From Sciscionella marina DSM 45152 (GTDB lineage Bacteria > Actinomycetota > Actinomycetes > Mycobacteriales > Pseudonocardiaceae): a DNA stretch of 64,000 nt. Positions 1-64,000 of the stretch are shown one piece after another. The position numbers and the translations under genes are program-made. Each line of letters begins with the position of its first letter. Within the stretch, counting starts at the first letter, position 1. The stretch is taken from the NCBI RefSeq assembly GCF_000379465.1, contig NZ_KB905380.1:310001-374000 (forward strand), read 5' to 3'. The notes beneath the pieces were generated by a model that was not told where the DNA came from, searched no databases, and saw nothing but the letters and a program-made list of their open reading frames with translations.

Positions 1-429
1 CTGCAGGAACCGGACTTCTATCGGGTCGCGGTGTCCTCGGCGGGCGATCACGACGATCGGATCTACCACGCCATGTGGGGCGAGAAATACTACGGACCGG
101 CGGACGAGTTCGACTTCGCAGCGCACGCCAACGTCTCGCTCGCCGGCAACCTCGAGGGGAAGCTCCTCCTGATACACGGCGAGATGGACGACAACGTCAC
201 CCCGCATCTGACGATGCGCCTGGCGGACGCGCTGATGACCGCGAACAAGGACTTCGACCTGCTCATCGTCCCGAACGCCGATCACAGCATGCTGGTGCAC
301 GCGGCCTACTGGATGCGGCGCCGCTGGGATTACTTCGTCCGGCACCTGATGGGCGCCACTCCACCGGACTACCGCATCGCCGACATCCCGCTCGATCCCG
401 AACGGCTCGGCGAGCTCCTGGGTGGCTGA
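1..429 (+). CDS. S9 family peptidase (dipeptidyl-peptidase IV-like), C-terminal fragment
   Basis: The reading frame is open from the first base, so the start and the beta-propeller lie outside the window. What remains is the end of an alpha/beta-hydrolase catalytic domain of the prolyl oligopeptidase family (S9). The segment LLLIHGEMDDNVTP carries the catalytic Asp, and PNADHSM carries the catalytic His; both match the dipeptidyl-peptidase IV type closely. The nucleophile Ser (GxSxGG) is upstream of the window. The product probably removes N-terminal dipeptides or cleaves small peptides. A secreted serine protease follows on the same strand 80 bp downstream. The family is secure, the exact substrate is not. 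Confidence 0.85.
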   Translation: MQEPDFYRVAVSSAGDHDDRIYHAMWGEKYYGPADEFDFAAHANVSLAGNLEGKLLLIHGEMDDNVTPHLTMRLADALMTANKDFDLLIVPNADHSMLVHAAYWMRRRWDYFVRHLMGATPPDYRIADIPLDPERLGELLGG

Positions 430-509
430 TTTCCGGCGTACCGGAGCAACCTCACGGCCGGGCAGACGTCCTTGCTATCAGGTGAACGGACGAGAGGGGA
501 TCCAGAATC

Positions 510-1247
510 ATGTCGAGGCGTCTTCGAGCCTTCGCGGTATTGTCGTCGATTCCGCTGCTGGGTGCCCTCGCCGCCACCGCCCCGGCGGCCGCGGTCATCG
601 GCGGATCGGTCAGCACCCACGGACCGTGGGCGGTGCGCATGCTGGTGGACGGCAAACCGGAATGCACCGGAACCGCGATCAGCAAGGAATGGATCATCAG
701 CGCATCCCACTGCTTCTTCGAACACGCGGAGCCGATCGCCGATTCGCGCATCGAATTCCGGGTCGGCAGCCTGGACCAGCGCACCGGGAAACCGGTGCAT
801 CCGGTCAAGAACAGCCGCAACGGCTCGAACGTCGCCGACCTGATGCTGATCAAGGTGCCCTCGATGCCGGTCAGTCCCGCGAAGCTCCCCGCCTCCGGCC
901 CGGTCGAACCGGGTCAGGCGGTACGGCAACTGGGCTGGGGCGCCACCTGCACCGGGGACGAGAACAGCTGTCAGTCCGATGTGCTCCGGCAGTCCGAGTT
1001 GCGCGTCCTGCCCGCCACGGACAAGCGCTGCCAAGGGTTCGCGATCCCGAACGGACCGGACTTCTGCTCGGTGTCCGTTTCCGGCGTTCCCGCGGGCGGT
1101 GATTCCGGCGGGCCGGTGATGTCGACGGGTCCCGGGCGGGCCGACACCCTTCTCGGGGTGTTCAACAGCTCGGACCGCGCCAGCATCGCCGGAACCGGTG
1201 ATGTGTCCCGGCAGCTGAACTGGATCCGGGACACGATCCGGCACTGA
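510..1247 (+). CDS. Secreted trypsin-like serine protease (S1 family)
   Basis: The 245-residue protein starts at an ATG preceded by an AGAGGGGA Shine-Dalgarno. Residues 1-28 form a Sec signal peptide with arginines, a hydrophobic core and an Ala-x-Ala type end. The mature domain begins near VIGGS, as in trypsins activated at an IVGG end. The triad is visible: His67 in SASHC, Asp110 in ADLMLIK and Ser199 in GGDSGGP. Cysteines 52/68, 147/154 and 174/186 are placed to form disulfides. The protein is likely an extracellular endopeptidase. The short gap after the signal peptide suggests little or no propeptide. It could be a snapalysin-independent trypsin homologue as found in many actinomycetes; the specificity is not predicted. 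Confidence 0.9.
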   Translation: MSRRLRAFAVLSSIPLLGALAATAPAAAVIGGSVSTHGPWAVRMLVDGKPECTGTAISKEWIISASHCFFEHAEPIADSRIEFRVGSLDQRTGKPVHPVKNSRNGSNVADLMLIKVPSMPVSPAKLPASGPVEPGQAVRQLGWGATCTGDENSCQSDVLRQSELRVLPATDKRCQGFAIPNGPDFCSVSVSGVPAGGDSGGPVMSTGPGRADTLLGVFNSSDRASIAGTGDVSRQLNWIRDTIRH

Positions 1248-1308
1248 CTCGGCGTTCATTGCACGATGACGCCAGCTGCTGCGCGACGGGGCCTCCGGCA
1301 ACGAACTC

Positions 1309-2658
<1,350 letters not shown>

Positions 2659-2699
2659 CTAGTTCGCCGGGGACCGGAAACGACAGCCGCCGGGGCCGA

Positions 2700-3347
2700 T
2701 CAGGACGTGCCGAGCTCGTGCAGCTCCGCGTCCAGCAGCAGTTCCGGATCGAACTCCATCCCGGTGAAGTGGCCGGCGAGTTCGAGCGAGAGCACGCCGT
2801 GCAGGCGGGTCCAGAAGGACACGGCGTGCCGCAGGACCGCGCCCGGCACCGGGGAACCATCCGTCCGGGTGCGACGGTTCGCGAACCGGTCGTCGAACGG
2901 CGTCGCCGGTTTCCCGGTCACCGGCGCCTCGGATGCCGCCAGCAGCACCACCATGACCTCGTCCGCGATCGCGGTGATGTCCTCAGGCGCGTGGTACCCG
3001 GGCACGGGGGTGCCGTAGATGAGGAAGTACCGCTGCGGATCGGCACGGGCCCAGTCCCGGATCGCATGCGCCAGACCCGCGAGGTCCGCGCCCGCGTCGA
3101 AGGCCGCGCGCACGGTGTCGGCGAAGCCGCGATAGGCGTCCCGGATGAGCGCGGTGATCAACTCGTCGCGATTGGCAAAGTACCGGTACAGCGCGGGACC
3201 GCTCATGCCCAGCTGCTTGGCGATCGCGTTGAGCGAGAGCGCGGGCACGCCCTGCGTGGCGATCTGTTCCCAGGCGTGCTGCTTGATCTCCGCGCGCACC
3301 TGTGCCCGGTAGCGATCCCGCGGGCTGCGCCGCTGCGCCTCGGTCAT
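2700..3347 (-). CDS. TetR/AcrR family regulator (WHG-type C-terminal domain), likely regulator of dgdA
   Basis: The start chosen is MTEAQRRSPRD, preceded by GGAAGGAG; an upstream in-frame ATG at 3395 lacks a ribosome site. The product has 215 residues. Its N-terminal HTH reads AIAKQLGMSGPALYRYFANRDELI, a typical TetR DNA-binding helix-turn-helix. The C-terminal half resembles the TetR_C WHG ligand-binding family. It lies directly upstream of dialkylglycine decarboxylase on the same strand and divergent from the threonine ammonia-lyase gene, so it may control either or both. The ligand is unknown. Confidence 0.82.
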   Translation of the reverse strand: MTEAQRRSPRDRYRAQVRAEIKQHAWEQIATQGVPALSLNAIAKQLGMSGPALYRYFANRDELITALIRDAYRGFADTVRAAFDAGADLAGLAHAIRDWARADPQRYFLIYGTPVPGYHAPEDITAIADEVMVVLLAASEAPVTGKPATPFDDRFANRRTRTDGSPVPGAVLRHAVSFWTRLHGVLSLELAGHFTGMEFDPELLLDAELHELGTS

Positions 3348-3477
3348 CGGCGCTCCTTCCCTGGTCGAGCCCGAGATCCGGTTAGAAGCTATCACCTTCC
3401 TTATCGATGATCACACCTGTTGGCAGACCGCGCACCCACCGGTGCTAACCTCGCGGTTGTCCCACAGCTTCGCGGAA

Positions 3478-4764
3478 ATGAGCATGATGGCGCCCTCAGC
3501 AGGAACTTCGCAGACCGGTACGGCAACGGTCGGGGCCGCCGAGGTGGAGCGGGCACGCGCGCGCCTCGACGGGGTGCTGTCGCGCACTCCGTTGATCCGC
3601 AATGAGCGGCTCTCCGCGGCCACCGGCGGCGAGGTCTGGCTCAAGCGCGAGGATCTGCAGTCGGTGCGGTCCTACAAGATCCGCGGCGCCTACAACCTGA
3701 TCGCCCAGCTGGGCCCGGAGGCCGCGGCGGTGGGCGTGGTGTGCGCGAGCGCCGGAAACCACGCCCAGGGTGTCGCCTTCGCCTGCGCCAGCCTCGGCAT
3801 CCGCGGCCGGGTGTACCTGCCGCGCACCACCCCGAGGCAGAAGCGGGTGCGCATCGCGGCCATCGGCGGGAAGTGGATCGAGGTGATCGTCCAGGGCGAT
3901 GCCTACGACGACGCCCAGTCCGCCGCGTTCGCCCACGCCGAGAAGACCGGCGCCACCGTGGTGCCCGCCTTCGACGATCCGCGCACCATCGCCGGCCAGG
4001 GCACCGTCGCCGGGGAGATCCTCGAACAGCTCGGCCGGGTGCCGGACCGGATCCTGGTCCCGGTCGGCGGTGGCGGGCTGCTCGCCGGAATGTCGGCCTG
4101 GCTCACCGAACATCACCCCGGGGTCGGCCTGCTCGGCGTGGAACCGGCCGGGGCCGCGAGCATGACTGCCGCGCTCGACGCCGGTGCACCGGTCGCACTG
4201 GAGACCGTCGATCCTTTCGTCGACGGGGCCGCGGTGCGCAAGGTCGGCGCGCACACCTTCCCGATCGTGCGGGACAGTGGCGCCGGGATCACCCGGGTCG
4301 AAGCGGGCGCCGTCTGCGTGGAGATGCTCGACCTCTATCAGACCGACGGCATCATCGCCGAACCCGCGGGCGCGCTGGCCAGCACCGCGGCCACCCTGGT
4401 TCCCGCCGAACCGGGAGCGGTCACGGTGTGCGTGCTCTCCGGCGGGAACAACGACGTCAGCCGGTACAGCGAGATCCTCGAACGCTCACTCGTGCACGAG
4501 GGGCTCAAGCACTACTTCCTCGTAGAATTCCCGCAGGAACCGGGCATGCTACGGCTGTTCGTGGACCGGGTGCTCGGGCCGGACGACGACATCACGCTGT
4601 TCGAGTACATCAAGCGCAACAACCGGGAGACCGGCCCCGCACTGGTCGGCATCGAACTCGGCAGCCGCGAGGACCTGCCCGCGCTGCAGTCCAGGATGGA
4701 CGAGAGCCCGATGCGCATTCAGCGGGTGGACCCGGAATCCGGCCTGTTCCGGTTCCTGCTCTGA
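3478..4764 (+). CDS. ilvA: Threonine ammonia-lyase (threonine dehydratase), short regulatory form
   Basis: The enzyme deaminates L-threonine to 2-oxobutyrate, the first step to isoleucine. The PLP lysine is in the motif VRSYKIRGAYN, with the serine-dehydratase glycine loop VGGGGLLAGM and CASAGNHAQGVA around the phosphate. Residues from about 340 to the end (GLKHYFLVEFPQEPGMLRLFV, then ALVGIELGSREDL) form one ACT-like regulatory domain, as in the single-domain actinobacterial and Bacillus IlvA. I chose the ATG at 3478 (428 residues); 3442, 3484 and 3487 are alternatives, and a GGAA at 3474 slightly favours 3484 or 3487. The gene stands alone between a divergent TetR gene and a convergent oxidoreductase. 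Confidence 0.9.
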   Translation: MSMMAPSAGTSQTGTATVGAAEVERARARLDGVLSRTPLIRNERLSAATGGEVWLKREDLQSVRSYKIRGAYNLIAQLGPEAAAVGVVCASAGNHAQGVAFACASLGIRGRVYLPRTTPRQKRVRIAAIGGKWIEVIVQGDAYDDAQSAAFAHAEKTGATVVPAFDDPRTIAGQGTVAGEILEQLGRVPDRILVPVGGGGLLAGMSAWLTEHHPGVGLLGVEPAGAASMTAALDAGAPVALETVDPFVDGAAVRKVGAHTFPIVRDSGAGITRVEAGAVCVEMLDLYQTDGIIAEPAGALASTAATLVPAEPGAVTVCVLSGGNNDVSRYSEILERSLVHEGLKHYFLVEFPQEPGMLRLFVDRVLGPDDDITLFEYIKRNNRETGPALVGIELGSREDLPALQSRMDESPMRIQRVDPESGLFRFLL

Positions 4765-4789
4765 GGGGTTCTGCTCTGGGCCGGGCGGT

Positions 4790-6592
4790 TCACGGGCGTG
4801 GATGGTCGAACAGGTTCGGCTGCCCTGCACGGTGGCGCTGCGCGTCGATCTTCTTCAGCCCGTCGAATTCCGGCGGCTGATAGCGGGTGAACACCGGCAC
4901 CCGCCCCGCGGCCGATCCCGCCTCCTCGAGCAGCGCGTTGACCGCGTGCCGTGCGGCCTCATTGGCGCCCTCCATGGTGGCCAGGTCGAAATCGGTGCGC
5001 ACATAGTCCGCGGCCAGGAACAGGTTGGGAATACCGGTATCCGCGCTCGGCCGGTTGCGCCACGAACCGATTCCGTTGACCAGTAGCTGCTCGTCATTGG
5101 TGTTCTGCCCGGCCGCGGCCGACCAGCTGATCGCGGGATCCAGCTGCCAGGCGCGCACGATGCCATCGGGCAGTTGCCCCGCTCCCCTGTCGTCGAGCGC
5201 GGCCTGCAGCTGGGCCCACACCTCGTGGTAGATCTGCTCGCGACTGCACCGTTTCGCGGGTTTGCCGAACAGGATGCCCGGGGTGTCCCAGTCCGCGATG
5301 TCGATCGTCAGCCCGTTCACGCTCGCCCCGTCCCCGTACTTGTGCCGGTAATCGGTGTGCCAGAAGGAATCCTGGGTGTACGAGGTCAGCCGCCACGGCG
5401 CGTCCAGGTAGATGTTGAACCCGTTGCCCAGCGGGGTGTCCTCGTCCACGAAGAACTGGATGCCGTTCATCCAGTCCATGGTCAGCCGGTCCATGTTCGC
5501 CAGCCCGGGAGCGGCGCTGCGAATCTGCGGGGACCACAGTCCCCGTGCCCGGTCGGTGGGGACGGCGCAGACGAACCAGTCGGCCTCGATGGTGTGCGTG
5601 CCGTTCGCGTCCCTGGCCCGGGCACCGGTGATCCGCCCGCCCTCGAGGGTGAGTCCTTCGACGGTGTCCCCGACCCGGAACCGCACCCCCAGCCCACGCA
5701 GGTGCGCCACCCACGGATCCAGCCACGCCTCGTTGGTCGGCCCGTTGAGCACCTCGTAGACCTTCGGCCCGCCACCGACCTCGCGCAGAACCGCGAGCAG
5801 GAACTGTTCGGCCATGTTCCCGATCGTGCGGGTGCTCGCCACGCGTTCCTTCGCCGCGACCAGTGCCCGGGTCAGCCCGGTCGCGGCCAGGTTCTGGTAC
5901 TCGGCCGAACGGCTGCGCGCGCCGACGAAATCCCACCAGCTCGTGTTCTCCCACTGGCCGAAGCGGCGCTGCTCGCTGCTGGTGAAGAACACGAGGAATC
6001 GTTCCACGAGGTATTCGGCGTCCGGGAGCGAAACCTCGTGCTGCTTAAGGATCCCCTCGATGAGGATGCTCCTGAGCCCTTCCGGGGTGAGTGCCTCGCG
6101 CGGATCGAAGTAGAAACCGAACAGCAGTGGATTCCCGTCGGCGCGTCCGTTCGCCCTGGCATAGCGCACATCCCCGAAGGAGAACGGAATCAGGTTGTCG
6201 TAGACCCCGTTCTGCTTGCCCGGCACCGGAATCCGCCGCATCGAATCGTGGATGTGCTGGTAGAACGAGGTGAATCCGCGCGCACCGTGCTCACCGGGAA
6301 GCGGCAGGCGTCCCCCACTGGCACTACCGGGAACCGGGATGGTGCGGGACTTCCCGCCGAGGGCCTTGCGTTCGTACACGGTGACCGAAAATCCGCGCTC
6401 GGCCAGTTCCTGTGCCGCGGTCAGCCCACCGATCCCGGAACCGAGCACCGCGACCCGGCGCCCGGTTCCGGTGGCGGCCGATGCGGTCGCGGAATTCACC
6501 GCCGCTCCCGCCATACCCGCGATTCCCGCGGCGGCGGCCCCGCGCAGGAGTGTGCGCCTGCTCAGTCCCGCGTTCCGGTGCAGCTCGGTCAT
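4790..6592 (-). CDS. Tat-exported FAD-dependent oxidoreductase (amine oxidase/phytoene desaturase fold)
   Basis: The 600-residue protein begins with a twin-arginine signal (SRRTLLRGAAAAG, residues 11-23) and an Ala-rich segment, so it is folded with FAD before export. The Rossmann motif VLGSGIGGLTAAQELAERG and YERKALGGKSRT follow at about residues 49-85. The C-terminal FAD segment LFLAADYVRTDFDLATMEGANEAARHAV is present. This layout is that of the NAD(P)-binding Rossmann/amino-oxidase superfamily related to hydroxysqualene dehydroxylase and carotenoid desaturases. The substrate cannot be read from the sequence. The gene is divergent from a TetR gene across a strong palindrome, which suggests control by that regulator. 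The start is set by the Tat motif; the upstream ATG at 6709 lies within the intergenic region. Confidence 0.8.
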   Translation of the reverse strand: MTELHRNAGLSRRTLLRGAAAAGIAGMAGAAVNSATASAATGTGRRVAVLGSGIGGLTAAQELAERGFSVTVYERKALGGKSRTIPVPGSASGGRLPLPGEHGARGFTSFYQHIHDSMRRIPVPGKQNGVYDNLIPFSFGDVRYARANGRADGNPLLFGFYFDPREALTPEGLRSILIEGILKQHEVSLPDAEYLVERFLVFFTSSEQRRFGQWENTSWWDFVGARSRSAEYQNLAATGLTRALVAAKERVASTRTIGNMAEQFLLAVLREVGGGPKVYEVLNGPTNEAWLDPWVAHLRGLGVRFRVGDTVEGLTLEGGRITGARARDANGTHTIEADWFVCAVPTDRARGLWSPQIRSAAPGLANMDRLTMDWMNGIQFFVDEDTPLGNGFNIYLDAPWRLTSYTQDSFWHTDYRHKYGDGASVNGLTIDIADWDTPGILFGKPAKRCSREQIYHEVWAQLQAALDDRGAGQLPDGIVRAWQLDPAISWSAAAGQNTNDEQLLVNGIGSWRNRPSADTGIPNLFLAADYVRTDFDLATMEGANEAARHAVNALLEEAGSAAGRVPVFTRYQPPEFDGLKKIDAQRHRAGQPNLFDHPRP

Positions 6593-6618
6593 CACGATCA
6601 CCTCATCGTGGTCAAATC

Positions 6619-6636
6619 TGACTATCGCGATCGTCA
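6619..6636. promoter_or_regulatory. Near-perfect palindrome, candidate TetR operator
   Basis: The 18-mer TGACTATCGCGATCGTCA is an inverted repeat with one mismatched pair (arms TGACtATCG/CGATcGTCA). It lies between the divergent FAD oxidoreductase and TetR genes, 27 bp before the former. Size and position are typical of a TetR operator. The binding protein is inferred, not shown. Confidence 0.5.
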
Positions 6637-6696
6637 TCTTCACAGAAATCCCGTACGGTGGCAACGAATCTGACCCCGATGAGCGAGGGAGCCACG

Positions 6697-7347
6697 GTGA
6701 GCGGCACATCCCGGCGCCCGGTGCGCCCCTACGGCGGAGTCGGGGCGCGCGAACGGGTCGCCGCCCGGCGAGCCCGGATCATCGGCGCGGGCACCGCACT
6801 GTTCGGCACCAGCGGCTATCTGGCCACCGGGGTGAAGGACATCTGCCGCGCGGCCGGGCTGACCGACCGCTACTTCTACGAATCCTTCCGCGGTACGCGG
6901 GAACTGTTCCTCACCGTGTTCGACACGATCATCGGCGACCTGTTCGCCGCCGTCGCCGAACAGGTCGCCGCCGCACCCGCGGGGCGCGAACAGCAGCTGC
7001 GCGCGGGCATCGCGACCTTCCTGCGCGCCCTCGACGCGGACCGGCGCACCCTGCGGATCGTGTTCGCCGAACCGGCCTGCGCGGGCCCCGAGGCCGAGGC
7101 GCACATGCGTGCTTCGCTGCGCCGCTTCGCCGGGCTCGTCGCCGACACCGCACGCGCGACCAGATCCGGGAACCGCTCGCCCATCCCTATCGAACTGTTC
7201 GCCCACGCCGTGGTCGGCATGCTGGAGCGAGTGCTCGTGGAGAAGCAGGACGACCAGCTGGATCTGCCCATCGAGGAGCTCATCGAGCACTGCACCACGC
7301 TCGCCCACGCGATGCTGGACCGGGTGGACGCCGGCGCGGCCGGGTGA
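6697..7347 (+). CDS. TetR family transcriptional regulator
   Basis: The 216-residue protein has the TetR HTH near residues 25-60 (FGTSGYLATGVKDICRAAGLTDRYFYESFRGTRELF). I chose the GTG at 6697 because GAGGGAG lies seven bases upstream; an ATG at 6679 is possible but has no ribosome site. The gene sits between the divergent FAD oxidoreductase and, 83 bp downstream on the same strand, a DHA2-type drug exporter. This arrangement suggests that it represses the exporter, the oxidoreductase or both in response to a small hydrophobic ligand. The C-terminal ligand domain is not assignable to a named subfamily. Confidence 0.8.
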   Translation: MSGTSRRPVRPYGGVGARERVAARRARIIGAGTALFGTSGYLATGVKDICRAAGLTDRYFYESFRGTRELFLTVFDTIIGDLFAAVAEQVAAAPAGREQQLRAGIATFLRALDADRRTLRIVFAEPACAGPEAEAHMRASLRRFAGLVADTARATRSGNRSPIPIELFAHAVVGMLERVLVEKQDDQLDLPIEELIEHCTTLAHAMLDRVDAGAAG

Positions 7348-7379
7348 CTCGCACCCCTATGGCGAATCGCGTACAGTAG

Positions 7380-9488
<2,109 letters not shown>

Positions 9489-9496
9489 CCGCGGGC

Positions 9497-9979
9497 TCAG
9501 GCGTTCGCGAGATCGTCGAAGATGAGCAGGGTCGTGGTGCCCAGCACGCCGGGGATCTCCTGAAGCTTGTCGAGCACCAGGTGGCGCAGGTGCTCATTGG
9601 ATGTGGTGCGCACCAGGAGTACCACGTCGAACTCCCCGCCGACCAGCGCCATGTGCTTGACCTCCGGCAACCGGCGCAGATGCTCGGTGAGATCACGCCA
9701 GTTGTTCTGCCGCACGGTCAGCGTCACATAGGCCGAGGTGGACAGGCCGCAGCGGGCGGGATCCACGGTCGCGGTGAACCCGGTGAGCACCCCGGTCTTC
9801 TTCAGCCGCTCGATCCGGTTGTAGGCCGCCGCCCGGGAGATGGTGATCCGCTCGGCGAGTACCCGGACCGAGAGCCGGCCGTCCTGGCTCAGCTCGCGCA
9901 GGATGTGCTCATCGATCTCGTCCAGCGCGGGCGCCATTCGTCCAGCGACGCGCGCCTCGATCGGTTCCTCACTGGACAT
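9497..9979 (-). CDS. Lrp/AsnC family regulator, likely regulator of the branched-chain oxoacid dehydrogenase operon
   Basis: The 160-residue protein has the AsnC HTH at its N-terminus (LDEIDEHILRELSQDGRLSVRVLAERITISRAAAYNRIERL) and the RAM effector domain after residue 80 (TATVDPARCGLSTSAYVTLTV, MALVGGEFDVVLLV). Such proteins form octamers and sense amino acids. It is divergent from the E1alpha gene with 115 bp between them, the usual arrangement of BkdR-type regulators. A GGAG ribosome site precedes the ATG. The C-terminal end is 8 bp from the stop of the convergent exporter gene. Confidence 0.88.
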   Translation of the reverse strand: MSSEEPIEARVAGRMAPALDEIDEHILRELSQDGRLSVRVLAERITISRAAAYNRIERLKKTGVLTGFTATVDPARCGLSTSAYVTLTVRQNNWRDLTEHLRRLPEVKHMALVGGEFDVVLLVRTTSNEHLRHLVLDKLQEIPGVLGTTTLLIFDDLANA

Positions 9980-9982
9980 ATG

Positions 9983-9995
9983 ACTCTCCGAGAGT
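9983..9995. promoter_or_regulatory. Perfect inverted repeat over the AsnC-gene ribosome site
   Basis: ACTCTC-C-GAGAGT is a perfect 6+6 inverted repeat located 3 bp before the start of the AsnC/Lrp gene and including its GGAG ribosome site. It could be a self-binding site or a hairpin in the leader. Short repeats like this also occur by chance. Confidence 0.3.
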
Positions 9996-10094
9996 GTTGT
10001 AGTCGGCCATTCATATCGTAATCATGTCAAATTCTAGCCGGTCATTCGCCGCTCGACACACAATTGCGCCGTTCCGTCTTGTCCGGAGGTGTGC

Positions 10095-11159
10095 ATGACC
10101 GAGATCGTGCGGTTGCTCGATACCGATGGCACCGTGCTCGAACACGAGCGCTATGCCCTTCCCGAACCGGAGCGCCTGCTCGAGCTGTATCGCGGCCTGG
10201 TGCTCGGCCGCAGGTTCAACGAACAGGCGAACAGCCTGGTGCGGCAGGGAAGGCTCGCGGTGTACCCGTCCTCGCGCGGCCAGGAGGCCTGCCAGATCGG
10301 TGCGGCCGCGGCGCTGCGCGGCGGTGACTGGCTGTTCCCCACCTACCGGGACACCGTGGCGGTGGTGCAGCGCGGGGTTCCGCCGGTCGAGGCGCTCACT
10401 CTGCTCACCGGCGACTGGCACTGTGGCTACGACCCGCTCGCCCACCGGATCGCCCCGCAGGCCACCCCGTTGGCGACCCAGCTGCCGCACGCGGTCGGGG
10501 TCGGCCACGCGGCCCGGCTGCGCGGCGAGGACACCGTGGTGCTCGCGCTGTGCGGGGACGGGGCGACCAGCGAGGGCGATTTCCACGAGGCGCTGAACTT
10601 CGCCGCCGTGTTCACCTCGCCCGTGGTTTTCCTCGTGCAGAACAACAAATACGCGATCTCGGTGCCACTTTCCCGGCAGACCGCTGCGGAATCCTTGGCG
10701 GACAAGGGAATCGGCTACGGCATGCCCGCGGTCCTTGTGGACGGCAACGATCCGGCCGCGGTGACCGCGGTCCTCGACGAGGCTGTGGCCAGGGCAGCGA
10801 GCGGAGCCGGCCCCACCCTCGTCGAGGCGGACACCTACCGCCTCGAAGCACACACCAATGCCGACGATGCGGGCCGCTATCGCAGTGAGCTGGAGGTGGC
10901 GGAGTGGACCGAACGCGATCCGCTCCCCCGCCTGCGCGCGTACCTGCGTGGCACCGGACTGCTCGGCGCGGCACGGGAAACCGAGCTCGAGGAAGCCGCC
11001 GAGGAGTTCGCTTCCCTTGTGCGTCAAGGAGTTTCCGCGATGGCCGCACCGCGACCGGGGGCGTTGTTCGCCGAGGTGTACGGCACGCCGACGCAGCGGC
11101 TGGCCACCCAGGCCGCGCTGCTGGACACCGAACTGCGCGCCGGGGCGGGTACCCGATGA
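10095..11159 (+). CDS. bkdA: Branched-chain 2-oxoacid dehydrogenase E1 alpha subunit
   Basis: The 354-residue subunit holds the thiamine-diphosphate motif GDGATSEGDFHEALNFAAVF ending in QNNKYAIS (the GDG...NN signature) at about residues 155-190. With E1beta it decarboxylates 2-oxo acids from valine, leucine and isoleucine and passes the acyl group to lipoyl-E2, giving isobutyryl-, isovaleryl- and 2-methylbutyryl-CoA. These serve degradation and branched fatty acid priming. GGAGG lies five bases before the ATG; a GTG two codons upstream is less likely. The gene overlaps E1beta by four bases (ATGA). The related pyruvate dehydrogenase E1 cannot be excluded by sequence alone, but the AsnC neighbour favours the branched-chain role. 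Confidence 0.88.
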   Translation: MTEIVRLLDTDGTVLEHERYALPEPERLLELYRGLVLGRRFNEQANSLVRQGRLAVYPSSRGQEACQIGAAAALRGGDWLFPTYRDTVAVVQRGVPPVEALTLLTGDWHCGYDPLAHRIAPQATPLATQLPHAVGVGHAARLRGEDTVVLALCGDGATSEGDFHEALNFAAVFTSPVVFLVQNNKYAISVPLSRQTAAESLADKGIGYGMPAVLVDGNDPAAVTAVLDEAVARAASGAGPTLVEADTYRLEAHTNADDAGRYRSELEVAEWTERDPLPRLRAYLRGTGLLGAARETELEEAAEEFASLVRQGVSAMAAPRPGALFAEVYGTPTQRLATQAALLDTELRAGAGTR

Positions 11160-12142
11160 GCGCCGAGAAGCTGACAATGGCCGCGGCGATCAACACCGCG
11201 CTGCGGGATGCGATGCGCGCCGACGACTCGGTGCTCGTGTTCGGTGAGGACGTCGGGCCGCTCGGCGGGGTGTTCCGGGTGACCGAGGGCCTGACCGATT
11301 CCTTCGGCGCGGCACGGTGTTTCGACACCCCACTGGCCGAGTCCGGGATCCTCGGCATGGCGATCGGGCTTGCCATGAACGGCATGCACCCGGTGGTGGA
11401 GATGCAGTTCGACGCCTTCGCCTATCCGGCGTTCGAACAGATCACCAGCCACCTCGCGAAGATGCGCAACCGCACCCGCGGGGCACTGCACCTTCCCGTG
11501 GTGGTCCGGGTGCCCTATGCGGGCGGGATCGGTGGGGTCGAGCACCATTGCGATTCCTCCGAGTCCTACTACGCGCACACCCCGGGCCTGACCGTGCTCG
11601 CTCCGGCCACCAGCGCGGACGCCTACGGCCTGCTGCGCGCGGCCATCGAGTACCCGGACCCGGTGATCTTCCTGGAACCCAAGAAGCGCTATTTCGCCAG
11701 CGAGGAGGCCGATATCCGGGAACCGGTCGCGCCGATCGGCACCGCGGAGCTGCGCCGCGCGGGCCGCGATGCCACCCTGATCACCTACGGCCCCTCGGTC
11801 CCGGTCGCACTCGCCGCCGCCGAACAGGCGGCGGCGGAGGGACGCGAGCTGGGCGTGCTCGATCTGCGTTCCCTCGTCCCACTGGACGAGCAGACGATCG
11901 CCGAAGCGGTACGGGCGAGCGGGCGGGCGGTGGTGATCGCCGAGACGCCCGGTTTCGCCTCGGTGGCCGCGGAACTCGCCGCCCTCATCGGCGAGCGCTG
12001 CTTCCACCACCTCGAGGCCCCGGTGCGCCGGGTCACCGGTTTCGACATCCCATACCCACCGCCGAAACTCGAACGCCATCACCTGCCCTCCATCGACCGC
12101 ATCCTCGATGCCGTGGACGAACTGCAATGGGAGCACGCATGA
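11156..12142 (+). CDS. bkdB: Branched-chain 2-oxoacid dehydrogenase E1 beta subunit
   Basis: The 328-residue protein has the transketolase pyrimidine-binding fold (GEDVGPLGGVFRVTEGL, with the conserved Glu that activates thiamine diphosphate) and the C-terminal transketolase domain (TLITYGPSVPVALAAAE, LDLRSLVPLDEQTI). It forms an alpha2beta2 heterotetramer with the upstream product. The start ATG overlaps the E1alpha stop, and its stop overlaps the E2 start, so the three proteins are translationally coupled and made in equal amounts. No E3 (lipoamide dehydrogenase) is in the operon; the cell presumably uses a shared E3. Confidence 0.9.
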   Translation: MSAEKLTMAAAINTALRDAMRADDSVLVFGEDVGPLGGVFRVTEGLTDSFGAARCFDTPLAESGILGMAIGLAMNGMHPVVEMQFDAFAYPAFEQITSHLAKMRNRTRGALHLPVVVRVPYAGGIGGVEHHCDSSESYYAHTPGLTVLAPATSADAYGLLRAAIEYPDPVIFLEPKKRYFASEEADIREPVAPIGTAELRRAGRDATLITYGPSVPVALAAAEQAAAEGRELGVLDLRSLVPLDEQTIAEAVRASGRAVVIAETPGFASVAAELAALIGERCFHHLEAPVRRVTGFDIPYPPPKLERHHLPSIDRILDAVDELQWEHA

Positions 12143-13293
12143 GTTCTCAGACCTTCGTCCTTCCCGATCTCGGCGAAGGACTGACCGAGGCCCAGCTGAT
12201 CCGTTGGCTGGTCGAGCCGGGCGAACGGATCAGCGTGGACTCTCCGGTCGCTGAGGTCGAGACCGCGAAGGCCGCCGTCGAGGTCCCCTCCCCCTACGGC
12301 GGGGTGATCGAGACGCTGCACGGGGCCGAGGGCGCGGTGCTCAAGGTCGGCGAACCGCTGATCTCGGTGACCGACGAGGAGGAATCCCGTGGCGGTTCGG
12401 GGAATGTGCTCATCGGCTACGGCACCACGGCGGAATCCGAACCCGGCCACCGCGGGCACCGCCGTCCGGCCGTGGTCTCCCCGGTGGTGCGCAAACTCGC
12501 CCGCGAGGCCGGTGTCCCGCTGGACCGGATCCGTGGCACGGGCGCCGACGGGCTGATCACCCGCGCCGATGTCGAGGCCGCGATCGAACCGCGGCAGAGC
12601 GGTACGACGGACGCGCGCACCGGTCTCGGTGTCCGCGAGCGGATTCCGCTGACCGGCACCAGGAAAGCGATCGCCGAGGCGCTTTCCCGCAGCCGTACGG
12701 AGATCCCCGAGGCGACCGTCTGGGTGGACGTGGACGCCACGGCACTGCTCGCCCTGCGCGCCGAGCTGGACGGGCCGGGACTGCTGGCCTTTCTGGCCCG
12801 GTTCGCCGTCGCCGGGCTCGCCCGCTGTCCGGCCCTCAACGCCCGCGTCGACGAGCGGGCAGGCGAGATCGTGCACCTCGACGGGGTCAATCTCGGTATC
12901 GCCACCCAGACCGAGCACGGACTGCTTGTCCCCGCCGTCACCGCGGCACACACCCGCAACGCGCGCGAGCTCGACACCGCCATCCGGGAGGTCGTCGCGG
13001 CGGCCAGGTCCGGATCGGTGCGCGGCACGGGTTCGTTCACCGTCAACAACTACGGCCGGTTCGGCGTCGACGGCAGCGCCGCCATCATCAACCATCCCGA
13101 GGCCGCCATCCTCGGGATCGGGCGCATCCTGGACCGCCCGTGGATCGTGGACGGCGAGGTGACCGCGCGCCGGATCACCCAGTTGTCCCTGGTGTTCGAC
13201 CACCGGGTCTGCGACGGAGAGACCGCGGCCGGATTCCTCCGGTTCATCGCCGACGCCGTGGAGTCCCCCGTGGCCGCGTTGGCCAGCCTGTGA
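12139..13293 (+). CDS. bkdC: Branched-chain 2-oxoacid dehydrogenase E2 (dihydrolipoamide acyltransferase)
   Basis: The 384-residue protein has three domains in order. Residues 1-80 form one lipoyl domain with the modified lysine Lys44 in VETAKAAVEVP. Residues about 113-150 form the peripheral-subunit-binding domain (SPVVRKLAREAGVPLDRIRGTG). Residues about 170-384 form the acyltransferase core ending in the active site DHRVCDG with His355 and Asp359. It transfers acyl groups to CoA and builds the core of the complex. The linker after the lipoyl domain is short and not Ala/Pro-rich. A strong hairpin follows 20 bases after the stop. Confidence 0.9.
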   Translation: MSSQTFVLPDLGEGLTEAQLIRWLVEPGERISVDSPVAEVETAKAAVEVPSPYGGVIETLHGAEGAVLKVGEPLISVTDEEESRGGSGNVLIGYGTTAESEPGHRGHRRPAVVSPVVRKLAREAGVPLDRIRGTGADGLITRADVEAAIEPRQSGTTDARTGLGVRERIPLTGTRKAIAEALSRSRTEIPEATVWVDVDATALLALRAELDGPGLLAFLARFAVAGLARCPALNARVDERAGEIVHLDGVNLGIATQTEHGLLVPAVTAAHTRNARELDTAIREVVAAARSGSVRGTGSFTVNNYGRFGVDGSAAIINHPEAAILGIGRILDRPWIVDGEVTARRITQLSLVFDHRVCDGETAAGFLRFIADAVESPVAALASL

Positions 13294-13312
13294 CCGGATC
13301 ACCGATAGACTG

Positions 13313-13338
13313 ACCCCGTTGTCGATCATGAACGGGGT
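13313..13338 (+). terminator. Strong hairpin after the bkd operon, over the next gene's ribosome site
   Basis: ACCCCGTT (13313-13320) and AACGGGGT (13331-13338) are perfect complements with a 10-base loop. The stem lies between the E2 stop and the quinone oxidoreductase start. There is no T-run, so it is not a classical terminator, but actinobacterial terminators often lack one. The right arm contains the GGGG that would serve as ribosome site for the next gene, so it could also limit that gene's translation. Confidence 0.45.
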
Positions 13339-13349
13339 GTGATGCGGTG

Positions 13350-14318
13350 ATGCGCGCGGTACGAGTCGTCGAACTGGACGGGCCCGGTTCGGTCCGGCTG
13401 GACGAGATCCCCGAGCCCGAACCGAACGGTGTGGTCATCGAGGTGCACGCGGCCGGGGTCGCCTTCCCCGATGTGCTGCTGACCCGCGGGCTCTACCAGA
13501 TGAAACCGGATCCGCCGTTCGTGCTCGGTGCGGAACTCGCCGGGGTGGTGCGCTCAGCGCCCGCGGACAGCGGGTTCACCGAAGGTGATCGGGTCGCCGG
13601 GCTGATCATGCTCGGCAACGCGATGGCCGAGGTCGCGGTGCTGCCCCCGCAGACGGTGTTCCGGTTGCCGGACAATGTATCCCTGCGGGCCGCGGCCGGG
13701 CTGCCGTTCAACGACCTCACCGTGCACTTCGCGCTGCGCGAGCGCGGCCGCATCGCCGAGGGCGAGACCGTGCTGGTGCACGGCGCCGCGGGCGGTATCG
13801 GCACATCCACCCTCCGGCTCGCCGGGGCGCTCGGCGCGGGCCGCACCATCGCCGTGGTGAGCACCGAGGAGAAGGCCGCCGTGGCCCGTGCCGCCGGAGC
13901 CACCGACACCGTGCTCACCGAGGGCTGGCTCGACCAGGTCAGGGAACTCACCGGCGGCCGCGGCGTGGACATCGTCGTGGACCCGGTCGGCGGGGACCGG
14001 TTCACCGACAGCGTGCGCTCCCTGTCCCGGGCGGGCCGGGTACTGGTGCTGGGCTTCACCGGCGGAGAGATCCCCACCGTGAAGGTGAACCGGCTGTTGC
14101 TCAAGAACGCGGCCGTGATCGGCGTCGGCTGGGGCGAATGGGTGCTCGGCAATCCCGGTTACCTGGCCGAACAGTGGGCCGAACTGGGACCATTGCTCGC
14201 CTCCGGCGAACTGAGCGCCCCGGAGCCGGTGTGCCGGCCACTCGAACACGCCGCCGAAGCGCTCGCCGCCCTGGAGAACCGCGCCGCGACCGGCAAGTTC
14301 GTGCTCACCGTCCGGTGA
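13350..14318 (+). CDS. NADPH:quinone oxidoreductase family protein (zinc-free MDR)
   Basis: The 322-residue protein is a medium-chain dehydrogenase/reductase without the zinc cysteines. It has the N-terminal GroES-like half (GVAFPDVLLTRGLYQMKPDPPFVLGAELAGVV) and a Rossmann half with VLVHGAAGGIGTSTLRLAGALGA, a typical quinone-reductase nucleotide site. It likely reduces quinones or enoyl compounds with NADPH. The start may be the ATG at 13350 or the GTG one codon earlier. The last 14 bases overlap the convergent hydrolase gene. It follows the bkd operon but a hairpin separates them, so membership is doubtful. Confidence 0.85.
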   Translation: MRAVRVVELDGPGSVRLDEIPEPEPNGVVIEVHAAGVAFPDVLLTRGLYQMKPDPPFVLGAELAGVVRSAPADSGFTEGDRVAGLIMLGNAMAEVAVLPPQTVFRLPDNVSLRAAAGLPFNDLTVHFALRERGRIAEGETVLVHGAAGGIGTSTLRLAGALGAGRTIAVVSTEEKAAVARAAGATDTVLTEGWLDQVRELTGGRGVDIVVDPVGGDRFTDSVRSLSRAGRVLVLGFTGGEIPTVKVNRLLLKNAAVIGVGWGEWVLGNPGYLAEQWAELGPLLASGELSAPEPVCRPLEHAAEALAALENRAATGKFVLTVR

Positions 14319-15168
14319 CGCCATCGGCGGGGACCGCACCGGTCTCGGCGAGGAAGCCGGTGAGCACCTCGGTGAGCCGCTCCGGCTGGTCCTCCGGGAT
14401 GAGGGTGCCCGAACTCGCGATCTCGACCAGACGGGAGTCGGGGAACAGTGCGGCGAGCCTGCGCCCGTGCGCGCGGGGCATCAGCTTGTCCCTGTCCGCC
14501 CACACCACCAGCACCGGCCGGTCGAACTCCCGCAGCCGCTCGCTCAGTTCCAGCAGCCGGGCCCGTTTCGGCGCGGAGGTGGCGAACTTGACGAAGTCCC
14601 GCAGCACGTTCGCGTCACTGGTCAGCGGTTCGAACCAGTCCCGCATGACCTCGTCGGGCACTCCACGCAGGCTCAGGGCACCGTAGGCCTGGCGGCTCTG
14701 CCGGAACCACTTCCTGCCGAACAGCCACACGGCGAGCTTCGTGCCACCGGGAATCCGCAGCAGCCGCGCGAGTCCCTTGGCCGAACCGGGCGGGAAATTG
14801 TCGAACGCCTCGCAGGCCACGAACACCAGTCTGGCCACCCGTTCGGTGCACCCCTCGGCGACCAGGAACTGCGGGCCGCCCCAGTCGTTCATCACCACGG
14901 TCACGTCCCGCAGGTCGAGCCGTTCCAGGAACTCCGCGAGCAGACGCGCGAGCCCCTGCTGGGTCAGGTCGGCATCGGCATGCATCGGGGTCCGGTGCCC
15001 GCCGAGCGGGAGCGTCGGGAGCACACAGCGGTAGCCGTGCAGCAGCGGCACGACCTTGCGCCACTGCGTCTCGTTCATCGGCAGCCCGTGGGTCAGCACG
15101 AGAACGGGCCCCTCACCCCCGGTGTCGAGATAGTCGATCGGTCCCGCCGAAAGTTCGATTCGAGGCAT
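14305..15168 (-). CDS. Alpha/beta hydrolase with Asp nucleophile motif but no catalytic His
   Basis: The 287-residue protein has the oxyanion motif HGLPMNETQW (residues 27-36) and the nucleophile elbow VVMNDWGGP, in which Asp95 takes the place of the usual Ser. An Asp followed by Trp is the elbow of haloalkane dehalogenases and epoxide hydrolases. The acid residue is probably in WADRDKLMP. At the place of the catalytic His (SGH in relatives) the sequence reads SSGTLIPEDQPE, so Thr255 stands there. It may have another function or activity than its fold suggests. A TetR gene is divergent, 77 bp away, with TAGA/TCTA repeats in between. Confidence 0.75.
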   Translation of the reverse strand: MPRIELSAGPIDYLDTGGEGPVLVLTHGLPMNETQWRKVVPLLHGYRCVLPTLPLGGHRTPMHADADLTQQGLARLLAEFLERLDLRDVTVVMNDWGGPQFLVAEGCTERVARLVFVACEAFDNFPPGSAKGLARLLRIPGGTKLAVWLFGRKWFRQSRQAYGALSLRGVPDEVMRDWFEPLTSDANVLRDFVKFATSAPKRARLLELSERLREFDRPVLVVWADRDKLMPRAHGRRLAALFPDSRLVEIASSGTLIPEDQPERLTEVLTGFLAETGAVPADGVTGR

Positions 15169-15183
15169 GACACCTCCTCTTGA

Positions 15184-15205
15184 TAGATCGTTCTAATGTA
15201 GACTA
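15184..15205. promoter_or_regulatory. TAGA/TCTA repeat cluster, candidate operator of the LmrA-like TetR
   Basis: TAGA (15184-15187), TCTA (15192-15195), TAGA (15199-15202) form an inverted repeat TAGATCGTTCTA and a second overlapping one. The cluster lies between the divergent hydrolase and TetR genes. TAGAC/GTCTA-like operators are known for LmrA/YxaF-type TetR proteins, the type encoded next door. Confidence 0.5.
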
Positions 15206-15245
15206 GCAGCAGCACCGCGGATCCGGAAGGCGAGAGGAGTACCAG

Positions 15246-15836
15246 ATGGGCACGGCGCAGCCGGACACCCGGACCAGGATTCGGGAGGCGGCCGCGATGT
15301 TGTTCCGCCGCAACGGTTTCCCGGGAACAGGGCTGAAATCGATCGCCGCGGAGTCCGGGGCGCCCTTCGGCTCGATCTACCACTTCTTCCCCGGCGGCAA
15401 GGAACAGCTCGCCGAGGACACGATCCGCACGACCGGTCCGGAGTACATGCGCCTGGTGCTGAGCCTGATCGAGGACGCCACGGATCCCCTCGAAGCACTG
15501 GGCGAAGCCTTCGAGGCCGCCGCGGCCACCCTCGCGGCCACCGATTATGCGGACGCCTGCCCGATCGCGACCATGGCCCTCGAAGTAGCGAGTACCAACG
15601 AGACACTGCGCATCGCCACCGCCGAGGTGTTCGCGGACTGGGTCGAAGCGGGCACCCGGTGGTTCTCCCGCTGGGTCGACGATCCGGCAACGGCCCGCGA
15701 ACTGACCCAGTCGATGATCATGCTCCTGGAGGGCGCGTTCCTGCTGAGCCGTGCCGCACGGGCCCCGGAGCCGATCCATACGGCCGGGCGCTCCATGGTC
15801 GCCCTCGCCCGCACCGCGATCGAGCGATCGGCCTGA
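15246..15836 (+). CDS. TetR family regulator, LmrA/YxaF-like
   Basis: The 196-residue protein starts at an ATG after AGGAGTACC. The HTH spans about residues 10-55 (RIREAAAMLFRRNGFPGTGLKSIAAESGAPFGSIYHFFPGGKEQL). The form GSIYHFFPGGKEQLA is characteristic of the LmrA/YxaF group, whose members repress efflux pumps or dioxygenases and respond to antibiotics or flavonoids. Here the only adjacent target is the divergent alpha/beta hydrolase. The tetrad repeat in the intergenic region fits an operator. Confidence 0.82.
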   Translation: MGTAQPDTRTRIREAAAMLFRRNGFPGTGLKSIAAESGAPFGSIYHFFPGGKEQLAEDTIRTTGPEYMRLVLSLIEDATDPLEALGEAFEAAAATLAATDYADACPIATMALEVASTNETLRIATAEVFADWVEAGTRWFSRWVDDPATARELTQSMIMLLEGAFLLSRAARAPEPIHTAGRSMVALARTAIERSA

Positions 15837-15905
15837 TCCACACCCCGTGTTCACCACCCGCGAAAGGCGGCACCCCGTTGTGCCCGGATCCCTAGGCTGT
15901 GCACG

Positions 15906-16334
15906 GTGAACACACCATGGGATCCCACGACACCCGGCCTTCTCCGGCTGCCTTCCGGGCGGCTGCTCCGCGGCCGCGGCCTGCGTAACGGGCTCCCCGA
16001 AGGACAGCGGCCCACCTTCGCGCTCTATCTGCTCGGTCGCACCCCGCCCGAGGTCGAGTGGGAATCCCGATGGGTCCGCTGGCCGGATTTCCGCCTGCCC
16101 GCCGACCGGCCCGCCGCACGTGCCGCCCTGGCCGAAGCGCTCGAGCGCGCGGAGACCGAACGAGTGGAGCTGGCGTGCGGTGGCGGTCTCGGGCGCACCG
16201 GAACCGCGCTCGCCTGCCTTGCCGTGCTCGACGGGATTCCCGGTACGGAGGCGGTCGGCTACATCCGGGAACACTACGCTCCGCGTGCCGTGGAAACCCC
16301 GTGGCAGCGCCGGTTCATCCGCAGGTTCCGCTGA
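15906..16334 (+). CDS. Protein-tyrosine phosphatase-like protein
   Basis: The 142-residue protein has the Cys-based phosphatase signature CX5R as CGGGLGRTGT (Cys91, Arg97) and a WPD loop, VRWPDFRLP, whose Asp61 would be the general acid. Both are at the expected distance for a compact dual-specificity or tyrosine phosphatase. The His that usually precedes the Cys is Ala here. It starts with a GTG and has no signal peptide, so it is cytosolic. The substrate is unknown; phosphotyrosine, phosphoinositides or nucleotides are possible. Confidence 0.75.
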   Translation: MNTPWDPTTPGLLRLPSGRLLRGRGLRNGLPEGQRPTFALYLLGRTPPEVEWESRWVRWPDFRLPADRPAARAALAEALERAETERVELACGGGLGRTGTALACLAVLDGIPGTEAVGYIREHYAPRAVETPWQRRFIRRFR

Positions 16335-16373
16335 GACCCGGAATTGTCAGTGCCCGGTTCTAGGCTCGCGGGC

Positions 16374-16964
16374 ATGGACGAACTCACCGGCATTGCCGCC
16401 GACCTGCACCGTTACCTGCAACAGTCCCGCGAACACGTGCTCACCAAGCTGGACGGGCTCTCCGAGTACGACATCCGCCGCCCGTTGACCCCGAGCGCGA
16501 CGAACCTGCTCGGCCTGGTCAAGCACCTCGCCACCGTCGAATTCGGCTACCTCGGCGCCTGCGTGGGGCGCCCCGGAACGATCACCCTGCCCTGGGTCGA
16601 CGACGAATCCATCTGGGACGGCGCCGATATGTGGGCACAATCCACCGAATCCTCGACCGAACTGCGCGAGCTCTACCGGACCGTGTGGCGGCACTCCGAC
16701 GAATCCATCGCACAGCTCGGCCTCGACGCACCCGCGCGGGTGCCGTGGTGGCCCGAAGAGCGACGGGACACCACCCTCGGCTCACTGCTCGTGCGGATGG
16801 TCGACGAAACCGCGCACCACGCGGGCCACATCGACATCGTCCGGGAACTGATCGACGGCGAAGGCGGCGCCGACGCCGAGGACCTCGGGGGTGCCGAATG
16901 GTGGCGGAACTACTACGCCAAGGTGACCGCGGCCGCCGAACAACACCGGAAACCCGTTGTATGA
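16374..16964 (+). CDS. DinB/DUF664 family protein
   Basis: The 196-residue protein has the DinB-like four-helix layout seen in DUF664 proteins: ELTGIAADLHRYLQQSREHVLTKLDGLSEYDIRRPLTPSATNLLGLVKHLATVEFGYL. His53 in VKHLATVE and the C-terminal pair in VDETAHHAGHIDIVREL are the expected divalent-metal ligands. Related enzymes transfer thiols such as mycothiol or bacillithiol, but most DUF664 members have no known reaction. The ATG chosen is the first with a matching domain start. Confidence 0.8.
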   Translation: MDELTGIAADLHRYLQQSREHVLTKLDGLSEYDIRRPLTPSATNLLGLVKHLATVEFGYLGACVGRPGTITLPWVDDESIWDGADMWAQSTESSTELRELYRTVWRHSDESIAQLGLDAPARVPWWPEERRDTTLGSLLVRMVDETAHHAGHIDIVRELIDGEGGADAEDLGGAEWWRNYYAKVTAAAEQHRKPVV

Positions 16965-17073
16965 CAAGGAAAAAGCGCTGATCCCAACCGGTCCGTCCAC
17001 GCCTCACCCAGCGCTGTAACGGCGCCCGAGGTTCTCCGATAAACGGTCATCATCCTTCTGACCAGGAGAAACC

Positions 17074-17400
17074 ATGGCTACAACGGCACCACGAGCGGTC
17101 ACACCCGGTAGATCCAAGACCCTTGGCATACTCGCATTGGTCTTCGGGATCATCGCGCTCGCCATCAGTCCCGTGCCGATCCTCAACAACGTCGGGGCGA
17201 TCATCGGCGGCGCGGCGGTCGTACTCGGCATCATCGGAATCTGGAAATCCGCGCGTGCCATGTCCATCTCCGGTGTCGTATGCGGAATAGCGGGCATCGC
17301 CATCACGCTTGTTCTGCAAGCGCAGTGGTCCGCCGAACTCGACAAGGTCGGCGATCAGCTCAAGAACATGCCGATGCCCACCGCCACCCAACCGAAGTAA
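17074..17400 (+). CDS. Small membrane protein, DUF4190-like
   Basis: The 108-residue protein has hydrophobic segments at about residues 16-38, 43-58 and 65-85, with the pattern LGILALVFGIIALAI and GGAAVVLGIIGIWKSARAM common to DUF4190 proteins. A GACCAGGAG ribosome site lies just before the ATG. The C-terminal 25 residues are polar and may be outside the membrane. Nothing in the sequence shows a function. It stands alone with its own leader. Confidence 0.7.
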   Translation: MATTAPRAVTPGRSKTLGILALVFGIIALAISPVPILNNVGAIIGGAAVVLGIIGIWKSARAMSISGVVCGIAGIAITLVLQAQWSAELDKVGDQLKNMPMPTATQPK

Positions 17401-17513
17401 CATTCATCGCTTCGAACAAAAAGACGCCCCGCCTGAAAAACACGGGCTAATCCATTCGGGCGATTTCCGGCTAAGCAGTTCATCAGCGCCCGGCTTCTGC
17501 TAGTATAGATGTT

Positions 17514-18548
17514 ATGAGCACTGGGGAAATGGGGATAAAACTGTCGAGTCGGGAGTGGCTTGACCGGTTCATCGAACAGGCCGTCGTAGTGCGTCGTGCC
17601 GAAGCCGAGTCATTACATCAGCTTGCCGAGTTGGATAAGGAGGGTTGCGCCGGTCGAATTCGGGTACTGCGGTTCGGCGGCGACTCTGGCGCGGGACGTG
17701 CTAGGCATTAGTCGTGCCGAAGCACGCCGAATGGCCGAACGGGCACGAATGTTGTTCGGCGCGCTCGGTATCAGTGGGGAACCACTCTCCCCGGATTTAC
17801 CGAACACCGCCGAAGCCTATTCGCGCGGAGAAGTCGGCACCGAACACGTGGACCGGATTCGTCAGTTTGCCGGCGAGCTTTCCGCCGAGATACTGATCGG
17901 AGACGCGTGGCCGATCGCGGAAAAGGCTCTCGCCGAGATCGCCGGTGAGGTCGGACCACACTGGCTCGTCCGTCCGATTCGAGAACTGCAGACGCGACTC
18001 GATCCGGATGGACAGGAACCCACCGACCGCGAACTCACCCGCCCAGCCCGGCAGATCTGGCTGGAGCAGTAGCAGAACAACTGGACCATCCGCGGAACCC
18101 TGGACCACGAAACCGGCCCAAACTCCGCAGCGCCCTCGACGCACTCGGCAAACCCCGCAGCACCGAAACCAACGGCGGCACACCCGATATACGCACCCAG
18201 GCCGAACGCGACGCCGATGCATTAGCCGACGTGATTCAACTTGCCGCGAACTCGGAAAACCTCCCCGAATCAGGCGGCGAAGTATTCGACATGGGCTGCC
18301 GCGAACGCACCGCACCACCAAAACTCCGCCGCCGACTCATCGCCCGAGACCACGGCTGCGCCCACCCCGACGGCGGACTCACCACCGAAGAAAACATGGT
18401 GCTCCGCTGCGCCCACCACCACACCCTCATCCACAACACCGACTGGCAAGTTCGCATCACCAAGGGCAAACCAGAATTCACCCCACCCGAATATCGGCCG
18501 TTCCATTGCGGAAAGCGCCATTTTGTGACCTCAGCGGAGGGTCGTTAG
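17514..18548 (+). pseudogene. Decayed DUF222/13E12-repeat HNH endonuclease gene
   Basis: Three pieces of one DUF222/HNH protein lie in order but not in one frame. The first frame reads to about 17645 (SREWLDRFIEQAVVVRRAEAESLHQLAELD). The second continues with GYCGSAATLARDVLGISRAEARR to a TAG at 18070-18072. Reading through the TAG gives WTIRGTLDHETG, after which the frame changes again near 18118 to LRSALDALGKPRS. The last piece (18231-18548) ends with ENMVLRCAHHHTLIHNTDW. Compared with the family, about 60 residues before VFDMG and about 20 residues with the catalytic AHH of the HNH motif are missing. The gene is thus inactive by two shifts, a stop and two deletions. The base use of the 3' end, rich in C and A, differs from its neighbours. 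Confidence 0.85.
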
Positions 18549-18558
18549 CGTTGCAGCC

Positions 18559-20010
18559 ATGGAATGGAATTTCCGGTCGGCCGGGGAGCTGGCGGCCGCG
18601 CTCCGTGCCGGCGAGGTGTCCTCGGTGGAACTGACCGACGCGGCGATCGCCGGGATCGAACGGGATGACGGGGCGATCAACGCGATCTGTGTGCCCGACT
18701 TCGATCGCGCGCGGGTGGCGGCGCGGGACGCCGATCGAGCACGCGCCCGGGGTACGGATCGGCCGCTGCTGGGTATTCCGGTAACGGTCAAGGAGTCCTA
18801 CAACATGGCCGGGATGCCCACGACCTGGGGCATGCCGCAATACCGGAACTTCGAACCACCCGAGGATGCGGTACAGGTGTCGCGGCTGAAAGCCGCGGGC
18901 GCGGTAGTGCTCGGCAAGACCAATGTGCCCCTGGGGCTGCAGGACATCCAGAGTTTCAACCAGATCTACGGCACCACCAACAACCCGTGGGACACCAGTC
19001 GCACCTCGGGCGGATCCTCCGGCGGCTCGGCGGCGGCCCTGGCGTGTGGATTCGGCGCGCTGTCCATCGGCTCCGACCTCGCGGGTTCGCTGCGCACCCC
19101 GGCACATTTCTGTGGCATCCACGCACACAAACCGACACTCGGACTGGCGGCGATCCGCGGTATGACGCCGCCGTCCGCACCGGCTCTGCCGACCGAAGCC
19201 GATCTCGCCGTGGTCGGCCCGATGGCGCGCACCGCCGGTGATCTCAGTCTGCTGCTCGACGTGATGGCCGGCCCGGACCCGTTGACACTCGGCCTGGCCC
19301 ACCAGGTGACGCTACCGCCCGCGCGCCACGAAACACTCGGCGACTTCCGGGTCCTGGTCCTCGACGAGCATCCGCTGATCGCGACCGGGACCGCGGTTCG
19401 AGCGGGAGTGAACCGGGTGGCCGACGCGCTTGTCGCCGATGGTGCCCGCGTCGAACGGCACAGCCCACTGCTGCCCGATCTGGCCGAAGCCGCGTCGCTG
19501 TACATGCGGTTGCTGGTTTCCGGCACCGTTGCACGTTTTCCCGTCGAAGGGTACGAGCAGCTGCGGGACCGCGCAGCCGGACTGAACCCACACGACCACA
19601 GCCTCGATGCGACCCGGCTGCGCGGAATGGTGTCGAGTCACCGCGATTGGCTCGAGGTGACCAACCGTCGTGAGATCCACCGCCACGGCTGGCGGCAGCT
19701 GTTCGCCGGGTTCGATGCCGTGCTGTGCCCGATCACGCCGACCCCCGCGTTCCCGCACGACCACAACCCCGATCCGTTGCAGCGGAGGCTCGATATCGAC
19801 GGGGCCGAGTACCCGTACTTCGACCAGCTCGTCTGGGCCGGACTGGCCACCATGCCCGGCCTTCCCGCGACGGCGATACCGACGGGGCGCTCCCCCGAGG
19901 GGCTGCCGGTGGGAGTACAGCTCATCGGTCCGATGTTCGAAGACCGCACCACACTGCGACTGGCCGAACTGCTCGAACAACGAATCGGTGCCCCACCGGC
20001 CGCGTGCTAG
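18559..20010 (+). CDS. Amidase (amidase signature family)
   Basis: The 483-residue protein shows the full Ser-cisSer-Lys triad: Lys78 in PVTVKES, Ser153 in the GGSSGGSAAA signature and Ser177 in GSDLAGSLRTPA. It hydrolyses a carboxamide or a similar C-N bond to acid and ammonia. The C-terminal SWAGLAT-like segment (LVWAGLATMPGLPATAIPTG) is typical. It starts 10 bp after the HNH pseudogene and ends in a CTAG shared with the convergent PucR gene. It could supply substrate to the neighbouring ureohydrolase operon, but it lies on the other side of the regulator. Confidence 0.88.
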   Translation: MEWNFRSAGELAAALRAGEVSSVELTDAAIAGIERDDGAINAICVPDFDRARVAARDADRARARGTDRPLLGIPVTVKESYNMAGMPTTWGMPQYRNFEPPEDAVQVSRLKAAGAVVLGKTNVPLGLQDIQSFNQIYGTTNNPWDTSRTSGGSSGGSAAALACGFGALSIGSDLAGSLRTPAHFCGIHAHKPTLGLAAIRGMTPPSAPALPTEADLAVVGPMARTAGDLSLLLDVMAGPDPLTLGLAHQVTLPPARHETLGDFRVLVLDEHPLIATGTAVRAGVNRVADALVADGARVERHSPLLPDLAEAASLYMRLLVSGTVARFPVEGYEQLRDRAAGLNPHDHSLDATRLRGMVSSHRDWLEVTNRREIHRHGWRQLFAGFDAVLCPITPTPAFPHDHNPDPLQRRLDIDGAEYPYFDQLVWAGLATMPGLPATAIPTGRSPEGLPVGVQLIGPMFEDRTTLRLAELLEQRIGAPPAAC

Positions 20011-21431
20011 GTGCCCGTCTCACCCCAGCCGAGCGCGAACCACAACTGCATACGCACCTCCGCGTCCGCGAGATCGACGCCGAGCAACCGCCGCACCCGT
20101 TCGATCCGGTGCCGCAGGGTGTTGCGATGCACGCCGAGCTGCGCCGCGGTGGCCTCCCAGTTGCCGTGGTTGGCCAGCCAGACACGCAAGCTCGCGGCGA
20201 GATCGGTCCCGGCGAGCGGGCGCAACCGGTCCTCGGCGAACCGGTGCGCCTGGTCCGGGGAGATGAGGCCGCGCAAGCCCGCCGCGGTCAGCTCCTCGGC
20301 GCGCACCGGCCTGCCGAGGGTGCGTGCCCTGCGCAGCAACGCCCGGGTCCGCCGTGCCGCCTCGGCGAGCTGCCCGGCCTCACTCGCCTCGCTGGTCACG
20401 GCCAGCCATCCGCCCCGGTGCAGCGCGGCCAGTTCGGCGGAATCGACATCGCGGTCGAGCACGGCGAGGAATTCCCTCCCGTCCACGGCGCACAAGGGGG
20501 TGGCGAGCGGAATCGGCCGCGGCTCCGGTGTGGTGGCCACCCCGCGCACGATCCGGTACGGGCCATCGGTACCGAACAGTGCGGCGAGCTCGGCGGGCTC
20601 ACCGAGCAGCGTCCGGGTGGCGAGCGCGGAAACCTCGGTGAACGTCTTCCGCGGCACGCTCGCACCGAGCAGGGCCAGTGCCACGGCGATGATCGCGCGA
20701 TCGCTGTCGTCCGGCCGCCGCGCCAGGCCGACACCGAGCACCTCCCGGCTGCGGCCACCCACCGGCTGAGCCAGTAGCCGGGTGCCGTCCACGGTCTCGG
20801 TCGCGGCGATGTCACTCGTCCCCGTCCGCTCGGTGAGGATGCGCAGTTCCGCGGGAAGCGGATCGGGAAACCGGTGCCCGGAAAGGACCGCGCCATGCGC
20901 GTCGAGCAGCACCACCCAGCCACCGAGAGTCTCGGCGAGCACGGTGAGCAGTGCCTCGCGGGGCCGGTCCCCGGTGAGCGCGGTGCTCAGCGCGCGCTGG
21001 GCCGAGGCGAGCCGGCGCCGCCCGGCCTCGGCCCGGTCTGCCTGCAGTTCGGCCACCGCGCGGCACACCGCGATGAACGGGGTCGAGCCCGGAACGAGCA
21101 GCAACGCGAGCCCCTCCCGCGCGCAGGCGTGCTCGAGTTCATCCGGCACGGCATGGAACACGGGCTCGAGGCCGAAGCCGAGCGCACCGACCCCGGCCGC
21201 TACCAGGCGGGCCACATAGTCCCGCAGGGGCTCGGGCTCGGGGACGAGATCCACCCCGGCGGTGAGCAGGAGTTCCCCGCCGAGCAGATAGGGCCGCGGA
21301 TCGGTCAGCTCGCACGGATGCGCCCCGCGGACCGGCACATCCAGCCCGGCCGCTACCCGCACCTCCAGATCGAGTTCGCGAACGGCGAGCAGCTCGCGCA
21401 ACGAGACCTCGGCTTCGGCGAAACTGGTCAT
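20007..21431 (-). CDS. PucR family transcriptional regulator
   Basis: The 474-residue protein starts at MTSFAEAEVSLRELL. The N-terminal domain (LDLEVRVAAGLDVPVRGAHPCELTDPRPYLLGGELLLTAG) matches the PucR sensory domain. The C-terminal 60 residues (VWLANHGNWEATAAQLGVHRNTLRHRIERVRRLLG) are the PucR HTH. A GGDEF-like central domain may lie between. PucR-type proteins control purine, allantoin and other nitrogen catabolic genes. It is divergent from the symporter-ureohydrolase-TPP operon with 101 bp in between, and so is its probable activator. Confidence 0.85.
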   Translation of the reverse strand: MTSFAEAEVSLRELLAVRELDLEVRVAAGLDVPVRGAHPCELTDPRPYLLGGELLLTAGVDLVPEPEPLRDYVARLVAAGVGALGFGLEPVFHAVPDELEHACAREGLALLLVPGSTPFIAVCRAVAELQADRAEAGRRRLASAQRALSTALTGDRPREALLTVLAETLGGWVVLLDAHGAVLSGHRFPDPLPAELRILTERTGTSDIAATETVDGTRLLAQPVGGRSREVLGVGLARRPDDSDRAIIAVALALLGASVPRKTFTEVSALATRTLLGEPAELAALFGTDGPYRIVRGVATTPEPRPIPLATPLCAVDGREFLAVLDRDVDSAELAALHRGGWLAVTSEASEAGQLAEAARRTRALLRRARTLGRPVRAEELTAAGLRGLISPDQAHRFAEDRLRPLAGTDLAASLRVWLANHGNWEATAAQLGVHRNTLRHRIERVRRLLGVDLADAEVRMQLWFALGWGETGT

Positions 21432-21532
21432 TGTGCCCAATGCTAACCCGCGATCGGGCCGGATCATCCCATTCCGCGCCGTCTCCGGCGGGCCTACGGT
21501 TCGAACCCAGCCGTAACCGCCGGAGGTCAGCC

Positions 21533-22939
21533 ATGGGTGTCGACTATCTCGTGATCACGCTGTACATCCTGGGCATGCTCGCCATCGGCTGGCTCGGCAC
21601 CAGGCTGGCGCGCACTCGCAGCGACTTCATCGTGGCCGGGCGGCGGCTCGGCACCACGATGTACTCCGGGACGATGGCCGCGGTGGTGCTCGGCGGGGCC
21701 TCCACCATCGGCAGCATCGGTCTCGGCTACACATACGGGATCTCCGGTGCCTGGCTGGTGATCGCCATCGGGCTCGGGCTGCTCCTGCTGCACGCGGCGT
21801 TCGTGCGGCGCATCGTCCGGCTCCGGGTGTACACGGTCGCCGAGATGCTGCGGATCCGATACGGGCACGTGGTGGAACTGCTCACCGCGATCGTGATGTG
21901 GGCCTACACCCTGATGGTCGCGGTCACCTCGGTGCTGTCCTTCGCCACCGTGTTTGCGGTGCTGTTCGCGCTCCCCTCGGCCGCGGCGATCGCGCTCGGC
22001 GGGGCGATCGTGGTGCTGTACTCGACGCTCGGCGGGATGTGGTCGATCACGATCACCGACATCGTGCAGTTCGGCCTCAAGACGATCGGCATCTTCGCGA
22101 TCCTGCTGCCGATCGCCCTGACCAGCGCGGGCGGGCTGAGCGGGATCGGCACGCGGCTCGGCGAACAGTTCCTCGACCCGGTCGGTATCGGCGGCGCTGC
22201 CATCGGCAGCTACCTGCTCACCTACGCGCTCGGCCTGCTCATCGGGCAGGACATCTGGCAGCGGGCGTTCACCGCGCGCACCCCGAAGATCGCCACCACC
22301 GGTGGGCTGATCTCGGGCACCTACTGTCTGCTGTACGCGATCGCCGGTGCGGTGATCGGCGCCGCGGGGCACGTGCTCTATCCGAACCTGGGCAAGGCGG
22401 ACGACGCCTTCGCGGTACTCGTGGAGAACCTGCTGCCGACCGGGCTGCGCGGGCTGGTGCTCGCGGCCGCGCTGTCCGCGCTGATGTCCACATCCAGCGG
22501 GGCGTTGCTGGCCTGCGCCACCGTGGCGAGCAACGATCTGCTCCCCCGGCTGCGCACCCGGGCGCCCGGCATCCGGATGGTCACCCTGGCCATGGGGGTG
22601 CTGATGATCGGTCTCGCGCTGAGCATCGGGAGCGTGGTCGGTTCCCTCAACATCGCCTACAACCTGCTCGTCGGCGGTCTGCTCGTGGCGATCCTCGGCG
22701 CCCTGGTGTGGCCGCGGGCCACGGCGGCCGGGGCGATCGCCGGAATTCTGGCCGGTTCGGCGACGGTCGTGGTCACCATGGTGATCAAGGGAGTACTCGC
22801 CGACGAGCCGATCTACTACGGGCTCGGCGTGAGCCTGCTGGCCTATGTGACGGTCAGCCTCGGGACCCGGCGCACCGACCGGGACGTCCTCGCCGGATGG
22901 CGGCGGCGCATGCACGAAGGAGCGACATCGACATCATGA
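21533..22939 (+). CDS. Sodium:solute symporter (SSS family)
   Basis: The 468-residue protein starts at an ATG after GGAGG and has about 13 membrane segments. SSS features include [31 protein letters not shown] in TM1-2 and [25 protein letters not shown] in the sodium-site helix. It imports a solute with sodium. Its stop overlaps the ureohydrolase start (ATGA), so it most likely brings in the substrate of that enzyme, for example a guanidino compound. Relatives carry proline, pantothenate, urea or choline-like solutes; the sequence does not choose among them. Confidence 0.85.
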
Positions 22940-23883
22940 GCACCACCGGTCCGCTGGATCCCACGGCCATGCCCCGGTTCGGCGGCTTCGCCACCTTCGC
23001 CCGGTTACCCCGGCTCGAGGATGTCGGTCACGCCGAGGTGGCGATCCTCGGCGCGCCCTTCGACTCCGGAGTTTCCTACCGCCCCGGGGCCCGGTTCGGC
23101 CCGGCCGCGGTGCGCGATGGGAGCAGACTGCTCCGCCCCTATCACCCCGGCCTGGATGTGGCACCGTTCGCGGCGATGCAGGTCGCGGATGCCGGGGACA
23201 CGGCGCTGAATCCCTTCGCGATCCACGAGGCGATCGGGGAGCTGGAGCGGGTCGCCGCCGAATACGGGGACCGCGGCACGAAACTGGTCACAGTGGGCGG
23301 GGACCACACGATCGCCCTCCCGTTGCTGCGTGCCGCCGCGCGACGACACGGCCCGGTCGCCCTGCTGCACTTCGACGCGCACCTGGACACCTGGGACACC
23401 TACTTCGGCGAGCCCTACACGCACGGCACCCCGTTTCGCAGGGCCGCCGAGGAGGGATTGCTGGACACCGCGAGCGCCTGCCATGTCGGTACCCGGGGCC
23501 CGGTGTACGGCCGGGCGGATCTCGAGGAGGACGAGCGCCTCGGGTTCGGCATCGTCACATCCGCGGATGTGCTTCGCAGCGGCCCGGACGAGATCGCCTC
23601 GGCATTACTGGACCGGATCGGCGATCGGCCCCTGTACATCTCGATCGACATCGACGTTCTCGATCCGGCGCATGCACCGGGCACCGGAACCCCGGAAGCC
23701 GGCGGGATGACCAGCCGCGAACTCCTGGAGATCCTGCGCGGGCTCCGCCCGGCCAGGCTCGTCGGCGCGGACGTGGTGGAGGTCGCCCCCGCCTACGACC
23801 ACGCCGAGATCACCGCCATCGCCGCCGCGCACGTGGTCTACGACCTGCTCGGCCTCTACGCGCTGCGGGCCGGCCGTGGCTGA
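22936..23883 (+). CDS. Ureohydrolase (agmatinase/guanidino-acid hydrolase family)
   Basis: The 315-residue enzyme has every dimanganese ligand of the arginase fold: His124 in GGDHTIALP, Asp147, His149 and Asp151 in DAHLDTWD, and Asp238 and Asp240 in SIDIDVLDP. It cleaves a guanidino group to urea and an amine or amino acid. Length and motifs suit agmatinase, 4-guanidinobutyrase or 3-guanidinopropionase; sequence reading alone cannot decide. The gene overlaps both neighbours, a symporter and a TPP enzyme. A catabolic role in using guanidino compounds as nitrogen source is likely under PucR control. Confidence 0.87.
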
Positions 23884-25498
23884 GCGCACCGGCGGGGACC
23901 TGGTGGCCGAATCGTTGCGGACGCTCGGCGCGGACACCGTACTCGGCCTGCCCGGCCAGCACGCGCTCGGCCTGTTCGAAGGCTTGCGCCGCAACGGGAT
24001 GCGCACCCTCACCTATCGGATGGAGCACAACGCGGGGTTCGCGGCGGACGGTATGGCACGGGTACGCCTGCGCCGTGACGAATCGGTCCCGGTCACCCCC
24101 GTGGCCGTCTCGACCGGACCGGGTGCGCTGCTCGCCCTTCCCGCGCTCCAAGAGGCGTTCGCCGCCTCGGTTCCGCTGCTCGTGGTCGCCAGCCAGATCC
24201 CGAGCGACGGCCTCGGCGGGGCGCGTCGCGGTTATCTGCACGAGCTCGCGGATCAGCGCGCCATCGCCGCCGGGGTGGTGAAGACCGCGCGCACCGTGCA
24301 GCACGCCGAGCAGATCCCCGCCGTGCTGCGCCAGGCGTGGCAGGACGCGGCGAGCCCGCCGTACGGACCGAGCTGGGTGGAGATCCCTCAGGATGTGCTG
24401 CTCGCGCCCACGAATCTCGGCACGGTACGCGAGCTCCCGATCCGGCCCACCGCCCCGGAACCGGTGCCGCTCGAAGAGGTCACCCGGCTGCTCGACGGCG
24501 CCCGCAACCCGGTGATCCTCGCCGGTGGCGGAGTCGCGCGAGCCTGCGCGGAACCAGAACTGCGCGTCCTCGCGGAACGGCTGCGCGCCCCGGTGGTGAG
24601 CACCTTCGGCGGCAAAGGGGTGTTCCCCGCACGGCATCCGCTCTCCTGCGGTTCCTGGCTGGAGGACCGGCACACCACCGATTTTCTCGCCGCAGCCGAT
24701 GTCCTGCTCGTGGCCGGTTCCGGGCTCGGCGAGCTGTCCGGCAACTACCACAGCCTCCGTCCACAAGGGACAGTGGTGCAGATCGAGGCGGATGCCGGGA
24801 AACTCGCCGCAAACCTGCCCGTGGTTCCGGTGCACGCTGATGCGCGCGAAGCACTCGCCGGGCTGGCCGCCGCGGTCACCGAACGCGACCCGGACGGACG
24901 CGCCGAGGAGGCGGTCACCGCCCTGCTCGCCGCCGTGCGGGAGCGCCTCGACGGCCAGGACCTCGAAGCCGAACGGGCGCTGCTCGACGCGGTGTGGGAG
25001 GGAGCCGGGGAACACGTGCCGAGCTTCTGGGACATGACGATCCTCGCCTACTGGGCCTGGTCGGCCTGGCCGGGGCGGATGCATTCGGCGCAGGGCACCG
25101 GCGGGCTCGGCTACGCGTTCCCCGCCGCACTCGGTGCCGCCGCGGCCACCGGCTCTCCGGTACTCGCGGTCTCCGGGGACGGCGGCGCGATGTACGGGAT
25201 CGCCGAATTGGCCACGGCGGCACAGCATCAGCTGGACGTCACCTGGCTGATCGTGGACGACGGCGGATACGGGATCCTGCGCGAGTACCTCGACGGCGCC
25301 TTCGGCCCGGAAGCCGCACACGGCCCGGCGGTGGACCTCGCCCGGCCGGATTTCCTCGCCCTGGCCCGCTCTTTCGGTGTCCGCGCCGCCCGCACCGCAC
25401 CCGACCGGCTCAGCACCGATCTCGCCGCCGAACTCGTCACCCCTGGCCCGGGCGTGCTCCTGCTCTCCGCCCGCCCGCGCCTGTTCGCACCGAGCTGA
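23876..25498 (+). CDS. Thiamine-diphosphate-dependent enzyme (acetolactate synthase superfamily)
   Basis: The 540-residue protein begins with a GTG that overlaps the ureohydrolase by eight bases. The catalytic Glu50 is in [16 protein letters not shown], and the cofactor site is [19 protein letters not shown]...DDGGYGIL in the C-terminal third (GDG signature ending in DDGGYG instead of NNxxYG). The central domain lacks an obvious FAD site. The enzyme probably cleaves or ligates a 2-oxo acid. In clavulanate biosynthesis a TPP enzyme (carboxyethylarginine synthase) also works with an arginase-fold enzyme, but here the symporter and PucR suggest catabolism. The role in this operon is not known. 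Confidence 0.8.
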
Positions 25499-25520
25499 GG
25501 CGCCGGGTGCCCGGCGAGGA

Positions 25521-27092
25521 CTACAGTTTCGGTGTATTGGCCAGGAGTTCCCGAGTGTATTCGTGTTCCGGCGCGTCGAGCACCCGGTCCACCGTGCCCT
25601 GTTCGACGATGAGCCCTTCGCGCAGCACCGCGATCCGGTCGGCGACGTGCCGGGCGAGCGCGATGTTGTGCGTGACGAACAGGATCGACATGCCCAGTTC
25701 GGTGCGCAGTTCGCCGAGCAGTTCGAGGATGGTGGCCTGTACCGAGACATCCAGGGCCGAGGTGACTTCATCGCAGACGAGCACCTTCGGAGTGGTGACC
25801 AGTGCCCGTGCGATCGCGGCGCGCTGGCGTTGCCCTCCGGAGAGCCCGCCGGGGAGCCGGTCGGCGTACTCGGGGTCCAGCCGCACCTGCTCGAGTACCT
25901 CGGCCACCCGCTTCCGGCGCTGGTCCTTGTCCAGATCGGTCAGCTGCCGCAGCGGAACCTCGACCGATTCGGCGATGGTCCTGCGCGGGTTGAGCGAGGA
26001 GAACGGGCTCTGGAACACGTACTGCACATCGCGCAGCTGTTCGCAGCTTCGTTTCCGCGCCGAGGCGGAGAGTGGATTCCCGTCCAGGGTGACGGTTCCG
26101 GTGCACTTCTCGATCAAGCCGCACAGGCTGCGGGACAGTGTGGTCTTGCCCGATCCTGATTCGCCGAGCAGCAGCACGGATTCCCCGCGCCGCACCGCGA
26201 GGTCCACCCCGCGCAGCACCTTGGTGTCCGCATAGGACACTTCGATGCGTTCGGCGCGCAGCACCACGTCCTCGTCCGGTTCCTCGGCTTCGCTGCGGCC
26301 GACCGGCCCTTCGATCCCGGGGACGGCGGCCATCAGCGCGCGGGTGTAGGAGTGCTGCGGCTCGTGCAGAACCTGTCGTGCCGCACCGGATTCCACGATC
26401 TCACCGGAGTACATCACCGCGACCCGGTGCGCGATCTGGGCCACAACGGCCAGGTCGTGGGTGATGTAGAGGGCGGCGGTGTCCTGTTCGGCGGCGAGCT
26501 TGGCCACGGTCTCCAGGATCAGCGCCTGGGTGGTGACATCCAGTCCGGTGGTCGGTTCGTCGAGCACCACGACGCTCGGTTTCCAGGCGAACGCCATGGC
26601 GATCCCGACCCGCTGCTGCTGGCCACCGGAGAGCTGGTGCGGGTAGCGGCGCTGATACTCGGTATCGGAGGGCAGGCCGACCTCGGTGAGCGTCTCGCGC
26701 ACCCGGTCCTCGACCGAACCGGGGTAACCGTGCACCTCGAGCACCTCGGCGATCTGCTTGCCGATCCGCAGGCTGTGGTTGAGCGAGAGCGCCGGATCCT
26801 GCGGAATGTAGGAGATCACCCTGCCGCGCAGTGCCCTGCGCTGTTTTTCCGGCAGCGCGAGCACATCCGAGGGCGCGCCGCCGCAGGAACTGGCCAGCAC
26901 CGATCCGGAGACCGCCTTGAGCCCGGTACGGAAGTGCCCGAGCGCGGCGAGCCCGGCCGTGGTCTTCCCGGAGCCGGATTCCCCGACGAGTGCGAGGATC
27001 TCCCCCGGTTCGATGGAGTACGAGACGCCGCGCAGCACCGGCGTGTCGTCCACAGTGGACACGTGCAGGTCGGTGACATCGAGCGCGGTCAC
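25521..27092 (-). CDS. Peptide/opine-type ABC importer, fused double ATPase (DppD-DppF)
   Basis: The 523-residue protein contains two complete nucleotide-binding domains. Each has a Walker [10 protein letters not shown] (near residues 36 and 309) and an ABC signature ([16 protein letters not shown]) followed by Walker B (VVLDEPTT and VLVCDEVTS). In most importers of this family these are two proteins. It powers the permeases encoded next to it (4-base overlap). As the last gene of a long minus-strand operon, it lies beyond the carnitine catabolic genes and likely energises uptake of carnitine or a related compound. Confidence 0.9.
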
Positions 27093-27928
27093 GATTCCTC
27101 CGTCGTACGTCGGGCCGCGGCCGCGGCGAGCGAATCGGTGATCAGGTTGGTCCCCACGGTCAGCACCGCGATGGCGAGCACCGGGAGCACCACGCCCCAG
27201 GGTTGCACCACGAGCGCGATCCGGTTCTCGTTGATCATCAGCCCCCAGTCCGCCGCTGGTGGCTGGATTCCCAGTCCCAGGAAGGAAAGCGAGGCCACGT
27301 ACCCGATCGAGTAGGTCAGCCGCAGTCCGAGCTCGACCATGAGCGGACCGGTGATGTTCGGCAGCACCTCGCGCAGCAGGATCCGCCTGCGCGGCATGCC
27401 GTAGAGCTGCGCGGCCTTGATGTAGTCCTGCCCGATCACCCCGACCGTGGTCTGGCGCGCCACCCTGGCCACCCGCGGCGCGTGCGTGATGCCGATGACC
27501 AGGATCAGCAACCAGCCCTTCGGACCGATCATGGCGATCGCCAGCAGGGCGAACACCAGTTGCGGGATGGAAAGGAGCACATCCGAGCCGCGCATGATCA
27601 GCCCGTCCAGCCAGCCGCCGGTGTACCCGGCGAGCATGCCGAGCGCGGCACCGAGCAGCACCCCGATCGCGGTGGCGGCCAGGCCGTAGCCGAGCAGATC
27701 GAGGCCGCCGTCCAGGAACCGGGTCAGTACATCCCGGCCGACCCCGTCGGTTCCCGCCATTCCGTTGGCGTGGAACGGTTTTCCGGAGAAGTCATCGGGC
27801 TGGTACCCGGTGATCATGTTGCCGAACAGCGCACCGGCCACCGCGAGCAGCACGACGATCCCGGTCAGGGTGAGCCCGATCTTGGCCTGGCGCAGCCCGA
27901 GCGCACGCCGCAGTAGTCCGCCGCTCAT
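27089..27928 (-). CDS. ABC importer permease (DppC type)
   Basis: The 279-residue permease has about six membrane helices and the EAA loop around LYGMPRRRILLREVLPNITGPLMVELGLRLTYSI, preceded by the N-terminal oligopeptide-permease segment (GALFGNMITGYQPDDFSGKPFHANGMAGTDGVGRDVLTRFLDGG). The end SFLGLGIQPPAADWGLMINENR is typical of DppC/OppC. It overlaps the ATPase and the DppB genes by four bases each. It pairs with the DppB-type subunit. Confidence 0.88.
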   Translation of the reverse strand: MSGGLLRRALGLRQAKIGLTLTGIVVLLAVAGALFGNMITGYQPDDFSGKPFHANGMAGTDGVGRDVLTRFLDGGLDLLGYGLAATAIGVLLGAALGMLAGYTGGWLDGLIMRGSDVLLSIPQLVFALLAIAMIGPKGWLLILVIGITHAPRVARVARQTTVGVIGQDYIKAAQLYGMPRRRILLREVLPNITGPLMVELGLRLTYSIGYVASLSFLGLGIQPPAADWGLMINENRIALVVQPWGVVLPVLAIAVLTVGTNLITDSLAAAAARRTTEES

Positions 27929-28881
27929 TTCGCCACCTCCGTGCGCAGCCGCGGATTCGTGACGATGCCGACCACATCGGCCAGCAGGTTCACCACCACG
28001 TAGACCCCGGCGATCAGCAGGGTGATGGCCTGCACCACCTGGACATCCCGGTTGTTCACCGCGTCGATCAGCGCCGCGCCGATCCCCGGATAGCGGAACA
28101 GGAACTCCACCACGACCACCCCGCCGGCGAGCCAGGCCAGTTGCAGCGCGATCACCTGTGCCACCGGTCCGCTCGCCTGCGGCAGCGCGTGCCGGAACAG
28201 CACGATCCGCTCCGGGATCCCCTTCAGCCGCGCCATCTCCACCGAACCGCTGGCCAGCACCTCGATCATCGTGGCCCGCATCATGCGCACGATGTACGGA
28301 GTCACCACGAGCACCAGGGTCAGCACCGGAAGCACCAACTGCGTGGGCCGCTCCCAGACCGGAGTGCCCGGGGGCGAGAGGGTGACCGAGGGCAGGAGCT
28401 TGAACACCGAGGTGGAGAACAGCACCACGAGCGCCACGCCGATGACGAACTCCGGGAGGGCGGCGATCACCAGGCTGAACCCGGAGACCACGTGGTCACT
28501 GGTGCGTCCGGCACGGATCGCGCTCCAGGTGCCGACCACCAGCCCGATCGGTGTGCTGATCACCGCCGAGGCGATCAGCAGCACCAGCGAGGCCCCGATC
28601 CGGTCGGCGAGCAGGGTGTTCACCGAGCCCTGGGTGGAGGTGGAGAACCCGAGGTCCCCGGTGAGCACGCCGGAGAGCCAGTCGAAATACCGTTGCCACA
28701 CCGGGACGTTCAGGTGCATGTGCTCCTGCAGTGCCGCGATGCGTTCCGGGGTGGCCTGGGTACCGAGAATGGCCCGCGCGGGGTCACCGGGCAGCAGCAG
28801 CGTCGCCACGAACACGAGTATCGAGACCACCAGCAGCACCAGCACGCTGATCAGCAGGCGGCGCAGGATCATCCGGATCAT
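27925..28881 (-). CDS. ABC importer permease (DppB type)
   Basis: The 318-residue permease begins with MILRRLLISVLVLLVVSILVF-like residues and the family segment LLPGDPARAILGTQATPERIAALQEHMHLNVPVWQRYFDWLSG. The EAA loop reads ARLKGIPERIVLFRHALPQASGPV, and the C-terminal part holds VVEFLFRYPGIGAALIDAVNNRD. It forms the pore with the DppC-type subunit. Start and stop overlap the neighbouring genes by four bases. Confidence 0.88.
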   Translation of the reverse strand: MIRMILRRLLISVLVLLVVSILVFVATLLLPGDPARAILGTQATPERIAALQEHMHLNVPVWQRYFDWLSGVLTGDLGFSTSTQGSVNTLLADRIGASLVLLIASAVISTPIGLVVGTWSAIRAGRTSDHVVSGFSLVIAALPEFVIGVALVVLFSTSVFKLLPSVTLSPPGTPVWERPTQLVLPVLTLVLVVTPYIVRMMRATMIEVLASGSVEMARLKGIPERIVLFRHALPQASGPVAQVIALQLAWLAGGVVVVEFLFRYPGIGAALIDAVNNRDVQVVQAITLLIAGVYVVVNLLADVVGIVTNPRLRTEVAK

Positions 28882-30458
28882 GCGCCACCTCCCTGGCCGA
28901 GCCAGGCATTGCGGAATTGGTAACCGGAAAGCGGGATGCCGGTTCGGTCCGGAACGAGCCCGGCCACGTACACCTGATAAGCGTCCACCTGGTTGGGGAA
29001 CGCCCAGATGATGTCGCCGCCGCGTTCGTACTCGATGCGCTGTGCCTGGTGCAGCAGCTTGGTCCGCTCGGCCGTGTCGACGGTGCCCTGCGCCTTCGCG
29101 ATGATCGCGGTGAACTCCGGATCGCCGAAATGCGTCTCATTGATCGGTGAGCTCGGCAGTGCGCCGTTGTTCACCTGGGGAAGATAATTGCGGGTGTACC
29201 AGAACGACTGGGCGAAATCCCAGTTCTTGTAGTTCTCGCCGAAGAAGGTGGTGGTGTCCACCTTGTGCAGCCGGATGGTGATCCCGGCATCCTTGGCCTG
29301 GCGCTGGAAGACCTGCGCCGCCTCCACCGCCCCGGCCTGGATGGGCGCGGTGGTCAGTTCCACCTCGAGGTTCGGCTTCCCGGCCGCGGCGAGCAGTCCC
29401 CGCACCTTGCGCAGATCGCGGCGCCGTTGCGGAAGCGTGGAATCGTAGGCCGGATCGTAGGGCGCGTACAGATCATTGGCCACCCGCCCCTGGCCGGAGA
29501 GCACCTGGTTGATCATCTGCTCGCGGTCGATCACCAGCCGCAGCGCCTGACGCACCCGCACATCGTCGAACGGCGGGCGGTCGACCCGCATGGTGAACGG
29601 CTGCCAGGTTCCGGTGCGGGAGTTGAGGATCCGGATCCGTTCATCGCTGCGCAGCACGTCGATCAGCGCGACGGGCACCTGGTCGATCACGTCGACTTGG
29701 GAGGAGAGCAACGCGTTGATGCGGGCGTCGTCCTCGGTGAAGTTGGTGAGCACCAGCTTGTCGAGGTAGGGCTGGTCCGGTACCCAGTAGTGCTCATTGC
29801 GCAGGAAGGTGCTCTGCAGCCCGGCGTCGAAGGTGCCCATCCGGAACGGCCCGGTGCCGATCGGCTTCTTGACGTCGAAGTCCGCGGGCACGATCCCGAG
29901 CGAGTACTGCCCGAGGTAGTCGTCGAAACCGGCGGTGGCCTGAGAGAGCCGGAACTCGACCGTGCGGTCCCCGGTCGGCACCACGGACTCGAGCATCGAG
30001 AGGCTGGCCGCCCCGGTCTTCGGATCGTCGGGATCGGTGATCCGGCGGAAGCTGGCCACCACGTCCCGGGGCATGACCGGGCGTCCGTCGTGGAACTTGA
30101 TGCCCTTGCGGATGGTCGCGGTCCACACCGTGGCGTCCGGCGAGCTCACCACCGATTCCGCGACCAGCGGGCGCAGGCGGAACTGGTTGTCCCGGTAGAG
30201 CAGCGCCTCGTAGAGATTGATCGTGCGGGCGATATCCGGATTGGTGGCCGGGATATGCGGATCGAGGGTGTCCGAGGAACCGCCACCGGTGACCCCGACA
30301 CGCAGCATGCCGCCACGTTTCGGCGGACCGGCGGGCGCACTGGCCTCGGCATCCGCGGCGCGGCCGCAGCCCGAGAGCACCGGAACGGCGGCCAGTCCGG
30401 CGGCGAGGCCGAGGAAACCACGGCGGCCGATCCGGTGGTATTTCGATGAGGGATTCAT
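28878..30458 (-). CDS. Solute-binding lipoprotein, SBP family 5
   Basis: The 526-residue lipoprotein starts at MNPSSKYHRIGRRGFLG (a GTG six codons upstream is an alternative). A twin-arginine motif (GRRGFLG) and the lipobox LSGC with Cys31 show Tat export and lipid anchoring. The body has the family 5 motifs (MLRVGVTGGGSSDTLDPHIPATNPDIARTINLYEALLY and the RPPFDDVRVRQALRLVIDR segment). The fold binds peptides, nickel, opines or small cationic compounds. It starts 108 bp after the thioesterase gene and is followed by its permeases. The neighbouring pathway makes carnitine or a betaine-like compound a plausible ligand. Confidence 0.85.
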   Translation of the reverse strand: MNPSSKYHRIGRRGFLGLAAGLAAVPVLSGCGRAADAEASAPAGPPKRGGMLRVGVTGGGSSDTLDPHIPATNPDIARTINLYEALLYRDNQFRLRPLVAESVVSSPDATVWTATIRKGIKFHDGRPVMPRDVVASFRRITDPDDPKTGAASLSMLESVVPTGDRTVEFRLSQATAGFDDYLGQYSLGIVPADFDVKKPIGTGPFRMGTFDAGLQSTFLRNEHYWVPDQPYLDKLVLTNFTEDDARINALLSSQVDVIDQVPVALIDVLRSDERIRILNSRTGTWQPFTMRVDRPPFDDVRVRQALRLVIDREQMINQVLSGQGRVANDLYAPYDPAYDSTLPQRRRDLRKVRGLLAAAGKPNLEVELTTAPIQAGAVEAAQVFQRQAKDAGITIRLHKVDTTTFFGENYKNWDFAQSFWYTRNYLPQVNNGALPSSPINETHFGDPEFTAIIAKAQGTVDTAERTKLLHQAQRIEYERGGDIIWAFPNQVDAYQVYVAGLVPDRTGIPLSGYQFRNAWLGQGGGA

Positions 30459-30566
30459 GAGAGTTGTCCGAGACACGAGGATACAATTCGGCTGTTGTTC
30501 GAATCCGATGAATTCGGTGGAAATCCGATTGACGTGGTGAAAATCGAAAGACGGGGAGCCGAAAAG

Positions 30567-31016
30567 CTAAGTGTAGATGGCGCGGCCCGCGTAGTCCGGG
30601 GCCTTTCCGATGTGGCACTCCAGCCGCGCGGCGATGTGCTCGGGGAATGCCGCCGCCTTGCCCGCCGACACATGCAGCGCGAGCAGTTCCTCGGTGGCGA
30701 CCAGTGATCTCTCATGGAACATCTCGTGGCAGAAACGCAGCTTCTTGCCCGAGACGGAAAGGACTTTCGTGTGCACGCGAACCTCGGCGCCCAGGCCGAC
30801 CTCGCGCAGGTACCGGACGTGCGCCTCGACGGTGTACAACGAGGAGTCCGTCGCGGACCGGTACTCGGCGTCGATGCCGACGACGTCCATCATGGCCGTC
30901 GTCGCATCGCCGAAGATCAGGACGTAGAACGGTTCGGAGAGATGGCCGTTGTAGTCGATCCATTCCTCGCGAACCCGCGCAGAATACTCGAGACTACCCA
31001 CGGGCATCACCACCAA
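30567..31016 (-). CDS. Betainyl-CoA thioesterase (hotdog fold) of the carnitine pathway
   Basis: The 149-residue protein is a 4HBT-type hotdog thioesterase (VREEWIDYNGHLSEPFYVLIFGDATTAMMDVVGI, then YTVEAHVRYLREVGLGAEVRV). Asp and His/Glu in DYNGHLSE are probably catalytic. In carnitine catabolism this enzyme hydrolyses betainyl-CoA to glycine betaine, and in several bacteria it is fused to L-carnitine dehydrogenase. Here it is a separate protein whose start lies 23 bases inside the dehydrogenase gene. ATGs at 31016 and 31007 are both possible starts. Confidence 0.83.
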   Translation of the reverse strand: MVVMPVGSLEYSARVREEWIDYNGHLSEPFYVLIFGDATTAMMDVVGIDAEYRSATDSSLYTVEAHVRYLREVGLGAEVRVHTKVLSVSGKKLRFCHEMFHERSLVATEELLALHVSAGKAAAFPEHIAARLECHIGKAPDYAGRAIYT

Positions 31017-31938
31017 TCGCTCGTCGCAGGGCGATCACGGCGCGATCGCGTTCCGCGATCAGCTCCGCGATCGAACGCCCGTCCGCCTCCTCGAGGCAGC
31101 CGTCCACCATCCGGTCCCGCAGCTCCTTGGTGAGTTCGGGCGCGTCCAGCCGGGTCCACGGGGATTTCAGCGAGGGACCGAAATGATCGAGCATGTGGGC
31201 CATCCCGCCGTCCCCGCCCGCGAGGTGGAAGGTCAGGCACGGGCCCTGCACCGGCCAGCGCAGACCGGGGCCCTCGGTGATCGCGGTGTCGATCTGCTCG
31301 ACCGTGGCCTCCCCGTTGGCTACCATGTGCAGCGCCTCCCGCCACAGCGCCTCCTGCAGCCGGTTCGCGATGAATCCGGGGAGCTCGCGACCCATGGTGA
31401 TCACGGATTTGCCGACATGGCGGTAGAAATCCGAGGCCCAGTCCACGGCCCAGCGCTCGGACCGCTGCCCGCCGACCACCTCGACGAGCGGGATCAGGTA
31501 CGGCGGGTTGAACGGGTGGCCGACCACGAGCCTGCCCGGGTTCGCCGCCTTGGTCTGCATCTCGGTCATGCCGTACCCGGAAGTGGAGGAACCGATCACG
31601 ATGCCTTCGGGGGTGGCCGCCTCGATATCGGCGAGCAGCTTCTGCTTCAGCTCGAGTTCCTCGGGCCCGCTCTCCTGGACGAAGTCCGCGCCTTCGACAG
31701 CCTCGGCGAGTGTCGCGGTGAACCGCAGCCGATCCTGCGAAGCGCCCTGCGCGAGGCCGAGTTCGGTCAGCGCGGGCCAGGCGCGCTGCACGAGCAGCCG
31801 CAGGCGTTCCTCGGCACCCTCACCCGGGTCCCAGGCGAGCACGTCGAATCCCTTGGCCAGGAAGTGCGCGGCCCAGCCGCCACCGATCACCCCGGCCCCG
31901 ATGCACGCGATGGTGCGCGCCTGCTGTGGTTCAGCCAC
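30994..31938 (-). CDS. lcdH: L-carnitine dehydrogenase
   Basis: The 314-residue protein is of the 3-hydroxyacyl-CoA dehydrogenase family without CoA use. The NAD site is [25 protein letters not shown] at residues 14-38. The catalytic His is in [19 protein letters not shown], and the C-terminal part ([35 protein letters not shown]) is that of carnitine dehydrogenases, as I recall them. It oxidises L-carnitine to 3-dehydrocarnitine. The start overlaps the BKACE gene by eight bases and the end overlaps the thioesterase, which supports coupled expression of the three steps. Confidence 0.87.
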
Positions 31939-32821
31939 GATTGGTCCCCTTCAGTCCGAGCTGTTCGCGTGCTTCCGCCGCGGTGGCCACGGTGGCGCCG
32001 AGATCCTCGACGATCTCCACGGCGCGCTCCACGAGCTGTCCGTTGCTCGCCTTGACTCCCTTGGACAGGTACAGGTTGTCCTCGAGCCCGACCCGCACGT
32101 GCCCGCCGAGCAGCACCGACTGGGCGACCCAGCGCATCTGGTTGCGCCCGATCGCGAACGAGGCCCACTGCGCGTTCTCCGGGAGCAGCTCGACCATGGT
32201 CTGCAGTAGTGCGGGTTCCGCGGGTGCGCCGTACGGAATTCCCATGCACAGCTGGAAAAGCGGCGGCGGATCGATCAGCCCCTCGGCCACCATCTGCTTG
32301 GCGAACCAGAGCTGGCCGGTGTCGAAGATCTCCATCTCGGGCTTCACGCCGAGTTCCTGGATGCGCGCGGCACCCGTGCGCAGCATGTCCGGGGTGGAGA
32401 TGTAGAGCTGGCTGCCCTCGCCGAAGTTCAGCGAGCCGCAGTCGATGGTGCAGATGTCCGGAAGCAGTTCCTCGACGTGCGGCAGCCGCTGCAGGCCGTT
32501 GACCAGATCGGTGCCCTCGACCGGCTTGAGCGGGTCCTCCACGTCGATGAACAGGTCCCCGCCCATGCCCGCGGTCAGGTTGAGCACCACGTCCACGCCG
32601 CTTTCCCGCACCAGGCGGACGGTTTCGCGGTACAGCGCGACATCCCTGCTGCCCTGCCCGGTCTCGATATCGCGAACATGGATGTGCACGACCGCCGCGC
32701 CAGCATTGGCCGCCTCGATCGCCGAATCTGCGATCTGACGCGGGGTGACCGGAACCCGATCGCTCTTGCCGACCGTATCGCCCGCTCCGGTGAGCGCGCA
32801 GGTGATGATGGTGCTTGTCAT
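31931..32821 (-). CDS. BKACE / DUF849 beta-keto acid cleavage enzyme (3-dehydrocarnitine cleavage)
   Basis: The 296-residue enzyme has the zinc site His46 and His48 in VVHIHVRD and Glu247 in HVRVGLEDN, as in the lysine-degradation enzyme Kce. BKACE enzymes join a beta-keto acid with acetyl-CoA and split it. Next to carnitine dehydrogenase and a hotdog thioesterase the reaction is 3-dehydrocarnitine plus acetyl-CoA to betainyl-CoA plus acetoacetate. The first base of the stop of the regulator upstream overlaps its ATG (ATGA). The reaction is taken from pathway context, the fold from the motifs. Confidence 0.87.
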
Positions 32822-33696
32822 TCCTCGCCCTTCTCCTCGGCGCCGCCGAGGATGTTGTTCTCGATGTACTCCCGCAGCTGGCTGCGCATCGCCTCGACGG
32901 AGCTGTTCGGGTGCCCGGTGAGCACCTGCACGCCGAGCCCGTCGATCAGCGCGGTCAGCGCGGTGGCCGACCGGTCCGGGTCACCGGAGCGGAACAGCCC
33001 TTGCTCCTGGCCGCTCCGGATGGTCATCGCGATGGTGCGATAGCGCCGGTCGTAGGAGTCCCAGTACAGCGAACGCAGTGCCGGGTTGAGGGCGCTCTCG
33101 TTCCACACCTGCAGCCACACCGACCATTCCGCGTGCAGCAGACCCTCGAGCGGCAGCTGCAGCTCGACCAGCCGGTAGAGCCGTTCGTCCGCGCACTCGA
33201 TGGCGTGCAGCTCGGCGACCTGGCGGTCGAACGCGAGTTTCACATTGCGCCGCAAGGCATCGTTGAGCACATCGTCCTTGGTCGGGAAGTAGTAGTGGAT
33301 CCGTGCCGTGCTCGTCCCACAGGCCTTCGCGATGTCCGCGATCCGGACTTTGTGGTACCCACGCACGGCGATGAGCTCCCAGGCCTTCTCCAGGATCCGC
33401 CGCCGTGGCTCCTCCTTGGTGTCCGCGCGCGCCGGGATCGCCGGTACCGCGGCCACCGTTTTCGCCTCGTCGCTCCCGTTGAGCAACCAGTTGACCGTCA
33501 CTCCGCAATGCTCGGCGATCCGCACCAGTTCGTGTGCCGCGAACTGCCGCTTGCCGACGAGCGCCTTGGACAGCTTCGACTCGTCAAGACCGATCGCCTT
33601 GGCGAAATCCCGCTGCACTCCGGGCATCGCCTTGACGAGACCACGGACGCGCCCGGCCACGCCGTTCGATGAACTCGATCCTGCCGGGGAAGTCAC
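32818..33696 (-). CDS. Fusion regulator: N-terminal XRE HTH plus TetR HTH
   Basis: The 292-residue protein contains two DNA-binding domains. Residues 12-72 form a lambda-repressor-like HTH ([29 protein letters not shown]). After a proline-rich linker, residues 98-144 form a TetR HTH ([28 protein letters not shown]), and a TetR-type ligand domain follows. It is the first gene of the carnitine operon and lies next to an inverted repeat cluster at 33717-33748, its probable operator. A ligand such as carnitine or a CoA ester would release it. The linker lets one protein contact two half-sites; the purpose of the double HTH is not known. Confidence 0.85.
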
Positions 33697-33716
33697 GGGA
33701 AGGCAGATTAGTCAGC

Positions 33717-33748
33717 AATTGCGATAATCGCAAGCTCACATCGCAATT
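33717..33748. promoter_or_regulatory. Inverted repeat cluster, candidate operator of the carnitine operon
   Basis: TTGCGAT-A-ATCGCAA (33719-33733) is a perfect palindrome. The third half-site ATCGCAATT (33740-33748) is also a perfect complement of AATTGCGAT (33717-33725). Three half-sites thus lie within 32 bp directly before the XRE-TetR gene and divergent from the LLM oxidoreductase. This suits binding by a regulator with two HTH domains. Confidence 0.6.
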
Positions 33749-33802
33749 TAGTGTTCTGACCTGCGAATTTCTGTAGACCTAACTGACTGATCAATACCGA
33801 GG

Positions 33803-34828
33803 GTGTGGAATTCGATACCCGGCCGCCGCGTTGTACCGCTCGTGGGTACCGTTGCGCTCTCCGTGCTCGACCGCTCGAGCATCCGCGGCGAACAGGACCG
33901 TGCCGCCGCCATCCGGGACACCGTCAGGTTCGCACGCCAGGCGGAATCGCTTGGCTACCAACGCTTCTGGGTCTCCGAACACCACAGCGTTCCCGGGGTC
34001 GCCGGTTCCGCGCCGACGGTGCTCGCCACCGCCATCGCCGATGCGACCGAGCGGATCCGGGTCGGCACCGGTGGGGTGATGCTGCCCAACCACCGCCCAC
34101 TGGTGGTCGCCGAACAGTTCGGGGTGCTCGAGGCGCTGCATCCGGGGCGGATCGACCTCGGCATCGGGCGCTCACTCGGCTTCACCGGAGGGGTGCGCGC
34201 GGCACTCGGGGCTGAGGCCACCACGGACTTCGAACCGCGGGTGAGCGAACTGCTCGGCTACTTCGACGCGACCAGCGGGCCCTACCCCGGCGTGCACGCC
34301 TTCCCCGCGGAGTGCACCCATCCCCCGGTCTTCTTGCTGGCCACCGGCGCCGGTGCACAGCTCGCGGCGCGGCTCGGGCTCGCCCTGGTCATCGCGCCGG
34401 TACGGGGAACCGAGCAGCTGCTCGAACGGATTGCCGAATACCGTGCGGCCTTCGTGCCCTCCGCGCGGCTGCCCGCTCCTTATGTACTTCTGTCCACATC
34501 GGTCGCCGTCGCCGAGACCACCGAGGCGGCGCGGCGGCTGCTGCTCCCCGAGGCCTGGGCGACCGCCTACTCCCGCACCCACGGGGTGTTCGGCCCGCTC
34601 GAGCCGGCCGATGCCGTACTGGCCCACCCCTGGTCGGCACGGCAGCAGGCGAGCATCGAGGAAACCCTCGGCCAGCAGATCTACGGCACCCCGCTCGAGG
34701 TGGGCGAGCGGCTGCGCGAACTCCTGGCCCGCACCGGAGCCGACGAGCTGCTGATCACCATGAGCACCTTCGACCGTGCCGAGATGCTGGACTCCTACAC
34801 CCGGCTCGCCGAACTCCACCTGCCCTAG
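33803..34828 (+). CDS. LLM-class flavin-dependent oxidoreductase (luciferase-like)
   Basis: The protein (341 residues from the GTG at 33803, 328 from the GTG at 33842) has the bacterial luciferase-like TIM barrel: FWVSEHHSVPGVAGSAPTVLATAIADATERIRVGTGGVMLPNHRPLVVAEQFGVLEALHPGRIDLGIGR. This MsmB-like group uses FMN or F420, and the substrate is unknown. The start is uncertain because neither GTG has a clear ribosome site. It is divergent from the carnitine regulator, 33 bp before a DUF2891 gene on the same strand, and may share the TTGCGAT operator. Confidence 0.83.
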   Translation: MWNSIPGRRVVPLVGTVALSVLDRSSIRGEQDRAAAIRDTVRFARQAESLGYQRFWVSEHHSVPGVAGSAPTVLATAIADATERIRVGTGGVMLPNHRPLVVAEQFGVLEALHPGRIDLGIGRSLGFTGGVRAALGAEATTDFEPRVSELLGYFDATSGPYPGVHAFPAECTHPPVFLLATGAGAQLAARLGLALVIAPVRGTEQLLERIAEYRAAFVPSARLPAPYVLLSTSVAVAETTEAARRLLLPEAWATAYSRTHGVFGPLEPADAVLAHPWSARQQASIEETLGQQIYGTPLEVGERLRELLARTGADELLITMSTFDRAEMLDSYTRLAELHLP

Positions 34829-34861
34829 AGTGGGGGCATCGACGGTCGAGACGGGGATCCG

Positions 34862-35854
34862 GTGACACAGCACGACGAGGAATGGGCACGCATCGCCTGC
34901 GAGGTGCTCGAGACGCACTATCCGTACGGCTGCGGCCATCTCGCCACCGGCCCCGGCGACCTGGACATCGAACCGGCCCGGCTGCATCCGGCTTTCCACG
35001 GCGCCTATGACTGGCATTCCAGCGTGCACATGCAGTGGTCCCTTGTCACCCTGCTGGACCGTGGCGGGCTCGGCAGGGAGACCGCGCTCCGGGCCAGGTG
35101 GCTGCTCGCCGAACGGTTGCGAGCGGAGAAGCTGGACACCGAGATCCGTTACCTGCGAACGCATCCGGGGTTCGAGCGGCCGTACGGACTGGTGTGGGCG
35201 CTGCTGCTGTGCGCCGAACTGCCGCGCTCCGCGCCGACCCGCGGGTTCGCTGCGGTGACCGGTCCGCTGGTGGACACGGCCGCCGAACTGCTCGGCGGAT
35301 GGCTCGCCGGGCTGCGCTATCCCGTCCGGCACGGCACCCATGCCAACACCGCTTTCGCACTGTCCACTCTGTACCGCGCGGGCACCGGGCTGGGGCACGA
35401 ACTCGCCGATACGGCACGGGAAACGGCGCTGCGATTGTTCTCCGGGGACACCGGATACGACACCCGGTTCGAACCCTCCGGGAACGAATTCCTCTCCCCC
35501 GCGCTCACCGAGGCCGAGCTGATGTGCGCGGTGCTGCCCGCCGGACAACGCACCGCCTGGCTCGACCGGTTCCTCCCCGGGCTGGGCGGGGAAAACCACG
35601 GCGAACTGCTCACCGCGCCCGAGGTGGACGATCCCACCGAGGGGCAGCAGGGCCACCTCTACGGGCTCGCGCTGTCCCGCGCCTGGCAGCTGCGTGCGCT
35701 CGCGGCGTACCTGCCCACCGAACGCGCCGCGACACTCCGCGCCGCCGCACACACCCAGTTCGAATCGGCACTTCCGGTCGTCACGGCGGGAAATTTCCAC
35801 GCGACGCACTGGCTGGTGTCGTTCGCCCTGCTCGCCGAAGGAGCACAGTCATGA
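34862..35854 (+). CDS. DUF2891 family protein
   Basis: The 330-residue protein matches DUF2891 through HPAFHGAYDWHSSVHMQWSL near residue 40, LRYPVRHGTHANTAFALSTLYRAG, and the final NFHATHWLVSFALL. It is mostly alpha-helical, consistent with an (alpha/alpha)6 toroid. The His and Trp pairs in DWHSSVH may form an active site, but no reaction is known to me. GTG start; the stop overlaps the alcohol dehydrogenase ATG (ATGA), so the two are co-translated. Confidence 0.8.
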   Translation: MTQHDEEWARIACEVLETHYPYGCGHLATGPGDLDIEPARLHPAFHGAYDWHSSVHMQWSLVTLLDRGGLGRETALRARWLLAERLRAEKLDTEIRYLRTHPGFERPYGLVWALLLCAELPRSAPTRGFAAVTGPLVDTAAELLGGWLAGLRYPVRHGTHANTAFALSTLYRAGTGLGHELADTARETALRLFSGDTGYDTRFEPSGNEFLSPALTEAELMCAVLPAGQRTAWLDRFLPGLGGENHGELLTAPEVDDPTEGQQGHLYGLALSRAWQLRALAAYLPTERAATLRAAAHTQFESALPVVTAGNFHATHWLVSFALLAEGAQS

Positions 35855-36960
35855 AAGCCGTGGTGTACACCGAGTACGGCGGAACGCCCGCGCTCACCGA
35901 GGTGCCCGAACCGGTCTGCCCGGACGACGGAGTGATCGTCGAGGTCAGCGCGACCGGGGTGTGCCGCTCCGACTGGCACGCCTGGCGCGGGCACGATCCC
36001 GTTGCCCTGCCCCACATTCCCGGGCACGAGTTCGCCGGAGTGATCCGCGAGACCGGTTCCGGAGTGCAGTGCTGGCGCGCCGGGGACCGGGTGACGGTGC
36101 CGTTCGTGTGCGGTTGCGGAACCTGCGGCTACTGCGCGGCGGGCGACCCGCAGGTTTGTCCACAGCAGACACAACCGGGATTCACCGGGTCCGGGTCCTT
36201 CGCCGAACGAGTCGCGGTGCACGCCGCGGACACGAATCTGGTCGGGCTGAGCGATTCCGTGGACGATATCGCGGCTGCCTCGCTCGGTTGCCGGTTCGCC
36301 ACCGCGTTCCGCGCCGTGCACGCGCATGGGCGGGTGCGGGACGGGGACCGGCTCGCGGTGCACGGTTGCGGCGGGGTGGGACTCTCCGCGGTGCAGATCG
36401 GGGTGGCACTCGGTGCCCGGGTGCTCGCCGTGGACATTTCCGCGCGGGCACTGGAGAAAGCGCGAGCGCTCGGCGCGGAACACACCGTGGATGCGGGCAG
36501 CTGCCCGGACACCGCGCCGGCCATCCACGAGCTCACCGGCGGCGGGGCGCACGTGTCACTCGACGCGCTCGGTTCCGCGGCGACCGCGGCCGCCTCGGTG
36601 CGCTGCCTGCGCAGGCGCGGACGGCACATCCAGGTCGGACTGCTGTTCGGGGATGCGGCGCGGCCGCCGTTGCCGATGGACACCGTGATCGCCCACGAAC
36701 TGGAGATCCACGGCTCGCACGGGATGGCGGCGCACGAATATCCGGCGATGCTCGGGCTGCTCGCCGAAGGCAGGTTGCGCCCGGAACTGCTCGTCGGCTC
36801 GGTGATCGGGCTCCCCGAGGCGGGCGCGGCCCTTGCCGGACTCGACGAACCGGGAACGGCGGGAATGACCGTGATCTCGCTCGCGAGTCAGGACACCGGA
36901 ACGTCCGCGAGGAAGTCCAGCACCAGGCGGCTCGCCCGCGCCCGAAACTCCTCGAAGTAG
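35851..36960 (+). CDS. Zinc-dependent alcohol dehydrogenase
   Basis: The 369-residue protein is a zinc MDR enzyme. The catalytic zinc ligands are Cys38 in TGVCRSDWHAW and the His/Glu in GHEFAGV, with a Cys further on. Four cysteines in CGCGTCGYCAAGDPQVCPQQ form the structural zinc site. The NAD site is VHGCGGVGLSAVQIGVALGA. It oxidises an alcohol with NAD. The last 25 residues after MTVISLASQD are not family-like and come from sequence that is antisense to the next hydrolase gene; the ORFs overlap by 73 bp. A natural end near MTVISL would be expected in homologues. Confidence 0.87.
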   Translation: MKAVVYTEYGGTPALTEVPEPVCPDDGVIVEVSATGVCRSDWHAWRGHDPVALPHIPGHEFAGVIRETGSGVQCWRAGDRVTVPFVCGCGTCGYCAAGDPQVCPQQTQPGFTGSGSFAERVAVHAADTNLVGLSDSVDDIAAASLGCRFATAFRAVHAHGRVRDGDRLAVHGCGGVGLSAVQIGVALGARVLAVDISARALEKARALGAEHTVDAGSCPDTAPAIHELTGGGAHVSLDALGSAATAAASVRCLRRRGRHIQVGLLFGDAARPPLPMDTVIAHELEIHGSHGMAAHEYPAMLGLLAEGRLRPELLVGSVIGLPEAGAALAGLDEPGTAGMTVISLASQDTGTSARKSSTRRLARARNSSK

Positions 36961-37664
36961 GCGTGCCGTGCGCCCTCGAGAAGTTCCAGCCGCGCCTGCG
37001 GAATCCGTTCGGCGAGCAATGTCGCGTTCGCGACCGGATTGAACACATCCTCGGTGCCGTGCACGATCAGGGTCGGCGCGGCGATCCGGTCGAGCACCGC
37101 CCAGCTGTCGTGCCGCGCGCTGGCGAACCGGTGCCTGCGACGGGCGTACCCGGGCATCCCTGGATCCCCGAGTGTGCTGTGCGGTCCCGGATGCGTGGCA
37201 AGCCAATCCGGGGTGTACATCAGCTCGGCCAGACCACCCCGCCTGGTCAGCGCCTCGGTGATCGCGGGATCCCGTGGCACGCCGTGCGCATCGCCGGGTG
37301 AGGTGCAGCCGAGTACGAGCCGGTCGAGCCGTCCCGGATGGTTGACGGCGAACCACTGCGCGACCCGCCCGCCCATCGAGGTGCCGTACACGTGTGCCCG
37401 CGCGGCCCCGAGATGATCGAGCACCGCGCGGGCGTCCTCGGCGAAACCCGTTGTGCTGTAGGAATCCGTGTCCGGCTTCGCGCTGCACCCGGTGCCCCGG
37501 TAGTCGAGGGTCACGGCGCGGAAGACCGCGGAGAAGTCCTCGAGCACCGGATCCCACCAGTGCCGGGAATTTGCCTGCCCGGCCAGCAACAGCAGAGTGC
37601 GCGCGCCTTCCCCGTGCACCTGGTAGTGAATGGAGGTCCGGTCCGAAGCGAGCGCGTAAGGCAC
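36888..37664 (-). CDS. Alpha/beta hydrolase
   Basis: The 258-residue protein has the full triad: Ser in VYGTSMGGRVAQW, Asp in VHGTEDVFNPVAN and His in EGARHAYFEEF. The N-terminal strand LLLLAGQANSRHWWDPV contributes the oxyanion hole. It resembles esterases and enol-lactone hydrolases of general type; substrate unknown. It is convergent to the alcohol dehydrogenase gene with 73 bp of overlap and lies downstream of, but is not coupled to, the ribosomal protein genes. Confidence 0.83.
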   Translation of the reverse strand: MPYALASDRTSIHYQVHGEGARTLLLLAGQANSRHWWDPVLEDFSAVFRAVTLDYRGTGCSAKPDTDSYSTTGFAEDARAVLDHLGAARAHVYGTSMGGRVAQWFAVNHPGRLDRLVLGCTSPGDAHGVPRDPAITEALTRRGGLAELMYTPDWLATHPGPHSTLGDPGMPGYARRRHRFASARHDSWAVLDRIAAPTLIVHGTEDVFNPVANATLLAERIPQARLELLEGARHAYFEEFRARASRLVLDFLADVPVS

Positions 37665-37680
37665 GCCCGATGATAACCAG

Positions 37681-37803
37681 TCAGCCCTGTCGGGCCTTGA
37701 GCCTCGGGTTCTTCTTGTTGATCACGTAGACCCTCCCCTTGCGCCGGACCACCTGGGAACCCGGCTTGTTCTTCAATGCCCGCAAGGAATTCCGCACCTT
37801 CAC
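37681..37803 (-). CDS. rpmJ: Ribosomal protein bL36, cysteine-free paralogue
   Basis: The 40-residue protein starts with GTG-AAG ([19 protein letters not shown]) and ends with [10 protein letters not shown]. It has no Cys, so it is the zinc-free form. The GTG overlaps the L31 stop (GTGA). A longer in-frame ORF to 37953 is the shadow of L31. It replaces the zinc-binding L36 when zinc is scarce. It forms a two-gene operon with L31 behind the Zur box. Confidence 0.92.
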
Positions 37804-38060
37804 GACCGCGCCCCCTTCCGCTGCCCGTAGCGCCTGCGGAACTTCTCCACCTGGCCCTCGGTGTCCATGATCCGGCGGTTGCCCGTCCAGAACGGGTGCG
37901 ACCATGCGCTCACATCCACACGCACGAGCGGATAGGTGTTCCCGTCCGACCAATCCACGGTCTCCCGCGAGGTGATCGTGGACCGGGTGAGGAAAGCATC
38001 CCCGGTCGCATTGTCGCGGAACACTACGGGGTGGTAGTCGGGATGGATGTTCGGTTTCAC
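37800..38060 (-). CDS. rpmE2: Ribosomal protein bL31, type B (cysteine-free)
   Basis: The 86-residue protein ([29 protein letters not shown], ending [11 protein letters not shown]) lacks the CxxC pair of the zinc form, so it is type B. The GTG has AAGGAG in front. It is the first gene of an rpmE2-rpmJ operon reading away from the Zur box at 38098-38118. Such paralogues free zinc from ribosomes during starvation. Confidence 0.93.
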
Positions 38061-38097
38061 CTGTCGTTCTCCTTCATCTTCGACCGTGTTAGTCTAC

Positions 38098-38118
38098 TGA
38101 AAACGATAATCATTAGCA
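38098..38118. promoter_or_regulatory. Zur box between divergent ribosomal protein operons
   Basis: The 21 bases starting TGAAAACGAT and ending AATCATTAGCA match the actinobacterial Zur consensus (TGAAAATGATTTTCATTTTCA) with few changes. The site is placed between the divergent L31/L36 and S14/S18 operons, as in other actinomycetes. Zinc-bound Zur should repress both sides. Confidence 0.8.
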
Positions 38119-38133
38119 ACTTCGGAGAGGGTC

Positions 38134-38439
38134 GTGGCGAAGAAATCCAAGATCGTCAAGAACGAGAAACGCAAGACAACCGTGGCCAGGTACGCGCACC
38201 GGCGCGCCGCGCTCAAGGAGACGGTGCGCTCCCCGCAGTCGAGCCCGGAGCAGAAGGCGGAGGCGGTGTCCGCGCTGCAGGCCCTCCCTCGTGATGCGAG
38301 CCCCACCCGGGTGCGCAACCGGGACGCGGTCGACGGGCGCCCGCGCGGGCACTTCCGCAAGTTCGGGCTCTCCAGGGTGCGGCTGCGCGAGATGGCCCAC
38401 CGCGGCGAACTGCCCGGCGTCTCGAAGTCCAGCTGGTGA
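38134..38439 (+). CDS. rpsN: Ribosomal protein uS14, cysteine-free long form
   Basis: The 101-residue protein ([28 protein letters not shown], ending [11 protein letters not shown]) is the long S14 without CxxC motifs. It is the zinc-free form. It begins with GTG, 16 bp after the Zur box, preceded by GGAGAGGG. It is followed by S18 with 17 bp between. Substitution for the zinc form under Zur control is inferred from the box. Confidence 0.92.
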
Positions 38440-38456
38440 AAGGGGGACGAGCCAGC

Positions 38457-38684
38457 ATGCAGGGCCGACCGAAGCGTAAGCGCAACCTGCTCGCCGAGCG
38501 CGGAGTGTCCGAAGTGGACTACAAGGATGTGGAGCTGCTGCGCAAGTTCATCTCGGACCGGGGCAAGATCCGGGCGCGCCGGGTCACCGGGCTGACCCCG
38601 AAGCAGCAGAACCAGGTCGCCACGGCGATCAAGAACGCCCGCGAGATGGCACTGCTGCCCTATCCCGGACCGGCACGCGGCTGA
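38457..38684 (+). CDS. rpsR: Ribosomal protein bS18, cysteine-free paralogue
   Basis: The 75-residue protein ([39 protein letters not shown]) has no Cys. The starting ATG has AAAGGGGG upstream. In many actinomycetes S14 and S18 are accompanied by L28 and L33; here those are absent, so their zinc-free forms must be elsewhere or missing. The gene ends four bases before the stop of the convergent XRE-cupin gene. Confidence 0.92.
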
Positions 38685-38688
38685 GCGG

Positions 38689-39249
38689 TCAACCTCCCGC
38701 GTCCTCGTGCAGCATCAGCAGCACGGCGCGGTTGCGTTCCCCGCGTCCCGCATACACGTGCGGGGTGTCGGCGCCGAATCGGATCGAGTCACCGGCGGCG
38801 AGTTCGGCAGCGGATTCCTCGGGCCCCACAAAAGCCGCGCCCTCGGTGAGCACCAGGCATTCCCGGACCCCGGGCGCGTGCGCCGCCGAGCGCTGGTGCG
38901 CCTCGTCCAGTTCGATGTCGTACACCTCCACCGTGCCGCGCAGCCGGATTCGGTGCAGCAGCCGCGCGTGTACCGCATCCCCGTCCACTCGCGACCCCTG
39001 CCCGGCTCGGGTCACCTCGGCCGGGGCACCGTGCTGTTCGAGCAGTTCACCGAGCGGCACCTCCAGTGCGGTGGCCAGCGCCCACAACGTGGACAGCGTC
39101 GGATTTCCCGTACCCTGCTCGATTCCGTGCAGGGTGGTCTTGCTGATCCCGCCCGCCTCTCCGAGTTCGACCAGCGACAACCCCGCCGAGCCACGCAGGC
39201 GGTGAATGTTCCTGCCGACGATCCGCGCCCAATCCACGCGTACCATCAT
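38689..39249 (-). CDS. XRE family regulator with cupin domain
   Basis: The 186-residue protein (ATG at 39249, or one codon later at 39246) has an N-terminal HTH (IHRLRGSAGLSLVELGEAGGISKTTLHGIEQGTGNPTLSTLWALATAL). The C-terminal cupin (LVLTEGAAFVGPEESAAELAAGDSIRFGADTPHVYAGRGERNRAVLLMLHE) would bind a small ligand, with His in TPHVY as metal ligand. Such proteins regulate amino acid or polyamine catabolism. It is divergent from a PLP aminotransferase with a CATACT/AGTATG palindrome between. The longer upstream ORF on this strand is a shadow. Confidence 0.85.
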   Translation of the reverse strand: MMVRVDWARIVGRNIHRLRGSAGLSLVELGEAGGISKTTLHGIEQGTGNPTLSTLWALATALEVPLGELLEQHGAPAEVTRAGQGSRVDGDAVHARLLHRIRLRGTVEVYDIELDEAHQRSAAHAPGVRECLVLTEGAAFVGPEESAAELAAGDSIRFGADTPHVYAGRGERNRAVLLMLHEDAGG

Positions 39250-39271
39250 ACTTGAACCGTGTATCAGTATG
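39247..39271. promoter_or_regulatory. Inverted repeat in the XRE-cupin/aminotransferase intergenic region
   Basis: CATACT (39247-39252) and AGTATG (39266-39271) are complements separated by 13 bases. The left arm overlaps the XRE-cupin start codon. The site lies 18 bp before the aminotransferase ATG, suiting an operator for autoregulation and control of the divergent gene. Confidence 0.45.
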
Positions 39272-39288
39272 AAGAATGAGGTGGCGGC

Positions 39289-40446
39289 ATGTCGGTATCC
39301 CGGCTGCGGGAGATTCCCGGTATCGGGGTGGACATCATTGGCGACGCGGCGGACGCGGCCGCAGATCCGGAACTGCTTCGCTTGGAGAACCTCGACACCG
39401 ATGTGCGCCCGCCGCGCCGGGCCGTCGAGGTCACCCGCAACACGCTGGACCAGGATTCCGCGAACAGCTATCTGCCGTTCCAGGGACATCGCGGACTGCG
39501 GGCCGCGGCCGCCGCGCACGTCGGCCGGATCGCGGGGCGCTCCTATGATCCGGACACTGAGTGCGTGAGCGTCGCGGGCGGACTCAACGGCGTGCTCAAC
39601 GCGCTGCTGGCCACCGTCGAACCCGGCGCGGAGGTGGTGCTCTGTGATCCGATCTATGCCGGGCTGGTCAACCGGATCCGGCTCGCCGGAGGTGTGCCCC
39701 GCTTTGTCGCGGCGACAGCGGGTCCGCACGGCTGGCGGGTCGACCCGCAGCGGCTCGCCGAGGCGATCGGGCCACGGACCGCCGCGGTGCTCGCCATGGG
39801 CCCGGCGATGCCCACCGGACTGGTGCTCGGCACCGAACACTGGGATGCGCTCGCCCCGGCGCTGGAGCGCACCGGTGCCTGGCTGCTCTATGACGCGGCC
39901 ATGGAGCGCATCCGCTTCGACGGGATGCCGGTGCCCCATCCCGCAGCGCATCCCGGGCTTGCCGAGCGCACCATCACCATCGGTTCGGCGTCCAAGGAAC
40001 TGCGCCTTATCGGCTGGCGGGTCGGCTGGGTGCTCGCCCCGCGGGAGATCCTCGCCGACATCCGGCTCGTCGGCATGGCCAATGTGGTCTGCCAGGTCGG
40101 GATCGCCCAGGCCGGGGTCGCCGCCGCGCTCGAAGCACCCGACGCGGATCAGGATGTGGCTCGGGCGACCGAGATCTGGCGCGGCCGCTGTGCGCACATC
40201 CTCGATCAGCTCGGCGATTATCCACTCGTGGCACCGGACGGCGGCTGGTCGCTGTTGCTGGACACGGCGGAACTCGGCCTGGACCCGGAGACCGCTTCGG
40301 CGCGGCTGTTCGAACGGGGCAGGATCGCGGCCACCCCGATGCGCGGCTGGGGCCCGAGCGGGGACCGTTATCTACGGTTCGTGTTCGCCAATGAACCACT
40401 CGACCGGATCGGCGATCTGCGCTCTCGGTTCGCGGCGGCGTTCTAG
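39289..40446 (+). CDS. PLP-dependent aminotransferase, class I/II
   Basis: The 385-residue protein has the fold type I signature: SVAGGLNGVLNALLATVEPGAEVVLCDPIYAG near residue 93 and the lysine in ITIGSASKELRLIGWRVGWVLA near residue 240. The Asp contacting PLP is probably in LLYDAAMERI. It likely transfers an amino group between an amino acid and a 2-oxo acid; the N-terminal segment does not identify the substrate. The XRE-cupin neighbour is its likely regulator. It shares the stop tetramer CTAG with the convergent diaminopropionate ammonia-lyase gene. Confidence 0.83.
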   Translation: MSVSRLREIPGIGVDIIGDAADAAADPELLRLENLDTDVRPPRRAVEVTRNTLDQDSANSYLPFQGHRGLRAAAAAHVGRIAGRSYDPDTECVSVAGGLNGVLNALLATVEPGAEVVLCDPIYAGLVNRIRLAGGVPRFVAATAGPHGWRVDPQRLAEAIGPRTAAVLAMGPAMPTGLVLGTEHWDALAPALERTGAWLLYDAAMERIRFDGMPVPHPAAHPGLAERTITIGSASKELRLIGWRVGWVLAPREILADIRLVGMANVVCQVGIAQAGVAAALEAPDADQDVARATEIWRGRCAHILDQLGDYPLVAPDGGWSLLLDTAELGLDPETASARLFERGRIAATPMRGWGPSGDRYLRFVFANEPLDRIGDLRSRFAAAF

Positions 40447-41546
40447 CGCGCCGCCCGGTGTTCGGTGCTCAACAGCACGAGCGTGCTCCCCGGGCCGGGC
40501 GATCTCTTGTCCGCCACGAGGAAACGCACGGCGGCCAGACTCGCCGAGCCGCATGGTCCGGAGGAGACACCGAGCGCGGCCAGCGCGGCCGAAGCCTCCG
40601 CCGCGGCCTCGTCGGTCACGGTGACCGCGGCGTCCAGCCCGTCCCGCAGATACGGCCAGGCCAGCGCCGAAACGGTGCCGCAGTGCAGCCCGGCCATGAT
40701 CGTGGGCCCCGGCCGGATGCTGCGCCGCTGTCCGGCGTGCAGGTTGTCGGTGAGGCAGGCCGCGGTCTCCGGTTCCACGGCGAGCAGTCGCGGGCGGACC
40801 GCGGCGGTACCCCGGTAGTGCCGCACCGTCGCCTGGGCGAGCGAGCCGACCCCGACCGGGACGGCGACCAGGTCCGGGCTCGCCCCCGCCGCGGCGAGCT
40901 GCTCGTCCACCTCGGTGAACAGGGTCGAGTAGCCGTCCACGATCCAGCCGGGCACCCGCTCGTATCCGGGCCACGCGGTGTCCTGCACCAGTTCGGTCCC
41001 CGGATCGGCCGCGGCGAACCCGGCCGCGGCGCGCACCACCTCGTCGTACTCCGCGGCCACCGTGCGCACCACGGCGCCCTCGGCCTCGATCGCCGCGATC
41101 GCCTCGGCGTCCAGGGTGGCGGGGACGAAGACCACGGCCGGAATCTCGAGTAGCGCGGCCATCCGGGCCACGGCCCGCCCGTGGTTGCCGTCGGTCGCCG
41201 TGCACAACCGCGGCGGAATCCGGCCGGTGAGCCGGTCCCGCATTCCCTCGGGTGTGCCCGGGACCGGTTCGCCCACCCATTCGGCGATCGTGCGATGGAT
41301 CGCGTAGAAGGCCCCGAGCGCCTTGAACGCGGGCAGGCCGAGCCGGGCGGACTCGTCCTTGACGAACACCCGGTGCACCCCGAGTTCCGCGGCGAGCGCG
41401 GGCAGCTCGGTCAGCGGTGTCGGCGCGTACTGCGGCAGCGCGGCGTGGAACGCGGCCACCTCCCGTGGTGCGGGCGGGCAGTGCAGCGTCGATGGCCCGG
41501 CGGCGCCGTACCAGGACCGGTGCGCGGTAGTCGTCGGGGAAGGCAT
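40443..41546 (-). CDS. dpaL: Diaminopropionate ammonia-lyase
   Basis: The 367-residue PLP enzyme begins at MPSPTTTAHRSWYGAAGPS. The lysine is in LGLPAFKALGAFYAIHR; the glycine loop is VPVGVGSLAQATVRHYRG, and TATDGNHGRAVARMAALL binds the phosphate. These are the marks of 2,3-diaminopropionate ammonia-lyase (DpaL/YgeX), which makes pyruvate and two ammonia. Upstream ATGs in the ORF lie in the promoter region and are not used. It is divergent from a LysR gene, its likely regulator. Confidence 0.83.
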   Translation of the reverse strand: MPSPTTTAHRSWYGAAGPSTLHCPPAPREVAAFHAALPQYAPTPLTELPALAAELGVHRVFVKDESARLGLPAFKALGAFYAIHRTIAEWVGEPVPGTPEGMRDRLTGRIPPRLCTATDGNHGRAVARMAALLEIPAVVFVPATLDAEAIAAIEAEGAVVRTVAAEYDEVVRAAAGFAAADPGTELVQDTAWPGYERVPGWIVDGYSTLFTEVDEQLAAAGASPDLVAVPVGVGSLAQATVRHYRGTAAVRPRLLAVEPETAACLTDNLHAGQRRSIRPGPTIMAGLHCGTVSALAWPYLRDGLDAAVTVTDEAAAEASAALAALGVSSGPCGSASLAAVRFLVADKRSPGPGSTLVLLSTEHRAAR

Positions 41547-41589
41547 GGGTCCACGGTGCCGCACCGGAAGCAGTTCGGTAAAGCGAATG

Positions 41590-41615
41590 TTTTCGACGTA
41601 TACTGGTGGGGAAAA
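41590..41615. promoter_or_regulatory. TTTTC/GAAAA inverted repeat between dpaL and the LysR gene
   Basis: TTTTC (41590-41594) and GAAAA (41611-41615) are complements 16 bases apart, 44 bp before dpaL and 20 bp before the LysR start. The spacing is loose for a LysR site (T-N11-A) but position fits. This is a weak call. Confidence 0.3.
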
Positions 41616-41634
41616 TCGAACGATCGGTGGACAC

Positions 41635-42519
41635 GTGTTCGACCTGCACCGGCTGCGGCTGCTCCGCGAGCTCAGCCATCGGGGCACCCTCGCCTCGGTG
41701 GCCGCCGCGCTGTCCTACAGCCCGTCCACGGTCTCCCAGCAACTGTCCATTCTGGAGAGTGAGGTGGGAGTCCCGCTGCTCGAACAGGTCGGCAGGCGGG
41801 TCCGGCTCACCGCGCAGGCGCGGATCCTCGTCGAGCACACCGGGGCCGTGCTCGACCGGCTGGAGACCGCGGCCGCGGAGATCGCGCGCTCACTCGAGGA
41901 CCTGACCGGCACCCTGCGCGTGGCGATCTTCCAGACGGCCGCACTGACCCTGCTCCCGGAGGCACTGAGCGCGCTGCGCACCGCCCATCCCGAACTGCGG
42001 GTCGAGGTCACCCAGGCCGAACCCGAGGTCGCGCTGCCCGGTCTGCTCGCGCACGATGTGGACCTGGTGCTCGCCGAGGAGTACCCCGGTCACCCCCAGC
42101 CGCGGGGCGCCGAGGTGGAACGGGTCGAACTGCGCCGGGACACGGTCCTGCTCGCGCGAGCGCCGGGAGCGAAACGGGTGCGTTCGCTGTCCCGGCTCGC
42201 CGGACTGCCGTGGGTGATGGAACCGCGCGGCACGGCCTCCCGGTCCTGGGCGATGGCACTGTGCCGGGACGCCGGATTCGAACCCGATGTGCCCTTCGAG
42301 ACCGACGACCTGCTCGTGCAGGCACAGCTCGTCGCACGCGGGCACGCCGTCGCCCTGCTTCCGGAACTGTTCACCGCGAACGCGGCGCCCGAACTCGCCT
42401 TGCACCCGATCCCCGGCGGCGGTCATGCCCGCACCCTGTTCACCGCGACCCGTCCGGGAATGGGCGAGCATCCGGCCGTGCACGCCTTCCGTGCCGCGCT
42501 CGCCGAGAACCAGCCCTAG
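41635..42519 (+). CDS. LysR family regulator
   Basis: The 294-residue protein starts with GTG (VFDLHRLRLLRELSHRGTLASVAAALSYSPSTVSQQLSILESEVGVPLLEQVGRRVRLTAQ), a LysR HTH. The effector-binding domain with the pattern LRVAIFQTAALTLLPEALSALRTAHPELRVEV follows. It is divergent from dpaL and probably controls it in response to an amino acid. The stop shares CTAG with the esterase gene. Confidence 0.85.
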   Translation: MFDLHRLRLLRELSHRGTLASVAAALSYSPSTVSQQLSILESEVGVPLLEQVGRRVRLTAQARILVEHTGAVLDRLETAAAEIARSLEDLTGTLRVAIFQTAALTLLPEALSALRTAHPELRVEVTQAEPEVALPGLLAHDVDLVLAEEYPGHPQPRGAEVERVELRRDTVLLARAPGAKRVRSLSRLAGLPWVMEPRGTASRSWAMALCRDAGFEPDVPFETDDLLVQAQLVARGHAVALLPELFTANAAPELALHPIPGGGHARTLFTATRPGMGEHPAVHAFRAALAENQP

Positions 42520-43454
42520 CGTCGGTGCCCGTCTCCCGGTGGTGCGGTGAGAAAAGCGACGGCATGGTCGAAGGCGATCCTGGCTTCGGGTATCCGGTTC
42601 AGTCCATTGACCGGGAAGCCATGGGTCTGGGCGGGCCAGAGTTGCAGCTCGCAGTGCCCACCGGCCGCATTGACGTGTTCAGCGAAGGCCATGTTCTCCT
42701 CGGTGAGGCATTCGGTCTCGCCGATCTGGATCAGAATCGGCGGCCAGCCGCTGCTGTCGGCGGCGAACAGGTCGAGCCTCGGGTCGGAGAGGGATGTTTC
42801 CCCGACATAGGCCTTGTTGGTGCGCACGATCAGTCGTGGTGACGAGACGGGATCGCGCTGCACGTTGTCGCACCGGATGGCGGACTCGCCGGTGAGATCG
42901 ATCAGTGGAGACATCAGATGCACCGCGGCAGGCAGCGGCAACCCGGCGCGGCCGAGATCACCGAGCAGCGCCAAGGCGAGGAAACCGCCCGCAGAATCGC
43001 CGGAGAGCCGGATCCGCTCCGCGGGCACCCCACGAGCGAGCAAGACACGATACGCGGCCAGCGCGTCGTCGCCCGCGGCGGGGAACGGATGGGCGGGCGG
43101 GCGCCGGTACCGCGGCAGGAACACCGGCATCCCGGTCCGCCCGGACAACACGGCGGCGCTCGCGCGGTGCATCGGCGGCAGCACGAATGCCCCGCCGTGC
43201 AGATGCAACACCACACCCTCCGATTCCTCGGCGTGCTCGGCGGCGATCCACCATCCCGGCGGGATGCCGATGCGGCGCACCGTGGTCGTGCGTGGCGGCC
43301 GCAGTACCGCGTCGATCCCACGTATCAGCGCTTTGTACAGCACCAGCCGAACCCCCTTCGGCCGCAGTCCTTCCAGCATGCGGCGTTGTCCACTTTCCCG
43401 CGCTTTCCGCAGCTGCTCGAGCGCTTCCGGACTCGGCTGCTCTGGAACCGTCAC
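42516..43454 (-). CDS. Alpha/beta hydrolase, hormone-sensitive lipase (family IV) type
   Basis: The 312-residue protein has the HSL family HGG motif (VVLHLHGGAFVLPPMHRASA, residues 82-101) that forms the oxyanion hole and the nucleophile motif LSGDSAGGFLA. The acid and base are expected in LIQIGETECLTEE and LWPAQTHGFPV. It hydrolyses short to medium acyl esters and is soluble. The N-terminal 70 residues form the cap. The gene faces LysR and the GNAT genes without sharing an operon. Confidence 0.87.
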   Translation of the reverse strand: MTVPEQPSPEALEQLRKARESGQRRMLEGLRPKGVRLVLYKALIRGIDAVLRPPRTTTVRRIGIPPGWWIAAEHAEESEGVVLHLHGGAFVLPPMHRASAAVLSGRTGMPVFLPRYRRPPAHPFPAAGDDALAAYRVLLARGVPAERIRLSGDSAGGFLALALLGDLGRAGLPLPAAVHLMSPLIDLTGESAIRCDNVQRDPVSSPRLIVRTNKAYVGETSLSDPRLDLFAADSSGWPPILIQIGETECLTEENMAFAEHVNAAGGHCELQLWPAQTHGFPVNGLNRIPEARIAFDHAVAFLTAPPGDGHRR

Positions 43455-43555
43455 CTTGTCTCCCAGGGTGTCTTCGGTGGCGTCGCACCCTAGCAGCGCT
43501 CGCCCGGCGGCTAAACCGGTTGAATGCGGCCGGTCCGGTACCCCAGACTCGCCCG

Positions 43556-43996
43556 ATGCGCATCGAACGCGGCGAATACGAGCTCGACGACGATCCGGCC
43601 CGCCTGGACCGACACGCGATCTGGGCCTTCCTCTCCACCGAGGCGTACTGGGCGCGCTGGCGTTCGCGGTCCGATGTGGACGCGCAGATCACGGCTGCCT
43701 GGCGGGTGGTCGGCGTCTACGAGCGCGCGAGCGGGGCCACGGTCGGGTTCGCCCGCGCGATCTCGGACGGGGTGGCGCTCGCCTATCTGGCCGATGTGTT
43801 CATCGCGAAACCGGCGCGGGGCAACGGACTCGGTGTCGCCCTCGTGGACGCGATGATCGAGCGCGGTCCCGGTGACCGGTTCCGCTGGCTGCTGCACACC
43901 GACGATGCGCACGGGCTGTACGCGAAGTTCGGTTTCGCCGAGCCGGACCGCACCTATCGGGAACGGCCGCGGCAGTGCCCGCCGTCTACCTGCTGA
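43556..43996 (+). CDS. GNAT family N-acetyltransferase
   Basis: The 146-residue protein shows the acetyl-CoA site ADVFIAKPARGNGLGVALVDAM (R/Q-x-x-G-x-G/A) and the GNAT C-terminal part (LHTDDAHGLYAKFGFAEPD). It acetylates an amine; the substrate is unknown. The last 22 bases overlap the kinase gene in another frame, so both are probably translated together. The start has no strong ribosome site. Confidence 0.85.
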   Translation: MRIERGEYELDDDPARLDRHAIWAFLSTEAYWARWRSRSDVDAQITAAWRVVGVYERASGATVGFARAISDGVALAYLADVFIAKPARGNGLGVALVDAMIERGPGDRFRWLLHTDDAHGLYAKFGFAEPDRTYRERPRQCPPSTC

Positions 43997-44490
43997 CCGG
44001 GATCAGCGCGGCGGGCAAGTCGACGGTGGCCGAGGCGCTCGCGCACCGGTTCCCGCGCGGGGTCCATGTGCGCGGGGACGCGTTCCGCCGCTGGATCGTG
44101 CGTGGCCGGGTGGACATGGCACCCGGCGCCGACGGCGAGGCGGTGGACCAGCTGCGGCTGCGCTATCGGCTGCTCGCCGGCGCCTGCGATGCCTACTGGG
44201 CGGCCGGATTCACCGTGGTGGCCCAGGATGTGGTGCTCGGCCCGCACCTGGCCGAGACGGCGGCGCTGATCACGGCCCGGCCGCTGCACGTGATCGTGCT
44301 CGATCCGGACCCCGAGGTCGTCGCCCGGCGGGAGAGCGCGCGGGCGAAGAGCGCCTATGCCGAGCACACGATCGGGGCGCTGGCCGCCGTGCTGCGCACC
44401 GAGACCCCGAGGATCGGGCACTGGCTGGACACCTCGCGGCTGTCCGTGACGCGGACGGTCGAGGAGGTGCTGCGAGTGACGGGTTCCTGA
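43975..44490 (+). CDS. P-loop kinase/phosphotransferase (chloramphenicol-phosphotransferase-like)
   Basis: The 171-residue protein has the Walker A loop GISAAGKS (residues 9-16) and a lid region. The segment RGDAFRRWIVRGRVDMAP and LDPDPEVVARRESARAKSAY suit small zeta-toxin or antibiotic kinase families. It phosphorylates a small molecule or nucleotide. GTG start overlaps the GNAT gene by 22 bases. A GNAT and a kinase together suggest joint modification of one aminoglycoside-like or metabolic compound; this is only an idea. Confidence 0.7.
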   Translation: MPAVYLLTGISAAGKSTVAEALAHRFPRGVHVRGDAFRRWIVRGRVDMAPGADGEAVDQLRLRYRLLAGACDAYWAAGFTVVAQDVVLGPHLAETAALITARPLHVIVLDPDPEVVARRESARAKSAYAEHTIGALAAVLRTETPRIGHWLDTSRLSVTRTVEEVLRVTGS

Positions 44491-46545
44491 TCAGCCGCCG
44501 CGTGGGGCGGGTACGTGTTCGGGGGCGGTCTCGTAGCGGACGAAGCGCCTGCGGAACCGCCCGGTGCCCGCGGTCATGGAGCGCAGTTCGGTCGCATACC
44601 GCACCAGTTCGCCCGCCGGGATCTCGGCGGTGATCACCGTCTGCCCGGCCTCCCCCGGCTCGGTGCCGAGCACGCGCGCCCGCCGGGAGGACAGGTCGCC
44701 GAGGATCGTGCCGAGGTAGTCCTCGCCCACGGTGATCGTGACCTCGTCCAGGGGTTCGAGCGCGGTGATGCCCGCGGTCTCGGCGGCCGCTTTGAGCGCG
44801 AGCGCACCGGCGGTCTGGAAGGCCGCGTCCGAGGAGTCCACGCTGTGCGCCTTGCCGTCCACCAGGGTCACCCGGATGTCGACCAGCGGTGCACCCGCGA
44901 TCCCGGTCTCCATCTGGGCGCGCACTCCCTTCTCCACGCTCGGCACGAACTGGCGCGGCACCGCCCCGCCGACGACCCGGTCCAGGAATTCGAAACCGGC
45001 TCCGCGTTCCAGTGGCTGCACCTCGATATCGCAGACCGCGTACTGGCCGTGCCCGCCGGACTGCTTGACATGCTTGCCGTGCCCGCCGGCCGCGGCGGCG
45101 AAGGTCTCCCTGGTGGCCACCCGCACCGGTTCGGTCTCCACCTCGGCGCCGCCCGAACGCAGCCTGCCGAGCACCACATCCGCGTGCGATTCCCCCATGC
45201 ACCACAGCACCAGCTGATGGGTCTCGGCATTGCGCTCCAGGCGCAGCGTCGGATCGCTTGCCGCGAGCCGGGAAAGGTTGCGCGCCAAGGCGTCCTCATC
45301 GCTGCGGGTCTTGGCGCCCACGGCGACCGGGAGCAGTGGTTCGGGCATCGGCCACGGCGCCATGCGGATGGGGTCCTCGGGCGCGGAGACGGTGTCCCCG
45401 GTCTCCGCGCTGGCCACCTTGGTCAGCGCGCACAGATCCCCGGCGACGCAGTACGGGATCTCGGTGAGGTGCGCCCCGAACGGGCTGTAGATGTGCGTGA
45501 CCCGTTCGTCGACGTCGTGGTCGGAGTGCCCGCGCTCGGCGAGGCCGTGCCCGCAGACGTGCACCGCGCCGTCCGGGCGCAGTGTCCCGGAGAACACCCG
45601 CACCAGGGAGACCCGGCCGACGTAGGCGTCCACCGTGGTGTGCACGACCTCGGCAGTCAGCGGCCCGGACGGATCGGCCGCGACCGGCTGGTGCATCGCC
45701 CCTTCCGGATCGGTCACCTCGGGAAGCGGATGCTCGAGCGGGGAGGGGAATCCCCTGGTGAGCAGGTCGAGCAGGACCTCGATGCCCGCTCCGGTGGCCG
45801 CGCAGGCGCCGAGCACCGGATAGAAGGAACCGCGCGCGATCGCCTTCTCCAGATCGGCGACCAACAGCTCGTGGTCCACCGGCGCGCCGTCCAGGTACCG
45901 GTCCATCAGGGTCTGGTCCTCGCTCTGCTCGATGATCGCCTCGATCAGTCCCGCGCGCGCCTCGCCGAATTCCGCGCGCTCCTCGGTGAGCAGGTCCACC
46001 AGGTTCTCCCCGTCCAGCAGGTGCAGCGCGGTCGTCCCGCCGAAGGCGCGGGCACACGCCTCGAGCTGGCCGGCGAAGTCCGCGCGCGGGTGATCCAGCC
46101 GGGCGAGCACGACCGCGCGCGGCATCCCCACCTCGGCGCACTCCTGCCACAGCGCCGCCGTCGCCTCGTCGAAGCCCTCACCGGCACCGACCACGAACAG
46201 CGCGGCGTCCGCGGCCCGCAGTCCGGCGCGCAGTTCCCCGGTGAAGTCGGCATAGCCGGGTGTATCGATCAGGTTGACCTTGACGTCCTCGTGGTGCAGC
46301 GAGGCCACCGCGAGTCCGACCGAATGCTGCTGGCGTACCGCGGCCGGATCGTGGTCACAGACCGTGGTCCCGTCCGGGACCGAACCCAGTCTCGGTACCG
46401 CCCCCTTTGCCGCGAGCAGCGCCTCCACGAGCGTGGTCTTGCCTGCCCCGGAGGGACCGACCAGCACCACGTTCCGTATCCGCCCCGGATCGTCGACCGC
46501 GGCGCCCAACTGGGCGGCCGCCGCACCGCCGTTCTTCGTACCCAT
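44491..46545 (-). CDS. fusA2: Elongation factor G-like protein EF-G2
   Basis: The 684-residue protein is colinear with EF-G: G1 GPSGAGKT (residues 30-37), G3 DTPGYADF, then domains 2-5. The His that activates GTP hydrolysis in EF-G (DTPGH) is Tyr98, and G4 NKxD is ARLD (148-151). Mycobacterial EF-G2, from memory, binds GTP but does not hydrolyse it on the ribosome and is dispensable. The role is not known. It begins at an ATG after AAAGGTG. The stop abuts the convergent kinase stop (TGATCA). Confidence 0.88.
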   Translation of the reverse strand: MGTKNGGAAAAQLGAAVDDPGRIRNVVLVGPSGAGKTTLVEALLAAKGAVPRLGSVPDGTTVCDHDPAAVRQQHSVGLAVASLHHEDVKVNLIDTPGYADFTGELRAGLRAADAALFVVGAGEGFDEATAALWQECAEVGMPRAVVLARLDHPRADFAGQLEACARAFGGTTALHLLDGENLVDLLTEERAEFGEARAGLIEAIIEQSEDQTLMDRYLDGAPVDHELLVADLEKAIARGSFYPVLGACAATGAGIEVLLDLLTRGFPSPLEHPLPEVTDPEGAMHQPVAADPSGPLTAEVVHTTVDAYVGRVSLVRVFSGTLRPDGAVHVCGHGLAERGHSDHDVDERVTHIYSPFGAHLTEIPYCVAGDLCALTKVASAETGDTVSAPEDPIRMAPWPMPEPLLPVAVGAKTRSDEDALARNLSRLAASDPTLRLERNAETHQLVLWCMGESHADVVLGRLRSGGAEVETEPVRVATRETFAAAAGGHGKHVKQSGGHGQYAVCDIEVQPLERGAGFEFLDRVVGGAVPRQFVPSVEKGVRAQMETGIAGAPLVDIRVTLVDGKAHSVDSSDAAFQTAGALALKAAAETAGITALEPLDEVTITVGEDYLGTILGDLSSRRARVLGTEPGEAGQTVITAEIPAGELVRYATELRSMTAGTGRFRRRFVRYETAPEHVPAPRGG

Positions 46546-46627
46546 TGCCGCACCTTTCGCTGACGTCGTTGTCCGCGACTACTACTGTGCTCCCGCCGGG
46601 GCGATCGGCCAAGAGGTCGGCGCCGGT

Positions 46628-47254
46628 TCACCCCTTCCGTTCGGCGGCCAGGTGCTCGCTTCCGACGATGTGCCGGTAGGTGAGCGCGCTCGCGGTCTTG
46701 CCGTCCCGCGCCCGCAGTGCGGCGAGGATCTCGGCGTGCTGCGCGGCGGATTCGGCGTGCGGGCGGACCACCTTCGGCCCGTCCGGCATGGACTGCCACA
46801 ACAGCCGCATCAGCGAGGTGAGCATCGGGCTGCGCGCCGCCGAGTAGATGTGGAAGTGGAAATCCCGGTTGAGCCCGCCGTAGCGCGGATCGTCGTCGGT
46901 GAGACCGGCGATCTCGGCGTTGATCCGTTCGATCTCGGCGAGTTCCACCTCGGTGACCCGTTCGGCGGCCAGCTCCGCGCCGAGGGATTCCAGTGCGGCC
47001 CGGATCAGATAGTTCTCCTCGGTGGCGTCCAGCGCGGACTCGGCGACCGTGGCCCCGCGGTGCGTGTCGGAACGCACCAGCCCCTCGGATTCCAGGCGGC
47101 GCAGGGCTTCGCGTACCGGGGTCTGGCTCACGTTCAGCCGCCCGGCGAGATCACGCTGGCGCAGCGGCTGGCCCGCGGTGAGCTCCCCGGTCAGGATCAG
47201 CTCCCGCAGCATGCTTGTGACCAGTTCGGATTTAGAAGTGTACTGCGGTTGCAC
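46628..47254 (-). CDS. GntR family regulator (FadR/FCD subfamily)
   Basis: The 208-residue protein has the GntR HTH (LTAGQPLRQRDLAGRLNVSQTPVREALRRLESEGLV) and the FCD domain with its metal-binding histidines (NRDFHFHIYSAARSPML and AESAAQHAEILAAL). FCD proteins bind sites of the form TGGT..ACCA and respond to organic acids. It is the last gene of the molybdenum-enzyme operon and overlaps the MFS gene. Its probable operator is TGGTATACCA at 54556-54565. Confidence 0.87.
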   Translation of the reverse strand: MQPQYTSKSELVTSMLRELILTGELTAGQPLRQRDLAGRLNVSQTPVREALRRLESEGLVRSDTHRGATVAESALDATEENYLIRAALESLGAELAAERVTEVELAEIERINAEIAGLTDDDPRYGGLNRDFHFHIYSAARSPMLTSLMRLLWQSMPDGPKVVRPHAESAAQHAEILAALRARDGKTASALTYRHIVGSEHLAAERKG

Positions 47255-48605
47255 GTTTTCCTCCCGTTTCCCGCTCGTCGAGCACCCGTCCCCTGGTCTC
47301 CGGCCCGAAGCAGGCCAGCCAGCCGAGTGCGAGCAGCACGAACGCGCCGGTGACGATGAAGGTAACGGTCAGCCCGAGCACCGGCCAGAGCAGGCTGCCG
47401 AACACGAGCGGAACCACGGCCGCTGTCACCCTGCTCGCCGCGGACGCCCAGCCGAAACCGGTACCGCGCAGGCTGGTCGGGTACAGCTCGGGCACGTAGC
47501 ACTGCATCGCGGGGATGGTGAACTCGATCGCGAATCCGAAGCCGATCAGCCAGGGCAGCGCCGGGCCCTCGGCGGTGAACGCGACGGCGAACCCGACCAG
47601 CGCGAAGGCCGCGAGCACCCCGCTGACCAGGATCACCGGTTTGCGGCCGAGCACATCCACCAGCCAGGCGGACAGCGCGGTGCCCGCGATCCCGACCGCG
47701 GTCATGGCCGTGGCGCCGAGGAACGCCGCGACGGTGCCCGCCCCGTTGCGGGACAGCAGGCTCGGCAGCCAGGTGATCGTGCCGTAGTACTCCAGCAGCA
47801 CCGCGACGAACAGCAGCCAGGCCGCGAGGGTGAGCTTCCAGTCGAATCGCCAGATCGCGGTGAACCGGGCGAGCATGCCGCGCACGCTTTCCGTGACACG
47901 GCCGGGATTCGGCGCGACCCGCCACGGACCGGGGTTCGCGCCCGTCGCGCGCACCAGGCCCTCGATCACCGTACTCGCCTCGCGCGCGCGTCCCTTGTGC
48001 GCCAGGAACAGCGGGGATTCCGGGACCCCGCGGCGCACGAAGAACACCAGCAGCGCGGGCACCACCATCAGCGCCAGCAGCACCCGCCAGCTGACCACGG
48101 TGACCAGGGCGCTGCTGACCAGTCCGCACAGGCTCGCCCCGATCGGCCACCACAGGTTCAGCGCGGTGAGCACCCTGCCGCGCACCGCGCGCGGGGTGAA
48201 TTCGGCGACCATCGCGTAGTCCACCGGGACACAGCCACCGAGCGCGAGCCCGGCGAGGAACCGGGTCACCAGCAGGATCGGGTAGTTCGGGGCGAGTGCG
48301 CCCAGTCCGGAGCACAGCGCGAAACCGAGCAGGGTGAGGCTGAACGCGCGTTTGCGGCCGATCCCGTCGGCGAGGCTGCCCCAGCCGAAGGCGCCGATCG
48401 CCATGCCCGCGAATCCGGCGGTGGCGAACAGGCCGAGTTCGGTCGCCCCGAGCCGCCACTGCCGTTCGAGCAGCGGGAGCAGATAGCCGGTGAGCGAGAC
48501 ATCCCAGGCGTCGAAACCGAACCCGAGCCCGCCGAGCAGGAAGACCTTGCCCTGCACCCGCCAGCGCCACGGCAGGTCCGCGACCACCTGTTCACCGGTG
48601 CGCAT
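47232..48605 (-). CDS. MFS transporter (aromatic acid/sugar-acid importer-like)
   Basis: The 457-residue protein has 12 predicted membrane helices. Motif A is GWGSLADGIGRKRAFSLTLL, and FLAGLALGGCVPVDYAMVAEFTPRAVRGR is the TM4-5 motif of metabolite:H+ symporters. It probably imports an organic acid or related compound that the molybdenum enzyme acts on. It overlaps the large subunit upstream by 14 bases and the GntR gene by 23 bases. Confidence 0.87.
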   Translation of the reverse strand: MRTGEQVVADLPWRWRVQGKVFLLGGLGFGFDAWDVSLTGYLLPLLERQWRLGATELGLFATAGFAGMAIGAFGWGSLADGIGRKRAFSLTLLGFALCSGLGALAPNYPILLVTRFLAGLALGGCVPVDYAMVAEFTPRAVRGRVLTALNLWWPIGASLCGLVSSALVTVVSWRVLLALMVVPALLVFFVRRGVPESPLFLAHKGRAREASTVIEGLVRATGANPGPWRVAPNPGRVTESVRGMLARFTAIWRFDWKLTLAAWLLFVAVLLEYYGTITWLPSLLSRNGAGTVAAFLGATAMTAVGIAGTALSAWLVDVLGRKPVILVSGVLAAFALVGFAVAFTAEGPALPWLIGFGFAIEFTIPAMQCYVPELYPTSLRGTGFGWASAASRVTAAVVPLVFGSLLWPVLGLTVTFIVTGAFVLLALGWLACFGPETRGRVLDERETGGKRATAVHF

Positions 48606-50859
48606 CGGCCAGCTCCACGATCCGCGCCGGGGTCAGCGGCAGTCCGCCCAGATCCTCCGGCACCCCGAGGGCATCGCGCACCGCGTTGGCGATCGCCCCG
48701 CCTGCCGCGGTGATCCCGCCCTCGCCCGCTCCCTTGGCGCCGAGCGGATTGTCCGGGGATGGTGCATCCTCGGTGATCAGCGTCTGTACCCGGTCCGGGA
48801 CCTCCTCGGCGGTGGGCAGCAGATAGTCCATGAAGGTGGTCGCCTGCGGCTGGCCCGCCTCATCGTAGTGGAACTGCTCGTACAGCGCCCCGCCGATGCC
48901 CTGCGCGACCCCGCCGAGCAGCTGCCCCTCGACCAGGTCCGGGTTGATCGCCCTGCCCACCTCGTAGGCGACCAGATAGCGCAGCACCCGCACCGCACCG
49001 GTTCCGGTGTCCACCTCCACCAGCGCCACGTGCATGCCGTACGGATAGGTCATGTGATCCACGGTGAACCGCCTGCGCGCGGCCAGCCCCGGCTCGATAG
49101 CGTCCCGCCCGGCCTCGGCTGCCACATCGGCCAGCGTCACCGAACGCTCCGGAAACCCGGGCACAGCAAGGGTTCCCGCCTCCAGGAGCAGTTCCTCGGG
49201 TGCGCAGCCGAGCAGTGTGGCGGCGATCCCGCGGGCCTTGGCGGCGACCGCGTCGGCGGCGAGGCGCACCGCGGAACCGGCGACCACGGTGGACCGGCTC
49301 GCCCAGGAGCCCAGTCCGAACGGCTGCAGATCGGTGTCCCCGTTGATCACCGTGACCGCGGTGTCCGGCAGCGACAGCCGTTCCGCGGCGATCTGGGCGA
49401 GCACGGTCTCCACGCCCTGCCCGAGCGAGGTCGCCCCGGAGTGCACGGTGACCCGGCCGGAGGGGTGCAGCAGCACATCGGCCGTCTCGTGCGGGCCGAG
49501 GCCGCTCTTCTCCAGGAAGTAGGCGAATCCGTAGCCGCTGACCCGGCCCTCGGCGCGCAGTCGGTCCCGTTCCGCTTGCCAGGGCTCGGTGTGCGCGAGG
49601 GCGTTCTCCAGCAGTCCCGGGTAGTCGCCCGCGTCCAGCACCATCTCGGTGTTCAGCGCGGAATAGGGCCGCCGGTGCGGGATCTCCCCTGCGCGCAACA
49701 GATTCCGCCTGCGCAGCTCGGCGCGGTCGATGCCGATCCGGTCCGCGGCGACGTCGAAGAGGTGTTCACGGGCGAAGGTGCCCTCATAACGGCCCGGTCC
49801 CCGATAGGTGCCGCACGGGGTCTTGTTGGTCAGCGCGACCGCGATGCGCGCGTGGAACGCGGGAATGCGATAGGGACCGGGAAGCATGGTCACGGTCAGC
49901 TCCGGGACCATGAAGCCGTGCGTGCGCAGATAAGCGCCGTTGTCGTGACACACCTCGTCGGTGAGCGCGAGCAGCACCCCTTCGGCGTCGAAGGCCGCGG
50001 CGATCCGGTGTTCCTGTTGCCGCGAATGATTCAGCGCGACCAGGTTCTCCGCGCGGTCCTCGGTCCAGGTGACCGGCGCGCGCAACCGGGTGGCCAGCAG
50101 CGCGACGATCGCGTCCTCGGGGTAGAACTCCCCGCGCGCGCCGAATCCACCTCCGGTGTCCATGGCGTGCAGGTGGATCCGTTCCTCGGGCAGTCCGAGC
50201 ATGCGCGCGAGCACACCCCGGTTGAACACCGGGACCTTGGTGGCGCCCCAGATCTCGAGCTTCCCGGTGCCCGCCTCGTATTCCGCGGTGAGCCCGCGCG
50301 GTTCCAGTGGCACCGCGGCATGCCGGCCCACCTCCAGGCGGGCACGCACCACGTGCGCCGCGCCCGCGAAGGCCGCGTCCACTCCGCCGTAGCCGATCTC
50401 GATCGTGCCGACCGGTGCGCATTCCCGGGCATCGAGGACCGCGGGCAGCTCCGCGTACTCCACGCGCACCAATTCGGCGGCGTCCTCCGCGGTGTAGGCG
50501 TCCTCGGCGACCACCGCGGCGACCGGCTGGCCGACATAGCGCACGGAATCGGCCGGCAGCACCGGTTGCAGCGCCGAGGCGGGCTCATCCCCGCGCGGCA
50601 GGCGGATCGGGATCGGGCCGAGCTCCGCGCAGTCCGCCCCGGTCAGTACCGTGTGCACGCCCGGTGTGCCGAGCGCCTCGCGAGCGTCGATCGCCTCGAT
50701 CCGCGCGTGTGCCACCGGTGCGCGCACCATGCGCACGTGCAGCGCGCCCGCCCGGCGTACATCGTCGGCGAACCGGCCGCGCCCGGTGAGCAGCCGGGTG
50801 TCCTCGTGCCGCCCGACCCGCGCCCCGACGCCGGTCTGTCGTCCCGCGAGGACCGTCAT
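48592..50859 (-). CDS. Xanthine dehydrogenase-family molybdenum subunit, copy 2
   Basis: The 755-residue subunit starts at MTVLAGRQTGVGARVGRHEDTRLLTGRGRF. It binds molybdopterin-cytosine dinucleotide in the CoxL-like fold: DTGGGFGARGEFYPEDA, the active-site loop CGTYRGPGRYE, the cofactor segment TSLGQGVETVLAQIAAERL and the catalytic Glu in GAKGAGEGG. The loop differs from the AYRCSFR loop of true CO dehydrogenase, so it hydroxylates an aldehyde or an N-heterocycle. The ATG overlaps the 2Fe-2S subunit stop. It is paralogous, not identical, to the subunit two genes upstream. Confidence 0.87.
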   Translation of the reverse strand: MTVLAGRQTGVGARVGRHEDTRLLTGRGRFADDVRRAGALHVRMVRAPVAHARIEAIDAREALGTPGVHTVLTGADCAELGPIPIRLPRGDEPASALQPVLPADSVRYVGQPVAAVVAEDAYTAEDAAELVRVEYAELPAVLDARECAPVGTIEIGYGGVDAAFAGAAHVVRARLEVGRHAAVPLEPRGLTAEYEAGTGKLEIWGATKVPVFNRGVLARMLGLPEERIHLHAMDTGGGFGARGEFYPEDAIVALLATRLRAPVTWTEDRAENLVALNHSRQQEHRIAAAFDAEGVLLALTDEVCHDNGAYLRTHGFMVPELTVTMLPGPYRIPAFHARIAVALTNKTPCGTYRGPGRYEGTFAREHLFDVAADRIGIDRAELRRRNLLRAGEIPHRRPYSALNTEMVLDAGDYPGLLENALAHTEPWQAERDRLRAEGRVSGYGFAYFLEKSGLGPHETADVLLHPSGRVTVHSGATSLGQGVETVLAQIAAERLSLPDTAVTVINGDTDLQPFGLGSWASRSTVVAGSAVRLAADAVAAKARGIAATLLGCAPEELLLEAGTLAVPGFPERSVTLADVAAEAGRDAIEPGLAARRRFTVDHMTYPYGMHVALVEVDTGTGAVRVLRYLVAYEVGRAINPDLVEGQLLGGVAQGIGGALYEQFHYDEAGQPQATTFMDYLLPTAEEVPDRVQTLITEDAPSPDNPLGAKGAGEGGITAAGGAIANAVRDALGVPEDLGGLPLTPARIVELADAHR

Positions 50860-51356
50860 GGCCGCGAGGTCCCTGTGTCCGCGGCCCCCGCCCGTTTTCC
50901 GGCCACATCCTCGATCGCGTCCACGATGCCCTGATATCCGGTGCAACGGCACAGGTTCGAGGCGACGACCTCGCGGATCTCCGCCCTCGTCGGCGCGGGA
51001 TTCTCCGCGAGGAACGCCTCGGCGAGCATCAGGAATCCCGGGGTGCAGAAACCGCACTGCAGCCCGTGGTGTTCGGCGAAGGCCCGCTGCAGATCGGAGA
51101 GTTCCCCGCCGTCGGCGAGCCCCTCGACCGTGCGCACCTCGCGGCCGTCGGCCTGCACGCCGAACACCAGGCAGCCGCGCGCGGGCACGCCGTCCACGAG
51201 TACCGTGCACGCCCCGCAGATGCCGTGCTCACAGCCCAGATGGGTGCCGGTGTAGCCGAGCTCGCGCAGCAGATCGGCCAGGGTGTGCCGGGATTCGGTC
51301 AGCACCTCGTGTTCGGTGCCGTTGACGGTGATCGTGATCAGGTGCGGATCGTGCAT
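50856..51356 (-). CDS. Xanthine dehydrogenase-family 2Fe-2S subunit
   Basis: The 166-residue protein has the plant-type cluster GCEHGICGACTVLVDG and the second cluster CGFCTPGF plus CRCTGYQGIV. It passes electrons from the molybdenum site to FAD. The ATG at 51356 is followed by HDPHLITITVNG. It overlaps both large subunits (18 bases with the upstream, 4 with the downstream one), so the same electron-transfer subunit probably serves both. Confidence 0.92.
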   Translation of the reverse strand: MHDPHLITITVNGTEHEVLTESRHTLADLLRELGYTGTHLGCEHGICGACTVLVDGVPARGCLVFGVQADGREVRTVEGLADGGELSDLQRAFAEHHGLQCGFCTPGFLMLAEAFLAENPAPTRAEIREVVASNLCRCTGYQGIVDAIEDVAGKRAGAADTGTSRP

Positions 51357-53626
51357 GCGCCCTCCAGTGCTCGCTGGATCGTCTCGGCCCGGATGGGGAT
51401 CTCGCTGATCCGCACCCCGGTGTGCGACAGCGCATCGTTCACCGCGTTCAGCACCGCGGCCGGCGCGCCGATCGTGCCGCCCTCCCCCATTCCTTTCGCC
51501 CCGGTCTCGTTGAACAGGCACGGGGTCTCCAGGTGGTGGATCTCGATGTCCGGGATCTCTTGCGCGGTCGGGGCGAGGTAGTCCATCAGGCTCGCCACCT
51601 CCGGCTGGCCGCTTTCCTCGTAGTGCAGCCGTTCGTAGAGCGCGGCCCCGATTCCCTGCGCCACCCCGCCACGCACCTGACCGTCCACAATGGAGGGATT
51701 GAGCACGGTTCCGCAGTCCTCGACCACCACATAGCGCGGGATGCGCACCGCGCCGGTTTCCGGATCGAGTTCCACCACGACCCCGTGCGTGGCATTGGAG
51801 AAAGTGCCCGAACCGGAGACGTCGAAACCGGCCTGCACCTCGAGACCGAACTCCACTCCCTTCGGTAACCGGTGTGCCTGGAAATGACTCAACCGGGCCA
51901 GATCGGCGAGTGTGATGGAGTTGTCCCTACCTAGCGCTTTTCCGTCGGAGAGCTCGATCTCCTCCTCGGTGACCTCGAGCAGGTGCGCGGCGATCCGCCG
52001 GATGCGGTCGGCGAGCCGGTCCGCGGCCGACCGCACCGCGCTGCCGCCGATCATCGCCGAGCGGCTGCCGAAGGTCCCCCAGCCGTACGGGGTGGCTTCG
52101 GTGTCCCCCTGCCGCACCCGCACCTGGTCCGGGTGCAGCCCGAGCCGGTCCGCGGTCACCTGGGCGAGCGTGGTCTCGTGTCCCTGGCCGTGTGCGGAGG
52201 TCCCGGTGATCACGGTGACCGTGCCGCTGGGGTCCATTCGCGCGTTCGCGATCTCGTAGCCGGGGGTGAACTCCATCTTCCTGGCCGCGAACGCCTCGGT
52301 GCCGTATCCGGTGCGCTCGTTGAAACAGGCGAACCCGATACCGCGCAGCGGCCCGCGTTCCTCGCCCGCGAGCAGCTCCGCGCAGCGATCCAGGGATTCG
52401 GTGTAGGAACCGGGATCGTAGGTGATCCCGTTGACCCCGGTGTAGGGGAACTCGGTGATCAGGTTCCGCCTGCGCACCTCGACCGGATCGATGCCGAGCA
52501 CTCGCCCGGCCTCGGTCATCAGCCCTTCCATGACCGCGACGATCTGCGGGCGGCTCACCCCGCGGTAGGGCGCGGTCGGCGGCTTGTTCGTGGCGATTCC
52601 GCGCGCCCGCGCCCGATAGCGCGGCACCCGGTAGGCCCCGGGCAGTTCGGTCGCGGCCATCAGCGGTTCCACCCCGCTGGTGAACGGGAAAACCGAGTAC
52701 GCCCCGACATCGCAGCGGATGTCCGCGTCCAGGGCCAGCAACCGGCCCTGCTCGTCGAACGCGGCCCGCACCAGGTGCCGCTGCTCGTGCCCGTGGAAGC
52801 TCGCGGTCAGATTCTCCACCCGGTCCTCGGACCAGGCGATCGCACGTCCGGTGCGGTACGCGGCCGCGGCGACCGCGATCTCCTCGCGCCCGACCACGCA
52901 TTTGAGCCCGAACCCGCCGCCCACGTCCGGGGCGAGCACCCGGACCTGTCGTTCGGGCAGCCACAGGGACTCGGCGATCGCGGTGCGCACCTGGTGCGGC
53001 ACCTGGGTGGAAACCGTGACCACCAGCTGTTCATCGCGCTCATCCCATTCGGCGAGGCAGGCCCGCCCTTCCATGGGCAGCGCGGCCACCCGGGCGCTGC
53101 GGAATTCCAGCTCCACGGTGTACGCGTCCGCGAAGACCCGGTCGATGTCCGGATCCTCGAACGGGAACACGTCCAGGAAGGTGTTCGCGGTGAGCCCCTC
53201 GTGGATGGGTTCCCCGGCCAGCGCCGCGCACATCGAGGCCAGCGCCTCCAGCGGTTCCTGGGCCACCGCGATCAGCTCGGCCCCGTCCTCGGCGGTATAG
53301 GCGTCCTCGGCGAGCACGATCGCGAACGGTTCCCCGGCGTAGCGGACCCGGTCGCGGGCCAGCACCGGCATCGGGGTGGAGACGAACTCCGGGCGGTGCA
53401 GCGTGGCGAGAACATCGGCACAGCCGAGGGATTCGGCATCGAAGACCGCGTGCACCGCGCGCGTGTCCGGTGCGCGCACCGCCCCGATCCGGGCCGCGGC
53501 GACGGGGCTGCGCGCGAAGGCCGCGTGCAGCAATCCAGTGCGGCGCACATCCGCGGTGAACCGGCCGCGCCCGCGCAGCAGCCGGTGATCCTCCTTGCGC
53601 GCCAAGGCTTTGCCGACCCAGGTCAT
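51338..53626 (-). CDS. Xanthine dehydrogenase-family molybdenum subunit, copy 1
   Basis: The 762-residue subunit starts at MTWVGKALARKEDHRLLRGRGRF, set by family alignment; the longer ORF to 53806 begins upstream without domain similarity. Motifs are DVGGGFGLKCVVG, the loop TAPYRGVSRPQ, SAHGQGHETTLAQVTADRL and GAKGMGEGG with the catalytic Glu. The active loop PYRGVSR differs from that of copy 2 (TYRGPGR), so substrates may differ. A 76-bp spacer separates it from the FAD subunit gene upstream. Confidence 0.87.
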   Translation of the reverse strand: MTWVGKALARKEDHRLLRGRGRFTADVRRTGLLHAAFARSPVAAARIGAVRAPDTRAVHAVFDAESLGCADVLATLHRPEFVSTPMPVLARDRVRYAGEPFAIVLAEDAYTAEDGAELIAVAQEPLEALASMCAALAGEPIHEGLTANTFLDVFPFEDPDIDRVFADAYTVELEFRSARVAALPMEGRACLAEWDERDEQLVVTVSTQVPHQVRTAIAESLWLPERQVRVLAPDVGGGFGLKCVVGREEIAVAAAAYRTGRAIAWSEDRVENLTASFHGHEQRHLVRAAFDEQGRLLALDADIRCDVGAYSVFPFTSGVEPLMAATELPGAYRVPRYRARARGIATNKPPTAPYRGVSRPQIVAVMEGLMTEAGRVLGIDPVEVRRRNLITEFPYTGVNGITYDPGSYTESLDRCAELLAGEERGPLRGIGFACFNERTGYGTEAFAARKMEFTPGYEIANARMDPSGTVTVITGTSAHGQGHETTLAQVTADRLGLHPDQVRVRQGDTEATPYGWGTFGSRSAMIGGSAVRSAADRLADRIRRIAAHLLEVTEEEIELSDGKALGRDNSITLADLARLSHFQAHRLPKGVEFGLEVQAGFDVSGSGTFSNATHGVVVELDPETGAVRIPRYVVVEDCGTVLNPSIVDGQVRGGVAQGIGAALYERLHYEESGQPEVASLMDYLAPTAQEIPDIEIHHLETPCLFNETGAKGMGEGGTIGAPAAVLNAVNDALSHTGVRISEIPIRAETIQRALEGACTIRT

Positions 53627-53702
53627 GCCTCGCCTCCTCGCCCGGTGCGCTGCTGGCTCGACGGCACTCGCTGCGATGCTTCCGTACTCCTCGCCTTCGG
53701 GT

Positions 53703-54548
53703 TCATGCGCCGGCCTCGAGGCAGGCGCGGCGCAGCAGGGTCGCGGTGAGGGTGCGGCGGTATCCGGCGCTCGCGTGGATGTCCTCCGGTGGTTCGAGTT
53801 CGGCAACCCCGGCCCGCGCCGCCTCGGCGAACGCCCGCTCGGTCAGTTCCGCTCCCGCCAGCGCCTGCTCCACCGCGGGCAGCCGCTGCGCCGCCGAGCC
53901 GACCCCGCCTGCAGCGACCCGGGCCGCGCGGCAGTGTCCGCCCTCGGTCTCCAGCGCCACCGCGACCACCACGAGCCCGAAATCCCCTTGACGTTGCGCG
54001 AATTCGGTGAGCGCGGCCCGCGGGGCCGGGCTCGGGAACACCACCTCGGTGATCAGCTCGCCGGGTTCGGCCGCGGTGCTCAGGAATCCGTGGAAGAACT
54101 CCGCGGCGGGCACCGTGCGCTGCCCGCGCGGGCCGCGCAGCACGATCCGCGCGTCCAGCAGCACCGCGAGCACGCACCATTCGGCGGTCGCGTCCCCGTG
54201 CGCGAGGCTGCCGCCGATGGTGCCCCGCGAGCGGATCGGATAGTGCCCGATCCAGCGCGCGGCCCGGGAGAGCACTCCGAACCCACCGGGCAGCGTGGCC
54301 GTCTCCACCGTCCGGTGCGTGGTCAGCGCGCCGATTCGCAGCCCGTCCCCGACCGGGCGCAGATAACGGAGTTCGTCGAGCCGGGCGAGGTCGATGAGCG
54401 CACTCGGGCGGGCGAGCCGGAAATTCATCATCGGCACCAGACTCTGCCCTCCGGCAAGGGGTTTCGCGTCCTCACCGAGTTCGCCGAGCAGTTCCAGCGC
54501 ATGCTCCAGATCGTGGGCCCGGTGATACTCGTAGCTCGCTGGCTTCAC
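53703..54548 (-). CDS. Xanthine dehydrogenase-family FAD subunit
   Basis: The 281-residue subunit has the FAD-binding segments LAGGQSLVPMMNFRLARP and SRGTIGGSLAHGDATAEW and the CO-dehydrogenase flavoprotein C-terminal domain. It is the first gene of the operon. I chose the GTG at 54548 because homologues begin with KPASFEYHRP-like residues and because the ATG at 54566 lies inside the GntR palindrome. No ribosome site is visible, so the mRNA may be leaderless. Its products, with the 2Fe-2S and a molybdenum subunit, make a heterotrimer. Confidence 0.85.
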   Translation of the reverse strand: MKPASYEYHRAHDLEHALELLGELGEDAKPLAGGQSLVPMMNFRLARPSALIDLARLDELRYLRPVGDGLRIGALTTHRTVETATLPGGFGVLSRAARWIGHYPIRSRGTIGGSLAHGDATAEWCVLAVLLDARIVLRGPRGQRTVPAAEFFHGFLSTAAEPGELITEVVFPSPAPRAALTEFAQRQGDFGLVVVAVALETEGGHCRAARVAAGGVGSAAQRLPAVEQALAGAELTERAFAEAARAGVAELEPPEDIHASAGYRRTLTATLLRRACLEAGA

Positions 54549-54554
54549 AAGTAT

Positions 54555-54566
54555 ATGGTATACCAT
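54555..54566. promoter_or_regulatory. GntR/FCD operator palindrome between two divergent operons
   Basis: ATGGTATACCAT is a perfect 12-bp palindrome with the core TGGTATACCA, the form bound by FadR/FCD GntR proteins (TGGT..ACCA). It lies 6 bp from the acyl-CoA ligase ATG and 7 bp from the FAD-subunit GTG. A bound protein would block both starts. The gene at 46628-47254 encodes a suitable regulator. Confidence 0.7.
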
Positions 54567-54571
54567 TTTTC

Positions 54572-56038
54572 ATGATGGATGTGTCCCGGCTCACCGAGAC
54601 CGACGGCGGACTCGCCAGGATGCACGGTGCCACTGCTGCTACCCGCAAGGATCATCCCGCCGTGCGGCTGCCGGACGAGAACGGCCGGTTCACCACGCTC
54701 AGCCACGGGGAACTCGACCACCGGAGCGCCCGGGTCGCCGGGTGGTTCCACGCCCAGGGCATCTCGAAGGGCGAACGGGTCCTGTTGTGCGCACCCAATT
54801 CCACCGTGTTCGTGCTCGCCTATCTCGCGCTGCACCGGATCGGCGCGGTCATCGTGCTGGCGAACCCGGCCTACACCGACGCGGAACTGCGGCACCTGTA
54901 CATCGACAGCGGGGCCCGAGCGGCGATCCTGCCGGACGACCGCGAACTCGACACCCCGCTGTGGGTCAGCGCCGAACAGGCACTCCCGGCAGGTGATCCG
55001 GTGCCTGCGGTGTGGGCCGGGCCGGACGACCCCGCCGTACTCGCGTACACCTCCGGCACCACGGGAATCCCCAAGGGTGTCGTGCTCACCCAGGCGAACC
55101 TGTACTCCTCGATCCGCGCAGTGCTGGCGGCCTGGCGGTGGTCGGCCAGGGATGTGCTCGTGCACGCGCTGCCGCTCTCGCACCAGCACGGGCTCGGCGG
55201 GCTACACGCGACCCTGCTCGCCGGGTCCACCGCGGTGCTGCTCCCCCACTTCGATCCGGCCGAGTTCACCGCGCACGTCGTCGAGTCCCGGGCGACGGTG
55301 CTGTTCGGGGTGCCCGCGATCTACCGGCGCCTGCTCGCCGAGCCGGATCAACTGACCACGCTCGCCCGGGTCCGCCCCCGCCTGGTGGTCTCCGGGTCGG
55401 CCCCGTTGGACGCCGCGGACTGCGTGGCACTCGGCGAGGTGTTCGGCCAGATCCCGCTGGAGCGCTACGGCACCACGGAAAGCGGGCTGAACGTGGCGAA
55501 TCCGTATGCGGGCGAACGCTGTCCGGGCACCGTCGGGCTTCCGCTGCCCGGGGTGCGGCTGCGGCTGCTCGAGGACTCCGAGATCGCGGTCGCCGGTCCG
55601 CAGGTGTTCCCCCGGTACTGGAACCGCCCGGAGACGAGCGAAGAGGCGTTCACCGAGGACGGTTTCTTCCGCACCGGCGATCTCGGCGAGTTCGATCGGC
55701 ACTCCGGTCATCTGCGGATCAGCGGGCGGAAGAAGGAATTGATCATCAGCGGCGGGCTCAACGTCTACCCGCGCGAGGTCGAGCTCGCCATCGAGGCGCA
55801 TCCGGATGTCGCCGAGGCCGGGGTCGCCGGGGTGGCCTCGGCGCGCTGGGGCGAGGAGGTCACCGCCTGGGTCGTGCCGCGCCCGGGAACCCGGCCGGAC
55901 GAGGCCGGACTGCTCGCGCACGTGGCGGCGAGGCTCGCCAAATACAAGTGCCCGAAACACATCCATCTCGTGCCGGACCTGCCGCGCAACAGCATGGGCA
56001 AGCTGATGCGGCGGGCGCTCGGCGCGAAGAACCAGTGA
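54572..56038 (+). CDS. Acyl-CoA ligase (AMP-dependent synthetase)
   Basis: The 488-residue protein has the AMP-binding motif LAYTSGTTGIPKGVV, the second motif YGTTESGLN, GDLGEFDRHSGHLRISGRKKELI and the Lys of PRNSMGKLMRR at the end. It activates a carboxylic acid to its CoA thioester with ATP. It may begin at 54572 or 54575. It starts 6 bp after the operator, so the mRNA may lack a leader. The SDR gene follows 10 bp downstream after AAGGAG. Substrate type is not readable. Confidence 0.87.
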   Translation: MMDVSRLTETDGGLARMHGATAATRKDHPAVRLPDENGRFTTLSHGELDHRSARVAGWFHAQGISKGERVLLCAPNSTVFVLAYLALHRIGAVIVLANPAYTDAELRHLYIDSGARAAILPDDRELDTPLWVSAEQALPAGDPVPAVWAGPDDPAVLAYTSGTTGIPKGVVLTQANLYSSIRAVLAAWRWSARDVLVHALPLSHQHGLGGLHATLLAGSTAVLLPHFDPAEFTAHVVESRATVLFGVPAIYRRLLAEPDQLTTLARVRPRLVVSGSAPLDAADCVALGEVFGQIPLERYGTTESGLNVANPYAGERCPGTVGLPLPGVRLRLLEDSEIAVAGPQVFPRYWNRPETSEEAFTEDGFFRTGDLGEFDRHSGHLRISGRKKELIISGGLNVYPREVELAIEAHPDVAEAGVAGVASARWGEEVTAWVVPRPGTRPDEAGLLAHVAARLAKYKCPKHIHLVPDLPRNSMGKLMRRALGAKNQ

Positions 56039-56048
56039 AGGAGCAGGA

Positions 56049-56846
56049 ATGGATCTCGGACTGTCCGGCAAGGTCGCACTGATCACCGGGGCGAGCAAGG
56101 GAATCGGGCTGGAGACGGCCCGGCTGCTCGCCGCGGAGGGCTGCGATCTCGCGCTCACCGCGCGCACCGCGGCCGATCTGGAACGTGCCGCCTCGGATGT
56201 CGCCGCCGCGAGCGGGCGCCGGGTGCTCCCGCTGACCGGGGACATGAGCGTCACCGAGGACGTGGAATCCTGCGTGCGCGCGGCGATCGCCGAGTTCGGG
56301 CACATCGACATCCTCGTCACCTGCGCGGGAAGCTCGCCGGGCGGGCTGCTCGAGGATCTGGGCGACGAGGACTGGCTGGCCAGTCTTTCGCTGAAGTTCC
56401 TCGGCTATGTGCGTTCGGTGCGCGCGGTCGTCGGGCACATGCGCGAGCGCGGCGAGGGCAGCATCGTGCTCGTGGTCGGCAACGACGGGCTCAAGCAGAG
56501 CTACTGGGAACTGACCGCGGGTGCGGCGAACGCGGCCGACATCAACTTCGCCTCCTCGATCGCCGAGCAGTACGCCCCGCACGGAATCCGGGTGAACACG
56601 GTCAATCCCGGCCCGGTCGCCACGGATCGCTGGGACGGGCTCGAAACAGCGCTCGCCAGGGACAAGGGCATCGACAAGGACCAGGCCCACCGGCTCGCGC
56701 TGCGCTCCCTGCCGCTGAACCGGATCTGCACACCGGCCGAGGTGGCGAACGTGGTGGCGTTCACCGCCTCCCCGCGCGCAAGCTATCTGGTCGGGGCGAA
56801 CATTCCGGTGGACGGCGCCCAGCGCAAGGCGATCATGGATACCTGA
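56049..56846 (+). CDS. SDR-family protein without the catalytic Ser-Tyr-Lys
   Basis: The 265-residue protein has the NAD(P) motif TGASKGIG (residues 13-20) and the NAG-like segment TCAGSSPGG. At the positions of Ser, Tyr and Lys stand Gly144, Ala157 and Asn161 (SYWELTAGAANAADINF). The conserved end RVNTVNPGPV is present. It may therefore bind NAD(P) but not act as a standard dehydrogenase. A divergent subgroup with such a segment exists in other bacteria. It sits between an acyl-CoA ligase and a sugar kinase. Confidence 0.8.
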   Translation: MDLGLSGKVALITGASKGIGLETARLLAAEGCDLALTARTAADLERAASDVAAASGRRVLPLTGDMSVTEDVESCVRAAIAEFGHIDILVTCAGSSPGGLLEDLGDEDWLASLSLKFLGYVRSVRAVVGHMRERGEGSIVLVVGNDGLKQSYWELTAGAANAADINFASSIAEQYAPHGIRVNTVNPGPVATDRWDGLETALARDKGIDKDQAHRLALRSLPLNRICTPAEVANVVAFTASPRASYLVGANIPVDGAQRKAIMDT

Positions 56847-56858
56847 TGGAATGGCGCC

Positions 56859-58277
56859 ATGGGGCCCGCACGCTATCTGGGTGTCGATATCGGGACCACC
56901 GCGACCAAGGCGATCGCCTTCGACGCGGCGGGTTCCGCGCTCGGTTCGGCCCGGTCCGGTTACCAGATCGACCGGCCCGGGCAAGGCCGCGCCGAGCAGG
57001 ATCCGCGCATCTGGCTGCGCGCCGTGGACGACTGCGTGGCCGAACTGGCCGTGAACCTGGATCTCGGCACCGTTGCCGGGATCGGGGTGACCGGTCAGGT
57101 CAACACCCATCTGCTCCTCGACGAGCACCGTGAACCGCTGCGCCCCGCCCTGCTGTGGCAGGACGTGCGCGCGGCGGCCGAAGCGGCCGAGCTCGACCTG
57201 GACGCTTCCAGCCCGGTGCCCCGGGCGCGGTGGCTCGCCCGTGCGGAACCGGAGCACTGGGCGGGAGCGCGCTGGCTGCTGCTGCCCAAGGACTACGTGA
57301 ACGCCTGGCTCACCGGGGTGGTCGGCAGCGACCCGCTCGCCTCGGTCAAGATCACCGATACGGCCGGCGGGTACCTGCCGGTGGTGGACCGGGCCGCCGG
57401 GCTGCGCGAACGGCTTCCCCCGCTGTGTGCCCCGCACGAACCTCTCGGCGAGCTGCGCGCGGACTGGCACGGCATCCCGGCGGGCGCGAACGTGGCTACC
57501 GGGACCATGGACGCCTACTGCGATGTGCTCGGCGCCGGACTGAGCGCCCCGGGAACGGGTTTCGTCATCCTCGGCACCACCGCGGTGGCCGGGGCGCTGG
57601 GCACCCGACAGACGAGCACGGATCCGGTCGGCGTGCCCGGACTGGTGACCTTCCCGCCCTATCGCGGCCGGGTGGTGCACGCTGGGCCGACCCAGTCCGG
57701 TGGCGACTCGCTGCGCTGGTGGGCGCGGGCCAGCGGGCACTCGGCCGAGGATGTGCTCGCCGCGGCCGAACAGGCCGAACCGGGATCCGGCGGGGTGGTC
57801 TTCGCCCCGCACCTGCTCGGCGAGCGCGCGCCCCTGTGGGACAGCGAGGTGCGCGCCTGGTTCACCGGAGTACACGCGGGAACCGGATTCGCGGAACTGA
57901 GCCGGGCGGTACTCGAAGGGGTGGCGTATTCGGTGCGGGACATCCTCGACGTGGTGCGCGCGGTCACCCCGGTCGGGGAACTCGCGCTGTGCGGGGGCGG
58001 CACCCGAAGCCCGCTGTGGCGCCGGATCCTCGCCGATGTGACCCAGTCCAGGATGCGCAGGGTGGACACCGCGGACACGAGCGTGCACGGGGCCGGGACG
58101 CTCGCCGCGGCCGCGCACCAGGGAGCCGATCCCTGGGAGCGCGCCGCCGGTTTCGGCCGCGCGGGCGCGGTGCTCGAACCCGATCCCGGACCGGCCGAAC
58201 GCTACGGCGAACTGTTCGCGGTGTACCGGGAGACCTACGAGGCCCTGCGCGGGGTGCATGCCCGCATGGCGCGCTGA
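56859..58277 (+). CDS. FGGY-family carbohydrate kinase
   Basis: The 472-residue protein has the ATPase fold motif LGVDIGTTATKAIAFDAAG at the N-terminus, GVTGQVNTHLLLDE and the C-terminal ATP site LALCGGGTRSPLWRRILADVTQ. The catalytic Asp is in GTMDAYCDVLGAG. It phosphorylates a sugar or polyol with ATP, as xylulose or erythrulose kinases do. The C-terminal half is like xylulokinase. The start ATG is 12 bp after the SDR stop. A sugar kinase beside an acyl-CoA ligase is unusual. Confidence 0.87.
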   Translation: MGPARYLGVDIGTTATKAIAFDAAGSALGSARSGYQIDRPGQGRAEQDPRIWLRAVDDCVAELAVNLDLGTVAGIGVTGQVNTHLLLDEHREPLRPALLWQDVRAAAEAAELDLDASSPVPRARWLARAEPEHWAGARWLLLPKDYVNAWLTGVVGSDPLASVKITDTAGGYLPVVDRAAGLRERLPPLCAPHEPLGELRADWHGIPAGANVATGTMDAYCDVLGAGLSAPGTGFVILGTTAVAGALGTRQTSTDPVGVPGLVTFPPYRGRVVHAGPTQSGGDSLRWWARASGHSAEDVLAAAEQAEPGSGGVVFAPHLLGERAPLWDSEVRAWFTGVHAGTGFAELSRAVLEGVAYSVRDILDVVRAVTPVGELALCGGGTRSPLWRRILADVTQSRMRRVDTADTSVHGAGTLAAAAHQGADPWERAAGFGRAGAVLEPDPGPAERYGELFAVYRETYEALRGVHARMAR

Positions 58278-58278
58278 C

Positions 58279-58878
58279 TCAGCGCACGCCGAGCAGCGGC
58301 AGCCACAGCTCGTCGACGATCTCCCGGATCACCTGGTCCGGTACCGGTTTCATGGACATGAACACCTCGTGGCGATAGAGGTCGAACGGCAGGCTCACCA
58401 CCCGCGGCGAGCGCGGCGGCCCGGCGAGTTCGCCGCGCTCTACCGCGCGAGCCAGGATCGTGTCGAACGGAGGTGGCTGGTCGCCGGGGCGGAGGGTATC
58501 GCGCAGCTCGCCGAGGCTCATTCCGATCTCCCGGAAGTAGTCCGTGATCTGCACACTGAGCAGGGTGAGCATGCGGGCACGGCCCACATCGGCGTTGCGC
58601 AGGAAGCCGATCGCGTCCTCGCGGAGACTGCCGGTGTCGGGTACCTCGATCGGCTGCGACCGCCGGAACCTGCGCACCGTGGCCAGCAACAGGTCCTCGT
58701 GCTGCGGCCAGCGCCGGTACAGCACGGGACGGCTCGTTCCCGCCCGGGCGGCGACGGCCTCGTAGGTGAAACCGGGATATCCCTGTTCGGCGAGCACCTC
58801 CCACGCGGCATCGAGGATCGCCTGTTCGAGCGCGGCGCCACGCCTGCGGACCTTGCCCCCATCCTCTTTAAGATTCAC
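58279..58878 (-). CDS. TetR family regulator
   Basis: The 199-residue protein has the HTH LEQAILDAAWEVLAEQGYPGFTYEAVAARAGTSRPVLYRRWPQHEDLL. The form PVLYRRWP is typical of a TetR group with the C-terminal TetR_C domain. It is divergent from an azoreductase-like gene with GATAC/GTATC repeats in between. It begins with ATG 80 bp from that gene. Confidence 0.83.
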   Translation of the reverse strand: MNLKEDGGKVRRRGAALEQAILDAAWEVLAEQGYPGFTYEAVAARAGTSRPVLYRRWPQHEDLLLATVRRFRRSQPIEVPDTGSLREDAIGFLRNADVGRARMLTLLSVQITDYFREIGMSLGELRDTLRPGDQPPPFDTILARAVERGELAGPPRSPRVVSLPFDLYRHEVFMSMKPVPDQVIREIVDELWLPLLGVR

Positions 58879-58919
58879 TTGCGTATCCTATCGCAACGAA
58901 CTACCGTGGCCGACTATAA

Positions 58920-58935
58920 GATACATGAACGTATC
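58920..58935. promoter_or_regulatory. GATAC-N6-GTATC palindrome, candidate TetR operator
   Basis: GATAC (58920-58924) and GTATC (58931-58935) form a 16-bp inverted repeat; GTATC repeats at 58936-58940. It lies between the divergent TetR and azoreductase genes. Confidence 0.5.
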
Positions 58936-58958
58936 GTATCGACTATCGGAGGGCGAGC

Positions 58959-59603
58959 ATGCGCACCCTGTACCGCATCGACAGCAGCATCCAGGGCGAC
59001 CGGTCCGTGACGCGGGAGATCACCGATGAGTTCGAGCGCGCCTGGTCCGCGGCGCTGCCCGGTGGCCTCTTCGACCGGCGCGACCTCACCGCGACGCCGC
59101 TGTCCCCCGCCACCTGGGCCGATGCCCTGGCCGCACGCGAGGCCGCCGAACGCACCCCACGACAGCAGACCGCCGTCGATCTCGCGGCCAGGCTCGCGGA
59201 CGAGCTGCTCGCCGCGGATGTGATCGTCATCGGAGCACCGCTGTACAACTGGGGGCCTTCCGGACACCTCAAATGCTGGATCGACATGCTCTGGACCGAC
59301 CCCCGGTTCGCGCCCCGGACCTACCCGCTGACCGGCAAGTTCGTGGTGCTCGTCGTCTCCCGCGGCGGCGGCGCTTCGCCGGGCGCGCCCCAGGAAGGCT
59401 GGGACCACTCCGTGCCGTTCCTGCTCCACACCTTCGGCGGCGAGGTGTTCGGCGCGGATGTCACCCTCATCGAGACCGAGCTGACGCTGGCCGAGCACAG
59501 CCCGGCGATGCCCCACCTGCGCGAGAAAGCCGTGCAGCTGCGCACCCGGAGCCACGCGCTGGCCGCGGAGGCCGGTACCGCGCTCGCCGGGCTGGCTGCG
59601 TGA
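58959..59603 (+). CDS. FMN-dependent NADH-azoreductase-like flavoprotein
   Basis: The 214-residue protein has the flavodoxin-like fold of AcpD/NQO enzymes: YRIDSSIQGDRSVTREITDEF binds the FMN phosphate, GAPLYNWGPSGHLKCWIDMLW binds the ring, and VVLVVSRGGG follows. It reduces quinones or azo bonds by two-electron transfer with NADH. GGAGG precedes the ATG. It is probably induced by quinones or electrophiles through the divergent TetR protein. Confidence 0.85.
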   Translation: MRTLYRIDSSIQGDRSVTREITDEFERAWSAALPGGLFDRRDLTATPLSPATWADALAAREAAERTPRQQTAVDLAARLADELLAADVIVIGAPLYNWGPSGHLKCWIDMLWTDPRFAPRTYPLTGKFVVLVVSRGGGASPGAPQEGWDHSVPFLLHTFGGEVFGADVTLIETELTLAEHSPAMPHLREKAVQLRTRSHALAAEAGTALAGLAA

Positions 59604-59625
59604 TCGAAGTCGAGACAGCTCTCTT

Positions 59626-60384
59626 TCAGGCCAGGTGCTCCAGCAGCAACTCGGTACACCGTTCAGGCTGCTCCACGTTCGCCAGATGCGCCGCGTCGGC
59701 GACGATTTCCGTACGAGCACCGGGAATCCCCTCGGCGATCGTCGCGGCGTGCCCGGGGCCGAAGGCCGCGTCCCCAGCTCCGGCCACTACCAGGGTCGGC
59801 GCGGTGATCCGGCCGAGTTCACCGGTGAGATCCAGGCCGACCAGCGGATCGCCGCAGCCGAGGTAGCCCTCGAGTGTGGTCGCGGTGATCATCGTCCGCA
59901 TGCGCGCCAAACGCACCGGATCGGCCGCCCGCCATTGCGGGGTGAACCAGCGTTCGAGCAGGCCATCGGCGAACCACTCCATCCCGTTGTCCCGTGCGGC
60001 ATCCAGTCGCCCACGCCAGGCCTCGGGCGCGCCGGGGCGCGCGGAAGTACAGCACAGCACGAGACGGTCGATCCGCTCACCGGCGTGCGCGCCGAGCCAC
60101 ATCCCGATCATGGCGCCGATCGAGAGCCCGACGAAGTGCGCCCGTTCCACGTCGAGCCCATCGAGCAGCTCGAGCACATCCCCGCCGAGCTCGGCGATTG
60201 TGCACGGCCCCTGCGGGGCCGGACTGTCACCGTGCCCGCGCAGATCGTAGCGGATAACGCGAAATCCCTTGTCCACCAAGGGTTCCATCTGGGCATCCCA
60301 CATCTGCGTCGTGGCGCACAGAGAATTGCCGAATACAATGGCCATGGCCTGTTCCGGGCCGTCGACGCGATAGCTCACCCGCAC
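59626..60384 (-). CDS. Alpha/beta hydrolase, 3-oxoadipate enol-lactonase-like
   Basis: The 252-residue protein has the PcaD features VFGNSLCATTQMWD, the nucleophile GLSIGAMIGMWLGAHAGERIDRLVL, Asp in VVAGAGDAAFGP and His in ADAAHLANVEQP. It closely resembles 3-oxoadipate enol-lactonases of the protocatechuate branch, but no other pca gene is nearby. It could hydrolyse another lactone. It lies convergent to the azoreductase gene. Confidence 0.8.
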   Translation of the reverse strand: MRVSYRVDGPEQAMAIVFGNSLCATTQMWDAQMEPLVDKGFRVIRYDLRGHGDSPAPQGPCTIAELGGDVLELLDGLDVERAHFVGLSIGAMIGMWLGAHAGERIDRLVLCCTSARPGAPEAWRGRLDAARDNGMEWFADGLLERWFTPQWRAADPVRLARMRTMITATTLEGYLGCGDPLVGLDLTGELGRITAPTLVVAGAGDAAFGPGHAATIAEGIPGARTEIVADAAHLANVEQPERCTELLLEHLA

Positions 60385-60393
60385 CGGAACAAC

Positions 60394-63018
60394 CTAGCCA
60401 GCGACGCGCGCCTCGGTCAATTCGTCTTCTCCAGGGGCCTCCGCGCCCACATCGCGGCCGAGCCCGCCGATCCAGGAGCGGAACAGCCGGTGCAGCGATT
60501 CCGCGCCGACCAGTTCCCCGGAGACGGTGAACTCCTTGGGATACACCAGGAATCCGCCCTCCTGCGGCCCACCGAGACCGCCATGTGAGCCGACGTGCGG
60601 TTCGAACGGTGGCGCGTCATCGGTCTCCGGATCGTACCGGCTGTTGATCATGATGTCCGCGCAGTTGTCGAACCCGTCGACCCTGCGGACCAGTTCCGGG
60701 GCGTGCTCACCGTATTCGGCGAGCGGATCGCTGCCGAGCACCACGCCGGTGACCAGCCGGTGCGCCCCGTCCCTGCCGAGCACCACGGGACCGTGTTCGC
60801 TGCTGCGCACCAGGACGAACCCGATACCGGGATGGTCCACGAGCGCGGGAAGCAACTTGGGGTATTCGGCCTCGATGGTCTCCATCGGGACCCGGCCGTC
60901 GAATTCGGTGAACGAGACCATGGCCATGTGCCCGGAGGCGCAGGCCACCACACCCGGCGCGACCCGGCGCACCGCACCGGACGCATCGGGGTGGCTGTGC
61001 TCGATGTGCCCGTGATCGCGGGCCCGTTCGCGCAGCCTGCTCGACACCGGACCGTCCGGCCTGCCGCCTTCCTGACCGCCCGCGCACCGGCCGACGAACT
61101 CCTCGACCGGCTCGCCGAAGCGTTCGGCGAAGTGCTGCCCCTGGGTCTGTCCGTGATCGGAGAGCACCACGAGGTGGTACGGCCGCGGCCCGAGCTTGCT
61201 CGCCCGGTAGAGCCGCCCGATGTGCCGGTCGATCTCGCGCAGCACGGCGAGGCTGTCGTGCCGCTCGATCCCGGAGTGGTGCGCGACCTCGTCGTAGCCG
61301 AGCAGGTCCGCGTACACCACGGGGCGGCCGGCGAGCATGTCGTCGAGGATCGCGTGCACCACGACATCCCGGGCGATCACGGTGGCCCCGGCCCTGGCGA
61401 AGGGATAGAACCCGCCACGGTGCACCCTGGGCCGCACATCCGCGCGGCGCTGCCTTGTCGAGGCGAGGATTTCCCTGCCGACCTCGGCGAAGTAACCGAA
61501 GAAGGTGCGCACCGCGTTCGCCGGGTTCGCGAAGTAGGAGTAGTAGCCGGACCCCATCCGGTCGGTGCGGTGCCTGCGCAGTTTCCTGGGCAACAGCACC
61601 GAGATCGCGCTCAACGTGAAGCTCACGTGCGGCGCGTCCCCGGTGAACAGGTTGCCGTGGCTGGCCCCGCCCTCGGCGAGCAGCCCGCGGCCGTCGGAGT
61701 GGCGGCGCTCGATCTCCACCGCGTCCGCCGGGTGCGCGCAGCCCATCACGTGGTCGCGATCCTTTTCGTACCAGCGGAATCCGAGGATGTTCTCGTTCGA
61801 ACCGTGCAGTATCCCGCACACGCTGGCCCCGGTCTGCGAGCTCCAGTCGGTCTGCCAGCGTCGCAGCGTGTGACTGTCCTCGGCGAGCCAGCGGGCCAGG
61901 GTCGGCATGTCCCCGTCCCGGATCGCGCGCCGCGCCACGTCGTAGCCGAGCCCGTCCACCTGCAGGAAGATCACCCCGGGCGGCACCCGGCCCAGATCCG
62001 GACCGCGCTTGCTGCGCCGGGCCGCACGGCGGAAGTAGAGCTCGTCCTGGTCCACCGAGAGCAGGCTGGAGACCACCGCGGTGATCAGGGTGACCCCGAG
62101 GACCAGGAACACCCCGGTGCGCAGCCCGTCGATGTGCACCCCGGGGACCAGGGTGAACAGGGCGAGCGTGGCCGCGCCGAGCAGCAGGTAGCTGCCGATA
62201 CCGAGGGTGAAAAGAGCCAGCGGCAGCGCCACACGCAGCACCAGCGGCCACACCACGCTGGTGAGCAGGCCGAGCAGCAGCGCACAGACCACCGGTTGCC
62301 ACCAGGAGGTCATCGAGAAGCCGGGCAGCAGCACGTCGAACCCGTACAAGGTGCCGATCACGGCGGCCCACACCAGGAGCACGCGCGCGGAATGCCGTCC
62401 GCCGCGCACCAGCCTGCCCGGTCCGTGCGTGGTCATGCCCGTCCCCTTTCTCTTGCGGTGGCGCGCGATCAGGTTCAGCACCACCGTCACCACGAGTACG
62501 AGCGCGGCCGCGAGCAGCGTGGCGATCAGCGGCGAGTCGAACAGTCCGCCGCTGAGGACGCCGAGCAACGCGTACGCGACCGCCCACAGCAGGCAGGCGG
62601 CGAACACCGAGGGCAGCAGCCGGCGCCACGGATAGGCCACCGCGCCCGCGGCGAGCAGCACCGGGATGCGCCCGGCCGGGACCAGGCGCCCGACCACGAT
62701 CAGCTGCCAGCCGCGGTTGCCGAGCCGTTCGCGCATGTTCTCCAGCCGCTCCGGGCGCTCGCCGCGCGCGAACCAGCGCACCGCGGCCTCGCTGCCCAGC
62801 CGCGCGATCGCGTAGGTGAGCACATCGCCGAGCATCGCGGCCACCGTGGCGATCAGCAGCACCAGCGGCAGGGACAGGTGCGGGGTGGTCATCGCGACCG
62901 CGGCCGCGGCACCCACCACCGCCCCGGTCGGCACGATGGGCACGATCGAACCGAGCAGCACCCCCAGGAACAGCGTCGGGTACCCGATCGCGGACATGTC
63001 CGTCCAGCCGATGTTCAT
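60394..63018 (-). CDS. DedA-family membrane domain fused to an alkaline-phosphatase-like phosphodiesterase
   Basis: The frame is open for 874 residues from MNIGWTDMSAIGYPTLFLGV. Residues 1-185 are a DedA/SNARE-associated membrane domain (VGRLVPAGRIPVLLAAGA). Residues 195-300 are four hydrophobic segments like the phage-holin (DUF) proteins. From about residue 345, FLQVDGLGYDVARRAI, SSQTGASVCGI, LLGYDEVAHHSGIERHDS, VVLSDHGQTQGQH and HVGSHGGLGG hold the metal ligands of the alkaline phosphatase superfamily. An internal ATG at 62436 with AAAGGGGACGGGC before it could also start a separate 680-residue protein. The fusion or an in-frame pair cannot be told apart from sequence. Its start overlaps the MBL gene (ATGA). 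Confidence 0.8.
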   Translation of the reverse strand: MNIGWTDMSAIGYPTLFLGVLLGSIVPIVPTGAVVGAAAAVAMTTPHLSLPLVLLIATVAAMLGDVLTYAIARLGSEAAVRWFARGERPERLENMRERLGNRGWQLIVVGRLVPAGRIPVLLAAGAVAYPWRRLLPSVFAACLLWAVAYALLGVLSGGLFDSPLIATLLAAALVLVVTVVLNLIARHRKRKGTGMTTHGPGRLVRGGRHSARVLLVWAAVIGTLYGFDVLLPGFSMTSWWQPVVCALLLGLLTSVVWPLVLRVALPLALFTLGIGSYLLLGAATLALFTLVPGVHIDGLRTGVFLVLGVTLITAVVSSLLSVDQDELYFRRAARRSKRGPDLGRVPPGVIFLQVDGLGYDVARRAIRDGDMPTLARWLAEDSHTLRRWQTDWSSQTGASVCGILHGSNENILGFRWYEKDRDHVMGCAHPADAVEIERRHSDGRGLLAEGGASHGNLFTGDAPHVSFTLSAISVLLPRKLRRHRTDRMGSGYYSYFANPANAVRTFFGYFAEVGREILASTRQRRADVRPRVHRGGFYPFARAGATVIARDVVVHAILDDMLAGRPVVYADLLGYDEVAHHSGIERHDSLAVLREIDRHIGRLYRASKLGPRPYHLVVLSDHGQTQGQHFAERFGEPVEEFVGRCAGGQEGGRPDGPVSSRLRERARDHGHIEHSHPDASGAVRRVAPGVVACASGHMAMVSFTEFDGRVPMETIEAEYPKLLPALVDHPGIGFVLVRSSEHGPVVLGRDGAHRLVTGVVLGSDPLAEYGEHAPELVRRVDGFDNCADIMINSRYDPETDDAPPFEPHVGSHGGLGGPQEGGFLVYPKEFTVSGELVGAESLHRLFRSWIGGLGRDVGAEAPGEDELTEARVAG

Positions 63019-63770
63019 CCGGTCACCTCCGCGCCCGGCTCGGTGAGCAGCACCAGGGTGGACAAACCCGCCTCGGCGACCGCGGCGGCGAACCGGCGCG
63101 GCGGATCCACCAGCAACCTGCGCATCCGCGCGGTGCGGGCCAGCAACGGCACCGCGAGCGTGCCCCAGTGCACCGGGACCGCGCGCCGGGCGCGCAGCAG
63201 GCCCGCGGCCCGCGCCGCCCGTGCCGGATCCAGGTGCCCCGGCCCCAGATTCGGGCCCCAGCCCCAGACCGGCAGCGCCGCGGTGTCCACCGGGGCGAGC
63301 TCGGCCATATCCGGATACAGATCGGTGTCCCCGGCCAGGTAGATCCGTTCCCCATCGGCCTCGAGCAGGTGCCCGAGCGCGGGCGCGTCCGGGCCCGCCG
63401 TGCACCGCGGGCCCCAGCGATGACCGGAGTGCACCGCGCGCACCCCGGTCACGGTGAGCCCGCCGTGCCGGATCCGTTCACCGACCCCGAGTTCGGTGAC
63501 CGCGCCGAAGCCCTTGTGCCGCAGCCATTCACCCGCCCCGCGCGGCACCACGATCCGGACACCGGGATCGAGCAGCCGCAGCGAGGGCAGATGCAGGTGA
63601 TCCCCGTGCAGGTGCGAGATCAGCACCAGTTCCGCGTCCCGCCACAGCCGCGGATCCGGCGGCGGGATGACCCTGCGGAGCCCGCCGACGGTCGCGGTGA
63701 GCACCGGATCGCTGAGCACCACGTGACCGCCGAGCCGCATCCTGATGGTGGAGTGGCCGAGGAAGTGCAT
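63015..63770 (-). CDS. Metallo-beta-lactamase-fold hydrolase
   Basis: The 251-residue protein has the dinuclear zinc motif ISHLHGDHLHLPSL and a His in HSGHRWGPR, AGDTDLYPDM and VPVHWGTLAVPL. This is the NAPE-PLD/UlaG-like branch with the start MHFLGHSTIRMRLGGHVVLSDPVL. Its substrate may be a phosphodiester or a lactone. Its stop overlaps the DedA-phosphodiesterase start by four bases, so both are co-expressed, possibly acting on membrane lipids. Confidence 0.87.
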   Translation of the reverse strand: MHFLGHSTIRMRLGGHVVLSDPVLTATVGGLRRVIPPPDPRLWRDAELVLISHLHGDHLHLPSLRLLDPGVRIVVPRGAGEWLRHKGFGAVTELGVGERIRHGGLTVTGVRAVHSGHRWGPRCTAGPDAPALGHLLEADGERIYLAGDTDLYPDMAELAPVDTAALPVWGWGPNLGPGHLDPARAARAAGLLRARRAVPVHWGTLAVPLLARTARMRRLLVDPPRRFAAAVAEAGLSTLVLLTEPGAEVTG

Positions 63771-63830
63771 GCCGGTCAGTATTCCCGACCGGTGATCCGC
63801 CGTTGGCGCCCCGTAGCCCCGATGTGACTC

Positions 63831-64000
63831 TCACAGCCGCTCGATCAGTTGCCGCCAGTGCTCGTGACGCTCGGGATCGGGGCCGAGTCCGCTGTATATG
63901 ACCTGGTCCGCGCCCGCGTCCAGGTGCGCGCGCATCCGCTCGGCCACGGTATCCACGTCCCCGTGCGCGACCAGCCCGTCGACCAGACTGTCCTCGAGTC
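63831..64000 (-). CDS. LLM-class F420-dependent oxidoreductase, C-terminal fragment
   Basis: The last 56 codons of a minus-strand gene lie in the window, and the start lies beyond 64000. The end reads GLVAHGDVDTVAERMRAHLDAGADQV and then GPDPERHEHWRQLIERL before the stop. This is the common C-terminus of F420- or FMN-dependent luciferase-like oxidoreductases of actinomycetes. The rest cannot be judged. Confidence 0.7.
   Translation of the reverse strand, partial: LEDSLVDGLVAHGDVDTVAERMRAHLDAGADQVIYSGLGPDPERHEHWRQLIERL

Follow-up and report, generated by a model that had tools for sequence, protein, structure and literature searches.

Two unlike molybdenum hydroxylase subunits in one conserved gene unit of Sciscionella marina: a candidate pathway for pyridinecarboxylic acids

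In Sciscionella marina DSM 45152, two distinct catalytic subunits of the molybdenum hydroxylase type are encoded alongside one FAD and one 2Fe-2S (FeS) gene, as the first-pass annotation had claimed. The unit lies within the window, a 64,000-nucleotide stretch of contig NZ_KB905380.1. It is proposed, with a probability of roughly 0.55, that it serves the catabolism of a pyridinecarboxylic acid by successive hydroxylation to the 2,6-dihydroxy form, after which the product would be activated with CoA and its ring opened with no oxygenase involved. The parts are of known kinds; the arrangement and the route are largely unassigned. If this reading is correct, a pyridinecarboxylate pathway joining two molybdenum hydroxylations to CoA activation would gain a set of genes, a site for its regulator and 26 genomes that carry it. 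Two unlike catalytic subunits on one electron chain would also bear on the evolution of modular enzymes, and the unit would aid the prediction of actinobacteria that degrade pyridine pollutants, for example isoniazid residues.

The six minus-strand genes described earlier at this place, encoding the FAD, first molybdenum (Mo1), 2Fe-2S, second molybdenum (Mo2), transporter and regulator proteins, are all intact, full open reading frames. The FAD (medium) subunit (53703..54566), likely to start at GTG 54548 or ATG 54566, contains the Pfam domains FAD_binding_5 (2.1e-44) and CO_deh_flav_C (1.5e-21). The molybdenum-cofactor (large) subunits Mo1 (51338..53626) and Mo2 (48592..50859) each possess Ald_Xan_dh_C, MoCoBD_1 and MoCoBD_2, all complete (Pfam), whilst the 2Fe-2S (small) subunit (50856..51356; Fer2 and Fer2_2, Pfam) contains eight cysteines, spaced as is usual and counted by eye. 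Its gene shares 19 bases with Mo1 and four with Mo2. The description of the unit as overlapping holds for most junctions, which overlap or nearly do so, but not for FAD and Mo1, which are 76 bases apart if Mo1 starts at 53626. The remaining two genes encode an MFS transporter of the aromatic acid:H+ symporter type (47232..48605), whose best NCBIfam match is TIGR00895 (1.6e-66, under its cut-off) and which is 50-54% identical to the MFS proteins of nicotinate-type clusters, and a GntR/FCD regulator (46628..47254; PF00392, PF07729). All six proteins have complete Pfam domains, the last two MFS and GntR plus FCD. A divergent plus-strand half, outside the coordinates first assigned to the unit, begins at 54572 with a malonyl-CoA synthetase-type, AMP-forming acyl-CoA ligase (54572..56038; closest PDB entry 4fuq, malonyl-CoA synthetase, E 3.8e-90; PRK07514, 4.3e-119, under the model cut-off), followed by a short-chain dehydrogenase/reductase (SDR; 56049..56846; adh_short, 6.9e-44) and, directly after it, an FGGY kinase (56859..58277; FGGY_N and FGGY_C, Pfam). 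The kinase is a doubtful pathway member: no FGGY-labelled gene occurs in the other neighbourhoods with two molybdenum subunits (two-Mo), the contig of genome G040 stopping at the SDR. The gene at 44491-46545, which lies beyond GntR, was rejected as a member; it passes the EF-G2 cut-off and among related neighbourhoods is labelled only in G040 and Sciscionella.

The molybdenum-cofactor domains, the FAD subunit, the eight-cysteine 2Fe-2S subunit and a catalytic glutamate are those of the xanthine oxidase family, in which hydroxylation takes its oxygen from water; hydroxylase activity of Mo1 and Mo2 is predicted. It had been noted that the large subunits differ in the active-site loop and retain the catalytic glutamate, and both observations hold: the loops read APYRGVSR in Mo1 and GTYRGPGR in Mo2 (mostly YRAPGR among Mo2 relatives), the glutamate lies in KGMGE and KGAGE, and the GGGFG and GQG loops are present in both. 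In the phylogeny that had been suggested as a check, Mo1 clusters with QorL and NdhC, on the nicotinate-cluster side (closest PDB entry 1t3q, QorL, E 6.6e-150), and Mo2 joins KdhC, the second hydroxylase in nicotine breakdown (7dqx, 6-hydroxypseudooxynicotine dehydrogenase, E 7.2e-194). Since the two are 41% identical and fall in separate clades, they are not recent duplicates. Neither a frameshift nor a lost cofactor residue was found in relatives; four of these carry one flagged stop each, but in every case the stop falls at or past the ends of the conserved coding frame and not within it, and broken subunits were rejected on this ground. Two enzymes acting on successive substrates is the best reading of the two large subunits.

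A search for the same gene order recovered the FAD-Mo1-FeS-Mo2 block in 26 genomes examined, the window included, and this recurrence argues that the arrangement is not due to chance. Each of the 23 single-locus two-Mo neighbourhoods contains a single FAD gene and a single FeS gene. Homologs of the GntR/FCD regulator occur in 22 of the 23 related loci, of the SDR in 21 (61-74% identity) and of the ligase in 18; an alpha/beta-hydrolase is found in 22. Four of the five loci that lack the ligase have a family-III CoA-transferase. By gene content, two molybdenum subunits and a CoA-activating enzyme are thus combined in one unit in the window and in 22/23 relatives, as would be looked for in a route from isonicotinate through citrazinate and its CoA thioester. 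The exception, locus L083 of genome G113, is devoid of ligase, CoA-transferase, SDR and conserved hydrolase (the last absent from the whole of G113), and counts against the proposed pathway.

Under this proposal, Mo1 would hydroxylate one of the two carbons flanking the ring nitrogen and Mo2 subsequently the other, yielding a 2,6-dihydroxypyridinecarboxylate that could adopt a diketo (imide-like) form. The electrons from both would pass to the single 2Fe-2S subunit and on to the single FAD subunit. The ligase, replaced in some genomes by the family-III CoA-transferase, would convert the dihydroxy product to its CoA thioester, and a beta-oxidation-like set made up of the SDR, a crotonase-family protein, the alpha/beta-hydrolase and, in many genomes, an amidase may reduce or hydrate the ring and open it without an oxygenase. 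An ortholog of the amidase was not found in the window genome, whose nine matches are 36-48% identical (best E 3.2e-64, at 41%). A tricarboxylate product, suggested by genes for PrpF, a nitrilase and a symporter that neighbour the distantly located hydrolase of G040, was discarded, as these occur in one genus only and all score under NCBIfam cut-offs.

Three decades ago, Kretzer and co-workers reportedly characterised such a route for isonicotinate by biochemical means, and CoA ligation of the 2,6-dihydroxy product (the citrazyl-CoA step) reportedly takes place in Mycobacterium sp. INA1. The first-pass annotation knew of no assigned pathway for this combination. That stands for the genes, in that no assignment for an oxygenase-free CoA-thioester route was found in the open-access literature searched, but not for the chemistry: PMC4548258 reports that INA1 (on isonicotinate) and Bacillus niacini (on nicotinate) each reach a 2,6-dihydroxy product through two molybdenum hydroxylations. 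The INA1 product is formed by molybdenum enzymes, as proposed for the window; this likeness is one of pathway description, the same literature having yielded neither the INA1 genes nor any isonicotinate gene cluster.

Isonicotinate, degraded via citrazinate, is tentatively favoured as the substrate, slightly over nicotinate. Counted against it are its rarity in nature and the closest relatives of Mo1, which point to nicotinate. Nicotinate via 2,6-dihydroxynicotinate is the next candidate, and possible. Mo1 would then form 6-hydroxynicotinate and Mo2 2,6-dihydroxynicotinate, followed by the CoA thioester, in place of the 2,5-dihydroxypyridine route taken in sister clusters. In keeping with such a sequence, a 3-substituted 6-hydroxypyridine is the compound hydroxylated by KdhC, to which Mo2 is closest among characterised proteins. 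We know of no CoA route for nicotinate. All 19 relatives examined with a single molybdenum subunit (single-Mo) lie in nicotinate-type clusters, and in trees their Mo1 is sister to, or nested within, that of the two-Mo group. The best tree has the nicotinate-type clusters arising inside the two-Mo group; this was not adopted, as a single clade of two-Mo Mo1 is not rejected (p-AU 0.283). Furthermore, among 297 family genomes, scored by hand count with three candidates per genome, 20 are of the two-Mo type, 57 have an Mo1 relative only and none has both, as expected of alternatives. Against nicotinate, eight fixed differences separate the Mo1 proteins of the two groups, two of them within the GGGFG and GQG loops.

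In common with two-Mo units, the nic-type clusters for nicotinate degradation via 2,5-dihydroxypyridine possess Mo1, FAD, FeS, MFS and CoxG relatives; however, they have one molybdenum subunit rather than two, and a monooxygenase, dioxygenase, isomerase and amidase where two-Mo units have a ligase or CoA-transferase, SDR, crotonase and hydrolase. The single-Mo representative L098, for example, encodes relatives of 2,5-dihydroxypyridine dioxygenase (7cn3, 1.3e-86) and maleate isomerase (5.5e-77), an isochorismatase-family amidase and an FAD monooxygenase akin to decarboxylative hydroxylases, including 6-hydroxynicotinate 3-monooxygenase. Homologs of the dioxygenase, maleate isomerase and FAD monooxygenase are absent from 23/23 two-Mo neighbourhoods, which also carry no NicF- or NicD-type reference label, whereas 16 of the 18 single-Mo genome loci have the dioxygenase relative; these absences weigh against nicotinate as the substrate, and degradation via 2,5-dihydroxypyridine was rejected on these markers. 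Bacillus niacini remains a precedent for nicotinate; its cluster has nicF- and nicE-like genes, a point of difference from the present unit.

One FAD/FeS pair appears, from gene content, to be common to Mo1 and Mo2. In a tree of FAD and FeS subunits, those of two-Mo units group with single-Mo nicotinate loci and apart from Kdh, such that Mo2 is akin to KdhC yet lacks Kdh-type partners. In the same tree NdhA/B stand beside Kdh (support 91) and not beside the partners of Mo1, and the FAD/FeS of L134, a locus with Mo2 and no Mo1, probably fall in the group of two-Mo and single-Mo nicotinate loci (support 87), so that the electron chain may originally have belonged to either catalytic subunit. A separate FAD/FeS pair elsewhere could also partner Mo2. 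Paenarthrobacter nicotinovorans pAO1 likewise applies two molybdenum hydroxylases, NdhABC and KdhABC, to one pyridine ring, but with separate FAD and FeS genes for the two enzymes; KdhC shares 45% identity with window Mo2, and NdhC 38% with window Mo1. Assignment to the KDH type was rejected on the FAD/FeS placement and on the lack of matches to DHPONH (2,6-dihydroxypseudooxynicotine hydrolase) or dhpH from the window proteins and the two-Mo representatives tested. A further likeness, by description, is ndrB1B2B3B4 of Sphingomonas melonis TY, which comprises one iron-sulfur subunit and three genes annotated as xanthine dehydrogenase subunits and is needed for the conversion of nicotine to 6-hydroxynicotine (PMC5239795).

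Mo1 and Mo2 evolve together: their distances correlate at r = 0.969 with a ratio of 1.07 (276 pairs, 24 genomes), the tightest of 15 pairs compared. These nearly equal rates, together with the fixed gene order and close or overlapping junctions, are what would be seen if both subunits formed one mixed complex with common FAD and FeS subunits, the first product being handed to the second site. Nevertheless, co-inheritance in one operon yields the same correlation, the other pairs reaching 0.83-0.95, and in the Acidimicrobiia locus L015 the Mo2-like and Mo1-like genes are each adjoined by an FeS gene; a mixed complex is judged unlikely. Slightly more improbable is the fuller version, in which a two-site hydroxylase forms the 2,6-dihydroxy acid in one particle ahead of the oxygenase-free CoA-thioester route (ligase or CoA-transferase). 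Least probable is oxidation of CO, an aldehyde, a purine or another N-heterocycle: NCBIfam ranks subunits of CO dehydrogenase and of glyceraldehyde dehydrogenase highest, but the scores of 556.5 and 586.1 fall far short of the curated cut-off of 950 (CO, aldehyde, glyceraldehyde and xanthine dehydrogenases were all set aside on such cut-offs), PYRGVSR and TYRGPGR replace the CoxL loop AYRCSFR of aerobic (form I) CO dehydrogenase, among solved structures hydroxylases of quinoline and of hydroxypyridine come closest, and the aromatic-acid-type transporter and nicotinate-cluster kinship point elsewhere.

Between the divergent halves lies a palindrome, ATGGTATACCAT (54555..54566), a predicted GntR operator from which the regulator would repress both. 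Taken alone, the window palindrome proves nothing, as with up to two mismatches it gives one match in the window and at least one in 22 of 100 shuffles; other inverted repeats upstream of FAD were of no use. Across relatives, the 25 two-Mo segments (477,009 bases) contain TGGTATACCA 39 times and the 19 single-Mo loci (368,237 bases) not at all, and a site within one mismatch is present in 20 of 23 loci. The strict form ANNTGGTATACCANNT has 12 sites, compared with three for a backwards control, in only 8 of 19 two-Mo genomes, a limited spread that counts against the proposal. Eight of the 12 lie inside clusters; the other four (three alike in genus g28, one in G018) adjoin genes of no visible relation and were not accepted as further regulon members. 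Allowing one mismatch, ATGGTATACCAT is found in three places in the window genome against two for the backwards control, and in two against none in G040. A regulator gene and a palindrome common to its presumed targets, as in a GntR/FCD-regulated unit, are both present. Exact copies of ATGGTATACCAT number two in the 8.5-Mb genome, the second lying on another contig between genes for an alpha/beta-hydrolase (60% identity) and CoxG, and in other genomes relatives of this pair sit within the two-Mo cluster itself.

The six genes listed in the first-pass annotation are all in place and complete on the minus strand (46628-54566), as judged from open frames and domains, in the order FAD subunit, first molybdenum subunit (Mo1), 2Fe-2S subunit (FeS), second molybdenum subunit (Mo2), MFS transporter and GntR regulator. 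The accompanying description of one overlapping unit holds for the Mo1/FeS and FeS/Mo2 junctions, which overlap by 19 and 4 bases, but not for FAD/Mo1, where 76 bases separate the end of the FAD gene (53703) from the Mo1 start (53626); the Mo2-MFS and MFS-GntR junctions touch or overlap according to the start choice. The two active-site loops are unlike, as had been stated, with APYRGVSR in Mo1 and GTYRGPGR in Mo2, and the catalytic Glu with its KG-GE motif is kept in both, as are the GGGFG and GQG loops. On the opposite strand, an AMP-forming CoA ligase, followed by an SDR and an FGGY kinase, begins 5 bases past the longest FAD start. Genes were called with a purpose-made gene caller and cross-checked by tblastn.

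The block FAD-Mo1-FeS-Mo2 recurs. An Mo2 ortholog (E below 1e-260) is present in 20 of 297 family genomes, all 20 of which also carry Mo1; five further loci of near-window type came from 397 order genomes, partly the same as the family genomes, and one from 394 class genomes. In total, the gene order proposed for comparison is found in 26 of the genomes examined, comprising 18 loci (L075-L092), five more (L129-L133), the window, G040 (split contigs) and L176 (short contig). Counts per 23 loci refer to the first two sets, in every one of which (23/23) there is exactly one FAD and one FeS gene. At 43-59% identity and in an unlike neighbourhood, the four-gene block also occurs in the more distant loci L138 and L139, which perhaps represent another pathway made from the same subunits; both have a CoxG relative, and close by in L138 lie a putative cyclase and a carbon-nitrogen hydrolase. 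The other half of the module, FAD, FeS and an Mo2-type subunit without Mo1, occurs in L134 and L177. In L015, an Acidimicrobiia contig, FeS adjoins an Mo2-like gene (48%) and a divergent Mo1-like gene (32%) has a second FeS, so that its two molybdenum subunits appear to have no FeS gene in common.

A phylogeny of the large subunits and their characterised relatives, as had been advised, was built from 57 sequences, including the window and 12 of the 23 loci; some paralogs from the window genome form long branches of unsure position. Mo1 groups with QorL (quinoline 2-oxidoreductase) and NdhC, and Mo2 separately with KdhC, the large subunit of the pAO1 6-hydroxypseudooxynicotine dehydrogenase of Paenarthrobacter nicotinovorans. 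NdhC is labelled '2,6-dihydroxypyridine 3-hydroxylase subunit' in the pAO1 record; ndh is nicotine dehydrogenase in passages of two papers (PMC4548258, PMC5239795). Mo1 and Mo2, 41% identical in the window and 33-43% across the group, therefore appear to be two old lineages.

The joined FAD and FeS protein tree (32 rows, including the window and 12 of the 23 loci, with three long branches) places the two-Mo loci in one group (support 96) with L138/L139, L134 and the single-Mo nicotinate-type loci, which have an Mo1 relative without Mo2, and Kdh and its relatives apart (98). Mo2 is thus KdhC-like yet lacks Kdh-type partners. But NdhA/B adjoins Kdh (91), and the partners of L134 belong to the first group (87, open), so either Mo1 or Mo2 may have owned the chain originally. 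In this tree and in that of Mo1, L138 and L139 branch outside the rest; an old two-Mo block, from which Mo2 was later lost in nicotinate-type clusters, would fit, but the AU test does not reject a tree in which Mo1 of the two-Mo loci forms one clade (p-AU 0.283). Pairwise distances of the four subunits, SDR and GntR are correlated (r 0.83-0.97; pairs not independent), as expected of genes that move together.

Hand counts gave an Mo1 relative at 56-60% identity without an Mo2 ortholog in 57 of the 297 family genomes, and no family genome with both cluster types (0/297, three candidates scored per genome). We inspected 18 of the 57 and one Embleya plasmid. The surrounding genes are of nicotinate type, with a 2,5-dihydroxypyridine dioxygenase relative in 16/18 and an FAD monooxygenase in 17/18. 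Solved-structure matches in L098, a representative, include 2,5-dihydroxypyridine 5,6-dioxygenase (7cn3, 1.3e-86), maleate isomerase (4fq7, 5.5e-77), isochorismatase-family hydrolases, among them 3uao, a maleamate amidase, and decarboxylative FAD hydroxylases, with 6-hydroxynicotinate 3-monooxygenase lower in the list (3e-47). The kin of Mo1 are therefore, by context, nicotinate hydroxylases. Mo1 differs between the two cluster types at eight fixed residues, two in cofactor-adjacent loops (V235M, G482S), which allows, without proving, unlike substrates. The KdhC-type loci L135, L136 and L137 each hold a relative of 2,6-dihydroxypseudooxynicotine hydrolase (59-60%) and are thus nicotine-type clusters.

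Scored over 13-20 kb neighbourhoods, so that a gene elsewhere in the genome counts as absent, the 23 two-Mo loci contain an alpha/beta-hydrolase (22), GntR (22), SDR (21), CoxG (21, one weak at 31%), the ligase (18), a crotonase-family protein (17), an amidase (16) and MFS (15). Ligase and amidase form one fused open frame, as called, in 10/23 (L084, L091 and eight others). Four of the five ligase-less loci (L129, L131, L132, L133) carry a family-III CoA-transferase, confirmed by Pfam for L129 and L131; the fifth, L083, has neither enzyme in its neighbourhood, and the conserved cluster hydrolase was not found in its genome, G113. The best evidence for a CoA thioester as part of the pathway is this exchange of one enzyme for an unrelated one. 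Single-Mo clusters with an AMP ligase, SDR and crotonase-family gene (L113, L114, L142 and likewise an Aminobacter plasmid; Mo1-like subunit of L113 and L114 at 43-45%) suggest that CoA-type molybdenum hydroxylase units are more widespread than the two-Mo form.

The window ligase is nearest to malonyl-CoA synthetases (4fuq), and the L131 CoA-transferase to enzymes of short dicarboxylates, its nearest NCBIfam name being succinate-glutarate CoA-transferase, below cut-off. Given this kinship, an imide-like diketo acid, or a diacid left by ring opening, would fit better as the CoA substrate than a plain aromatic acid. Citrazinate is reportedly the substrate of a CoA ligase in Mycobacterium sp. INA1, and isonicotinate as the starting substrate would agree with the CoA step. 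Nicotinate would also fit, through the kinship of Mo1 and Mo2 and the mutual exclusion of two-Mo and nicotinate-type clusters. Passages of one paper describe double hydroxylation by molybdenum enzymes to 2,6-dihydroxy products, of isonicotinate in INA1 and of nicotinate in Bacillus niacini (PMC4548258).

The 25 two-Mo segments (477,009 bases) hold 39 exact copies of TGGTATACCA, and 19 single-Mo loci (368,237 bases) none, even with one mismatch; the site is absent from L077, L078 and L080 (3/23) when one mismatch is allowed, and only 8/19 two-Mo genomes contain a stricter form of 16 bases. The window copy, the palindrome ATGGTATACCAT, occupies 54555-54566, with the ligase start on one side and the FAD start on the other, and is a predicted GntR binding site. 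One such match per 64 kb is not striking by itself. Across the whole genome, the 12-mer has just one other exact copy (C12:101629-101640, on another contig), lying between a CoxG relative and a hydrolase that shares 60% identity with that of the cluster, and G040 has it at the same two places. Allowing one mismatch brings the window genome to three places, against two for the backwards control. This exact copy ties the hydrolase and CoxG, missing from the window cluster, to the unit.

Near the remote pair in G040 (L150) are molybdopterin oxidoreductase, PrpF-family, nitrilase-type and metabolite:H+ symporter-type genes; L149, in the window genome, looks similar on visual inspection and in the sizes of its genes, and its contig breaks off in a nitrilase-type fragment. 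Beyond GntR lies EF-G2, an elongation factor G-like protein (44491-46545, minus strand; 1060 bits against an NCBIfam cut-off of 890), present among the related neighbourhoods compared only in those of G040/Sciscionella. At 25521-33660 (minus strand), ABC transporter, thioesterase-like, 3-hydroxyacyl-CoA dehydrogenase-like and DUF849/BKACE-like genes, named by eye from ORF starts, suggest an operon as in carnitine breakdown.
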